A stretch of DNA of 64,000 bases from Siphonodentalium dalli (Eukaryota; Mollusca; Scaphopoda; Gadilida; Siphonodentaliidae): contig CP136068.1 in the NCBI GenBank assembly GCA_032622095.1, positions 159,483,465-159,547,464 of the forward strand. Reading direction: 5' to 3'. A model generated the notes under the pieces. That model was not told the origin of the DNA, ran no database searches, and saw only the letters and a program-made list of their open reading frames with translations. The translations under genes and the position numbers were made by a program. Each line of letters starts with the position of its first letter. The stretch's first letter is position 1. Positions 1 through 64,000 of this stretch are shown piece after piece.

Positions 1-1130
1 AGGAAGGCATATATATCAGTTTTGAAAACTAGTTACGTATATCTACCATGCGCCTTAATGAATTTATCTCATTTTGAATAGTACCATATTTAATTGGATT
101 TGAAATACACCCTCACCCCCTCAAAAATTCACCAACCGACGATGATTTGGTTCAATGATAGGCGGATGTCCCTTTAAATTTCAGTACTTTTTATGAGTTT
201 GAGTCGAATTCCTATTAGAGAAACTTCTGTTACCGCGATCGTGCTATTTTGAACATTAAAGGTCCACCCATTATGCACAAAATTGATGATTTTCAGAAAT
301 TTACGCCTCCGGAAAAAGTTGAAGTTCCGGCGACAGAGGGTTAATAATTGTCTCGCATAATCTGAAAATGTGTCGGTAGGGCGTAAAAATACAATAGCTC
401 AACAAAACAACACAGTCTGTGTTTATCAGTGCTTTCAAATTCGCTGCCCTGAACGATATTTGAAAAATATGAATTTTCTGCCTATAGTTTACAAGCATCT
501 AATTATTTTCCATAGGCGACAGTGTTAACTAGAAGTCCCGTCGGCCATGGGTTAAGCCTATTTGAACTTCAAGTGGTAAATTTTCTCTTAGAACGTCATC
601 CTCTGCACCAGTATGTGACAACAAACGCGCCCTTTTCGGTATTTTTTTCAAACCACAATCTTGCATTTCCACAACTACCCCATTCATTTACTGCACAAAA
701 ATCAGCAGCATAAAAATACCATACCCTTTCCATAACTTCGGAACCCCACCAGACTCTTCCTGGTCATCTAAATATACATGATCGCCATTTTTACGTAGGC
801 TATGATTTTCTGTTACCGGTTAGGGAAATTTCTCTTAATCATTATCAACCAATCAGCACCCATATTTGTTTTTATGCTGACTCGAATTCAAGAAGCGTAA
901 CTCTATATAATTAGTTGCTTGTAACCTATACTCACACTGTTGGTTATTACAGGAGACTGAATGTGGCGTATATCTCACGCACAATAGCTAACAAGAAATC
1001 CATAGTCAGAAATGGTAACGCCACCAATATTATATTATTACATATAAATAGAAATTATAAAAAATACATAAAATATTTTGATAACAATTGCGTTTAAACA
1101 AGTAATCCTTCAAATTATTACTAACAAAGC
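1..1130. other. AT-rich noncoding stretch
   Basis: No gene, RNA or repeat structure could be supported here. The open frames present are short (60-65 codons), lack recognisable motifs and are not bounded by convincing splice sites. Confidence 0.5.
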
Positions 1131-1389
1131 AAGTAAATGACTGTGGGGTCAGTCAATAGATTATAAAGACTTGGACTTATTATACTGTAAATACTGGGAC
1201 TGTATATTTTTAAATTTTAATCTAAAATTTAAATGAAATAATTAAAAGATAAAATTTAGCAAGTAGTAAAAGTTAATTTTCTTATTTAATTTTTTTTTTT
1301 TGGTTAAATAAAGCAATAATTTAAATGTAAAATTTAGTTTAAAAATAAAAATGATTGACCCTGGCTCTTCCAATGTTTGCGCGACTGAC

Positions 1390-1660
1390 CTGGTCAATTG
1401 TTCTTAAGAAGTTATTTTGAGAATTACTATGGAGGGAAATAGTTATGGCTGTGGCTTCGCAAGTAATTGACTTGGTGACGTGATATTAACAAATCTGAAC
1501 TCCAGTAAACCAAGGACGCTTCATACCAAATATAAGGTCAATAAATCATTCTTTAGAAGTTGTTTTAAGATTTACTATGGAGGGAAAGGATTGTGGTGCT
1601 GGCTTCGCAACTATTTGACCTCATTGTAACAAATATAAATATTAGTCACTCAGGCAATAT
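1390..1660. repeat. two-copy degenerate tandem repeat, ~148 bp period
   Basis: The block around tactatggagggaaa followed by ggcttcgcaa near 1425 recurs near 1573 with the same order of motifs (a caaatnt stretch follows each). It lies immediately outside the left end of the large transposon, so it is host flank. No coding potential was seen. Confidence 0.55.
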
Positions 1661-1666
1661 ATGTAT

Positions 1667-1672
1667 CTATTC
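1667..1672. other. left target-site duplication CTATTC
   Basis: Six bases directly abutting the left terminal inverted repeat, identical to 17859-17864. The match begins exactly where the inverted-repeat similarity ends on both sides, which supports a genuine insertion scar. Confidence 0.75.
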
Positions 1673-1758
1673 TATGGAAAGCCGAAGGGGACATGCTAGT
1701 TGCTAGTTGCTAATTGCTAGTTGCTAGTTATACTATAACCAATCAAAATCAACGTTAC
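1673..1758 (+). repeat. left terminal inverted repeat of the large transposon
   Basis: Begins tatggaaagccgaaggggac, continues as reiterated gctagtt units and ends with aaccaatcaaaatcaacg. The reverse complement lies at 17779-17858. Number and phase of the gctagtt units differ between the ends by a few bases. The aaccaatca core is a CCAAT box by sequence and lies about 90 bp upstream of the integrase ATG, so it may serve as promoter for the gene at each end (inference). Confidence 0.85.
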
Positions 1759-1829
1759 GAGGCACCCCTTGAAGCGTTTTTTTTTCAAGGTGTTTCAAAG
1801 TTTTTCCTCTTGATTTTCAACAATTGAAG

Positions 1830-1944
1830 ATGTCAGATGATACGGGAGGCGTTACGACGAGCTACTACTTCAATATTTTAATAAAGGCTATACGAATAAA
1901 GACATAGCCATAACAATCGGGATACACCATGATATTTGGAAAAG
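1830..1944 (+). CDS. integrase exon 1
   Basis: The ATG at 1830 starts 71 bases inside the left TIR. The first codons (MSDDTGG) are in one frame and the family-like segment RYDELLLQYFNKGYTNKDI is in the next, so a base appears lost near 1850. The exon ends at ag|gtatcc (donor 1945), phase 2. Joining to exon 2 creates a serine in front of KRTVKRRL, the usual position of the S-x-RT motif in this family. Confidence 0.68.
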
Positions 1945-2189
1945 GTATCCACAACTACTGAACTAGGCTATTCAGCCTATAGTATTGGCCCAAACAAAAA
2001 AATATAATATTCGGACCGACCACTCACAAAGACAATTCTATTATTATTATTATGTCATTATAAGCCCATACTTGCAACAACACAATACGTTAATTGCACA
2101 GGGGTCCGGGATTTTTTTTTTTATCATTTTATTATATCATTTTCTAAAATTAAGTTATTTATAGTGTCTGAATCACTAACTTCAAGCTA

Positions 2190-2440
2190 TAGACTCACAA
2201 TTAATCCACATACATTGATACAAATAAGTGTTCGATCACAATTAGCATGTATGGTTACGACCTTCAAAGTTCTATTATAACTATTAACTATTATGAGAGA
2301 AAATACAAAATCTTAGAATAGTTAATAGAGTTACTCCCCATGAATTAACAACGCTCAGAAAAGTACAGATCTAGAGTATGCTATTTTGTTTTCTGTTATT
2401 CTCTTGAGAGTTGTTATTGTCTGAAGACTAAAATCGAAGC
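2190..2440 (+). repeat. subterminal inverted repeat, left copy
   Basis: About 240 bp that reappear in reverse complement at about 13995-14230, including the ordered motifs tagactcac, cgatcacaattagcatgta, gagaaaatacaaaatct, gagttactcc and gtctgaagactaaaatc. Both copies lie within the 16.2-kb element, one toward each end, so they may be subterminal repeats of the element itself. Confidence 0.6.
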
Positions 2441-2760
2441 CAGATGATTTACGGAAAACGACTACTACGAGCTGCTACTCTTGAAAACCATGATATTTGG
2501 AAAAGGTATCCACAACTATTGACCCAAACAAAAGATATTATACCCACCGATTACTTACAATTTTATTATCATTGATAAGTTTGACATAAATAAGTATTTA
2601 TCTTAGTATAATGTTGGGATACAAAACAATACTTTAATAAATGCAACAAAACAATGCGTTAAATGCACAAGGATCCGGGATCATTTTTGTTTTATTTTAT
2701 CATTTTCTAAAAAATAATACAATAAAATAAAGCAAATTTTTTCCCGGACCCGTATCATTG
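2425..2760 (+). pseudogene. diverged second copy of the integrase exon 1 region
   Basis: Compare with 1820-2150. Both contain agatgat...acg near the start, catgatatttggaaaagg, tatccacaacta, cccaaacaaa, a run of attatta, and gcacaaggatccggg/gcacaggggtccggg at the end. The central part encoding NKGYTNKDI is deleted here. It looks like an old tandem duplication inside intron 1. Confidence 0.6.
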
Positions 2761-3049
2761 ACTGCATATATTAATAAAAAGAATTATGTTATTAGTGTCT
2801 GGACCAGTATCTTCGGGCTCAAGCAGGGGGGGGGGTAATACAAAATTAGCATGAAGGTGTGCAGGGTGGGTGGGTGGCCCGAGGGGCAAAAAACTCGTTT
2901 TTACAACCTCGTGCATTTTTTTTTTAGTAAAGACTTTTTGTGCCCTTATTTGACACTTGTATCAGTTTAAACCATATTATAAGAATTTGTAATCACCATA
3001 TTTATGTTACTGGGACATCATATGGGCCTTAGTGGAGATGTTGCATATA

Positions 3050-3568
3050 CACCCTGGTCAAGTGGTCCTGCTAATATGATATGATGCTGGTGGTCCTGCT
3101 GAATTGCTATGATGCGGGTAGGGCAAAATGATGCCGTTACGAAAAAGTACCGTTATTTGTTCTAATGTTGTCATTTCCATGGTGTTTTGCTAACCCGAGC
3201 GATTCGAGAAAAAAAACAGTGTGTGTATGAAACATTCAAGAGCATATTCATTTTAAAATATATATAATAATGCCTGTGCTGGTGCTTCTAAAACGAAGTG
3301 AATAACCATCTTGAATATAGTCGATTTTCAACAACTAATACAACCGGTATTAAAAATGTTTCGCAATAAATATGTTTTTGGATATTTTGATACGCATAAT
3401 GGCTTTTCTTGTATTTGTTCAGATTATTGGAACACTGCGAAAAAGACAAATAAAAAAAATATAACAGTACTTTTTGTTAACAGCATCATTTTGCCCTAAC
3501 TGCTTCATATCAATTCAGCAGGACCCAACCCCATCATAGCACATTAGCAGGACCACTTGACCAGGGTG
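3050..3568. mobile_element. MITE with ~115-bp TIRs, ATATA duplication
   Basis: The left end starts caccctggtcaagtggtcct and the right end is its reverse complement, ending agtggtcctg-type sequence mirrored at 3535-3568. Similarity extends about 115 bp inward, through gggcaaaatgatgc. ATATA lies at 3045-3049 and 3569-3573. An internal 62-codon frame has no recognisable motif. The outer about 30 bp resemble the unit of the 46-bp minisatellite at 46186-47002. Confidence 0.75.
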
Positions 3569-4898
3569 ATATATGAAACGGTGGGGTGAAAACAAATCCT
3601 TCCCGACACCCTTCGGAAAGAAGCGTCGAGGAATGTAAAACTGAAATAAATAAACTTGTCTTGATGTAACTAAACCCCAGATCAGTGTGTGCATGGGAAA
3701 AGAACGAGCAACTGTCTCAAACATTAATGTGACTATCAATGGCAGAATATAACTGTCATCAGACTGTTCATCACTGCATGAATCAAGCCAATCAGTGAAT
3801 TATTTGCATGTAGAAGTAAGTTGCTTTAGTAGACTAACATAAGTGGTAGGGAATATGTTAGATAATGGGCTGGTTGAAAGATAATCAGGAAATAGTTAGA
3901 AATTATGAAAGTGTGTGTATCCTGCACAATGACCTAGATTTACAGATGATCAGCAATTTATAAAACATTTTTTGTTTATTTAAAACAGCTCATGAAACAG
4001 GTTAAACTGTTATTTGAGCTAGATAGTTTTATGTGGTTTTAGACCAAATTTAGTTAAATTTGGGGGTGGGTGTAAAAAAATTGGGAGTAAAAAAAAAAAA
4101 TTGCAGGTGGGTCCCCGAAATGCCAGATGTCAGAAAAACGGCATACCTTCCTGCAATTTTAGTACTACCCTCTCCACCCCAACCTCAAGTCTTTGTTTGA
4201 TTTTACACAGTCGAATACTTCCCTCCATAGTTCTTACTAACCCTACCCCATTGTGTTAATATATATAGAGTTATTCCACTTGTATAAGTAGAGTGATAAC
4301 AGATTATCATAACAGATTATGAGAGTTCAGTCGTTTTACTCGTTTGCGGTTTTGAATAATTACAAGTCCAAAGCCATAACTTAGCATATGTTTTTGGCTG
4401 GGAAGCTGACAACATTGAGTACCGGTACGGTAATGTTATATATATGTCCTTAAAGTGATGTAGCCTGCTCATTCCAAGTGGGACAACGTACAACATCCAT
4501 GGAGGGTGTCCTGTAACGGAATATATTGTTTTAAATAAACATACTACGCCGATCCAAAAATGGAACAACGTAGTATTTCATGTCTCCTGTGTTACCACGG
4601 TAAGAGGATATCTTTGGCGGGGAAATTAAATGGATGTGTAGTACGAAAATCGTCAATAAAGAGCGTTTAATCATAGTAATACTGAAATGTTTGAAAAAAA
4701 AACAAATTTTATGTTACCCATGACTGATATAGACCTGCTCCAGGGGTGCCACCCACACCCACATCCACTCCCCATTGAGGATAATAGAAAAGGTCAGCAC
4801 GTTAGCTATAGCCCCCACCCTGTCTGAGGACGTATGGCCCCTGAGGTGGGGGGTGTACTGTATTCAGTGCACGTATGTCTATATACCGTCTGTAACTG

Positions 4899-4978
4899 AT
4901 ATTTTCAAAGACATGGTCGTGTCGGGTGCATGTCAATATTCCCTTCTTTATTTATGTCAAATTTGCGTTATGTCCTGA
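4899..4978 (+). pseudogene. weak integrase-core fragment
   Basis: Translates to DIFKDMVVSGACQ, close to DMFKDMVESGAFQ in exon 3 of the integrase (about 6873-6911). Downstream nucleotides also share gtcaaatt. It is too short for more than a tentative call of a broken, displaced copy. Confidence 0.4.
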
Positions 4979-5057
4979 ATGTGTTTGCCCAATTGTGGGT
5001 GATGGAGTTAAGTTGAGTTGTTTCTAAAACAACTCACACTCCAATTTTATTTATCAG

Positions 5058-5237
5058 CAAGAGAACAGTAAAACGGCGGCTCAAAGTACTGGGACTAAGA
5101 AGGAAAGGATGCACTGAATGGATGCAGGATGTAATAAATGCAGTGACGTTCGAACTGAAGGATGGGGTAGGGCGTCGAATGGGCATGCGGCAGATCTGGC
5201 AGCGACTTCAGATTAACCATGGGTTGGTTGTAAAAAC
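5058..5237 (+). CDS. integrase exon 2 (HTH-like segment)
   Basis: 180 bases, fully open. The acceptor is ttatttatcag at 5047-5057 and the donor gtaaat at 5238. It encodes KRTVKRRLKVLGLRRKG followed by an RQIWQRLQINHGL segment, the conserved region preceding the DDE core in this integrase family. The preserved splice signals and phase argue for true introns. Confidence 0.72.
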
Positions 5238-5424
5238 GTAAATAATCAATCCGCCATGCACGATCTGAATCCAGCATTTGAACATTTTTGTTTTTGCTGT
5301 GCCCTTTGGAGGGATCTAAAATCCGAAAGCATGTTGCCAATATGTAAATTAAATAATGATCCACCGATAATAACATGCAGTAGCAGCACAAACTCTATAA
5401 AACATTCTGAAGTTTATCGTTTAA

Positions 5425-5855
5425 ATGTAATCGATTCGATTCGATGCTCCCCCGTATCATCAGATTGCAACAAGAACAACATCAATTTTTTTTTTAAATG
5501 CCGCTTCAGTTATCAGAATCGATAAATTGTCAAAAAAATAGTGCTAACCATAGTCAACTATAGTATAAAATTGCACAAAACGTTATTTATCAACATTTTT
5601 TTAACGAAATTTTGCCGGAAATATCTAACACCCAAAGCCACTTGATTTTAGAGTTATCCATTTTCATCCGCAATTTGGTCTGAGACCGTCGGTTTGACGA
5701 ATATTTGCCAGGCCGCCACAAATTACATATCTCGAGAAATAACAGATTTAAAAAATCAATATCTGATCACTCTGAGCTTTGATGGGCGGATTCATCGACT
5801 CGAATAAAATATTAAGAAATAGAAATGTGGGAGCGTTAATTCGGATTATGCATCT
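5425..5855. mobile_element. TTAA-flanked MITE within integrase intron 2
   Basis: Flanked by TTAA at 5421-5424 and 5856-5859. The right end gattatgcatct matches the end of the element at 37043-37871, and the interior is similar along its length to 57876-58244. TTAA duplications are typical of piggyBac- and Kolobok-type transposition; no transposase is present. Confidence 0.6.
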
Positions 5856-6411
5856 TTAAAATGTGCAAGAAAATGTTGGACTGGATGCAGGTAAAATCTG
5901 AAATTGTAGAAAATGGTGATATAGAAAGCGGTACTCATAAGATTTCAAAATGGCGTAATCACTTTTCCCAGCATAGGGAATCTGAGTATTAGGGGACAAT
6001 CTAATTGTGATATTTACCGTTTGTATTATTACTAAACGCTCTTCAAATTATTGAAAGGGCACATAAACCTGTGTCCCTTAGATATAACTTGTTCTTTGAT
6101 TGTTTAATTTTCCAACAAGTAATGCGTTTTAGACCAACAGTGTAGCATATTATTCTACGGATTGTCAATTACATTAATTAATTTTGAGTTTTAAATGGCT
6201 GTCACTGCTGGCACTGCGTTGGAACCAACGTTAGGCTGTAAGTTTCCAACATTTGGAAAGTTTGGGATACATGTTTCAACCCATGGTGGGATGCACTGTG
6301 TGGAATTTTAATTTAAATAGTAATTTAGCGAAGATGTCGATAGTGTTTCGCCTTGTTTCAGGTATCATATCTGTATACCCATTATATTGGACGTTTACCT
6401 TTTTTTTTCAG

Positions 6412-7241
6412 ACAAACGGTGCGTGATGTGATATCACTGATTGACCCCGAGAGGAGCGAGCTAATGAAGAAGAGGCGTCTGCACCGTCGAGTATACAAAG
6501 TCGAGGGGCCGGATCATTTCTGGCACATAGACGGGAATGATAAGATTAAGCGTACGGTTTCGCTATCAGCGGCTGCATGGATGGGTGGAGCACAAGATTA
6601 TTTGGCTGCATGTCGACACAATCAACAAAGACCCAAAATTAATCTGCAATTATTATCTGAATAGCATTGATGAGCTGCGGAGGATACCCCGCATCTTGCG
6701 AATTGATCCTGGAACAGAGAATGTTTTGCTCACCGATGTACATACGTTATTGAGGGAACATAACAATGATCAATATTCAAAATTTCCGGTATTTGTTGGC
6801 TCTTCAAACCACAATCAGCGCATTGAACGCTTTTGGGGGTATCTCCGACCTTCCTTTACCCAGCATTATATGGATATGTTCAAAGATATGGTTGAGTCGG
6901 GGGCATTTCAGCCCGGTGAACAAAGTCAAATTGAACTTATCAAATTCTGTTTTCTTCCTGTCCTTCGGAACGAAATAGAGCAGATAAAGAATCATTTGAA
7001 TGCACATACCATGCGAAAGGTGAAGGGGAGCGAGACGCCACGAGGTAGACCAAACTTTATTTATGACAATCCAGAAGCGTTTGATGGCTTGCGATGCGGC
7101 ATGCCGCTTGACCAACAAGACGTAGGCATTTGTAAAGAAATGGTCGGTCCACAAGGTAGTGATTTGGGCTGTTCCGACGAATTTGCGGAGTGGGCATTGT
7201 CAAAAATGTTGGAGTCGGATTGGGACATACCTTTCTTCTTT
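6412..7241 (+). CDS. integrase exon 3 (DDE core), two frame breaks
   Basis: Opens at ttttttttcag|a. The first frame runs to about 6555 and carries the first catalytic Asp (HIDGND). A short piece of about 35 bases continues in a second frame, and the third frame runs from about 6590 to 7241 with the second Asp (RIDPGTEN) and Glu (QRIERFWG). Each break is explained by one missing base; the 830-base length then restores phase 0 at the gtgagt donor (7242). Later residues include GRPNFIYDNPEAF, a family signature. Confidence 0.75.
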
Positions 7242-7279
7242 GTGAGTTATGAATATATCACGACAAACCTCTTACTATA

Positions 7280-7610
7280 GCTGAAGGGTCACTCTCACCA
7301 AAACAGTGCTGAAGGGTACACATGGTTTGAAAATGTGCTGAAGGGTACACAGGGTTTGAAAATGTGATTGGCACAAACACCGTTACTTAAACTGTGTTTC
7401 TGAAAGTCTAGCACCCATTAGCAGTTTGTTCTCAGTTCATTTTAATGTTCATTGGAATGTAAACAATTATTCTCTAACATAAATCATGGCATATATATGA
7501 AAACTAAACGTAATTTAGAACGATATTTCAAACCCTGTGTACCCCTCAGCACATTTAAAAAACCTATGTAGCCTTCAGCACCTTTCTTGGTGAGAGTGAC
7601 CCCTTCAGCT
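7280..7610. mobile_element. hAT-like MITE with ~85-bp TIRs
   Basis: The left end gctgaagggtcactctcacc is matched in reverse at 7591-7610 (ggtgagagtgaccccttcagc). TTACTATA occurs at 7272-7279 and 7611-7618, a probable 8-bp target duplication. Repeated tgaagggtacaca-gg-tttgaaaatgtg blocks lie inside each arm. It inserted just after integrase exon 3. Confidence 0.8.
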
Positions 7611-7619
7611 TTACTATAT

Positions 7620-8096
7620 ATCACCATCCTCTGAGTGATACCCAATTTTCCATAGTGTAAAACTGAGTTCTCAATTAGAATAATTTAAACATACAAACAA
7701 ACCCCTTATTAACTCCAAGAGCACTGCCCGTGTAGATAACATCAAATAAATCACCAACACGGTATACTTTTCTGAAAGCAGTTATGCCACAAATTATGTG
7801 CGCCACTCTTAGAACGAGGATATGATGAGAGTTCGTGAAAACTGGATATAATTACGACTATAATAAGAATATGAACAAGAGAGACGATTTTATTCAGTAT
7901 TGTGAATATTTACATTACATGTATTAATTATGATTCAACTTTATTCTCTCAACATGATCATTCTTTAGTCACATGTTCATCACTGTGTGTTCTCTAGATA
8001 AAATGTCTTTAATTTTGTTCAAGAACTCTTTGGATTATTTTATAATCATGTAATTAAAATGTTAAGTCAATAATTTCACACAAATGATTATCCCAT
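7620..8096. other. noncoding interval inside the large transposon
   Basis: No exon can be assigned with confidence. On the minus strand about 7815-7670 is open (VYRVGDLFDVIYTGSALG) but without matching splice context, so it is only noted. Confidence 0.4.
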
Positions 8097-8960
8097 TATG
8101 ATATCACAAAATTAAAGGCCTTTTACAATAACTGTATGTGTTTCCAACACAGGGAAACTGTGCATTAAAGGGACACAGTTAATCACATGGCTAATGGTGG
8201 CAATTGCTATATTTAATAATAACAAAACGCTCTTTAAGTGAAATTTGACATACTGCTGATATAGTATTTAGTATGATCCCGCGTGTCATTAAATGACACG
8301 ATGAATCAAACTAGATACACTATGATATCACAAAATTAAAGGCTTTTTACAATGACTGTATGTGTTTCCAACACAATGAATCTGTGCATTATAGGGACAC
8401 AGTTAATCACATGGCTAATGGTGGCAATTGCTATATTTAATAATAACAAAACGCTCTTTAAGTGAAATTTGACATACTGCTGATATAGTATTTAGTATGA
8501 TCCCGCGTGTCATTAAATGACACGATGAATCAAACTAGATACACTATGATATCACAAACTTAAAGGCTTTTTACAATAACTGTATGTGTTTCCGACACAA
8601 TGAATCTGTGCATTAAAGGGACACAGTTAATCACATGGCTAATGGTGGCAATTGCTATATTTAATATTAACAAAACGCTCTTTAAATTGTTAAAGGGCAC
8701 AATCACCCCTTCCGTAAAAATTTAAGTCTGGTGACAGGACAGTTCTGAAATTTGACATACTGCTGATATAGTATTTAGTTTGATCCCGCGTGTCATTAAA
8801 TGACACGAGGAATCAAACTAAATATTTCATAATAACGAAACGCTCTTTAAATCATTGAAGGGCACTATAAAAAGACAATTCTGAAATTCGAATTACTGCT
8901 CATGTAGTATACAGTTTGATCTCGCGATGAATAAAGCTCAATACACTATGATATCACAGA
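8097..8960. repeat. tandem repeat, ~224-bp unit, 3-4 copies
   Basis: Units start at tatgatatcac near 8097, 8321 and 8545, with a last partial near 8946. Copy three contains an additional segment of about 70 bp (gttaaagggcac...). Each unit carries the palindrome cgtgtcattaaatgacacg and the motif aaaacgctcttta. Related aaacgctcttcaaatt sequence also occurs at about 6030-6090. Confidence 0.8.
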
Positions 8961-9019
8961 CACGATCCATTGTTATTAAAGGCACACTTAATGTTCGAAT
9001 GACCAGATTACATTATACA

Positions 9020-9360
9020 CAACATATCACACAGTATATACCAGTTGGAAGAGGAACCAAAAACAGATATATTCCACCAGAATACGAAACAGCTGTGGCA
9101 TAGGAGTGTCCACCAAGTGATAGATATTCTCAGGTTCATTCCAATACTTCCCCATTTATAACCCAGAATGTATCAGAATTCAAACTAAGAGATAGAGTTA
9201 TTCCCCTTCCATTGAGAATAATATACTTTGTAGTCCAGTCTGGATCAGAATTAATCAAATAACACACCTCAGTACCTCGACAAAAACAATGTTCCCAGTT
9301 TATTCGACGGGACCAGTTGATAATACAATGATTTGAAGCTTCCTGTTTCAAATGGTATAA
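9020..9360 (-). repeat. ~350-bp duplicated segment, copy A
   Basis: Similar over its whole length to 11585-11935: ccagttggaagag, acagctgtggc, gagtgtccaccaagt, cccattgagaata, ccagtttat and cttcctg/cttcctt appear in the same order. On the minus strand both copies keep INW-H-CR-T-VC-DP--T-K--ILNG, which may reflect an older coding segment, but both carry frame breaks. Function unknown. Confidence 0.6.
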
Positions 9361-9779
9361 AAATTAAATAGGCCTTTAAAATACTAACAAATACATTTAC
9401 ATGAGTTAATTCTGTCAATACGAGATATGCACAGAGAGGTTGTGGGCTACAAACCAACTTTTCTTGATAACTAATAACTTTTGATGAATACTTGAACTGC
9501 CTTTCTATGAGCATTATATGTCTCAGAATGACGCGTTGAAGTCATAAAAATAAACCTTTAACGCGATGTTTGGGTCCCAAACAAAAATGATCCATGTTCA
9601 AGGCATAGGTATGATATGGTATAAATAAAGAACGTTTATTTAACTTTTGTGCTAAAATGGATGTGACAATGGAAGGAATGATATAGGAGTTGGAGATTGC
9701 ATGCTACAAAATCAAAAAAGTCTTAACAATTATCGACCCCAAATAAATATGAATCAAATCATTGAAATTTTGCAAAAAG

Positions 9780-9930
9780 CAAATGCATTCTCTTATATAT
9801 GCGAGACTATATAAGAGAATACATTGGCCTAACAATATTTACCATGACATTGTAATTAAGGCACGCATTCTTATATATATTCGATGGTCCCTATGGGAGA
9901 CCCGCATATATATATACGAGAATGTAGACT
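9780..9930. repeat. hairpin repeats with cattctcttatat arms
   Basis: Arms gcattctcttatatatgcga and ctatataagagaatac face each other at 9783-9822; a second weaker pair lies at 9865-9926. The same family occurs at about 57385-57600 and 63150-63275, each next to a gctggtgcagcattaaa-type sequence (reverse strand here near 9938). Confidence 0.6.
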
Positions 9931-10060
9931 AGCACATGATCTTTAATGTTGCACCAGAAGGGTTAAACACTAATTGTGTTGCAGTCACAGTTAGTTGTGA
10001 TGGATGTAAAATTATGAATGCACTCGACTAGATGCACAATGATAAAATTAGATTATACAT

Positions 10061-10496
10061 TTAAAGTTGTCTTTCTTGATTCTGCAACCAATCTCTGAAA
10101 CTCCTATAAAACTCGTCATCCACGCCCACAACGTTCTCTGTCACATACAATACACTAACATAATTAGTTCTTATATGTTGCATGAAATATTCCAGACATG
10201 AGTCATCGTATATATATTTAAGATTCATCATGGAATGCTTTAATTTGAAAAACTTTTCTTTAGACTCAACGGGGAGAGAAAAAAATAGTCCCCATCCACA
10301 TTCAATTTTTTCATAAACAAACGACGCTTTGTTGAAAACAGCCTCCAGCTTCGCATCAGCGTGCATTAGAACTGTCCCTTCCGGAAAGGATCGTGTAGCT
10401 AGTTCACCAGCCAGGCTTTGGTCTCCTCTGGACCTCTCCTCCCTCCGCCTCTCCATCAACACCTCCTTAACGGCATCAATGGTAACAGTCTGTCGC
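10061..10496 (-). CDS. zinc-ribbon gene exon 4 (terminal, 145 codons)
   Basis: Acceptor tgtcttccag, exon from 10496 with one base completing the codon begun in exon 3; open to the stop at 10063-10061. Highly charged start (KEVLMERRREERSRGDQ), then a compact globular-looking part with FPEGTVLMHADAKLEAVF and YVSVLYVTENVVGVDDEFYRSF. No known motif recognised. Confidence 0.7.
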
Positions 10497-10589
10497 CTGG
10501 AAGACAACAATAATACAAAATTAATGACTCTATCATGTTAATTTATGAAAATTAGAACTAAAATGGAATTAATTACAACAAATATTTAA

Positions 10590-10900
10590 AATGATAGTGT
10601 CAATGACACTGTAGCTCAACTTGGAAAGGGAAAAATTTCATGTTCTAGTCAATGGAGTGATTAGGAATGTGTAAAGTTGAAAGGCCTACTAGTTATGGAA
10701 ATAGTAAAAAGGCTGCTGGCGGTCATGTTTTTTGGCCGAATAACCCCAAAAAGACTTGTTCATATCTACACGTCATTGTTAGCATCAGTACGACCTGTAG
10801 CCCGCGCCAAAGGAAATTGTTGACGGACACACGCACACACGGACGACGGACGCCAAACCATGGCAATAGCTCAAACTTACAAAGTAAGTTGAGCTAAAAA
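10590..10900. repeat. dispersed short repeat ending gttgagctaaaaa
   Basis: Starts at tgtagctcaacttgg and ends at taagttgagctaaaaa, making short inverted ends, with gttgacggacacacg and gacgacggacgcc before the right end. Sequences of this style are, from memory, abundant in molluscan genomes. A related internal part (ggccaccggcagccatgtt...gaccccaaaa) occurs at about 60550-60615. Confidence 0.55.
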
Positions 10901-11206
10901 TGAAGAACATTTATTATCAACTTATAATATGTAAGTAATTGTATCCATATAATGTCATGCAATATGTACTGTTTACGTCAGGTGACTGATAATTAATTAA
11001 ATTACTTACAGGGACACTATAAAAGTTTACTAATTCTTTACCCGAGCAATGCCTGGTGCCCCCTCCCTGCAATTAAGATGTTTTTTTCTTCTTCAAATAT
11101 GATGCAAACTGTTTAGAGGTGAAATTCTGAGATAATAGTTATTATTTTTGCCAATAATTTAATATAAATTAATTCTTACTGCCATATATATCTGCCTTGC
11201 ACTCAC

Positions 11207-11518
11207 TCGTTGTTGTCAGCATCGGCGATTGCCAGATAAATCCTTGTCGTACCCGGGTATTTTTTCATACGATTTACAAACTCGGCTAGATTAAAATCAG
11301 TCGCGCTGATTTCTTGATCTTCAGTGTCCAGGAGACCCCTCTTCGCTGTATTCACGTCTACATGTTGCAATTACGTCATCGTATGTGGCAGTTGCACTTA
11401 TACATAATTTCCTAAGCTTAGTGGGTTCTCCAGGCTGCGTCTTCTGCAAGACCCACTTCCCGCCCTTCTTCCTCTTGACCCCAAACTGTACCACAAATTC
11501 CTTTCTTCTTATTTTGGC
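11207..11518 (-). CDS. zinc-ribbon gene exon 3, one frame break
   Basis: Opens after ttttaacag at phase 0 and ends at ga|gtgagt. Encodes KEFVVQFGVKRKKGGKWVLQ and LRKLCISATATYDDVIATC, then, after a one-base shift at the 11336-11339 C run (G on the coding strand), EISATDFNLAEFVNRMKKY. The length of 312 needs one base fewer to keep phase 2 at the donor, in agreement with a single extra base. Confidence 0.7.
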
Positions 11519-11584
11519 CTGTTAAAATGAAACAAATTATTTAATTAAAGCCCCAATTAATTTACTGATGCTCAGATAACATTT

Positions 11585-11935
11585 TACACAACATATTCCA
11601 AATTATGTACCAGTTGGAAGAGAGACCAAAATACATCTATTCCAACATAATACGGAACAGCTGTGGCCCATGGGAGTGTCCACCAAGTTATAGAGACTCT
11701 CAGATTCCTTCCAGGACTTCCCCCGTTGTCAACCCAGAATGCATCATAATTCAAACTAGGAGATAGAATTACTCCCTCCCATTGAGAATAACAGCCTTTA
11801 CAGTAAAGCCCGGATCAAAATTGAGCACAGAACACACGTCGGTACATCGACAAAACAAAACATGTTGCCAGTTTATACGATAAGTTGATAATACTATGTT
11901 TTGGAGCTTCCTTTTTAAAATGGTATACAATGTGG
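11585..11935 (-). repeat. ~350-bp duplicated segment, copy B
   Basis: Partner of 9020-9360, in the same orientation, here inside intron 2 of the zinc-ribbon gene. On the minus strand the downstream part reads WVDNGGSPGRNLRVSITWW, which looks protein-like, but frame breaks interrupt it. Whether it is an exon remnant or a noncoding repeat is undecided. Confidence 0.55.
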
Positions 11936-12207
11936 AATATGTGATCCTGAGATTCGAAAATTAAGTGGGCCTTTAATGATATATTTTAGCAATCTGTTGT
12001 GACCTATATATATTATCGGCTTATTACCCGTCTACCCACACAACCCCAAGGCCGAACACATCCCTATGTGCATTTGTCATTCTTCGTTATCGCTTGAAAT
12101 TTAGAAAACAAATGTTGAAAAACATTTTTCAGACCTCTGAGGCTGGGAAATTAAAATAGAGCATACACTAATACCCATTCGCCTGTGCGTATGGTGTGAC
12201 AACTTAC

Positions 12208-12323
12208 TTGTGACCCTTCTGATGTCAGGGAAGATGCACCGGGTCTGTCGCCTCTTATCTTTAGCAAGCGGGCTTGCCTCACCTTTTCCAGTTTCTCTAA
12301 CAGAATGTCTTTTCTGTTTGGCA
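12208..12323 (-). CDS. zinc-ribbon gene exon 2
   Basis: 116 bases, open throughout, acceptor aatatctgttccag and donor gtaagt. Encodes PNRKDILLEKLEKVRQARLL then GDRPGASSLTSEGSQ. The first two bases complete an ATG codon with the final base of exon 1, so an alternative promoter could also use this methionine only if spliced that way. Confidence 0.7.
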
Positions 12324-12356
12324 CTGGAACAGATATTGAAAGTGATTGTTAGACTT

Positions 12357-14040
12357 TGGGTTCAATATTTTAATGGCCAACCTTAGAAAATATTTATGGG
12401 CCCATACCTTTGATTCTTGGCATATAATATGAATGTTGAGGTATATCTGGACCCTCCTGCGTTGGTACATGACACAGGTATAGCTGACTTAGGTTTTTTC
12501 TGCACGGGCTCCAATTTGGGGTCCAATATTTTAAGGGCCAACCTTAAAAAATATTTATGGGCCCATACCTTTGATTCTTGGCATATAATATGAATGTTGA
12601 GGTATATCTGGACCCTCCTGCGTTGGTACATGACACAGGTATAGCTGACATAGGTTTTTTTCTGCACCGGCTCCAATTTGGGGTTGAATATTTTAAGGGT
12701 CAACCTTAAAAAATATTTATGGGACCATACCTTTGAATTCTTAGCATATAATATGAATGAAAACATTTGAATCAGCTGGCTTAGATTTTAATCTTCAGAC
12801 AATAAAAACTCAATATTTTAAGGGCCAACCTTAGAAAATGTTTATGTAATATGAATGTTGAGGTATATCTGGACCCTCCTGCGTTGGCACATGACACAGG
12901 TATAGCTGACTTAGGTTTTTTCTGCACGGGCTCCAATTTGGGGTTCAATATTTTAAGGGCCAACCCTAACAAATATTTATGGGCCCATACCTTTGATTCT
13001 TGGCATATAATATGAATGTTGAGGTATATATGGACCATCTTGCGTTGGTACATGACACAGGTATAGCTGACTTAGGTTTTTTCTGCACGGACTCCAATTT
13101 GGGGTCCAATGTTTTAAGGGCCAACCTTAAAAAATATTTATGGGCCCATACATTTGATTCTTGGCATATAATATGAATGTTGAGGTATATCTGGACCCTC
13201 CTGCGTTGGGACATGACACAGGTATAGCTGAATTAGGTTTTTTTCTGCACGGGCTCGAATTTGGGGTTGAATATTTTAAGGGCCAACCTTACAAAATATT
13301 TATGGGCCCATAACTTTGAATTATTGGAGTATAATATGAATGTTGGGGTATATCTGGACCCTCCTGCATTGGGACATGACACAGGTATAGCTGACTTAGG
13401 TCTTTTCAGCACGGGCTCCAATTTGGGGTTAAAAAATTTAAGGGCCAACCTTAACAAATATTTATGGGCCCATACCTTTGATTCTTGGCATATAATATGA
13501 ATGTTGAGGTATATCTGGACCCTCCTGCGTTGGGACATGACACATGTATAGCTGACTTAGGTCTTTTCTGCACGGGCTCCAATTTGGGGTTCAATATTTT
13601 AATGGCCAACCTTAGAAAATGTTTATGGGCCCATAACTTTGAATTATTGGAGTATACTATGAATGTTGGGGTACATCTGGACCCTCCTGCGTTGGAACAT
13701 GACACAGATATAGCTGACTTAGGTTTTTTCTGCACGGGCTCCAATTTGGGGTTCAATATTTTAAGGGCCAACCTTAGAAAATGTTTATGGGCCCATAACT
13801 TTGAATTATTGGAGTATAATATGCATGTTGGGGTATATCTGGACCCTCCTGCGTTGGGACATGACACAGATATAGCTGACTTAGGTTTTTTCTGCACGGG
13901 CTCCAATTTGGGGTTCAATATTTTAAGGGCCAACCTTAAAACATATTTATGGGCCCATACCTTTGAATTCTTAGCATATAATATGAATGAAAACATTTGA
14001 ATCAGCTGGCTTAGATTTTAATCTTCAGACAATAAAAACT
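12357..14040. repeat. 162-bp satellite array, ~10 copies
   Basis: The landmark tttggggttcaatatttt recurs every 161-162 bp (near 12360, 12521, 12683, 12943, 13104, 13266, 13428, 13589, 13751, 13913), with one 260-bp interval. The terminal segment from ttcttagcatataatatgaatg to cagacaataaaaactc appears at both 12730-12811 and 13965-14041, suggesting duplication of a whole block. Because 162 is 54 codons, long open frames arise on both strands; they are not genes. The array sits in intron 1 of the zinc-ribbon gene. Confidence 0.9.
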
Positions 14041-14230
14041 CCCAAGAAAAAACGGAAAACAAAATAGCATACTTTAAATCTGTACTTTTCCGAGCAATGC
14101 TAATTTACGAGGAGCAACTCTATTAACCATTCTGAGATTTTGTTTTATTTTCTCAGAGGACAGGCCGTAAATTGATTAATACTACATGCTTATTGTGACC
14201 GAAAACTTATTAGCATGTGACCTGTGAGTC
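13995..14230 (-). repeat. subterminal inverted repeat, right copy
   Basis: Reverse-complement partner of 2190-2440; see that entry for shared landmarks. Its inner end merges with the tail of the 162-bp satellite (cagacaataaaaactc matches gttgttattgtctg at 2411-2424). Confidence 0.55.
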
Positions 14231-14675
14231 TAGCACCCCACCCACAATTCCACGGGAAAATCAATGGAGTGAGAGTGTTATGGTCGGACCCTCGGATGGT
14301 CCTTACAAAGGTTTAACAAGCCGCGGCTGATTTATTGGAGGTTGGTCAAGATAACGTGAATGGATGCACAGAGAAGATGCTAGATTAGATAGTGATTTCA
14401 AGATAAGATATATTTATTGACATAAAACACCATAGTGATAGGTAGATGTCACAAACACAAAGAACATAGTGGTATGCGAAACAGAAATAACAGTATCAAG
14501 TAATAATATTCAAAAGTTCGGCGTATATATATGTAACTATGGCATAAAAAACAATATATGTACACTGTAGTAGCACAATTGTATAATTAGGGGTCAGTAA
14601 TAGTGTTCTATAACATCGTAGTTTAGTTATGGGCATGTGATATTGTTTTGTTACATATATATATAATACTAGCCT

Positions 14676-15377
14676 TTATACGAGTGCCAGTCTCCTCATT
14701 TCAAAGAATGATAAAATTGCCTTACTTAAGATATTTGCGATATCGGATTTATCCGCTTTTAGTAGGAATGAGAATTTTTCCTGATTAGTCATTGCTATAA
14801 AATTGTGATTAGTGCATGCTATTTTATTGTATAATTGCGTTCTTTCTAGTGCGTAAAGTTGACATTCGGTGAGGAAATGAAATTCACTTTCGATTTGGTT
14901 TAAGTTGCATTGTGTACAACGTCTGTCTTCGAGTGAAACTATTGGCCTTTGATGTCGGCCCTTTTCTATTTGTAATGAATGGTTACTTATTCTTAGACGT
15001 GTTAATACTTCTCGTTGTTGGGGTCGACTAATTTCTGTGAGATATGATTCTAGAATAAACGAGGATTTCACTGTGCGATATGTACGTAATTTGTTGCCAT
15101 TTATTGATGTCGAGTCATCAAATATATCACGCAAAAACTTGTCTCTGTGTAATGCCTTAAGTGTATTTTCGGTGGCGGACACGCTACTTTGATTTGGTGT
15201 AACCATATTTCCAACAAGTTTTATAGTTAGGCTGTGTGGTGACTTGAACGTTGAGCCATGGTCCCGCGAGAATGTTGAAGATGCTTTCAATAGTGGGTTG
15301 ATATCTTTGGCTTGGAGTCGTAAATGGTACTTGAGACAACGAGTATATGCTTCAATATATGCGGGATATTCACCCAA
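14676..15377 (-). pseudogene. LINE C-terminal region with zinc knuckle
   Basis: Third frame, 233 codons. The C-terminal motif CTQCNLNQIESEFHFLTEC is the CCHC knuckle found at the end of many LINE reverse transcriptases. It stops at 14676 after MRRLALV. Confidence 0.88.
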
Positions 15378-15766
15378 CTCAGCCCTAACAGCATGATTTG
15401 AACTTTTTTTCCGACAGATAATATCATTTTGCAGAATTTTAGATGAACTTGTTCACATGGGGTCGTGTCAGTGATATTTAGGTCAGGCGCCCATATCTCA
15501 CACCCATAGAGGAGTATGGGTTTGATGATCGCATGGAAGAGATGCAGATATATATTTATCGGAAGCGGGTGTTTAGTATGTATTTGTGCTCGAATACAAT
15601 GGAGGGATTTGAGAGCTTTGTTTTTTAGTTCCTCCTGTGCAAGACGCCAAGTACCATTACGGTGTATTGTTAGGCCAAGGTAGCAATATTCGTCGCATAT
15701 GTTCAAAAGTTCTGACCCCATATGGAAAAGCGGGGTGGTTGGTGCTTTGCGTTTAGGTATTATCAT
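15287..15766 (-). pseudogene. LINE RT thumb region, second frame
   Basis: Continues the RT from MIIPKRK, includes YLGLTIHRNGTW and ILLYGCEIWAPD, motifs typical of the segment after the FADD box in non-LTR elements. It shifts out of frame at an A7 run (complement near 15408-15414), where one base appears to be lost. Confidence 0.88.
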
Positions 15767-15770
15767 TATT

Positions 15771-16982
15771 TTAGTTGTTTTGTTTATTTACTGCCAATTT
15801 GTTGCGCGAAGAAAAAACATGTAATTTATCGAGACATGCCTGCAAACCTTTAGGTGAGCGGGAGCATAACATTAGATCGTCTGCGAATAAGAGATGATTT
15901 ATTTCAGTGTTATTAATGATAGCCGGGTCACACTCTGGTGTGAAATAGCTGCCTATATCATCGATAAATATCTTGAACAATGTGGGCGATATTACATACC
16001 ATTGCCTTACCCCAGTTACTGAAGTTTTAGGTGGGCTAATGCCTTCTTTTGTTTTTATAAGATAGTCACTACGTGTATACATCGATTTTAACAAATTTAG
16101 CGGATTCCCGCTAATTCCCTTTTCTTGTATTTTTTGGAAAAGCTTATCTCTGTCTACCGAGTCGAATGCCTTTTTAAAATCCACGAAGGCTAAGTATAAT
16201 GGTTTGTTTCTATTCCTAAAGTCTTCAATTACAGTCCGTAGTATGTGAATGCAGTCTATTGTGCTATGGTTTTTTCGGAAACCGAATTGGTGGTCACTTA
16301 TAAGTTTGTTGGCTTCCAGGTATTCGTCAATGCGCGAATTTATTATTTTATTAAATAATTTTCCGATGTTGTTACTCACAGCTATCGCACGATAATTGTT
16401 GGGATCGCAGCGATCTCCCTTCTTGTGGATGAGCGTTAATATGGATTTGCTCCAGTTGACTGGATATTCCTTCGAATTAAGTATATGGTTGAACAGTTTG
16501 AGGATTTCGTCCATCATATGTGGAATTATTAATTTAAGTAATTCGTTCGATATGTTGTCTTCGCCGACTGATTTATTTCTTTTCAGCGCGCGTAAGGCAG
16601 TACGAACCTCCTCTGCAGTTATGCTAACGTTATTGAAAGGTTGATTGACTTTTAATTGGGGATTCACTTTTCGGGTAGGGGATATTTGTTCACCTGTAGA
16701 TATGTTGTCCCCATAGAGGTTATTAAAGAAATCCACAGCAGTATCAGGGTCTAATGTGTTGTTTTCGTTGTGCGTTTGTTTGTTATTAAACGATTTCAGT
16801 GTTGACCAGTACTCTTTTGGGCTAATGGATTTAATTTCTTGTAGCTTGTTAGTTAGATCACTATAGTATATACGGCGCTTATAATTGAAAATTTTTTTAT
16901 ATTTCTTTTTCGCTACAAAGAAGTCATGTAAAATGTTTTTGTCAAATGGAAATTTCCGTAGTTTTTGTGCCCGAACTTGCAT
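15771..16982 (-). pseudogene. LINE reverse transcriptase domain
   Basis: 403 codons. Conserved RT blocks in order: NKSVGEDNISNELLK, ILTLIHKKGD, NYRAIAVSNNIGKL, FGFRKNHSTID, AFVDFKKAFDSVDRD (first catalytic Asp), GVRQWYVISPTLFKIFI and HLLFADDLMLCS (catalytic FADD). The Gly-Cys usual after GVRQ is replaced by WY, a likely mutation. The frame stops after NKLAVN because one base is lost near 15771; the reading continues in the next frame. Confidence 0.92.
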
Positions 16983-16999
16983 CCGTCATTCTGGTATAA

Positions 17000-17167
17000 A
17001 TACGAAATTACAACACAACAGCGCTCACTCGTGCTGATGCTTTCAATGCAAACATGATTCGTGAATCATCTGGTCCTGTGGGGATTATCTCAAATAGAAA
17101 TACCCCCCAAGGCCAATGGCAATCTAATAAGTATAATAATAGGGAAATGAGATTTGAAGATCAATAA
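17000..17167 (+). pseudogene. unassigned plus-strand coding-like fragment
   Basis: Open for 55 codons up to a stop at 17165. The reading RADAFNANMIRESSGPVG then SNRNTPQGQWQSNKYNNR looks protein-like in composition. It begins right at the edge of the truncated LINE and lies antisense in intron 1 of the zinc-ribbon gene. It may be a remnant cut by the LINE insertion, or chance. No family recognised. Confidence 0.3.
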
Positions 17168-17398
17168 ATTAAGCCTTATATTGAGTTATAAATATTAATT
17201 TAAGGTTAAATTGTACACTTGTATTAAGTTGTAAACAAGTTGGAACCATTAAATTTAATATAATAATATTTATTATTATTAATAATTTAATAATAATTAT
17301 ACCTAGTAGTAGTAATATTCAATTTTGAATTTACTCTAATTGACTCAATGACTGACTGTCATTGTCATTCACGTTTTTGTTAATGTTCTAATATTTAC

Positions 17399-17681
17399 TA
17401 GATGGTTGTACAGCCACTGGAACATCCGTGGCTGAACTACTATAACTACTTGAACTTGAAGTTGTTGTGGACGAACTGCTAGCGTTATTAGTACTAGTAC
17501 TCCTAGTATTCCTACTACTAGTAGTAGTGGCAACAAGCGAGGTTCCACAATTTGCACATACTTTAAATGTGGACTCCACATCGTGCTCGCATTGTGGACA
17601 TTTACGGATCACAGCTTCGCTGCACTGTGAGCAGAACTTAAACCAGTCCTTCAGCTCTGCACTGCAACATAAACAGATCAT
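17399..17681 (-). CDS. zinc-ribbon gene exon 1
   Basis: The ATG at 17681 gives MICLCC. Cys pairs at 3/6, 17/20, 28/31 and 42/45 form two zinc ribbons of the DZR type. They are followed by about 40 residues almost entirely Ser, Thr, Asn and Ala, then DVPVAVQPS. The donor a|gtaaat at 17398 gives phase 1. Without splicing the frame would end four codons later (SKY stop). CCAAT sequences lie upstream in the TIR and at about 17756. Confidence 0.75.
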
Positions 17682-17778
17682 TTGGATGTGGCGCCCTTGA
17701 AAAATTTCAAAACAATATCAGTTATAAGTATTTGTTAGCTTGTGTCATTGTATTTGATTGGTTAAAATTAGCGTCCAT

Positions 17779-17858
17779 GTGACGTTGATTTTGATTGGTT
17801 AGTATTACAATTAGCAACTAGCAACTAGCAAATAGCTTGTCCCCTTCGGCTTTCCATA
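17779..17858 (-). repeat. right terminal inverted repeat of the large transposon
   Basis: Reverse complement of 1673-1758. Reads gtgacgttgattttgattgg inward to outward and ends gtccccttcggctttccata. The flanking CTATTC at 17859-17864 matches the left flank. Confidence 0.85.
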
Positions 17859-17864
17859 CTATTC
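17859..17864. other. right target-site duplication CTATTC
   Basis: Same six bases as 1667-1672, directly outside the right TIR. Confidence 0.75.
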
Positions 17865-18295
17865 TGTATATTAACTTATTGGGTCTTACGTGTCTTGAGA
17901 TGTCTAAATATTTTTTGATGGACAGATCGCGCAAGCGCAAGGGACCCCCGCCAATCTTCTCTGTTGTGATTCCAATTGTTGGCTTATTAAATATGCACAT
18001 ATGCTTAAGATACAGTCGCGCGCGAAGCGCTCTCCCGTAGGTCGGGTTTGGGATCCCAGTTAATGAAAATATCATTGAAATAATCAGTTTCCCCCAATAA
18101 ACATCCATATATTCAATATACATGTTTTTGGAGCCGAATTAGGTAGTCCATATTGGACGCCATCATGGATTTTTGTTTTTTTAATTTTCACACATATTTA
18201 TTAGTTATGTGGATGGAGTTCTCATTAAACATCACACCTTTATATTGGTTATGTGGATTTAGTTATCATTACACCTCACATCCTTATATTGGTTA

Positions 18296-18424
18296 CAGTA
18301 ATACCCAAAGTAATTTACCACTTAACCACAGCAGAATTATGGGTAATTTTTCAGCATTTAAAATCCTGACAAATTACCTATAATTCTGCTGTGGTTAAGT
18401 GGTCAATTACTTTGGACATTATTG
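18296..18424. mobile_element. palindromic Tc1/mariner-like MITE, copy 1
   Basis: 129 bp, nearly a complete palindrome: cagtaatacccaaagtaatt at the left, aattactttggacattattg at the right, with ccacttaaccacagcagaat arms folding on a short aaatcctg centre. Flanked by TA (18294-18295 and 18425-18426), the duplication used by Tc1/mariner elements. Confidence 0.75.
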
Positions 18425-18465
18425 TATGTGGATTGAGTTATCATTAAACCTCACATCCTTATATG

Positions 18466-18587
18466 GGCTAAAGTAATTGACCCCTTAACCACAGCAGAAT
18501 AATGGGTAATTTTTCAGGATTTAAAATCCTGAAAAATTCCCCATAATTCTGCTGTGGTAAAGCGGTCAATTACTTTGGACACTACTG
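18466..18587. mobile_element. palindromic Tc1/mariner-like MITE, copy 2
   Basis: Same family as 18296-18424 and 55386-55600. The arms ccttaaccacagcagaat and attctgctgtggt are kept, and the centre is caggatttaaaatcctg. The left terminus is eroded to ctaaagtaatt. Confidence 0.7.
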
Positions 18588-18859
18588 TATGTAGATGGAG
18601 TTAAACCTCACATCAGTGTGTTGGGGAATTTGGACCTTGACTTGGGAGATTTGGGTTTTAACGCAACAAATGCAAGTACACAAATTTCTTATGTAGCCAG
18701 AGTTTTTCTTGGATAAGATGAGTTTGATGCCTGCTTACATTTCAAAATGTTGTCAGTTTTGTATTGTCTGCAGCGGTACTCGGCACGTTGAAGCAAAAGT
18801 TACAAGAGATAAAATGTGTACGTAATGAGACTATAATAAAAATGAAAACATTAATTGAG

Positions 18860-19690
18860 GGAGGGGTGGGCGATACAGGGAACTAAGGGTTGAACCGATA
18901 TAAATTTGTAGAGCGATAACAACCAATGTTGACATATTATGCATCTCAACTCTACTGTTGCAACATGGATATAAAATAGGGGGGTGTCAGAATCTTAGTC
19001 ATCTATATATATTGCCATAATAGTCATTTATGGACTTCTATAGTGGTACAATGCAAATTAGAATCAAATGATAAAAATATGTATGTAACACAACTATACC
19101 GATGAAAATAAAAATAATAATTTAGGCCGGGATAAGATTTTGGGTTGCTTATATGGACACGGAGAAAAAGGGGTTCGTACCGATGAATTGACATAACTTA
19201 GTGGAGCGATGTTGCCATGTAATGCATCGCGACTGTACTAAAGCAGCAATGATATAAAATTGGGTGGGGGAGGTATGAAATTATCTCCACCTCTATACAT
19301 GTAGATGGCACCAGGATTATATAGAAAGGAATAGCAATTGATATACGTATATGGTATACTATAGTAATACCATAGATATATAAGTACAAGTATCACGTGA
19401 TAATATATTACGTAACGTGACTATAGCAATGAACAAAATAAATAAATTGGACCGGGGTTAGAGGTTGGGTTGGTTATATGTGGATAATTGGATATGGAAT
19501 TCATACCGATGGAACGATAAAAATTAGTGGAGCGATAAAGACCAATGTTGACACTTAGTCAGGCTACGCGGGGGAAATAGGGGTTGATACCGAAATAAAT
19601 TTGTCGGGTGATAATGACCAATGTTGACGTATAAAGTAACGCGACTGTACTGTCGCACAATTATCAGGTAGAACCGGTCAAATATGGACT
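18860..19690. repeat. degenerate tandem repeat, ~300-bp units
   Basis: Three diverged units share accgatataaatttgt/accgatgaa, gtggagcgat, accaatgttgaca, catcgcgactgtact and atataaaattgggt in the same order. No coding potential. Confidence 0.5.
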
Positions 19691-19699
19691 CTGGTGCCC

Positions 19700-20735
19700 A
19701 ATATGGAACAGCTCAGAAAACATTCGCAGGGCCCTAAAATTTATTTAACATCGGATCAAAATTTTAATCTGAGGCTTGGTGGGTCTGTGTGTAATACTTA
19801 TATATTCTTAAAATGACAGAGTCCACCGCGTAAATATGTTTTAGATGGAAGAAATTTTTTTCCGATAATAAATTTACAGCGTGTACGGGTAATCGAGTAC
19901 GACTTTTGTCAATAGCCGTTTTGGTCAAACTAAACCTTTTTCGACCGGGACAGCTGATCCGAATAATAGCTAAGATGTATTTAGATAGAACTGTCAAAAG
20001 AATTTGACCGATTAGGGTGCATTTTAAGAGAATCGAGTGGAGAAATCTGGGTGACATTTTCATAAAACACGCCAATTCGGCCATCCCCTGATCACTGTAT
20101 TTGCAGACAAGCGCTAATTAATATTCATGTCAAGAAATGCAGGCGTCAAACTCATCTTTTTGGAAGGTAAATGATATATATATACATATCAAAACCATCC
20201 TTCCAAAACACCTTCCAAGATATCCAAGAAAGTTTGAATAGAGTAGGACGCAAAAACAGTCGAGAATATTATCATGTTCCAGGCGCAACTCTTACCATAA
20301 TTCCTGAAAATAAAAGATGGCGGTTACTACAACGGGAACAGGCATCGCACTCCAATTAAAATTACCCATAATTCACTTCACTACACCAGGGGCTCCCAAT
20401 GGGTTATACATTATTTTCAGGCTATCAGATTATTTATATTTTCAACAACATATTATTACACCGGTGACTTTAAGTTTACAATTTCAGCCTGTCCTCACTC
20501 GATACTCGATACGATTGAGTCATATTTTCAAAAACATATTATACACCGGTGGCGTTATCTTTACAATTTCAGCATCTACGTGATTCTATCGGTACAATTG
20601 AGTAAGGTACACAAAATAATTCTCACACAATGCCTTCGCCCAGTCGACCACAGTATATCAAAATCTGTAAAACAACTTACACCACCTTGTGGCGTAACAA
20701 TAACACGAGTTGTATCAATCGATATGCTAGTACGT
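19700..20735. other. interval without a supported gene
   Basis: Contains minor open frames (up to 106 codons on the minus strand at 19764-20084) lacking motifs or splice context, and two short diverged copies of a ttattacaccggtg..ttacaatttcag stretch near 20452-20490 and 20538-20575. Confidence 0.4.
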
Positions 20736-20739
20736 ACAA

Positions 20740-21010
20740 TCGGTAAGGATTTAAGGGCACCTCGTATATTGATGGGGACCGAGTTGTTCAGTTGGTAAGA
20801 TGCATGCCATTCAATTACATAGTAGGTACAGTCGGCAATGATTTCACAGAACCTCGTATATTGGTGGTAATCAGGTGGCTCAGCTGGTAAGCTGCATGCC
20901 ATTCGATTCTATAGTAGGTACAGTCGGTAATTATTTCACAGAACCTCGTATATTGGTGGTAACCAGGTGTCTCAGCTGGTAAGCTGCATGCCAATCGATT
21001 ATATAGAACA
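20740..21010. repeat. 92-bp tandem repeat, 3 copies
   Basis: gcatgcca recurs at 20802, 20894 and 20986. Each unit contains ctcagctggtaagctgcatg, gtaggtacagtcgg and cagaacctcgtatattg. The ctcagctggtaagc part resembles a tRNA A box, but no B box or cloverleaf was found. Confidence 0.75.
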
Positions 21011-21014
21011 TACA

Positions 21015-23280
21015 TATGGATCTAGGTAGCTTAATGGCTATAGTGTTATATGTATAGTCGATGTGCATTAATGCAATGAATTGTATGTGCGTCGACGGAC
21101 TCGTGCGTGTCGTAGTAGTGGCTAGGTTCTAGTTAAGAGGAGTGTGACTGTGTAATTAAACGATGGTCAAACATCGCACTTATTTGTGACTCTTGGACAA
21201 ATTAGCTCGTATTGTGACAGCTTCGCACCGCTCACGTCCCAATGAAGTACTTTGAATCAGGAAACCAGAAAAGTAATATTCTACACTGTAGGATACGTAA
21301 CTCATGCAGTCTTTCTTCGTCTAGACATGTATGAAAACTATATTGCCGACAGTCCAAATTGTCGGTGGGATACGCTTACGAAAGTAGCATGCACTTCTTA
21401 TTTTCTGTCCATTATATGAAGAACAGAGACATGTATTTTACTGTAAACTGGAGAAACATAATTTCAGAATATCAAATTGGAACTGTTATGGGGAATTCCT
21501 GATGAAACCTTTCAAAGAAACAAAACATTATTTCACATTGTTCAGTTATACATAGCTGCGACAACACGCTTTAATCAGGATTAATCGCCCGAAATATATA
21601 CCTTCAGATATATACAGCAACATAAGTATAACGATTGGACGTCCTGACCCGTCCTCATTCCATATGTATACAGAGAGAAGGTTGACAATTAACACACTCA
21701 GTCTACACCACAGTTGTAAATACTCTGTCATCTTGCAAACAAATACGGTAATTTAAACTTTCTATCGGAGAGGGGTCTCCTGTAAGTTTCGGTAACTTGT
21801 ACCCCAATGCCTTTGTAAATTGAATTATTCACAATATAATATGTTTAAAGTAAGTACTCGGTCGGTGTCGATATATCTTGGCATTGTGTGAAGGTTGATG
21901 CAGGCACGATTTCTTTGCAGCTGTTGTTACTACATCGTTGGGGATGTCCGTCGATATTTTAGTAAGGATTTCACATCACTTCTTGTTCTGGCGATGTGGC
22001 TATGTTGGCAAGCAGCATGTCATTCGGTAGTCTAGCACATACATATGGAGTTCGGTAGCACAGTGGTTAGAGTGTTAGACGTGTAATCGCTGTATATGAG
22101 TGACATGATGTATATGCGCGTCGGACGAGTTGCGCAATAGTATCTAGGTTTAGAAATAATCGGAGTGTGACTATAGTGACTATACGATGTGCAAATATCG
22201 CGATTACATGTGACCCTTGAGCAAAGTAGCTCGCATTGTAACCACTTCGAACCACTCGTTTATCAAATGGGAGGGTGTCGACATATCTTGGGGTTATGTT
22301 AACGTTGATATATAAACACGATTTCGCTGCAGCTGTGGTTAGTACGTCGCTGGAAGTTGGGAGTGGCAACCGTGCCATGTGCCCTATGGGTGAGGTACTG
22401 CACAATTACCACGTCCTGTATTATTACGCACGCTCCGGGTGTATACTGGTGTAGAGATTCTTGTTGCGCCTGGGTGTATGGGTTATTTATAGAATGGGAA
22501 TTTTTGGGAGGATTAAAAGTCGAACTGCGACCGGAGGCCGAGTCCGGTAAAAAGTGTAGTTGGGAATTTCAATTTCGTTTATTGTCGTTAACATTATGTC
22601 AATAATGTTGATTTCTGGTTTGTGATAAGCTATGCCAATTATAAATAAAAGATAATTGTAAGTGTTATATTTCAACTGTTATAGACATGTTTCGTTCTGC
22701 AGCCCACTGGGGTTGTGGTCGATGACGGCCGACTCGACCGCCGGTTCGTTAATTAGGTGCTGGTTGCTTTTGTTATTTTAACGGAATTCTAAGTTGGTCA
22801 TTCGCAAAACCAATACATTTTATATTCTATAATTACAATGATGGGTATATAATATATGATCTTGAGCGCGTTCCCATTTCTGACATTGGTTTTCTTGTAC
22901 TATGTGCATATGGAGTTCGGTAGTTCAATGGTTCGAGTGATATACTTGTGGTCGCTGTATATGAGCGACATGAGTGTTGTTCGCGTGGGATGAGTTGCGC
23001 AATCTCATCTATGTTTAGAGTTAAGCGGAGCGTGACTGTTTAGTTTTATACGATGTTCAAATCTCGCGCTTTGCTGTAATCCTTGAGCCAAGTCGTTCAT
23101 ATTGTGACTGATTAGCACAATACACGTATCAAGGGAATACGCGGCCGGTGTCGATATATCTTGGCAATGTGCTAACCTTGTTAGGCGTAGGATTATTTAG
23201 TTGCAGTCGTGGTTGCTACCCCGTCGCAGAATGGGAGTGACACATGTGTCACGTGCCCTATGACCGAGGTAATACTCGAT
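21015..23280 (+). repeat. three diverged units with tRNA-like heads (SINE-like)
   Basis: Heads near 21015, 22045 and 22910 read atatggagttcggtagcaca followed by gtggttagagtgttagac in the best copy (22045), resembling the 5' half of a tRNA. Shared bodies follow: gagtgtgactgt, acgatg-tcaaa-atcgc, attgtgac, then tcgatatatcttgg and gcagctgtggtt (second halves at about 21855, 22275 and 23140). Possibly a tRNA-derived SINE or a long tandem unit. No intact B box was identified. Confidence 0.5.
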
Positions 23281-23854
23281 GTAAAATGCACTGAAGTAAT
23301 TCAATGTATAATGCGATGCAATTCGGAGTTGTGGGACGTCCCGTCAGCGGAAATAGTATAACATAGTGGACAGGGTTGATTTTAAACATATGTATTGTCT
23401 TATAATGCATGGCTAAATACATAAACATAAGGGATTAGAGGACAATTTCGAGAAAAAAACTACTTCGGCGATTCCGCTCCGTATATATATTCAAACACAA
23501 ATATCCAAAGCTATATCACAAGCTTTGGTATGATGCGTTAAATATTCTGTATAGTAGTTTGAACTTGCTTAAATATGATTGGTTAACCTCGACTTGTTGC
23601 GAATGAGCTCCCGCGAAGTTGCGAACCCACCAAAAATGCTGACACCTCACACCGCCTATTATCGCCTGCATAATGTAACCTGAGTCGATCGACCTATTCC
23701 ATATAGAAACATCCTCTTAACGGGACATCCTTAAGTTCTATTTAATAACACTCTTATAGTTATGTGCTATCTACATTTTCCCTAATATGTATACACACCT
23801 ATTCACGGGTGATTATTTGATCAATTATATTTAACCATATTGAGAGGTGCTTCT

Positions 23855-26800
23855 ATAATAATACTGTTCCCGTTATGTCCTAGGGTAATATATCACGTGA
23901 CAATATAATACTGTTCCCGTTATGTCCTAGGATAATATATCACGTGACAATATAATACTGTTCCCGTTATGTCCTAGGGTAATATATCATGTGACAATAT
24001 AATACTGTTCCCGTTATGTCCAAGGGTAATATATCATGTGACAATATACTACTGTTCCCGTTATGTCTTAGGGTAATATATCATGTGACAATATAATACT
24101 GTTCCCGATATGTCCTAGGGTAATATCTCATGTGACAATATAATACTGTTCCCGTTATGTCCTAGGGTAATATCTCATGTGACAATATAATACTGTTCCC
24201 GTTATGTCGTGGGTAATATCTCATGTGACAATATAATACTGTTCCCGTTATGTCCTGGACTAATATATCATGTGACAATATAATAATACTGGTCCCGTTA
24301 TGTCCTAGGGTAATATATCATGTGACAATATAATACTGTTCCCGTTATGTCCTAGGGTAATATATCATGTGACAATATACTACTGTTCCCGTTATGTCCT
24401 AGGGTAATATATCATGTGACAATATAATAATACTGTTCCCGTTATGTCCTAGGGTAATATCTCATGTGACCATATAATACTGTTCCCGTTATGTCCTAGG
24501 GTAATATATCATGTGACCATATAATACTGTTCCCGTTATGTCCTAGGGTAATATATCATGTGACAATATAATACTGTTCCCGTTATGTCCTAGGGTAATA
24601 TCTCATGTGACAATATTATACTGTTGCCGTTATGTCCTAGGGTAATATCTCATGTGACACTATAATACTGTTCCCGTTATGTGCTAGGGTAATATATCAT
24701 GTTACAATATAATACTGTTCCCGTTATGTCCTAGGGTAATATCTCATGTGACAATATAATACTGTTCCCGTTATGTCCTAGGGTAATATATCACGTGACA
24801 ATATAATACTGTTCCCGTTATGTCCTAGGGTAATATATCACGTGACAATATAATACTGTTCCCGTTATGTCCTAGGGTAATATATCATGTGACAATATAA
24901 TACTGTTCCCGTTATGTCCTAGGGTAATATATCATGTGACAATATACTACTGTTCCCGTTATGTCCTAGGGTAATATATCACGTGACAATATAATACTGT
25001 TTCCGTTATGTCCTAGGGTAATATATCATGTGACACTATAATACTGTTCCCGTTATGTCCTAGGGTAATATATCATGTGACAATATAATACTGTTCCCGT
25101 TATGTCCTAGGGTAATATATCATGTGACAATATAATAATACTGTTCCCGTTATGTGCTAGGGTAATATATCATGTGACACTATAATACTGTTCCCGTTAT
25201 GTCCTAGGGTAATATATCATGTGACAATATAATAATACTGTTCCCGTTATGTACTAGGGTAATATCTCATGTGACAATATAATACTGTGCCCGTTATGTC
25301 CTAGGGTAATATATCATGTGACAATATAAAACTGTTCCCGTTATGTCCTAGGGTAATATATCATGTGACAATATAATAATAACGTTCCCGTTATGTCCTA
25401 GGGTAATATCTCATGTGACAATATAATACTGTTCCAGTTATGTGCTAGGGTAATATCTCATGTGACCATATAATACTGTTCCCGTTATGTCATAGGGTAA
25501 TATATCATGGGACAATATAATACTGTTCCCGTTATGTCCTAGGGTAATATATCATGTGACAATATAATAATACTGTTCCCGTTATGTCCTAGGGTAATAT
25601 ATCATGTTACAATATAATACTGTTCCCGTTATGTCCTAGGGTAATATATCATGTGACAATATAATAATACTGTTCCCGTTATGTGCTAGGGTAATATATC
25701 ACGTGACACTATAATACTGTTCCCGTTATGTCCTAGGGTAATATATCATGTGACAATATAATACTGTTCCCGCTATGTCCTAGGGTAATATATCATGTGA
25801 CAATATAATACTGTTCCCGTTATGTCCTAGGGTAATATATCATGTGACAATATAATAATACTGTTCCCGTTATGTCCTAGGGTAATATATCATGTGACAA
25901 TATAATACTGTTCCCGGTATGTGCTAGGGTAATATATCATGTGACCATATAATACTGTTCCCGTTATGTCCTAGGGTAATATATCATGTGACAATATAAT
26001 ACTGTTCCCGTTATGTCCTAGGGTAATATATCATGTGAGAATATAATAATACTGTTCCCGTTATGTGCTAGGGTAATATATCATGTGACACTATAATACT
26101 GTTCCCGTTATGTCCTAGGGTAATATATCATGTGACAATATAATACTGTTCCCGTTATGTCCTAGGGTAATATATCATGTGACACTATAATACTGTTCCC
26201 GTTATGTCCCAGGGTAATATATCACGTGACAATATAATACTGTTCCCGTTATGTCCTAGGGTAATATATCATGTGACACTATAATACTGTTCCCGTTATG
26301 TCCTAGGGTAATATATCATGTGACAATATAATACTGTTCCCGTTATGTCCTAGGGTAATATATCACGTGACAATATAATACTGTTCCCGTTATGTCCTAG
26401 GGTAATATATCATGACTGTGACAATATAATACTGTTCCCGTTATGTCCTAGGGTAATATATCATGTGAGAATATAATAATACTGTTCCCGTTATGTGCTT
26501 GGGTAATATATCATGTGACACTATAATACTGTTCCCGTTATGTCCTAGGGTAATATATCATGTGACAATATAATACTGTTCCCGTTATGTCCTAGGGTAA
26601 TATATCATGTGACACTATAATACTGTTCCCGTTATGTCCCAGGGTAATATATCACGTGACAATATAATACTGTTCCCGTTATGTCCTAGGGTAATATATC
26701 ATGTGACACTATAATACTGTTCCCGTTATGTCCTAGGGTAATATATCATGTGACAATATAATACTGTTCCCGTTATGTCCTAGGGTAATATATCATGTGA

Positions 26801-28990
26801 GAATATAATAATACTGTTCCCGTTATGTGCTAGGGTAATATATCATGTGACACTATAATACTGTTCCCGTTATGTCCTAGGGTAATATATCATGTGACAA
26901 TATAATACTGTTCCCGTTATGTCCTAGGGTAATATATCATGTGACACTATAATACTGTTCCCGTTATGTCCCAGGGTAATATATCACGTGACAATATAAT
27001 ACTGTTCCCGTTATGTCCTAGGGTAATATATCATGTGACACTATAATACTGTTCCCGTTATGTCCTAGGGTAATATATCATGTGACAATATAATACTGTT
27101 CCCGTTATGTCCTAGGGTAATATATCATGTGACAATATAATACTGTTCCCGTTATGTCCTAGGGTAATATATCATGTGACAATATAATAATACTGTTCCC
27201 GTTATGTGCTAGGGTAATATATCATGTGACACTATAATACTGTTCCCGTTATGTCCTAGGGTAATATATCATGTGACAATATAATAATACTGTTCCCGTT
27301 ATGTCCTAGGGTAATATATCATGTGACAATATAATACTGTTCCCGGTATGTGCTAGGGTAATATATCATGTGACACTATAATAATGTTCCCGTTATGTCC
27401 TAGGGTAATATATCATGTGACAATATAATACTGTTCCCGTTATGTCCTAGGGTAATATATCATGTGAGAATATAATAATACTGTTCCCGTTATGTGCTAG
27501 GGTAATATATCATGTGACACTATAATACTGTTCCCGTTATGTCATAGGGTAATATATCACGTGACAATATAATACTGTTCCCGTTATGTCGTAGGGTAAT
27601 ATATCATGTGACACTATAATACTGTTCCCGTTATGTCCTAGGGTAATATATCATGTGACAATATAATACTGTTCCCGTTATGTCCTAGGGTAATATATCA
27701 CGTGACAATATAATACTGTTCCCGTTATTTCCTAGGGTAATATATCATCTGACAATATAATACTGTTCCCGTTATGTCCTAGGGTAATATATCATGTTAC
27801 AATATAATTCTGTTCCCGTTATGTCCTAGGGTAATATCTCATGTGACAATATTATACTGTTCCCGTTATGTCCTAGGGTAATATCTCATGTGACACTATA
27901 ATACTGTTCCCGTTATGTGCTAGGGTAATATATCATGTTACAATATAATACTGTTCCCGTTATGTCCTAGGGTAATATCTCATGTGACAATATAATACTG
28001 TTCCCGTTATGTCCTAGGGTAATATATCATGTTACAATATAATACTGTTCCCGTTATGTCCTAGGGTAATATCTCATGTGACAATATAATACTGTTCCCG
28101 TTATCTACTAGGGTAATATATCACGTGACAATATTATACTGTTCCCGTTATTTCCTAGGGTAATATATCATCTGACAATATAATACTGTTCCCGTTATGT
28201 CCTAGGGTAATATATCATGTTACAATATAATACTGTTCCCGTTATGTCCTAGGGTAATATCTCATGTGACAATATTATACTGTTCCCGTTATGTCCTAGG
28301 GTAATATCTCATGTGACAATATAATACTGTTCCCGTTATGTGCTAGGGTAATATATCATGTGACAATATAATAATACTGTTCCCGTTATGTCCTAGGGTA
28401 ATATATCATGTGACAATATAATACTGTTCCCGTTATGTCCTAGGGTAATATATCATGAGACAATATAATAATACTGTTCCCGTTATGTCCTAGGGTAATA
28501 TATCATGTGACAATATAATAATGTTCCCGTTATGTCCTAGGGTAATATATCATGTGACAATATAATACTGTTCCCGTTATGTCATAGGGTAATATATCAT
28601 GTGACAATATAATACTGTTCCCGTTATGTCATAGGGTAATATATCATGTGACAATATAATACTGTTCCCGTTATGTCCTAGGGCAATATATCATGTGACA
28701 ATATAATACTGTTCCCGTTATGTCCTAGGGTAATATCTCATGTGACAATATAATACTGTCCCCGTTATGTCCTAGGGTAATATATTATGTGACAATATAA
28801 TACTGTTCCCGTTATGTCATAGGGTAATATATCATGTGACAATATAATACTGTTCCCGTTATGTCATAGGGTAATATATCATGTGACAATATAATACTCT
28901 TCCCGTTATCTCCTAGGGTAATATATCATGTGACAATATAATACTGTTCCCGTTATGTCCCAGGGTAATATATCATGTGACAATATAATT
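23855..28990. repeat. 47-bp minisatellite, ~108 copies, 5.1 kb
   Basis: The unit is aatataatactgttcccgtt followed by atgtcctagggtaatatatcatgtgac. Variants include +3 (aataatactg), cacgtgac for catgtgac, and tctcatg for tatcatg. The rare variant gtgagaatataataa occurs at 26035, 26465, 26798 and 27464, at distances of 430, 333 and 666 (2 x 333), which indicates higher-order units of seven monomers. No interspersed unique sequence is present. One 4-bp insertion occurs near 26413. Confidence 0.97.
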
Positions 28991-31189
28991 GGACAGGGTG
29001 AATCAGTCCTCACATGATTTCTCTATCCAAAATGTAAAGCTGCCGGTACATTTCTGTTTTCAAAACCATGTATGTGTTGAGCATGTGATGATGTGAAATG
29101 TTGTCACCAATGCTGTTAATGACATTTTCGGACATATATTTGCAGAAATAGAACAGTTGACCCAATTTTACTTCATACTTTTTCTCTGAAATACCAGCTT
29201 CCAGGAAGGAGAATTCAGCATGCATACAACATATAGTTTTTCAGCATCGATTGGGAAAAATCAACAACAATGGTCTCCTCAAGGATGCATCCACTCTGCT
29301 AATCCATTTGTGTGGGGCGTACGCTACGCTGTTGTTAGGGATACACTGTACATCTCTGAATGTACGAACAATTATGATCACAAAGAGACATTTCAATTGA
29401 AACTAGGAAATACTGTTTAGTTATTGCAATATGATATCGCTTACATTTATGATCTATAACGAGTCTCCAGTTGATAGCAACAATCACGAAACGAGTCCAG
29501 TATATTTGGTCTGGACCTCACCAAAATATCGGTCATACATAATATACTGGACTCGGTGTGTGCATTGCAAATTTCGCTATAAACTTGGGACGATGTGTAG
29601 ATTATATTTAGTACCTGATGCAAACCCTCCATTCTTAAATCAATAACTGAGACGCGGATGCTCCTAGTAGGCGTGCGATGACGTTTCACACAACTATGCG
29701 TTGTTTTCCCGCATACAAAAATACTCCCTAGACAAATACGACTCGTTGGCGGAATTGTAATGAAATACATTTTAAAAACTGTATCGATATCAGTAACATA
29801 TTCTTCTTCATTCCTCGTCCCTCGATTATGCTGTACTGTTGTACACACTCTACTGTCTTGCAAACGGGTTCTTACGCCATGCACTTTCCATCAGAATTGT
29901 ATTTGGAAATCCAATGTCATGACGTTCATTTCAACCTATATTGTGTCGCCACATTCCAAATGATTAATATCGACCACATCGCACTAAACAACTAGATCTA
30001 TTGCAGCTTCCACATAAGACAATAATACGTTATACTGTCGCGAAGCATTATCCTAAACCAAAACATGAAATGAATACTTAGGCACTGGAACGTGGGCATC
30101 GTTGTATAAATAAATGCCATTATTTTGTGTAATATTTGTGACATATCGGTGTCACATGGTCCTTGAGGGGCCATTGTTAGTAATTGTATATTCGCCTGAT
30201 GAATTGTTCCCATGTGAGATCACACGTATTGATAGTTGATAGACCACACGTCTGTCGGGTGCTTGTGCTTACCTGGTATTATTCGAAACACAGACTGGAA
30301 GCCATTTGATCCGAACAAATCAGCATAGGAGAGATATGATTCGATATCAACCTGGACTGAAACGTTTGTTGCAGGAAATCACGAGTGGTGAGCAATACCC
30401 GTTCCAGATACAGACAAGTACCATTTTAGTCGTATTCTTGACTCCTCCGGTGTGAAGCTGCGCACCATAAAACGACATGTTGTTACCAGGCGTCTCCATT
30501 CTACTTGCCATTGAAATCACAAGTTCATATGCAGGTTAGTGTGTGCGAAATAGGTACTTCCGTGAAGACAAACAACTGACACCAGCACTGATATGATGTT
30601 TACTATGAGCCAAGTAGTGTATGGTTCACAATATCCTGATTACTTCTGCTATTGAAATAACATAGCAGCATCGTGATTTCTGACCACGCCTGCATACCGC
30701 GTGCCTAAAATGTTCATGAAAACAATTCGATGCTTTCTGCGATATAAGCGGGGATTCCGATGCTGCATCAAAAGTATATCAGGCAGTACTGCTCTGCCAT
30801 TAAATTTACAGCTAATTACACACCAGTATTCAGGTGCATAAGTACCTAGAAAAGTCAAGAAGACTCGATCCAGCAATCCAGCTAACATTTTCAATGAAAT
30901 GAAGTTTCACAAACTAACAAATCGTGTCACCGTATACAGGCGAAATATTTCTTGACCACCTGTCACAGTGGAGTGATCATCTGATCACTGTGTGTACGCT
31001 GTTCGCTAGCCAATTAAAAGCGAAGAATTCACAACAATTTTTATCACTCGAATAATTTGATGTTTGATTGACAGCATTTCAACTTTGGGTGCGTCTTTTT
31101 CGTCGGCAATAATCTCAAACGTTCACGCGCCTTTTAAACTTATACATTCTACTTATGTTGGTTCTCTTGCGGAATGACGGATTAAATTA
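28991..31189. other. interval without a supported gene; one small hairpin
   Basis: Several open frames of 60-145 codons exist on both strands (for example 29884-29447 minus), but none shows a known motif or matching splice sites. cgagtccagtatatt (29492) pairs with aatatactggactcg (29541). Confidence 0.4.
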
Positions 31190-32095
31190 TCGGAAATAAC
31201 TCATGTTTCGATTAAGGTTATGAGTTATAACCGAAAAGTTTCAAGATACAAATCCTACATAACCACCGCCGTGTACGTGGTATCGCAAAACACGATGGTA
31301 TCACCAAACCCGAGAATTGCGGTTTTGATAATGAACATATCTCCCAGTTAAATGGTGATATCCACTATTCAAAACATAATTTCGCAAAGCGGAATGTTCC
31401 CTCAATGGGGTAGCGACCACAGCTTGCTCTCACCCCGATAAAGTTAATAGAAATTCCGACTCATTTGCGATTTTATCATAAATAGTGGACACTTTTTGAC
31501 GTTAGGTAGTTCGTTTGACACATAATTATCAGTCTTAGATGCATATATCAATCGCAAAAATATATGTTTAATTAACCATCAAATTGTCAAGCCTGCAGAG
31601 CGGTTCGCAAAAATACTACATGCGTCCAAGTGTGGGTACCCACCATACATAATGGTTTCAAACCTAGCCGTATATAATTTCCCCACACGATCGGGTATCA
31701 ACGCCGCAGATCGATCCTGCGATGAGATGTCGACAAATCACAGCTGGGATATCAAAGATGCGAATGATATACTTCACATTTTGACCGTTTCTGCTTGAAA
31801 ATATCCCAATTATCATTCGGACAGGCCGGCACATGGACCACCTTTAGGGTTGTGTGCACGTGCAAGGGTGAACACGTTTATGTTTGTTTGTGTTTTATAT
31901 TCTAAAGTCATATTAATATTATAGGCTATTCTGTGTTATTCTACCTTATAGGCCCGGAACTGTACAACGAATGGATTCAGTGTAAATCATGAGTTAACAG
32001 GGACGTGGCTAGAGGGTCCCTCTTATGGGTGTTCACCTATATTTTCTAAATTCACCCCATTCCAGTAACTTCTATTTGCACCCCCATGTTAGGTT
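31190..32095 (+). repeat. 0.9-kb inverted repeat, left arm
   Basis: Matches 41010-41905 in reverse complement along its length. Landmarks: tgtttcgatta, ttataaccgaaaagttt, ggtgatatccac, ttttatcataaatagt, gtgggtacccac, atcgatcctgcgatgagatg, ccggcacatgga and gccacgtccct mirrored. Divergence and small indels indicate an old pair. The outer edge is near gaaataa. It may be a long TIR of a 10.7-kb element or two separate opposite copies. Confidence 0.75.
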
Positions 32096-32884
32096 CCAGT
32101 TTTCATCGAGTTTACAATGGGTTCTTCCAACTTTTGGATATGACAACCCATAAGTTTAGAAGTTTTCATCTGGTGACAAATTTGACCGAAAGTATTTAAA
32201 TTATATAAATATGCGGGTTTTTCTCTGAAAACAATTTACTAACTAAATACTAAAAAAGGGTTAGCGACCGGTTGAAGGGACTGATTAAGACATTAATTAT
32301 AATATAATTAAGCCTTCTGCGTGATGAGTGTAACGGGTCGCGCAGGATTTATTTGTTGGGGTGTCTCTCAACCTCGGACAAACCATTCAACAATGCAAAA
32401 TTACAATATCACGTGGCGGTAATCAAGCGAGCAATTTGTAATTATAATTATGATAGAAAACCTCGCAAGAAAAGATAAATAATTTTGCGTGCTCTATATC
32501 CACGAACATAGTGGTCTATATCCGAAGATCACATGTTCTGTTCTCTTGGTCGGGTAATTCACCCACTCATTCGCTTATGGGGATGTGGCAGTGGTGTGTT
32601 GGTGTAACATAACACATCCCCCATACGTCGGTCGACACTTTTAACATTTGGAAATGTCTTGACTGGCACAACCTCAGTTAGAAATTTCATTCCAAAAATT
32701 GGTTTTTGTAGTATTTAGTGTGTAAATTGTTTACATACAAAAACCCGCATATTTAGATAATTTAAATAATTTCGGGCAATATTTGTGAACTGCAACGGTC
32801 ACCAGATGAAAAAATCTAAATATTGGGGTTGTCATATCCAGCAGTTTGAATAACCCGTTGTAAACTCGATGAAAACTGGAACCT
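32091..32884. mobile_element. inverted-repeat element with ~155-bp arms
   Basis: aggttccagttttcatcgag at 32091 is mirrored by ctcgatgaaaactggaacct ending at 32884. Similarity continues through gatatgacaaccc, tcatctggtgac and tatgcgggtttt to aacaatttac (32250, mirrored at 32728). No target duplication was found and there is no transposase in the 480-bp centre. Confidence 0.7.
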
Positions 32885-32889
32885 GCACA

Positions 32890-33480
32890 AACAAAATATT
32901 CCGTTTTTGGTGGTTTTGATAAAGTCCAAATCTGAAACTGGGGTTTTGAAGGCTGCCTTCAAAACCATATTGGATTCCATGAAGTATGCAAGAGTCATCG
33001 TTATTGTTGATCGTTCCATGTGGACGTCGGCAGCTATTTTCGAAGCTTCTAAAACTACAACATTATAGTCCAGAAATCATGGCAAACAACTTCGACTCGG
33101 TTCAATGGGTGATCACATATATATTCCACGGTGGCTGGACTATCTGGACGTTGTGAAGTTGGTTGAGATTTTCACAGGTATTTATTTAATAACTATTTAT
33201 AGAATGCTTTCAATTTTGCACGAAATCTTCACACAGGCGTCTTCAATCTGCCTTCACTGAAGTTCAGTATTTCACTGCATGCCAGACATCTGCATGTTGG
33301 TGCCATCGTGATAGAGACGTGATAGAACATTTCAAGCTCAACAAAATAAAATTATGCCTTCTTCATCAATGGATAGGACATGAAAGTTCATCAAAAAATC
33401 TTTAAACAGACATTTATTTGATAAAAGCTGTCATGATGTTTGAAAATTATCATGATTCATGGCAATTTAACAGGTTTAGG
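32890..33480. other. interval without a supported gene
   Basis: AT-rich sequence with no clear repeat, RNA or coding exon. Confidence 0.4.
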
Positions 33481-33483
33481 TGT

Positions 33484-34206
33484 ATGGGAGGCTATGCACT
33501 TTCACATTTATCCGTTATTAGCGTTTAACCATAAGCACAAATTACTTACGCTTAAGTGCAAATTATTTACGCTTAACTGCAAATTATGTACACCTAAATG
33601 CATATGATTAACACTTAAGCTCAAATCATTTGTGCCTAAGTACAAATGGATCATATTTATGCTTAAACGCAAATAAGGCATACATGTTAAAAGTATGGGA
33701 GGCGTTTTTTTCACATTCATTAGCTAAATACGCTTAAGCGTAAATAATTATGTTTAAGCATAAATCATTTACACTTCAGCATATTTCACTTACGCTTAAG
33801 CATAAATCATTTACATGTAAGCATAATGCATCTGAATTACGCTTCGATTATGCCGAAGCTTAATTAATTAATGCATAAGCGCGCGATTTATTTACGCTTA
33901 AGCTTAATTCAATAACGTTTAAACGAAATTGGGTTCTTCACCTATCTTACCTCAGGTGTAATGGTATAATCTTATGTAGTTTGCTGGCTTTAGTAATGTG
34001 GTTGCATCCATTTCAGCTTGAGGGTAGCTCCGTGAGAATGTATATGAATTACGCTTAAGTGTAAATGAAGTCATAATTATATTACGCTTTAGCATTATGT
34101 AATGTCTACATTACGCTTAATATATTACACTTAAGCGTAAGCTAAATTAAGCTCCTTTCACTTGCGCTTAAGCACAATTAGCTAATAAATGCGAAAAAGG
34201 CCTCCT
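33484..34206. mobile_element. palindrome-rich repeat with gggaggc...gcctccc ends
   Basis: Begins atgggaggc...ttcacattta and ends with the inverted aaatgcgaaaaaggcctcct. The body is built of many variants of acgcttaagcgtaaat, itself palindromic, in both orientations. A second gggaggcgtttttttcacatt start occurs near 33697, suggesting nesting. A shorter relative lies at 62965-63142. Confidence 0.65.
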
Positions 34207-34301
34207 ATATAAAAGGTCATCCAAGTTTAGTTATTGGTTGAAAGATAATTATAGAACAGCTTAGAGTGACTCCCCTTATCCTAGATGCATGTAGGCGGTG
34301 A

Positions 34302-34440
34302 AAGACTGATCGGTCTATTCTAGACCGATCGGACTATTCTATACCGATTATCTATTTTAGACCGATCGGTCTAATATTGTCTATCTTAGACCGATGAATA
34401 TAATGGATCTATTTTAGATCGATCAGGCTAATAAAGGTCA
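34302..34440. repeat. short palindromic satellite gaccgatcggtcta
   Basis: About nine variants of tctagaccgatcggtctatt in 140 bp, each self-complementary. No coding potential. Confidence 0.8.
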
Positions 34441-34444
34441 ATCT

Positions 34445-37035
34445 GTGGATCACACAGACCTGTTTATATATCGGAAACAACTAGAATTTGTTCTATCATT
34501 ACGTTTGAGTCAGTTATCATTGATGCCTTGTTAAATTATACCATATCTATAGATGATCAGGTTTGTATTTCTGTCTCCCATTTCAATTCAAAATTATAGA
34601 TCTGTCTTAATATTTTTAAAATTGTCATGTAATTTTCACTGAAATGAAGTTCGAAAACAGGAGAATGTTTTAAATGCATGTTACTGGATGGTTAAATTAA
34701 TGTTTATAGCTACTTGCAGACGAACGAATAATATTAATATATGATAATATTTCATTAACTAATCAGTTAATCAAAATGAAGAGAATTATGCCGCAACATA
34801 GACATCAAAATGTGAAGGGCTTATTAAGGCTAAGGGGTTACATATACCACCCCACCCACTGAATAATTATAATTCTAAATTTAAAAACTTCATGGTAACA
34901 GCTCGAATGATGTTATATTATGAACTTAACTGTGCACCGTTCAATAATGGAATCTGATATTCACGACCTTCTTTTTATCTTGTAACAAATTACAACAATT
35001 TTTTATTTATATTTATTCGTAATTTCGAATTATTGAAAATTATGAAATAAGCACACGCTACAAGCTCGTCTAGCGTCACTTGTGTCTACTTAATGCCCAC
35101 GACCGCAAACAGGTAAGGTCATATAGACAGAAAATTAAGGCATACGAATTTCATTGATAATTGAATGTTTATATTTTTCCTAAAAGAAAGTGATGAAATA
35201 AGTTACCTCGAACATAGGCAGCTTTTGGTTTCCCCCATTGTATGTCGACAGATACATATTGTCAAAAAAATATCTCTACCTCGACCATGTTAGATCTGCC
35301 GTGGAACCGCATTGAGATATGACAGCTATCAACGCGGTTCTACCAGTGTCTACTGTTAACGCAACACAGTCACAATGTTATTTCAATGCGGTTGCAATTG
35401 TTCCTCAATATGGCGAAAATAACCATCAGTGCAACATAACGCGGTGAATGTGATGGTAGACGGAATTATGCCTTAGGTTCCACCAGCGAAATGCCAGGAC
35501 ATATTTGTGCCGGCCTGACATGCCCGTTTTGGCCGACAACATGCCTGTCAACCGATATGACGGCCAAATATATCAGTCATGTAACAGCGATTTTGTATCT
35601 CTTGTTGGCTTATAAAATAAATTAAGAATTTGGTCATGCATTCGTTCCTCGCTTGAAAATTAATTTTAGTGTACGAACATCCTCGTTGATGAGGTCCTCG
35701 TGTAGTCGGTCATGTCACTTACGTACAGGGCGCTCAAAGAATTCTTGGGAAAATGACCACGTGCTTGATTCTACTTCGCTATTTTGGAACTACGCATTCG
35801 TCAATGCATTTACAATGATATTTCACAAACAAGTGTCTTTATGAATATAAAACAATTAAATAGTGATTTATTTACAAACTTCAATTTGAATGGAAACCTA
35901 CATTACTTCCGAGCGGACACTCGGAACTACCGGATCGTTCAATGAAAATGTTCCATTGCGCTATGGAAGGCGAAGAGAAATTTATTGGCGCAATCAACAA
36001 TTGCATTGAAATCACAACAAATTTTAATTTAACCGACCCATTCTACCCGCTGTCAGTTCAAAATCCAGCTAATCCACATTACTTCATGATTGTGAAATCA
36101 CCAGACAGAAATAATATAATTGTTCTTGCAAACAGTTGAATATTTTTTCAATCCAGTTAGTATTTCCTCCTATTACCAAAATATGGTAATACATACCAAA
36201 TAAGGAATTTATTATGATAGTAGTGTGAGTTGTAAGTTATAGACGCACCAAATTAGGCGTTTTACAACCGACATATAATGCACGCGAATATAAATATAAC
36301 GAAATGACGCAATATCATGACTCTGCTTATAAACATTTCACTGCGCTTTTATCGAGAAAATAAACAACGCTCGACCTGCATTTTCTTTGACACAAAGCGT
36401 GTTTTGTGAATAATATCACATTCACATCATCATTATGCTATACTATTAGTATCTTCTTGAGGAAATTATCATAATTTGATAAATGTTATTTCTAAATTAT
36501 AACCAAAATGAAAGCCGCCCATCCCTTTAAAGCACACATCCAGCTATATAAATTATTTAGGCTGAAGTACCGTACTGGTACAAATCATTTGCCCAAATCA
36601 TTTACGATGAAGTACAAATGAAAATTAATATTAATATGGACAAAACTCAAATTGAATCGAAGTCATGAAGAATGTGACTACTGACCCCCCCCCCCCCCCA
36701 CACACGCTGGGTATTTCACTTGTCATCAAACCATGCTATGAACATGCCTGCAATAATGTTTTCTTTGTTTTTTTTAATCCATGTATGTGGCAGACGGTAC
36801 ATTGAAAAGATTGATATCCAGTACAATATGTGAAATTTTAAGTAAATATCTGTACATGTAATTTCATATACTAAGTGCATGTCATTTTATAAGACCTATA
36901 TGCTATATTGTATAGAGGACTGTCAGCTAGATGTCTTGCTGTGGAAGTAAATTGATTGTACAACATATACTGGACCACAGTTGGAACTTAGATGTATTCA
37001 ATTTACAACGGTAAGTTTTTATATACATACTGGTC
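34445..37035. other. interval without a firm gene
   Basis: The 65-codon frame at 35942-36139 (MKMFHCAMEGEEKFIGAINN...) has protein-like composition but no recognised motif. The tail at about 36380-36522 matches the right end of the element at 54228-55907 (actattagtat-ttcttg, aatgttattt-taaatta, cattccttt/catcccttt before taa). A C11 run lies near 36687. Confidence 0.4.
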
Positions 37036-37042
37036 ACTTTAA

Positions 37043-37871
37043 AGATGCATAATCTGATTTGACGCCCCTAAATTACTATTTCTTCGGCTTCGGGTTTACA
37101 TAATATTTGATTTGTGTCGAGGAACATACCCATCACAGCTCTGAGTTATCAAACTTGTTAATTGTATCTACCTGGATTGTTTGTCGGCCTAGCAAACATA
37201 CCACTGACTTCTTCCAGAAATATGCAGATATACAAGATATTGAGAGTCAGGATATATTGTTGTTTTCTTGTAAAATTACCAAATACCCACGGTATGCAGC
37301 TCTTGAAATTAGGAAAAACTGTCCCACAGCAAATTTAATGCTGCGGCATGTTAGATTCCACACATTGCCAGGGCACCTTCCATGTCATTGCTTATTGCAG
37401 TAGCCAATTTCAGAGATATATTTCTGTCTATGTCACTCCGAACATACAGAGTATGGACACAATGACTAATCAATCACTGCCATGTCAAACTGAGGTAATC
37501 ACGTACACCAACATGTATTAGTTGATAGGAACAGGCAATACATTATAAGTGGTGAAAATGCTAATGTTCTTTTGTCAAAACATTATTTCGTGGTTCGGGG
37601 GAGGGAGTGGGAATAAACAATTGTCGGGAAAAACATGCTAACAGTTAACAATGCAAATCAAATTGGATCGAGAGGTGCGCGGGTTCCAAAATTGGCCAAT
37701 GGTAAACAAAAGTATGAAATGTGTCTCAAAATTTTCTGACTGCCCCCTGTTGTTGTCAGTATTTGTTGGTAAAGAACCAACTTGGATGACTAAAACGGCT
37801 TTTGGTGTATATTTTCATTGTTCAAGTTGTAACTGGATGATCCGGGGACAATCAAATCGGATTGTGCATCT
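37043..37871. mobile_element. TTAA-flanked non-autonomous transposon
   Basis: The left end agatgcataatctgatttga is mirrored by tcaaatcggattgtgcatct at the right, with TTAA at 37039-37042 and 37872-37875. The internal 98-codon frame has no transposase motif. The same termini occur on the MITE in integrase intron 2 (5425-5855). Confidence 0.78.
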
Positions 37872-37879
37872 TTAACAAA

Positions 37880-40095
37880 CAGCATTATGTCGTATGTTTG
37901 TTGAAATTATGTGTACATTCCCTACCCATGGAGAACAGTCCATACAAATAATAAACAATTCCAATGTATAATCTCTAGCAGAGCGGGTGTTTCTAAGTTG
38001 CAAGGTATGGACTAAGACTTAATAAAATAACACATGTGAAGGGTAACTGGAGAAAAAAAAAACAGGGGTGAGGGGGTGAATAATCACTGCATTTCGCATT
38101 TTAATTCACACAACACTGATGATGCTATATAAACTTAATTAGGATGGCCTTATAATTTCCCTTATAAATATCCAATAACTTGATGTGCTTTTAAAGTGAT
38201 GTGAAACACTCCACTGAGGTGTTTCCGGACTGAATAATAAATAATCAGGCCAAAATAAGTTATTGTCTTCAATTGGATATCCAAATAGTCGGAAAGGTGC
38301 ATCATTGTTATAAACAAGCTAAACCCAGTGACTGGTATTGGAACAATATCATTTCCATAATGTTTATACCCAATAAGGTGCCCTAAATAAAGTACTATAT
38401 ATTCACATGTGTGCGTAGTTCAACCGGTGTGTTCTCTGAAATGGTACAGTGTATATGGTTGGAATTTTGGTTCTTAATCTCAGGTTTTTGCTACATAACA
38501 CAATTCCAGAGGGGATAGTGTTTGGATACTAACTTAGTGTTTATTTATATACACCCATGCATGCTTGTTTAAACAATGGGATGTAATATGTTATTATGTA
38601 TTATGCCGTTTGTCTGTCCAAAATACAGGTCAAGTTCCAGTTTTGGTTCAGCCCGTCAATTTCACCAAAGTTGAAGGCGTTTTGGTAGAATTACCGTGGG
38701 CGTATTTTGCCACGCCCTAACAATGCTCTCAATATTCAATGAAATAAGTCTACAATATATGTCTTTATATTTGATAATTTTCCTAAAAATAGTATTTTAT
38801 GCATTTATTTTCAGAGTATGCTCATTGGCATTGGAAACTTTAGTACCAGAACGTGCTCGGCATACAGAGGAGGCATGTGTGTTATCTGTGCAGATACAAT
38901 ATGTTATTAGTCAATTTTTCATGCGGATCTTTCAATTACTACTGCAGGGCAGGTGTTGAATCTGATATGTCATTCTTGGGAATGTTCAATATAAGCAGAT
39001 GTGTGATAAACTATTTATTTAGTGTTAATTCATTGCAATTTTTGCAACAGTGAGGTGTTCACAGAAGACATGAATAGATACTGATGTGGAAGAATGGCTA
39101 GGATGACAATTATTTCTGCTGGATAAGTTTGAGTCTTAAAACGTCATTCAACGTAGATGCAACCAATTATATCATTTGGACAATTTCCATCATCTTCGAC
39201 TCTTAATTTCGGTTGCTTATGATATGATTCATGAATGGAGTGGCCCTCACATATGCAGGCAAATTACATGCCCCAATTTAAGATTACTGACATTAATTAA
39301 GTGGTCCTCAGGCGTTTATGATTTGTGATTTGCCACATCTTGTGGAAGTCAGTTCTATACCAGTTGCACTCTTAACAAAGTCACCGCAAAATTATGTGAG
39401 AAACATTTGCCAGTTTGGGGACGAACGGTTTCTATCATAATAATTTCAGGACACTGTAAACAGAAAATAAGTGATAACGTAAAACAAACATTTCCTTCGT
39501 ATAATATACAGTCGTCACCATTTATTTTCTGTTTATCGGAGAAACCTCAAAATTATTATTGGAGAAACCGTAACAAATAATGGGTTTTCGTATAATATAC
39601 AATTTTACCGTAATTTTATGTTCATGGAGTGACTGTAATTACTACGACATAAACAGACGTTCTAATAACTGCCGGCTGTTTCTTGTAAAAACAATTAACA
39701 GTGCAGGCCTGTGCACTACATGTATACAATGGCTTGTATTTGCACACGAACAGACAGAAGGAACCCATGTATATGTTTGTGGGGAGGGTATTAATTGGAT
39801 GTATTTGTCAAACATTGAGTCTAGTTAGTCCAAGCTGGTGAAAACCATAATGTAGAAATCTGATGGTCAGTAGTATGCTAGTGATTAGCTGAATACTTTT
39901 ATGGAAATGGAATCTGGTGGCACCTATTTCAGACTCTGTACAGCATACTGAGTCTAAAGCCTTATATAATTAACCATTTACTATATCAATGGATTTTGAC
40001 CCATACTATTCCTATGTAATGGAACAGCATACTGTTAACTTGTAGGGATTCTCTGGGATAAAAGCAGAAGGCAGAGGTACCGGGTAGGAAACACT
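37880..40095. other. interval without a supported gene
   Basis: Only short open frames. The segment at about 38816-38912 follows ttattttcag and is open in two frames, but no partner exon was found. Confidence 0.4.
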
Positions 40096-40216
40096 GATTG
40101 GAGGGTATATACTTTAAGTTACTTCAACCATTTGATAACTGGATACTGATCGATGAGTATTTACCTTTTCTCAAAGAGATGTATCTACACATCAATGATT
40201 GTCCAGTCATGGAAGG

Positions 40217-40563
40217 GTTAATGCTATACACTAAATCCGGCTATTTATGGGACTATCACCGTTTATACTCAAGTGAAGATATGCAACAAATGAATGAATT
40301 TGAGCTATGGATTAGTGCAAAATACACTCATGTGCTCTATGAACAATGCAAACAACATGGTAATCATAATGAAAACTAATTTATGACTCGAGTCATAAAT
40401 TCATTTTCATTATAATGACCATGTTTGCATCGTTCATATAACACATCAGTGTATTGTGTACTAATACATAGCTCAAATTCATCCATTTGTTGCATATATT
40501 CTGTTGAGTATAAAAGGAGATGGTCCCATAAATGGCCGGATATAGCGTACAGTGCCATTTAAG
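40217..40563. mobile_element. foldback element, ~165-bp arms
   Basis: The left arm (ctatttatgggactatcacc ... aatcataatgaaaa) is mirrored by the right arm with a centre at tttatgactcgagtcataaa. Both arms translate similarly outward (LYSSEDMQQMNEFELWIS and LYSTEYMQQMDEFELCIS), which results from the symmetry. A second copy is at 56350-56600. Confidence 0.8.
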
Positions 40564-40574
40564 GCTGCATATAT

Positions 40575-41000
40575 AAAACCAGTTTTGGTTTTGATCAAAA
40601 CTAGTTGGTAGTTGGTATTTCGTTTTGATCAAAACCAAAATTGGGTTTGATCAAAACCAAAATTAGTTTCATATATAATACCAGTTTTGGTTTTGATCAA
40701 AACCAGATGGCAGTATTACTGTTGGTATTGGGTTTTGACCAAAACCAAGTTTGGTTACATATATGGGACAAACTTCGAAACCAATTTTGGTTTTGATCAA
40801 AACCAAATGCTCATACAAGTTGATTTGAATTTTTTTGTCAAAACCAAAATTGGTTTTGATCAAAAACAAAATTGGTTTCGTATATAAAACCAGTTTTGAT
40901 TTTGATCAAAACCAGTTGGCAGTTGGTATTTGGTTTTGATCAAAACCTAATTTGGTTACATACATGGGACAAAGTTCAAAACCAAGTTTTTTAAACCTAA
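40575..41000. repeat. ttttggttttgatcaaaacc palindromic repeats
   Basis: About ten copies of the palindrome ggttttgatcaaaacc with variable spacers that include tatataaaaccagt and gttacatatatgggaca. Copies lie in pairs, giving alternative hairpins. Confidence 0.85.
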
Positions 41001-41009
41001 ACGTTTAAG

Positions 41010-41905
41010 AGTGTAACATGGGGGTGCAAATATAAGTTACTGGAAGGGGGTGCATTTATAAACTATATGTGAACATCCCTAATAGGGACCCTCTAGCCAC
41101 GTCCCTGCTAACTCGTGATTTACACTGAATTAATGTTTCCATTCGTTGTACAGTTACCGGCCTATACTGTCGAATATCACAGAATAGCCTATACTATTAA
41201 TATGCCATTATAACATAAAACACAAACAAACATACACGTTTTCACCATTGCACATGCGCCCCACCCTAAAGATGATCCATGTGCCGGCCTGTCCGAATGA
41301 TAATTGGGATAATTTCGAGCAGAAACGGCCAAAATGTGAAGCATATCATTCGCGTCTTTTACATCCCAGCTCTGGTTTGGCGACATCTCATCGCAGGATC
41401 GATCTGCGGCGTTGATACTCGAAATTATTGTGGGTACCCACACTTGGAAGCATAAATTATTTTTGCGAACCGCTCTTCAGGCTAGACAATTTTATGGTTA
41501 ATTAAACATATATTTTTCTATATATGACTGATAATGATGTTTCAAACGAACTACCTAACGTCAAACAGTGTCTACTATTTATGATAAAATCGCAAATGAG
41601 TCGGAATTTCTATTAAATTTATCGGGGTGATGGTTATGGTCGCTGTCCCATTGAGGGAACATTCGCTTTGCGAAATTATGTTTTGAATAGTGGATATCAC
41701 CATTTCACTGGGATATATATAGCTTCATCTGAGGGAAGATATGTTCATTTATCAAAATCGCTATTCTCGGGTTGGGTGATACCCTCGGTATGGCGATACC
41801 ACGTTCACGGGCGTGATAACTACGGTACGCGCGTTCTAGAATTTATCTTCAAACTTTTCGGTTATAACTGTATAACCGTAATCGAAACAAGATTTATTTC
41901 TTAAA
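41010..41905 (-). repeat. 0.9-kb inverted repeat, right arm
   Basis: Reverse-complement partner of 31190-32095. The left arm has about 50 extra bases near 31650-31700, and the right arm has an insertion agatgaagctatatata (mirrored) near 41715. A 78-codon frame at 41668-41904 is not shared by the other arm. Confidence 0.75.
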
Positions 41906-42374
41906 TGGTCAATACCTGAGACCAAATTCCCATTGACTGTAGTTACATGTGATGTGCATGCATTTACACGCACATACATGCGCATACATTGATCCATATG
42001 GGGATACTATAGTGGCGACAACAGTTCGAGCAAATGTTGGCTCAAACAGTCTGCAAGTATAGTAATCCACACATTAATGTTCATCAATATGTGTGTGACT
42101 TTTCACGCCGGCAACATGTCATATGTCTTCTATTGAGTTTTCAATCAATAAGGGCGCGCCACCACATCTTGTGCAGTGTAGACCTGCCGGTTTGTCGTAA
42201 AGTATATGTCGGATATCTATTCCTACATGACAATCGCAGTCATCACTTTATGTTATTAAACTAGTAAATGGTACATATATTTCGCACACAGGACGTGACA
42301 TGGTTTCAAACAAATATTTTTGTTTCAAAGAACTGTTTAATTTCTGAGTTTTTCAAGTGAAATTTCTTATAAAA

Positions 42375-42441
42375 ATGCTTTATCTTGTTACAAACATGCA
42401 TGTTATTCTGCTCCTCGCTGTGATGATTACCACTAATACAG
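42375..42441 (+). CDS. C-type lectin exon 1 (signal peptide)
   Basis: The ATG at 42375 gives MLYLVTNMHVILLLAVMITT, a hydrophobic signal peptide, ending NT plus one base before donor gttggt (phase 1). The next exon completes a Gly directly before the first domain Cys, the usual layout for secreted lectin genes. The first ATG was chosen; a second at codon 8 would also leave a signal peptide. Confidence 0.72.
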
Positions 42442-45400
42442 GTTGGTGTATTTGTTTGTCACATGTTTTAACAGGACACACGTTTATTGCCGGTACGCAC
42501 AGTGACGTAAGGGCTTAGCGCGATGATCTCGTTGTAAAAGGCGGAACTTTATCATTATATTCAATTTGTGTTCGGAAATTTAGTGTTGACTGAGATAAAC
42601 ATGGGTGATAAGGGTGGCTGAACAATGTTGTTAACTTGAAAAAATACATCTTTAAATTGAACAATATTATTGTTTGATGCTGTCTTTACTTCACCCTTTA
42701 GTTGTGAAAAGGAATATTATTTGTTGTAACCCCAGTCATCTCGATATCGATTTCTTTGCTAAAATCTGATTATGTTTTAAAAGTGATATGAAATTCGTCG
42801 CAATTATATATGACATTTATTAACATCGTCAATTAATTTCGATTCGAGCATCGCTAAAGCTCGGTTTGATCAAATTTAGTGCACTCGGTAATATATTTCG
42901 TATATAATTGCGACTCATTAGATACCCTATACATGTATATATAGTGTGCGCATACTCGCAACACGGAGATAACTCAATAATAGTTCTTGATTAATTCACC
43001 TATAATGCCTAGCGGCAATATGAATATATGCCATGAACTTACCATGAACTCGCAATTGTAACATAATATAAACAATTTGAATATTGAATATAGTACGAAT
43101 GTTTCATATCTTAACTTCTATCACAGAAACTGACATAAACTTCAAAAACTAAATGTATTAATTATGAAGAGTGCATTATATGACATATCGATCTGTTATC
43201 CAACTGACTAAGCACATATCTGTCTTCGTTATAGGTTATCATTTAGAAACACAGTTACTGAATTATTAACATTTCCTCAAAATATATATTACTCGTATGG
43301 TATAATGATAGTGGGAATGTGAAGTATCAACATATCACACATTGTGTGAGTCGAGTGTGCGTCGTTTGTATACACGTCAAACAAATTGATTCGCGCTGAC
43401 AACGATTCAACAACGAAATATTGAGAGGCGATGATTACCGATCGCTATACTTGTATGTTATAAACGACGCCGTGACATTTCTAACCAAAGTCCACATAGT
43501 GGGTTCCCGAATATAAGTGTATTGCTTATCGCATACGCTTTTTGGACTGTTTATTTACATAACGTGGCGTGTGTTTAAATAACATAGAGTATTAATATGA
43601 CAATAATTTACAATTTACGCGATATGTATTATTGGTATAAGAACAATATTAAAACATGTTGTCTTTACTATAATATTATTTCTTTTTATGGCGGTTTTAA
43701 CGGATGTTTCCACGTGAATATTGTAACAGAAATAACCACCATCAAGCTTACAGTATCTTTAAACAAATTTAATTATAAGTTCCGTATATTGTACATACAT
43801 GTCATGTCAAAGGAATGGTCACAATATCAGTCAGAGTGGTATTTATTTTACTGTACTATTTAACTCTTTGGTATCTGTGTTCAGTTAAATCATATTGGAC
43901 GTTAATTGTTATGTGTTCGTATTATGTTGGTACGTTTTTTTCTATTACATAATTATGCAACTTACAAATTATAAATATGGGGTTACGACATTAATTCAAA
44001 CACCTGCAATTTATGTATATAGGATAATGTTTGTATTGTCACTTTTGAGTTCCGAAAGCTCCGCCTTAGTCACATCCACGGTGTTGTAACCATAGTTGTG
44101 ATTCTATTGTGTGGACATCGTTGCACTGTACCAGTTGGGAAAGTCTTATAGCTATTACTGTAAGTAAACACTTATCACCCATAAGTTATCAATATTTAAT
44201 CAAACCAAATCATGTTTATTAAACTCAAATAAAATGGAGGCTCTTCCTGGTTGGCTGGTAATCTGTTCCCACATATATGTCGACGACTTGTGGTGCAATT
44301 ATGCATGTAACACATAAACACGTAACCATTGCAATACAGCCAACGTCTCACTATCGCAAATCGTAGGATACTTGGTTACACTAATGCAAGAGTGATAACA
44401 ACGACATGAATTGTAGATGTAACAGGAATAGGCCGCAAACAATATGCCTCGGTCACAACACAACTAAGATTTCAGAAAAGAAGAAGTCAGCGCAGAATAT
44501 GCAGGCCCCTGGTTAAGTTGTGCTGATTAACCCATAGCGAGCCCCACATAGTGGTGAGCAGATGACAATCAGCAATACATATTTATTTTTGTTTTGGAAT
44601 CCATGTGGGATATATACACCCCTGGTAAAATGGTCCTGTTCAACTCACAGCGAGCCCTGAAGAGCGACAAGCAAACGACACTCATGCTAATTATGAATAA
44701 TGTTGATTGCCACGATGTGTTAAAGCGTCCCAGCAGATGGAGATGTCACCCGTTTGAATCAACTAAACCCCAGGTTCGCATAATTATATTTGCATACCCC
44801 ATGGGTTGCAACTTCCGAACTGGTGCTGGGAGCTTTACAACTGTTGGCAGTTTCAGACCAACATGTTTTCCAACAGAAGAAAAGTATGCCACTGTCGGTC
44901 TAAAAAGAACAAGTGCCTAACTACATTCTGATTGGAATATCAAGCAATGAGAGATATGTAAACAGGGTTCGCGCTGCCCATTGCCAATTTAGCAAATTGC
45001 TATAAAAAAATGAAATGGCTCCAAAAAAATCCCGACTGGCTACAAAAAGCGCAAGTTAGATTTCAGCAACAATGCATCAGACACGCAACACCCTTCTAAA
45101 ATGAAGAAAGTTATTGATTTCTTCGGACATTCAGACATTACCGATAGTCCAAATACAAATTCAAAAGTGGCACCAGAAAATATTAGTCGGAAAAAAACTG
45201 GCAACGAAAGTATAAAGTGGCTATAAAAATAATGCAATTGTCAATAGTGTTGGCACCTGGGAATTTTGGGCCAGCGCGAACCCTGTATGTAAACCTCTAT
45301 GTGGCGTACAATTTCGAACAATGCTGTGACAGTCATGAAATTACCAATTGCTCATCATGTTCACCAAAGTGTGTGGGGATAAGCCCCCCCCCACAGTCGC

Positions 45401-48400
45401 GATGTCCATGATGATTTTGTAGCAAAGTAGCTGGTGTGGAGATGGCTCTGTACGAGGGCAATGCAGAGTCCAGAGGTTTTATACTTATGTAAGTACGATA
45501 GGTAGAATGAAGAGAGGTCTTGGTGTTTCAATGGTCTAAGCCAGAGTTAATCTGTATATCATAGACACGAGTAGTTATTCCAAGAGTAGGGATATCATGC
45601 GGCTAAATAAGGTCTGATGTATCATGATACTCTTGTTTATGACAAGTATTATACCATTATTTACAATATGATGATACTGATTTTATCATGCCTATATTAT
45701 ACAATTGTTAATACCAGTTATAACCAATTAAGAATACATTTTGTTAATTGTGTTTCTATATTCGTATACTATATCATTTATATCTCCCACGTATACTGCT
45801 TACTTATATACATTTAGCCTCAGCAGTTGCAATCACGGGGGAAGGGAAGTTTATCCTAGATCCGGGAACATATCAAATTATAACACTACTATATTATTTA
45901 CTATCGAAAACTGGGTTTAACAAAACAACAGGGATATATATATATCAATTATAGTCAACAAAGAGCACATAACAAACAATTTTATTGAAACAGTTCCTAC
46001 TGCACACATATACCATGTTTTCTACACACATTGACGTTTATTCGATGAGATCCGACCAGACAAACGCATAGTGGCTTTTATTCGATATGAACAGACCAGT
46101 CAAACCGATAAAATTACACTTCAGGAACAATAACTGTACAACATTCCGTAGCATCATCAAGGTAATTATGCAATAGCCAACATCTAAGTAAATTATCAGG
46201 ACCACTTAACCAGGGTGATGCATACGACCCAAAGTAAATTATCAGGACCACTTAACCAGGGTGATGCATACGACCCAAAGAAAATTATCAGGACCACTTA
46301 ACCAGGGTGATGCATACGACCCAAAGTAAATTATCAGGACCACTTAACCAGGGTGATGCATACGACCCAAAGTAAATTATCAGGACCACTTAACCAGGGT
46401 GATGCATACGACCCAAAGTACATTATCAGGACCACTTAACCAGGGTGATGCATACGACCCAAAGTAAATTATCAGGACCACTTAACCAGGGTGATGCATA
46501 CGACCCAAAGTAAATTATCAGAACCACTTAACCAGGGTGATGCATACGACCCAAGTAAATTATCAGGATCACTTAACCAGGGTGATGCATAGACCCACTT
46601 AACCAGGGTGATGCATACGACCCAAAGTAAATTATCAGGACCACTTAACCAGGGTGATGCATACGACCCAAAGTAAATTATCAGGATCACTTAACCAGGG
46701 TGATGCATACGACCGACTTAACCAGGGTGATGCATACGACCCAAAGTAAATTATCAGGATCACTTAACCAGGGTGATGCATACGACCCAAAGTAAATTAT
46801 CAGGACCACTTAACCAGGGTGATGCATACGAACCAAAGTACATTATCAGGACCACTTAACCAGGGTGATGCATACGACCCAAAGTAAATTATCAGGACCA
46901 CTTAACCAGGGTGATGCATACGACCCAAAGTAAATTATCAGAACCACTTAACCAGGGTGATGCATACGACCCACATAACCAGGGTGATGCAAACGACCCA
47001 AAGAGTGAAAGATCAGACATAATGGCATCTCAGGTGTATTAAAGACGCTTTTATTACACGCTTGTTACCAGAAGTACAGTGTTATTGCTGTTCCATATTT
47101 ACAATTACGTATGGAACGTACGTTCCATACGAATCTCGTTGACGTAAAATGACGTGCATGACGTTCGCCTCAACACTGAAACCGGAACTATAAAATAAAA
47201 GCATCATCACACATGACAAAACACTCCCGCTATGTGCCTAAATAAACCTTCTAAGTCTGTATTATTAATGCACGGATGTTAGGACGCGAAGCGTGTAATA
47301 AACACAGAACGACACGATGTGTAAATGGGTTTGTCGATACGGCACTCATGCTGTCGCGGAAGGAAAGAACTCGAAGCGCAAGGGCTCTCGTGCTATCCTT
47401 TCGCGACAGCACTCGTGCCGTATCGACACACCCATTTACACATCGTGTCGTTCTGTGTATTTATTCCATGTTATACACGTAGTTTTGCGTTCATGTTTTG
47501 AAGTGTATTCCGATTCTGATAGTTTACTGCATATATTTCATCGATCGCTATATGTATTAATAGTTTGTAACGCAGGTTGTCCAACGGGGTGGTTTCTGTC
47601 CTCGAATGCCACATGTTACACGCTGCTTCAAAACCCAGGAAGTTTGGACTCTGCTGCTCTGAGCGATGGTTGCAAACAGAACCAGGCGAATTTAGGGAGA
47701 ATCTACAATTATGAAATCGACATGCCTCAAATCGACGTAAGTCTTGATGGTAAAGTGTGTGTGTCCTATATATACCGATTGGTGGAGAGAGGGCCGTTTT
47801 AAAATTAGACTCTTGAAAATGCTACCAGAAACGACTCCGAGCAGCTGAAAGGTTGTTGTCGAATCCCCTGGAGAGCATGTTTTCAACGCTGCCGAATTTC
47901 AACACACGACGGCGCTTATTTCAAAGTAATTTCAATATATCCCGACGCTAGCAAGCCGGCAAGTTATTCGGTGTTACTGATATTCATATCGTGTAGATCG
48001 TGTGTTGTTGTGAGAAAAGTGTCCCACAAAAGTACACCTCTTCGAATTTTTTACCGAACTGGGGAAGAAATGTCATTATGTTCTGTTGTCAATTTCTTTC
48101 GTCGACTTGTTGCGATACCGCGAAAATTCAACAGAATATATTATTATGTAGAGGTTTAACCTTGATTCACTACACACGGCAATGAAACGAGATTAGTACG
48201 AAAATGTAGCGGAACATACCCCTCATCGAGGCAGATTGGTAGAAAAGCTGAGGCGAGCGACTTTTATTTATGTCCGATTACCGCAATACAGCGTTCACTT
48301 CCGTTCATACACAGTGCACTTACTAGAGAAAAAACGCCATATATTTACAATATGTTTCCATTCCATCTCGCAAAGTATATTCAAAGAATATGATGCCAAG

Positions 48401-51400
48401 TTGTATATTGTCTTCTCTAATGCGAATTATGCAAGTGTTAATTCGTTTGAAACGAATCGAAGCACAACAATTGTACTGAGTGCGCTCCCCTGTGAAAAAA
48501 TAGTTGGGTGGACAATTGGACGGTTTAGTACTTCGCTGCGCCGTTGGCGTGATTGCGGCTAATTGATTTCGCCACTTTAAATGAAGAAAATACGATAAAT
48601 AACCCATTACATCACCAGTTGAGTGTAAATATAAGAAATGGATGTTGATTTTGTTGCGTTCCATGGAGTATGGATGCAAGTCGGACCAACTTACATCCAT
48701 ACTCCATGGAACGCAACAAAATCAACAACCATTTCTTAAATACAAATGACGTGCCCATACATGTAATATAAAGTGGGGGCTCATCACCAGGGTTCGCGCT
48801 GACGAAATATACTTTTGCCAAATGAAAAATATGTTTTTCCAAATGATGTTATGAGTTGCCAAATGCTATCAGTTTCTACAATGCTATTTATATTTTGACT
48901 ATTTCGACAATCCATCCAAACCAGCAACATAACAATGCAATGAACTTGATCTACGTTATATATGGGAGTCACAGTCTGCTTTATCTAAACAGGACATTCG
49001 CAATATTAAGACCTTTCTTATAGAGCAGCATTGGGCTAAACTTTTTATCGATTTAGAATTATCTGATTCGTCAAGAGCAACTTTTTACAGAAATATTAAA
49101 ACCAGCCCCTGTATTAGCCGGTATTTGCTTCAGTTACCAGATCATCTGATCCCTTATATGGTGAAATTTAGAACAGCCAACCACCGACTCCCCGTTGAAA
49201 AAAGGCGGTGGCGAAACAGTATACCTTGTAATACATGTGAACAGTGCGGTAACGGGATAGGGGACGAGTATCATCTCCTACTGATATGCGACGAATTTAG
49301 AGATATCCGTGAACAGTTCATTCCAAAATACTATTGGCTATCTCCAACGCGAGAAAAGAAAAGTTTTATGGTTTGATATCTATAGCTAATATATCGCTCC
49401 TGAAGAGGGTGAGTATATTTCTAAAATTAGCCTTCAGAAAATTGAGATAATAACTTACAACTATACTGATGATCTGGGATTGACAGCATTTACATCTATA
49501 TGTAATTACTCATATATGTAGTTACATCTATATGTAATTACTCATATATGTATATATGTATGTATATGTCTATGTATATATATATGGGTATATGTATATA
49601 TAGCTATATATGTATATGTATGTATATGTATGTATATATATCACTATTGGTGTGAGTCGATCGACAGATAGACTCGTGATTTTAAAAATGAATTTATTAC
49701 TTATATAATCCATATGTAGTATGATGCCAAAATGCTTGTTGAAATATCTTATGTATATAGTGTATATATGTTCGTGTATGTTCCACCTTAAATGGTGGCT
49801 TTATGCATTAAACAATTCAAATTGTAGAGTTGTTTCTTCATCAGTAAGGCACATCGAAACAAAGAGGATTAGCTTTATAAACACCACAACCAGACATACT
49901 AGCAATCCATCCACCCGTCGATACTAATGCTATCAGATTAACTGCATCTTGATAGAGGTGATAACTGTTCAAAACATTATACTTGTGTAAATCACCACTA
50001 ATACCATTAATAGTGAAATAGTTTCCTGAAATGAATGGCACTGATGTGACAAATATTAATAAACTTCCTTAAGGAATCAAAACTGACTCGCCAAAATATT
50101 TGCCAAATGAAAATAAGTTTTGCCAAATGTGAATTATTGTTGCCATTGGAAAATTTGGCAATTGACATCGCGAACCCTGCTCAGCACGGGATAATCATAT
50201 GTTCTGGAAATATGTTGTAACACGTTATCCATCAAATTAACTAATTTGAACGGTAGCAAATGTGTAACAAACAGAATAGTCAATTGTTTTCGATAATTAC
50301 GTCACATAATTAATGTGGGGCGGACCTATTGGTTAGGCACTCGTTCGCTCCGCTCACTCGCTCACCGACTCTACTCGTGAATTACATCACATACTCATTG
50401 ACACCAATTGATTGCCCTCTATTTCACACATTATTTGGCAAGTACCGTTTGCGCAATAGCATTCATTCCAGGGATGTCTCACAATTAACGTTGGCTTATA
50501 ATATTAAGGAACGTTAACACCCCTATCAAGACAGTTATACTAATCCGACTACTTGTAATGAAACGTGAACTGATTTTTGCGTGTCGATATTTACACAATC
50601 TGTTTTGTTTGTGGGTACTAGTTCGGTGATAATAGTATACAATGTCATGCTATTACTTCATTAATAACTCATTACCATGGTTGTTTCGACAGGCCAGAGC
50701 CACTGGTGGCGTGCTAATTGGCCTGCATGACGCCCAGGATGAAGGTCAGTATCAGTGGATGGATGGGTCACTGATGTCAGCAGAAGAGATGCTCTGGTGG
50801 TATCAAGGTAACAATCTGATATCGCATGATATAATTATAGTACTTTAGTAATTATATATCACATATTTGCATTAAACGACTTACTATCGACCTCGGCTGA
50901 TAACACACTAAACTCGGCTAATATCATCTGAATTTGAACCCAATCATCTGAATTTGAACCTATACATGATATTGAACAGCCCTCGGGTAGTTTCCATTTC
51001 CACAAACTCTTGAACTAAGCCCTATACTCATAAACTCATAAATTACATATACACAATCTGTGCATGGCTCACCGAGGCCATCTTAATATTGTTATTAATT
51101 GCTATATTCACCATACTGGGACTGGCAGGAAGACAGTCTTACCAGACTATGCCATCCCCCACAATATACGACAGAAATATCCATAATTTTCATCATTATT
51201 ATATAATATATATGTGTATTGGAAACAAAATATCCTATCCTATCATATCATGTGTTATGTCACCGATCGAAGCGTAGTGTTTACATCCAACGTAACCGCC
51301 AGTCTGAGATGCAGTCACAGTGCTAGGCCGATATAACGACAATTTCATAATGCACTTGAAGTACTGACGTTTCATGGTGTGTTTCAATCATTTCGAAATA

Positions 51401-52496
51401 CTGGTATTTACATCGTAATTCAAATGGAAATCGTGATTACCAACTCGGGTATATAACATGCTTGGTCCAACACTCATTTACAACATTCCTCTTAAGCATC
51501 GCATTTCAGAAGTAAATGTAGTTATTGCGTATATATTATATATGTTGTCCACTAATTTTTATGTTTACATCGATGCACTTGTCAAATTGTATGTATTGAT
51601 ATTTTACACATTACATCTAATCTAATCTAATCTAAACCACACCATTGGATTACTCGCATTATGATTATACAACTTTGGTGGAAATCTGCGAATAAAACAT
51701 TCTTATTAATGATAGTGCCCCTCTCGTCCCCCACCCTGACCCAAATGGGGCATATGTGTCGTATTTAAACCACACATTTGGATTCCTCTATAATATATAT
51801 ATATATAGATAGATAGTCGATGTGTGGCATAATATAAGATTCATATATCGCATCGCATGGAGTATGATAGGATATAAACATATTGCACCATATTCGATCA
51901 TAACGATAACACGAGTGTGATTGATTAGAGTAAGATAAGAAGTTAACAGTTCAACCTCTATCATCCCTCCTTACACATTTAGATGTGTGTTATCTAGGTG
52001 TATTAATACACGAGTATATGCCTTATAACATGGATATGACTTAATATAAGTTTATTGAAAATCTAGGACAACACAGTTAGAATGACCTGTGGAAGTGAAT
52101 AGTTCCTGCATGTATACATACATGAGCATCCATAAATAATTCGTTTTTCAATTCAAATTTTCCGAACATTATTTCACGAAATTCACCGATTTCCCTTTCT
52201 TTCGATTTTTGCTGATTTGTAGTATGTTGTTCATGGATGGTTTATGACCTTATTCCAGCAAAAGATACATTATGGTGCAATCAGTTCGAGTTTTGCATTT
52301 TTTTTTCTCATGCACTGGACTATGTTCCCTCTTAGTGAACCGTGATTTTGTTGCATTTGGAAATATATCTTTCCCATGCCATTGGTGTTCATTCAAGCAT
52401 GCATACACTCAGCATGGCAATAGCTACAATGTGTTTGGGACATATACAAACGATTGTCTTCCGAATGTTCCATTGATTTGTACTTACCATATATGA
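42375..52496 (+). CDS. secreted C-type lectin, 4 exons, 167 aa
   Basis: Exons 42375-42441, 47576-47736, 50693-50807 and 52336-52496; total 504 bases, in frame throughout. Intron phases 1, 0, 1 agree at each junction, and all introns are GT-AG. Exon 1 is a signal peptide. Exons 2-4 form one long-form C-type lectin-like domain: N-terminal hairpin Cys (CPTGW, TCY), DGC for the long loop disulphide, GVLIGL (the WIGL position), EGQYQWMDGS, a CHWC pair, and TNDC ... LIC at the end. Neither the EPN/QPD motif nor a WND motif is present, so canonical calcium-dependent sugar binding is doubtful. Two N-glycosylation sequons (SNATC and GNISF). Such proteins are usually secreted immune or adhesion factors in invertebrates. 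The long introns hold transposons. No AATAAA was seen directly after the stop. Confidence 0.8.
43490..44110 (+). repeat. dispersed repeat related to 54540-54850
   Basis: Shares tttacataac, atatgacaataa, ttta-gcgatat-t, ttggtata-g-acaa and tatggcggtttt with 54560-54690 in the same order. It lies in intron 1 of the lectin gene. The 88-codon frame inside is not preserved between the copies. Confidence 0.55.
44963..45285. mobile_element. hAT-like MITE with perfect 8-bp TSD
   Basis: The termini cagggttcgcgctg and cagcgcgaaccctg are exact inverted repeats, and TATGTAAA occurs at 44955-44962 and 45286-45293. 323 bp. The inside contains ttgccaatttagcaaattgc and a short plus-strand MKKVIDFFGHSDI reading that might be a remnant of a parent gene. 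Same family as 48788-50179. Confidence 0.9.
46186..47002. repeat. 46-bp minisatellite, ~18-19 copies
   Basis: The unit is aaagtaaattatcaggacca followed by cttaaccagggtgatgcatacgaccc. Copies are nearly identical, with two shortened units near 46590 and 46712. The portion atcaggaccacttaaccagg then gtg matches the terminal sequence of the MITE at 3050-3568 with few changes, so the array seems to have grown from such an end plus flank. Open frames inside are artefacts of repetition. Confidence 0.95.
47302..47458. repeat. long hairpin, ~60-bp arms
   Basis: cacagaacgacacgatgtgt with aaatgggtttgtcgatacgg is mirrored by ccgtatcgacacacccattt and acacatcgtgtcgttctgtg. The loop contains aaagaactcgaagcgcaagg. 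A diverged relative is at about 55120-55275. It lies about 115 bp upstream of lectin exon 2. Confidence 0.88.
47576..47736 (+). CDS. C-type lectin exon 2
   Basis: Acceptor gtttgtaacgcag, donor gtaagt. Encodes CPTGWFLSSNATCYTLLQ, then SLDSAALSDGCKQNQANLG. These are the first two strands and first helix of a long-form C-type lectin domain; the helix Trp is replaced by Leu (SLDSAA). Confidence 0.85.
47780..48620. other. interval in lectin intron 2 without a supported gene
   Basis: Slightly less AT-rich than its surroundings and open for 108 codons on the plus strand (48236-48562), but no motif, signal peptide or splice partner was recognised. Confidence 0.4.
48628..48740. repeat. long hairpin, ~48-bp arms
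   Basis: aagaaatggatgttgatttt and gttgcgttccatggagtatg are mirrored by catactccatggaacgcaac and aaaatcaacaaccatttctt around a centre near ggtccaactt. Almost perfect pairing. Confidence 0.9.
48928..49376 (+). pseudogene. LINE C-terminal fragment with zinc knuckle
   Basis: Open frame of about 148 codons: IWESQSALSKQDIRNIK, HLIPYMVKFRTANHRLPVEK, then CEQCGNGIGDEYHLLLIC, the CCHC knuckle and flanks typical of the carboxyl end of non-LTR reverse transcriptases. No RT core is present. It is a different lineage from the LINE at 14400-16985 by sequence. Confidence 0.82.
49495..49655. repeat. tatatg/tatgta microsatellite
   Basis: Imperfect runs of tatatgta and tatgtatatg, beginning with two copies of acatctatatgtaattactc. 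It is plausibly the tail region of the adjacent LINE fragment. Confidence 0.85.
50693..50807 (+). CDS. C-type lectin exon 3
   Basis: Acceptor gttgtttcgacag, donor gtaaca. Encodes GGVLIGLHDAQDEGQYQWMD, GSLMSAEEMLWWYQ. It carries the WIGL-like core and the EGxYxWxDGS strand. The Pro-containing EPN/QPD triplet expected soon after is absent. Confidence 0.88.
50810..52335 (+). other. lectin intron 3
   Basis: GT at 50808, AG at 52334-52335. It contains ctaatctaatctaatc near 51617 and a short (ta)n(ga)n tract near 51793. No gene seen. Confidence 0.5.
52336..52496 (+). CDS. C-type lectin exon 4 (terminal)
   Basis: Acceptor ttccctcttag. The first two bases complete a Val codon with exon 3. Encodes NRDFVAFGNISFPCHWCSFK, then VFGTYTNDCLPNVPLICTYH before I and stop. 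NDC and LIC supply the last two conserved cysteines of the fold; the WND calcium motif is replaced by YTND. Confidence 0.8.
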
Positions 52497-52499
52497 AGA

Positions 52500-53560
52500 T
52501 ATTCATGTCTCCTGAACAATATAAGTGCGAACTTGCTTGTTATGTGTTTATAATATGTTCAAAGTGGTCCCGTGTGAGCTAGAGTTGGGTTCATACATAA
52601 AGGTTATCAATAGTTGTTATTATTTGACTTGGATAATATATGCACAATTATTCGGCCAAATTCGTATGTATAATTGTGTACAGATATAACACATACTTGA
52701 TGTTTGCTTATTGTGTACGGCGGTTAACCATGATGATGTTATATAACTAAAGCGTTGCCCTGAGAATATTAGAGATTTGATTCGATGTTGGTATGACGGC
52801 TCAATTATCTGTTCACTTGTTCCAATGTGTGTGCTTTGTACGTTATCTATATTATCTAAAGTCATCGGGATACAATTTTACTGCTCTTGTGTATGCACCA
52901 TAATTATATAATTCATCTAGGATGACGCCGCCATAAGATTCACTTACTAAACGTTGAGTCTTTTTCAGTTTTTCTTGACGTTTTGTTTTACTAAAGCTGT
53001 TCTGACGGCATATTGTTTGTGATTAATTTGCAGAATGTATTGCTTCCGGTGTACAAATCAAGGTACCCCATTGCTCGTGGCTGATGTAGGCACCATGGAT
53101 CCAATGTATCTGTGCTTTATAAGAGCATGTTCCCGTCGTGCGCCGATCGTTAATTGATTGTGTTACAACATGGCCCATTCCCATGACTGTTGACTGTAGG
53201 GGCGAACACGGACACACACGAGTGCCGCACTCTTCCAACGACGAGACTTGATATACTACATATGATAATTAACAACAAATTGAATAATTGATTAGCGCGC
53301 ACTCATACTCTACTTCAATTCAGTTTAATTATTATTTTATAATCAGACTATGTACAATCATGTTTGCGCTAATGCTATCATTTAAATAAATACTTACACT
53401 GAATCTTCCCGGCGCCTTGTACGAATAAACTCGCTTTCGACTTTGATGGCAGATGCATGCGTGCGCTGTACACAGACAATAATGATTCGATATTCGATGC
53501 GAGCTAGATATTATCCACCACATTCAATATACATGTATGAGGAAATGTGGTGACTAACGG
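52500..53560. other. interval downstream of the lectin gene
   Basis: No gene supported. An open stretch after attaatttgcag (53034) continues for only about 18 codons. Confidence 0.4.
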
Positions 53561-53565
53561 GCCCT

Positions 53566-54125
53566 ACACTGCCAAAAATATTTTCTCAATTTAGGAAAAA
53601 AAAACACTTGAAATGAGAAATTATCTTGGGAGAATAGCTAGAAAAATAAGCACAGCATATTTTCTAGGTCAAGAAATGAAAGGGTGGGAAAATTTCTTTT
53701 CTGAGAAAATTTCTTTAAGAAACCACAGTAATCTTAGTAAGAAAATCCTAGTAAAACAATCTTAGTATAGATTTTTTTTCTTAATGTAGGAAAGATTGTT
53801 TTTCTCGCATAAGTTTATTTTTCTTAAAATAAGATAAGTTTAAGATACTGCGATTATCTTGGGAGAATAGCTAGAAATTTAAGAAAGCTACAAAATTATT
53901 CTAGAACAAGAAATAATATTTTCTATAGTAAGAAATATCGTCAAGATATTTTATCTTAAGTGATGCCAATGTTTTCTAGAATGAGATTTTCTCAAGCAGG
54001 AAAATAAATCTAAGTAAGGAAAACAAGTTTTCTTAAGTAGGAATATTTTCCCCAATTAGGAAAGATAATTAGAAAACAATTCTTAAATAAGAAAAACATT
54101 TAATTTTAAATTAATATAGAATTTT
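53566..54125. repeat. taagaaaa/ttttctta hairpin-rich repeat
   Basis: Starts cactgccaaaaatattttct and consists of dozens of inverted ttttct(c/t)a..taggaaaa motifs. gattatcttgggagaatagc-type sequence occurs twice (about 53619 and 53852). It may be a decayed non-autonomous transposon with a CACTG start. No right end identified. Confidence 0.55.
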
Positions 54126-54227
54126 TATTGTGTTTTTAAGATATACAATTGACATTTATTTTGAATATAAAAACTTCTTTGTAAATATTATTTTTAAATG
54201 TATAATAGAGACAATAAGGGGGCTTAA

Positions 54228-55907
54228 AGGTACGGGAGGCCTTAGTTGTCGAAAATATTCATATTTGTTTCAATCACCGTAAACATTAAAACATTAAAAC
54301 GCATACAGTATCGTTCATATATACCATGACCATCGCGTAAACAGCATGCTATCATAAAGACCTACTATATTTTACATAATCAAGAACCTGATTGTGTTAC
54401 AGAAGACAGAAAAGTGTTACTGGCTAATCACACACAAATGATATAAACGCTCTTTATTAGTTCTATATCAGGAATTCAGCAACAAAGAGCGCTCTTTATG
54501 TTTACCATCATAATATTAACAAACACCATGAAAATAACCTTTTATGCTTTTGTTTACATAACAATGGTCAAACATATGACAATAACATACTGTTTATGCG
54601 ATATTTCTTATTTGTATACGGACAAAGTCTGTCTACATTTTAATATTCTTTCTGTTTGTGGCGGTTTTTGACCGGTGGAAATATTTTCACAGCATACCCA
54701 CTGCCAAGGCATCCCGTACCTTTAAATATACAATCAACAATTTCTCGTTATGGGATTCTAAAATTGCAAGTGGCCAAACAAGATACTGTGTACATTCGTG
54801 AAGTGAAACTATACAAAGTACCTGTATCTTGTTCTGCCTCTTAAAATTGTATAAACCTATATACGCAACAAAAAATATATTGATTGCTAATAATTACGCC
54901 CCGACACATGATTTTCAATATATTTATAGAAAGAGTTATCTCAAATCTGTCGGTTGCAAAAAATAAATAAAAACATTATGTTATTTGAGTATCCAGTTCA
55001 AACGATAGGAAACAAAATCATCACGCTTGACAAAACAAGCCCTGTATGTGCCTTAATAAATATTGTAAGTCTGTATTTTTTAAATGCACAGATTCTAGGA
55101 CAGGTGATGTGTAATAAACACAGAAAGACACTTGTATTAATGGATTTGTTGATACGACACTTGTGACATTGAGGATAGATATAACTCTAGACTGTGCTGT
55201 TCATTCTATCATTGTGCGCTAGCACTCGTGTCATATCAACAAACCCATAAACACAATTGTGTCATTCTGTGTATATTGTACAGCATGCTTTCAATAGCTG
55301 TTTCATGAATCATGCAGATTGCATGTTTACTGATCAGGTACTAGCCCAAGTCTTTTCGGTGTGCAACAGCTTGGGATATCGAATTCAGTAATGTCCTAAG
55401 TATAATCGACTCCTTAAACACAGTAGAATTATGGGTAACTTTTCAGGATTTAGTCGGAAATATGGCTTGTTGCCATTCACCGGAAAGCTATCCCTGAGAG
55501 CTTTCCGATGAATGGCAACAAGCCATATTTCCGACTAAATCCTGAAAAGTTACCCATAATTCTGCTGTGGTTAAGGAGTCGATTACTTCGAGCATTACTG
55601 TAGTTGAAACTGTTTTGGACCGAGTCCTGTCCGGCTACTCTTCTATAACCTCTCAAGATTTCAGTGCTGAATGGGTCACCATGAATCACTCAATTAAACA
55701 ATCGCAACGGTGTTGAGTGTTTTGCTTATCGCTCACTATTTTAGTGCTGTATATAAACAAACGATTGACTCACACAACGTATGTTGTGTGGATAATAACG
55801 CATTCATATGAACATTATCCTGTACATGTACTATTAGTATATTCTTGGGAAACTTTTTGTAAATGTTATTTATAAATTAGAACCTATAATGAAGGCCATA
55901 CATTCCT
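54228..55907. mobile_element. TTAA-flanked element, 1.7 kb, with nested MITE
   Basis: The ends aggtacgggaggcctt and aaggccatacattcct are inverted with 11 of 16 matches, with TTAA at 54224-54227 and 55908-55911. It contains the palindromic Tc1-like MITE at 55386-55600 and a hairpin related to 47302-47458. The 62-codon frame at 54656-54844 has no transposase motif. Its right end also appears near 36522. Confidence 0.55.
55386..55600. mobile_element. palindromic Tc1/mariner-like MITE, copy 3
   Basis: cagtaatgtcctaagtataa and the mirrored attacttcgagcattactg. Nearly perfect arms of about 90 bp with centre agctatccctgagagct. Longer than copies 1 and 2 because of an extra gtcggaaatatggcttgttg arm segment. 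Nested in the 54228-55907 element. Confidence 0.8.
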
Positions 55908-56349
55908 TTAAGTTCCAAAGATATACGGAGAATCACTGCATTTTAATTGCATACCGCATCCATCGTGGTGCAACTGTTTTGTGTTCAAGGGGTAACCTTA
56001 CCATAATGTTGGAAATTACTGCAGTGTAATACCACAGCATTACCGGGGTAACACCATGTTAGAGATGGTAAATTACTTTAAGTATATGCAGGTTTGAAAT
56101 CATCATGCTTGGGAAAGGCTGCCCTCTATGTTCTTATAAAAAAGCGTCAATTTGACCTAATCTGAAGAAATACTGGTAGTGCTACAATCAAGATAACTTC
56201 AGCCCACAATTATGGGCGTAAAGTCCATTAGAGAAGAGCATCGGGTTGGATCTCGGTCAAAAACAGCATCGACCCAATCGATACCACAAGGTGTGGACCG
56301 GGAAAACTAAACGTCTAAACAGGTACTAGTGCATGCATGTATTACAAGT

Positions 56350-56600
56350 ATTAAAGGGTACACTAAATCCAGCCATTTATGAGACCATCTCCTTTTATAC
56401 TCAACAGAATATATGCAACAAATGAATGAATTTGGCCCATGGATAAGTGCAACACTTGTGTGTTCTATGAACAGTGCAAACAACATGGTATTTATAATGA
56501 AAATGAATTATTGGCTGGAGTCATAAATTAATTTTCATTATAATTTATACATGTTGTTTGCATATATTCTGCTGTGTATAAAAGGAGATGCTCTTAATGC
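56350..56600. mobile_element. foldback element, second copy (right arm deleted)
   Basis: Left arm like 40217-40384 (ctaaatccagccatttatga, atatgcaacaaatgaatgaa). The right arm keeps attttcattataat and ttctg-tg-tataaaagga, but the middle of the arm is missing. Confidence 0.75.
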
Positions 56601-56604
56601 TCAG

Positions 56605-57380
56605 TGTAAAACACTGCAAATATGGAACTTAAAGAGCTTTGATATATCTTCTACTGGAAACAACTGTTAAATTTATTAAGACTTTATCAAGTCTTTTCAC
56701 AGTATAGTCTACATGTTAGTATAGCACTAGTACTCACTAGTATTTCCAGACTTTTGTGATAAAAATGCAGATAAAAGTGCAGAATTACATGTACATGTAC
56801 ATGTTTTAAATTGATGCATTAAGTGCATGAGCGACTTTAGAGTTCTTTGAAGTGCGGTCATGCAAAATAACATAAAAGTTTGTAAAAAAAAAAGGTACAT
56901 GTACAGTACATACTACTATGATTATAGCGGTATGAAGTGTCTGGAGCACCTTTGATGGATACAAGCGAAAGCAAAACAGGCCTTAAAATTTTGCAAGAAT
57001 CAAACTATAGCATTTCTACATCAAATCAGCTGCTTTTTAGTTTTTTACCAGACTCAAACTAAGAATCATGATACTGACTCTCATCATACTAAAATCCCTA
57101 CAAGATAATATAATGGTGCGCAGATTTTTCATTGAGTGTTTCAAATCATTTTAAAGGGACACACAGTGAGTAAATATGCCAAAACATATAACAAACAACA
57201 GTTCGTAAAAACATCACCACTAAGAAAAACATGAATTACTGGTTGATATATTAATTATTGAAAGTTTTCCAATAACGAAATTTCTCCTGTTGGAACCATT
57301 GCTATGTAAACAAAACTGTTACAGCGATTTGTCAAATATTTTTCAATGCTTTGGCATTGCAATGTTTAACCCTTTCATGA
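56605..57380. other. interval without a supported gene
   Basis: AT-rich, with acatgtacatgtacatg near 56790 and an A10 run near 56887. No exon or repeat boundary supported. Confidence 0.4.
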
Positions 57381-57384
57381 TGGG

Positions 57385-57600
57385 AGCTGCGCTGGTGCAG
57401 CATTAAATATCATGTACCAGTGAATTCTTGTATATATACAAGTCTCACATAGCGAGCCTCACATGTATTAGAGAATGCACTGGATTACAAGGTCACGGTA
57501 AATATTGTTAGGCCATGTTTTCTCTAATATATGTGAGGCTCCATTTTGGAGACTCGCAAATATAAGAGAATGCATTGGCACAGGATTTTAGCAAAATTTC
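57385..57600. repeat. hairpin repeat of the gcattctcttat family, copy 2
   Basis: ggtgcagcattaaa next to repeated agagaatgca and ctcacat-tattagagaatgc arms around ttctctaatatatgtgaggc. Related to 9780-9930 and 63150-63275. Confidence 0.65.
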
Positions 57601-57875
57601 AGGAATCTCCAGTAATGGAAGGTTTTAGTTTTTATTAAACTTTGGCATCTTATTGGACTTATTCAACATTGGTTGGTAATGTCACTGTAACAGTGACGTT
57701 TATCATAATTGCTAGCATGCAATGCCATTCTTTCGTATAAATTAATTAACTCACAGAATATCGAAAGACCAGATGTGAGTATAATATAAATTTATCACCC
57801 CATTTTATGCAGGGATACAAAAAATAAACATACATGTAACTTATGTTACGCTTTAAAGTCAACATGGACAATTAA

Positions 57876-58244
57876 AGGTAAACAGTCTGATTTGATGGTC
57901 TCCATGTCATAAGATTCCAAGAACAACATTTCTTAATCAATTAATTACCAAAACATAATGCTAACTACTGTCAACTCTAGTGTAACATTTTCCAAAACGT
58001 GTTATAAATCAACATTTTGTTCATCGCAACTTGGTATCAAGATTATGTCAGTCGACTCAGTCGGCTCGTTGAATATTTGCTAGGCCGGGAAATATTCAAG
58101 GTGGTGAAAAATAACAGATTTCAAAAAATTATATTTTATAACTCAGAACTTTAAAGGGTGTGTTCCTCGACTCGAATCAATTATTTTTTACCCCTGAAGC
58201 CAAATAAATGGTAAATGAGGAGCGCGAACTCAGATTATCTATAT
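57876..58244. mobile_element. TTAA-flanked MITE, relative of 5425-5855
   Basis: TTAA precedes 57876 and follows 58244. The interior follows 5425-5855 in order: aagaacaacat, gctaac--t-gtcaact-tagt, caaaacgt, atcaacattt, tgaatatttgc-aggccg and gactcgaat. Confidence 0.6.
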
Positions 58245-58722
58245 TTAAATGTACATGTATTGTATGGTACATGTATACACCACTTTAAGCTCTTGTACAG
58301 ATTACTTGGTGATACAGCAGGTTGACAAAGATAAAGGAACATTAGAATATTTTGATTCTGTTATGGATTTGAAGGCCTGTATGTGTACATGAATCTGATT
58401 ATATTGACATACTGCAATAATTTGTCACTTAAAAGTTCATATCCTTCAGATAAGCTCAGAAACAAGGCTTAAGACTGTTCCATGGGTACTGTCGTGGTTT
58501 GTCAAAGTTTGTGTGGAGATTTGGATGCCATTGTGCACATTTTCTGAGACTCGGTGACGCATACAAGTACATGTATGTTGTAGAATTGAATTCACTTGCC
58601 AAGATTTTCACCTCATAAGTCTGATAAAATGTAGAGGTCGCTGATCAGTCTCCATCAAGGAATGAATGCATACATATATGGGTAATGTTTTCCTTTGATG
58701 AACACATTGAACGTCATTTGGT

Positions 58723-59398
58723 TATAAATTAAAGCCTCCATTTCGCTGCAGTGTGCACTAGTTACCAGGTATGCATGGTACTGGATTCAGTGCATAACGT
58801 CCGTAGGTATACATATAGTACTGTGGTTCATGTGTATAGCCAGGAGACTCAGGACTCACTGTCACACAGCAACAACACACATTGTGGCATGCATGGACGA
58901 ATACCGATAACATCTACTGTACATGTATCCAGTACCGGTACATGTACACCGAATAACATTTGAAATCCTTCCTCATCCAGTCTTGGGCAGAATTAATAAT
59001 ATTGGTATTAAGGGTCACCATGCAGTGTCTGCAAGAAGCACTCAGGAAACATGATTTGGTTATAAATTAAAGCCTCCATTTCGCTGCAGTGTGCACTAGT
59101 TACCAGGTATGCATGGTACTGGATTCAGTGCATACCGTCCGTAGGTATACATATAGTACTGTGGTTCATGTGTATAGCCAGAAGACCCAGGACTCACTGT
59201 CACACAGCAACAACACACATTGTGGCATGCATGGACGAATACTGATAACATATACAGTACATGTATCCAGTACATGTACACCGAATAACATTTGAAATCC
59301 TTCATCATCCAGTCTTGGGCAGAATTAATAATATTGGTATTAAGGGTCACCATGCAGTGTCTGCAAGAAGCACTCAGGAAACATGACTCTATGATTGG
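58723..59398. repeat. recent 338-bp tandem duplication
   Basis: Everything from ggttataaattaaagcctcc to caggaaacatga occurs twice with only a few differences (for example ataacgtccg/ataccgtccg and a 12-base ccggtacatgta-type indel). The period of 338 is exact between the copies before the indel. The short open frames seen in each copy are unremarkable. Confidence 0.95.
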
Positions 59399-59399
59399 T

Positions 59400-61240
59400 T
59401 ATCAGATATCAGGCCTTGAATGAAATTTTGATGTCTCAATCCAGTCAAGCAGCTCCTCCTGTCTGAAAAAAAAGATTTGAATGCTTGTAATGACGACAGA
59501 AAAGAGGAAAGACTGATCATATACATATTATTAAGATACATCATCCCCTCCCCCCATGAATGACTAAAATAAAATTTCACTCATTAGATATATGTTACTT
59601 GAACAAAAACAAATTAAATATAAAAAACAAACTTAAATCTCATAAAACATTTTTTTTCTGGCCATTTCAGGGTCAAACGATATTAAATGAGTGAATTTTG
59701 TTTTAGTCATACATGGGGGAAAATGCCCAGGGTGTGCGAGTGAGATATCTGAGGACATTCGCAAATAGCACTCCCCCATGGGGGAGAAATATATCCAGAC
59801 AGGAGGAGATGACATGTTACACCGGTACCTGTACTAAATACTACCAAAACGTTCCAGATACATGTATAGGTACCGGTACCGTATATCATATTGGTATTGT
59901 AGATATCATATATTTGTAAATGTTTTAAGAAGGCAATCTAAACAGTTTGGGGGGGATTTAAACAGTTTGGGGGGCGGGCAAATTGGCATTCCAAATACTA
60001 ATTAACACTTGAAAGCCTGAAATGTGGCACCCCAAATGTCAATATAACATTTGATTTTATCATCTTTAATTGAATTAGGTGAGTTCACAAATACTCTATT
60101 TCCATGCATATACTAGTAAACACAATTATACATAATCATTGGGGAATTGAAAAAATTATACTGTATAATATACAAGCATATGTATACTAGAAGATAGCGG
60201 CACAAACTAGTACTTCTGCATGTCAAATACCACACATACCAGTATATACCACTTACTAGTATACTGCTAATTGACTTCTTTAAAAATATTGGCCATCATA
60301 TCAGGGAGGGGGCGGGGAATTTACGGACACGTATGCCGGGGTGGATGGGTGGTTGATGGGACCAACAAACATTCTTTTCCGCAACTAAAATGTTTTTATC
60401 CTGCAAGTCGTTTGACTGTTATTGCAATGAGTTTGGCTTAAAACACATACAATAAGAGAAATACCGGTAACATAAATGACACATATCATGATGATGAGAC
60501 AAACAGTATAGCTTGTAGCTCATGTTAATGGATTCAATTTTGAATATATAAGATGGCCACCGGCAGCCATGTTTTGTTTGCTGAATGACCCCAAAATGAG
60601 TCGTTCCTATTTACATGTCAACATCCATGACAAATAGTATGCGCATAAATTCATATTCATCCCCCCCCCCGCAAATCGGTTTTATTGTCAAAAGGGCGGG
60701 TGGATGTTTGGATGCGGGGGTGGGTGGGTCCCAACAAGGGTCGAAAGGAAAAAATCAGCATACGTGCCTGAACATTTTTTCCGACCCCCCCCCTCCCGAT
60801 CATATGGCCATTTTCGTCTATTTTTCCAACTATACTTTCTATGGGAATGCTTGATAGAAAAGTTGTATTGTTATATACAACTAGGGGGTTAAATGTAGCA
60901 CACCATGAACTTTGAAGTTGCTGACATTGTTTCTGGTGTCAATTTATAAACTCCACCCATCGTCTGTTGTCAGGCCGCATTGATTGGCATTACACAAACA
61001 GGCATGGAAATACAGGTTGTATTAATTTTCAACTTTTGGTGTGATATCTTTTGGTGTATCATAACTACACGGTACTGTAGTTCCACAACAGTGACCGTGT
61101 CTAATGAATCTGTCAATATCTGTAATTGGAAGAAATATATGCTGCATTTATATACATGTATGTGATATGGATACATGTATTTTCATAATTTGCAAACATA
61201 TTTATAAACAAAGTGTAAAGTTCATTCTTCCAACAATGTG
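59400..61240. other. interval without a supported gene
   Basis: C10 and C9 runs near 60661 and 60785, gggggcgggg-type stretches near 60310, and ccggtacc motifs near 59822-59880. No coding exon recognised. Confidence 0.4.
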
Positions 61241-61244
61241 AGCG

Positions 61245-62015
61245 TCCTCGGCAATTCAGATGACCATGATTTAATCGTACATGTAAGTGGAGGAATCGGG
61301 CCTGACAAAATCATGGATAGTTTGTTGACACGATTACAATGTCATCGCAGATGAGTATATTATCGGCGGTTAACCATGTGATTAATTACCCTATGTGTTT
61401 TCCATTTACTTTACACAATTTTTAAGTACACACTCAGTTCTGATTCAGTCACAAGTGGAGATAACCAAGGATACGCCACAAGTTCGCATCTAAAATCAAA
61501 CAGTGCTTGATATTACTTTTTATCTCGCGCGATCATGTCATGAGCATGCGCAGTAAAACTACCGGTTACTACCCACAACGAAATCTTTCCACTTACGATT
61601 GAATCGTGATCATCAGAACATTCACTTCGTGAGCGTTCAGACCACCGTGATTCAATCGTAAGTGGAAACTTTTCCGTCGTAGGAAGTAACCGCTAATCGG
61701 ACTGCGCATGCTCACATCAAAATCGTAGGTAAAAAATACTATCAAGCACTGTTTGATTTTAGATGCAAAATAGCAGCAAAATTGTGGCGTATCCTAGGTT
61801 TGATACCTCCACTTGTGACGCAAAATTCGCAGTCGTGTGTACGTAAAAATTGTAGCTGGAAATGACTGGTGTAGTCAATCACATGCTTTAGGATGTTCAA
61901 CCTACGGTATAATCATGTACGACAACATCGCAATTGTGTGAACAAACTATCCACGATCACGTCGGGCCCGATTCCTCCACTTACGATTGAACCGTGGTCG
62001 TCTGAACGTACACTT
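61245..62015. mobile_element. 0.77-kb foldback element
   Basis: Two arms of about 370 bp in mirror order around about 61625: ggaggaatcggg/cccgattcctcc, gatagtttgttgacac/tgaacaaactatc, cacaagtggag/ctccacttgtg, atcaaacagtgcttgat/atcaagcactgtttgat, gagcatgcgcag/ctgcgcatgctc, ccacttacgattgaatcgtg/cacggttcaatcgtaagtgg-type. The arms themselves end in the same cacttacgattgaa motif as the centre, so a composite origin is possible. Confidence 0.88.
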
Positions 62016-62019
62016 AGTG

Positions 62020-62960
62020 TTGAATTGGCCACACAATAACTTGAGTGTGAATGCCATGGGCATTTTAATATTATCAGGTTCACATTTGTTCAAAATAATG
62101 CTATGAAGAAGTACCTTTATATACAATTGCCTTTCAACTTCAAGTTATATTTTCAATAAATGTGACCTTTTTGTTTTCCAACTATTGTCATATTAATCTC
62201 GACCGATAATACACAGAAATTATGGCTTTATGCCGGAATTAGATTTTGCAGAGTAAAGTCTAAAGATTCCCATTCACGCAATCACGGAATACTTTTTTGT
62301 ATATAGCATTAGAAATTAAGCACAAATTAGAACTTAATAAAAACCGTTTTTGCAAAGTTTCCCAGTTTTGCGAATATTGTTGAGTGGTACATTGATATAT
62401 GAATGATCAATGCGTATAATCATAGTCCATCAGATGTTACTATTTTAACATGATAAATCATAACATATGGCAACCCGATCATCGTTTTCTAAAATTTCGT
62501 ACATATTTCACCCACAGTAAAATTCACGATCATTTCATTTGAAAAAACATGGATAAATCACGCAATTGTAATCGTAGTTCAATTAAGTATATCACTCGTA
62601 ACAACATGTTCGTAAAGAGAAAACACTTCAACAGTTTACATATTAAGTTCACTTACCTGAATATAAATCATATCAAGCAAAGAGTTTATTTCCGACGTTG
62701 AAAATAAGTTGTTGTCAAAATGGACGAACCGCGTGATTTGACGAGACACACTAAGAGTTGTAGTGCAATTCCGAGTCCAGTAAAATGTGTAGTTCGGATT
62801 ATCAATTTCGTCCATACCAGAGATCTAGTATATTTTATAAAAGAGACATTTTCTGCACAGATCTATACCATTCGCATGGTCATAAAAGGTATCTAGGGAT
62901 TACTCATATGGTGGGCCTATATAGACTTGAGTGATGTGTTTTGGCCTGTGCCATTTAAAA
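62020..62960. other. interval without a supported gene
   Basis: AT-rich unique sequence; nothing supported. Confidence 0.4.
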
Positions 62961-62964
62961 TTAA

Positions 62965-63142
62965 TTCAGGGGGGGTGGGAATCAATGCACATTATTTTTT
63001 GTTTGCAATTAAGCGCAAATGATTTACGCTTAAACATAAATATTTGCGCATAAGCCCAATTGGTAGAGGTTATTTGCACTTAAGCGAAAATATTTGTGCT
63101 CAAGTGTAAATAAATAATAAATGTGAAAAGGGCCTCCCATGT
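62965..63142. repeat. short relative of the cttaagcgtaaa repeat
   Basis: gcaattaagcgcaaatgatt then acgcttaaacataaat and tgcacttaagcg motifs, ending taaatgtgaaaagggcctccc, the same right end as 33484-34206. Confidence 0.7.
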
Positions 63143-63149
63143 ATATGAC

Positions 63150-63275
63150 CATTGCGGGAATTCCGCTGGTGCAGCATTAAAGTCTTAACATACCATGTGC
63201 TAGAGCATTCTCTTATATGTGTGAGTCATCCATATGGAGCCTCGCATCATATATAAGAGAATGCACTGGCTTACA
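63150..63275. repeat. hairpin repeat of the gcattctcttat family, copy 3
   Basis: gctggtgcagcattaaa, then gcattctcttatatgtgtga mirrored by atcatatataagagaatgca. Three copies of this family are in the window. Confidence 0.75.
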
Positions 63276-63280
63276 AGGCT

Positions 63281-64000
63281 TGCCAATAAACTAAACATTT
63301 CTCAGGTTATTGCATGCACTTTTAATACACAGGGCAAGGTAGATTACATCATTTGATAGATATTCTAGAATTTCTAGTTTGTGAAAACTAACTTAAAGCC
63401 ATATTTTATGCACCCTGCCTAGCCGACTGAACTATGAACTATAGACATGTTATTATTTTTATTTTCAGAGACATACCTTCTGCAAAGATATAGCCTTATA
63501 CATTATAAACATGCAAATAGTTGCTTCATTTGGGCTAACTTCCATCATTTAGCGAGTCAAATCTGAGGAAATTCTCTTAGTTTGAAAGTTGTAGCATGCC
63601 TGGCCCGCTGAATTGATGTCACAAACATAAAATGTTGGTACTTCTTGTCAGATGGACATTTCTGCCAATAAACTAAACATTTCTCATTGCAATTGTATGC
63701 ATTTTAATACACAGGGCAAGGTAGATTACATCATTTGATGGATATTTTACTTAAAATAGTCTGTGGAAACAACCTAAATGCCATATTGTATGCATCCATG
63801 TATAGAAAAATGAAATACAACTATGGATAGTTTATTGTTTTTTTCATCAGAGACATTCATTCTGCTAAGATATAGCCTTATACATGTTATAAACATACTA
63901 ATAGTGGCTTGATTGGGCTTTTTTCATCATTTAGACAGTTAAATCTGAAGAAATTCCCTTAGTTCAAAGTTTATAAGATCATAGTGCCCCATGAAATGGT
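63281..64000. repeat. tandem duplication, ~382-bp period
   Basis: tgccaataaactaaacattt at 63281 recurs at 63663, followed by atacacagggcaaggtagat, cagagacat-c-ttctgc-aagatat and agccttataca in both. The second copy runs to about the end of the window. Confidence 0.85.

Follow-up and report, generated by a model that had tools for sequence, protein, structure and literature searches.

We asked whether positions 1673 to 17858 of the window, the 64,000-nucleotide stretch of Siphonodentalium dalli DNA analysed here, form a single transposon with one gene starting at each end, to which kind of transposon it belongs, and what its second gene may do. The coordinates of all features are collected in Table 1.

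Ends, empty sites and further copies

The terminal inverted repeats (TIRs) recognized in the initial annotation aligned with a score of 114, while the best of 200 mononucleotide shuffles reached 30. CTATTC, likewise recorded there outside both ends, was present on both flanks, while random pairs of 6-mers from the window were identical in 110 of 200,000 draws. The own genome was searched for empty sites using the joined flanks (100 + 100 bp with one CTATTC) as the query, and 40 places out of 1,304 candidates were scored. All 40 matched across query positions 1-200 at 97-98% identity and carried a single CTATTC. These sites are further copies of the host repeat surrounding the element, not the allelic site, and it is in this form that the proposed empty-site check was answered within the own genome. 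We also considered that two ends of separate origin had been paired by chance, which is extraordinarily improbable given the empty sites matching over the whole query and the further paired-end copies in the same genome; it was rejected because exact empty sites were found. The TIRs, the CTATTC on both sides and the empty sites together identify 1673-17858 as one transposon.

A TIR search of the genome identified six more end pairs with the same TIR, 0.6-12.6 kb in length, showing that the ends are paired at other places and do not lie at unrelated positions. The 6-bp duplication anticipated at other copies was found in part: five of the seven end pairs of this family (family 1, window included) carried duplications, of 6 bp at the window and at a 631-bp copy on C3, and of 7 bp at copies on C3, C6 and C1, but none was detected at the C4 copy, in which both genes are open, or at the 2.1-kb C7 copy. 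When a diverged sister family (family 2, below) was included, duplications of 6 or 7 bp were present at 6 of 10 end pairs. The ends read TATGG..CCATA in both families, except for one end of the 2.1-kb C7 copy, which is GATGG. Among four loci with a single TIR match, just one end was present at C3:13.6 Mb and C7:100.3 Mb, and no full end was identified at two C6 loci (201.4 and 201.9 Mb), within the 11-20 kb read at these places.

The length of 16.2 kb first given for the element was correct as regards the two ends, but it included a nested LINE of about 2.6 kb. This LINE is missing from the copies on C4 and C1, and therefore the element proper measures about 13.6 kb. The window copy is also decayed, with frameshifts in transposase exons 1 and 3 and in exon 3 of the second gene (gene 2). 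The nested LINE, this decay and the sister family had all been overlooked in the earlier reading.

Table 1. Features of the element and its inserts in the window
Feature	Position	Strand	Evidence or remark
Left target-site duplication CTATTC	1667..1672	.	flanks left TIR; single copy at empty sites
Left TIR, TATGGAAAGCCGAAGGGGACA...	1673..1758	+	TIR alignment, genome TIR search
Transposase exon 1	1830..1944	+	frameshifted here
Transposase exon 2	5058..5237	+	
Transposase exon 3	6412..7252	+	rva_4 DDE core; frameshifted, diverged near end here
224-bp tandem repeats	8097..8685	.	between the convergent genes
Gene 2 exon 4	10061..10496	-	C-terminal domain, 144 aa
Gene 2 exon 3	11207..11518	-	frameshifted here
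Gene 2 exon 2	12208..12323	-	
162-bp tandem array	12355..13989	.	in gene 2 intron 1
Nested LINE (RVT_1)	about 14402..16982	-	Pfam RVT_1; missing from C4 and C1 copies; not element proper
Gene 2 exon 1	17399..17681	-	start codon, double zinc ribbon, Ser/Thr-rich stretch
Right TIR	17779..17858	-	TIR alignment, genome TIR search
Right target-site duplication CTATTC	17859..17864	.	flanks right TIR; single copy at empty sites

Two convergent genes in two families

As had been proposed, a DDE integrase gene starts 71 bases inside the left TIR, with its ATG at 1830 and an rva_4 DDE core, and a zinc-ribbon gene starts 98 bases inside the right TIR, with its ATG at 17681 on the minus strand. The claim that both are spliced, with phase-consistent introns, holds as a prediction for the C4 copy, where GT-AG joins open both frames. 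In C4, the predicted transposase has three exons and 391 aa with an rva_4 (IS3EU-type) DDE domain, and gene 2 is predicted to run convergently through four exons with canonical splice sites, encoding 376 aa. The C4 transposase matched PF24764 of Pfam at E 8.1e-34 (117.5 bits, cut-off 26), a domain that we take to be a mark of IS3EU. At E <= 1, Pfam returned rva_4 and a weak HTH alone, and no HHCC integrase domain preceded the core. D140, D199 and E239 are our own assignment of the DDE residues. The metagenomic protein P0008 was 42% identical to the transposase and aligned without gaps across both splice junctions. By eye, P0003, P0005 and P0006 carry 16, 43 and 11 unrelated residues, respectively, directly before the intron-2 junction (between R and QTVRD), which suggests that they share intron 2.

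Family 2 contains both genes in the same convergent order, and its gene 2 has the same domain order. The transposase cores of the two families are 62% identical; in the last exons, identity is 62% for the transposase versus 38% for gene 2. In a tree of 29 of the 98 database relatives and five own sequences, the two families formed a supported clade (100/99). A 6-bp target-site duplication was identified at the C6 copy of family 2, and none at two short copies of it. In this family, transposase exon 1 could not be identified within 700 bp of sequence at one copy or 3.5 kb at the other, nor could the middle part of gene-2 exon 3 be placed.

Within the own genome, gene 2 had 51 matches at the exon level, with identities from 99% down to 37%. 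Against the protein database, none of 3,888 short-word candidates for the whole gene reached E <= 0.001, and none of 6,932 candidates for an exon-4 profile reached E <= 0.01, in word searches that distant or exon-split relatives can escape. Comparison with PDB sequences yielded marginal matches only, two of which linked the zinc ribbon weakly to the ubiquitin ligase RNF213 (E 0.15). AlphaFold models of exon 3 and exon 4 (pLDDT 42 and 59) were too poor for use, and Foldseek with the low-confidence exon-4 model gave no match at E <= 0.001.

Judged from codon comparisons, gene 2 looks to be under purifying selection. The dN/dS values were obtained by NG86 with ungapped comparison, in which close pairs rest on few changes and vary. 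For C4 compared with the copy at C3:49.5 Mb, values ranged from 0.10 to 0.18 overall, with 0.18 for the zinc ribbon; exon 4 gave 0.16-0.17 in three pairs of family-1 copies with C3:49.5 Mb, and exon 3 gave 0.10-0.28 in six pairs. Close pairs with few changes gave 0.32-0.65 for exon 4 within family 1 and 0.44 for the zinc ribbon between C4 and the window. Between families, values were 0.23-0.36 with dS near saturation, and one pair was not computable. Pairs with exon 1 of C6:84.4 Mb gave 0.37-0.71, where the ungapped comparison probably slipped out of register.

Placement among DDE transposons

According to the main text of PMC10045372, IS3EU/GingerRoot elements have TA..TA termini, TIRs and usually a 6-bp target-site duplication. 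The present element shares these features and an rva_4 DDE core, in agreement with the IS3EU assignment first suggested, and duplicates 7 bp as well. It differs in its large size, the introns in both genes and the zinc-ribbon second gene; that main text uses neither "intron" nor "exon", and neither "zinc ribbon" nor "zinc finger". As described there, IS481EU has duplications of about 4, 15 or 25 bp and TNT..AYA ends, and Ginger1/Ginger2 have duplications of 4 or 4-5 bp (PMC10045372); both were excluded by the 6-7 bp found here.

IS3EU elements with a second gene are already known from fungi. In the available text of PMC12730594, fungal TET+ IS3EU elements carry a transposase gene and an oppositely oriented alpha-kinase gene with a TET/JBP gene between them. 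TAYGG..CCRTA ends, a 6-bp duplication and a second gene opposite to the transposase are common to these and the present element, in which the second gene encodes a zinc-ribbon protein with no alpha-kinase match at E <= 1, and no TET/JBP match was obtained among seven window ORFs scanned with Pfam. Among the literature matches listed, no animal IS3EU element with a zinc-ribbon second gene was found. The initial annotation knew of no described member with this second gene, and had missed that two-gene IS3EU elements as such have been published. We best read the element as belonging to an IS3EU-type lineage whose accessory gene was not met in the literature searched. An accessory gene beside a DDE transposase also occurs in KolobokP and Kol0, on the complementary strand in KolobokP; these belong to another transposase superfamily, and their accessory is a His-Me nuclease or the zinc-binding KolX, as far as the available text of PMC9587614 goes.

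The same genome contains a compact one-gene IS3EU-like element of 3,069 bp (C1:106478642-106481710). It resembles the present element in its rva_4-like transposase (36%) and TACGG..CCGTA ends, and differs in having the transposase mostly in one 371-aa frame and no gene 2 that we could see; its flanks agree at five of six duplication positions.

Polintons are marked by PolB, capsid, protease and ATPase genes. A length of about 13.6 kb without the LINE, an integrase and a 6-bp duplication would fit an unusual Polinton or another virus-like self-synthesising transposon. Yet polymerase B, capsid, protease and ATPase were all absent from the seven ORFs scanned with Pfam, out of 28 of at least 80 aa in positions 1-20000 (the other 21 were shorter or repetitive), as the initial annotation had also noted, and the longest frame in the C4 copy is the 314-aa transposase exon. 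We rejected this highly improbable reading on the absence of hallmark genes from the scanned ORFs. We have great confidence in the anatomy described here, and the window element is probably a cut-and-paste DNA transposon of the IS3EU/GingerRoot kind that carries two genes and has decayed in this copy.

Possible roles of gene 2

In the mechanism that we propose, the transposase (D140, D199, E239) would bind the TIRs, cut at TA..TA and join with a stagger of 6-7 bp, and a promoter in or beside its own TIR would drive each gene. With less certainty, the gene 2 protein would be accessory to transposition; its zinc ribbon may touch the end DNA or the transposase, with two more domains aiding assembly or target choice. 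We give such an accessory role a nearly even chance. That gene 2 represents an undescribed accessory protein family required for movement of an intron-bearing IS3EU lineage is a more tentative proposal.

The copies themselves complicate these proposals. The C1 and C6 copies have a transposase without indels and an incomplete gene 2, and in the C3 copy neither gene is whole, indicating that gene 2 need not stem from the moving copy, or act at all. The loss of gene 2 parts beside such a transposase would be expected if gene 2 were a passenger, acquired from the host and doing nothing for the element. Against this stand its continued pairing with the transposase in two families whose transposase cores are 62% identical, its unchanged domain order and its signs of purifying selection, and we regard a passenger as improbable. 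Somewhat less unlikely is a protein that takes no part in transposition and guards the element, or the transcripts made from it, against the host, for instance via silencing or ubiquitin pathways. Gene 2 is kept and yet has diverged further in its last exon than the transposase, as a host-facing protein might, and TET/JBP genes, for which a role against methylation has been proposed, are carried by IS3EU elements of fungi and by other DNA transposons (PMC12730594). However, silencing-enzyme and ubiquitin-enzyme domains were absent from the Pfam matches of gene 2 at E <= 1, and the PDB matches, including that to RNF213, were marginal.

In gene 2, the element contributes a protein for which the databases searched gave no relative. 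To our knowledge, IS3EU-type elements of animals are regarded as transposons with a single enzyme. Here a second gene begins at the other end and has been kept in two diverged families, so that the way in which an integrase-type transposon gains a partner protein can be tested; the open-frame copies and known empty sites make testing easy. If gene 2 proved to be needed for movement, the element would be a two-component eukaryotic relative of IS3/IS481-type transposition.

Ends, insertion site and further copies of the element

The two termini of the window copy (1673-1758 and 17779-17858) aligned as terminal inverted repeats (TIRs) with a score of 114, far beyond chance, as 200 mononucleotide shuffles reached at most 30, and CTATTC lies on the outer side of both. 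An empty site, which the initial annotation had proposed to look for in other individuals or related species, was sought here in the same genome (2.23 Gb, nine contigs) using 100 bp from each flank joined by a single CTATTC. Each of the 40 scored matches (1,304 candidates) spanned query positions 1-200 at 97-98%, so that the joined flanks were recovered end to end, indicating that the element sits inside one copy of a dispersed repeat and that its insertion was exact.

The left TIR alone gave 40 scored matches out of 670 candidates in this genome, and seven end pairs of family 1, the window counted, were read. The expectation of further copies with paired ends was borne out, but the 6-bp target-site duplication (TSD) expected with them was 6 or 7 bp long and was present at five of the seven pairs. 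Long aligned blocks of the C1, C4 and C6 copies (named by contig) are 95-99% alike, a likeness which suggests that these copies moved fairly recently; the window copy resembles them less closely, for the most part at 85-97%. A LINE within the window copy, which contains a reverse transcriptase frame (RVT_1, E 9.9e-35), is missing in the C4 and C1 copies, where the equivalent site is unbroken. No duplication was seen at its borders, and six bases of the target site beside it are gone. The LINE explains part of the window copy's size and is not a component of the element.

Copies, exons and other features (window positions unless labelled otherwise)
Feature	Location	Size	Remark
Window copy	1673-17858	16,186 bp	TSD 6 bp
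C3 copy		10,568 bp	TSD 7 bp
C6 copy		8,559 bp	TSD 7 bp
C1 copy		11,364 bp	TSD 7 bp
C4 copy		12,601 bp	no TSD
C7 copy		about 2.1 kb	no TSD
C3 short copy		631 bp	TSD 6 bp
Transposase exons, C4 copy	164-279, 2564-2746, 3932-4808 (element coordinates)	391 aa	no stop
Gene 2 exons, C4 copy	192-456, 2572-2687, 3378-3691, 4406-4841 (from end opposite transposase)	376 aa	GT-AG introns
Host repeat flanks	1573-1672; 17865-17964	200 bp	at least 40 copies at 97-98%
LINE	14402-16982
162-bp tandem repeat	12355-13989		gene 2 intron 1; also close to TIR in other copies (L038, L040, L042)
162-bp tandem repeat	L063 2611-3501		near sister-family transposase exon 2; 71-76% identical
224-bp tandem repeats	8097-8685		between 3' ends of the convergent genes; similar units in C3, C6, C4, C1 copies
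Sister-family loci	C5 204.30-204.32 Mb; C6 96.80-96.84 Mb		convergent order as in family 1
C6 sister copy	C6:96804401-96840627	36.2 kb between TIRs	filling of extra length read in part
Compact one-gene IS3EU-like element	L074 643-3711 (C1:106478642-106481710)		20/20 terminal bases identical; duplication 5/6
Cluster of transposase matches	C5:259.1-261.2 Mb	about 2.1 Mb	44-67% identity; perhaps local amplification

The transposase and gene 2

The C4 transposase matched the DDE core rva_4 (PF24764, E 8.1e-34), and from motif positions we assign D140, D199 and E239 as putative catalytic residues. Its last exon is open in the C1, C4 and C6 copies (314-aa frames) and frameshifted in the window copy. 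The metagenomic protein P0008 aligns gap-free across both predicted splice junctions. Among the 98 database relatives, we inspected the N-terminal starts of P0001-P0007 and P0010. Unrelated residues precede QTVRD in P0003 (16), P0005 (43) and P0006 (11), the pattern expected if intron 2 were common to them; P0004 has only 3 residues there, and P0001, P0002, P0007 and P0010 start within the exon and are thus uninformative on intron 2.

The gene 2 protein of the C4 copy carries a double zinc ribbon (PF12773, E 2e-8; PF13240, E 5.2e-8), followed by a linker rich in Ser and Thr, a short stretch of charged residues and, last, two regions in which the Pfam scan gave no match. The window and C4 copies have the full set of four exons, while exons 2 and 3 are absent from the C1 copy, the C6 copy retains exon 4 together with a small remnant of exon 1, and the C3 copy part of exon 1. 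The distance between the terminus and the start of gene 2 is 191 bp in the C4 copy and 177 bp in the window copy. At three of five further exon-1 loci (C6:84.4 Mb, C3:49.5 Mb, C5:204.3 Mb) a TIR end lies 149-186 bp upstream; none lies at that distance at C4:30.1 Mb or at C6:96.8 Mb, where the TIR is 4.6 kb off.

We estimated dN/dS of gene 2 by NG86. Between C4 and C3:49.5 Mb, the ratio was 0.10 for exon 3 (dS 1.67, dN 0.17), 0.17 for exon 4 (dS 0.53, dN 0.089) and 0.18 for the zinc ribbon (dS 0.53, dN 0.094). Close pairs gave noisier ratios (exon 4 within family 1, 0.32-0.65; zinc ribbon, C4 vs window, 0.44). Between families, exon 4 gave 0.23-0.36 with dS near saturation, and zinc-ribbon pairs involving C6:84.4 Mb, probably out of register, gave 0.37-0.71.

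A sister family with both genes

A diverged family of the same genome pairs transposase exon 3 (62% identity to family 1) with gene 2 exon 4 (38%); its transposase exon 2 is 64-65% identical. In its C6 copy, both TIRs (TATGGAACGCCGGTCCGGCCA...) lie 36,227 bp apart and are flanked by the TSD ATTACC; in the C5 copy, the far TIR was not found within the 3.5 kb read. A search for transposase exon 1 in the first 700 bp of the C6 copy and in 3.5 kb read at the C5 copy did not locate it. Gene 2 has exon-2-like and exon-3-like parts, the latter apparently split by an additional intron, with its middle not located. These matches are individually weak (exon 2, E 0.25; exon 3, 5e-8 and 0.065) and gain weight only because of their order. 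The short copies on C9 and C2 are bounded by TIRs but lack a TSD.

In a transposase tree of 34 rows (five own and 29 of the 98 database proteins), the two families were sisters (support 100/99) within an 11-row clade (99/99), alongside nine other members. The ten included proteins from named animals (Tubulanus, Holothuria, Argopecten, two Mercenaria, Patiria, two corals and two fish) fell outside this clade, as did the compact element.

Comparison with known two-gene transposons

PMC10045372 describes IS3EU by TA..TA ends and a usually 6-bp TSD, and the element has both. It inserts with a 6-7 bp duplication, ends in TA..TA, encodes a DDE enzyme and has TIR-only short copies. Fungal IS3EU families carry oppositely oriented transposase and alpha-kinase genes (PMC12730594), and the convergent two-gene layout by itself is therefore not new. 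KolobokP and Kol0 (PMC9587614) are alike in principle to the fungal two-gene IS3EU and to the element, but belong to another superfamily. Among the papers listed by the literature searches, none showed an IS3EU from an animal that carries a zinc-ribbon gene; one may be described in Repbase only.

The transposase would move the element by cut and paste, and promoters may lie at both ends. The metagenomic P0038, a single gene prediction from another tree branch than the element's transposase, has a zinc ribbon fused N-terminal to the rva_4 core, which hints that zinc ribbons can cooperate with this enzyme. Co-retention with the transposase, signs of selection and the zinc ribbon together point to a possible accessory role for gene 2 in the element.
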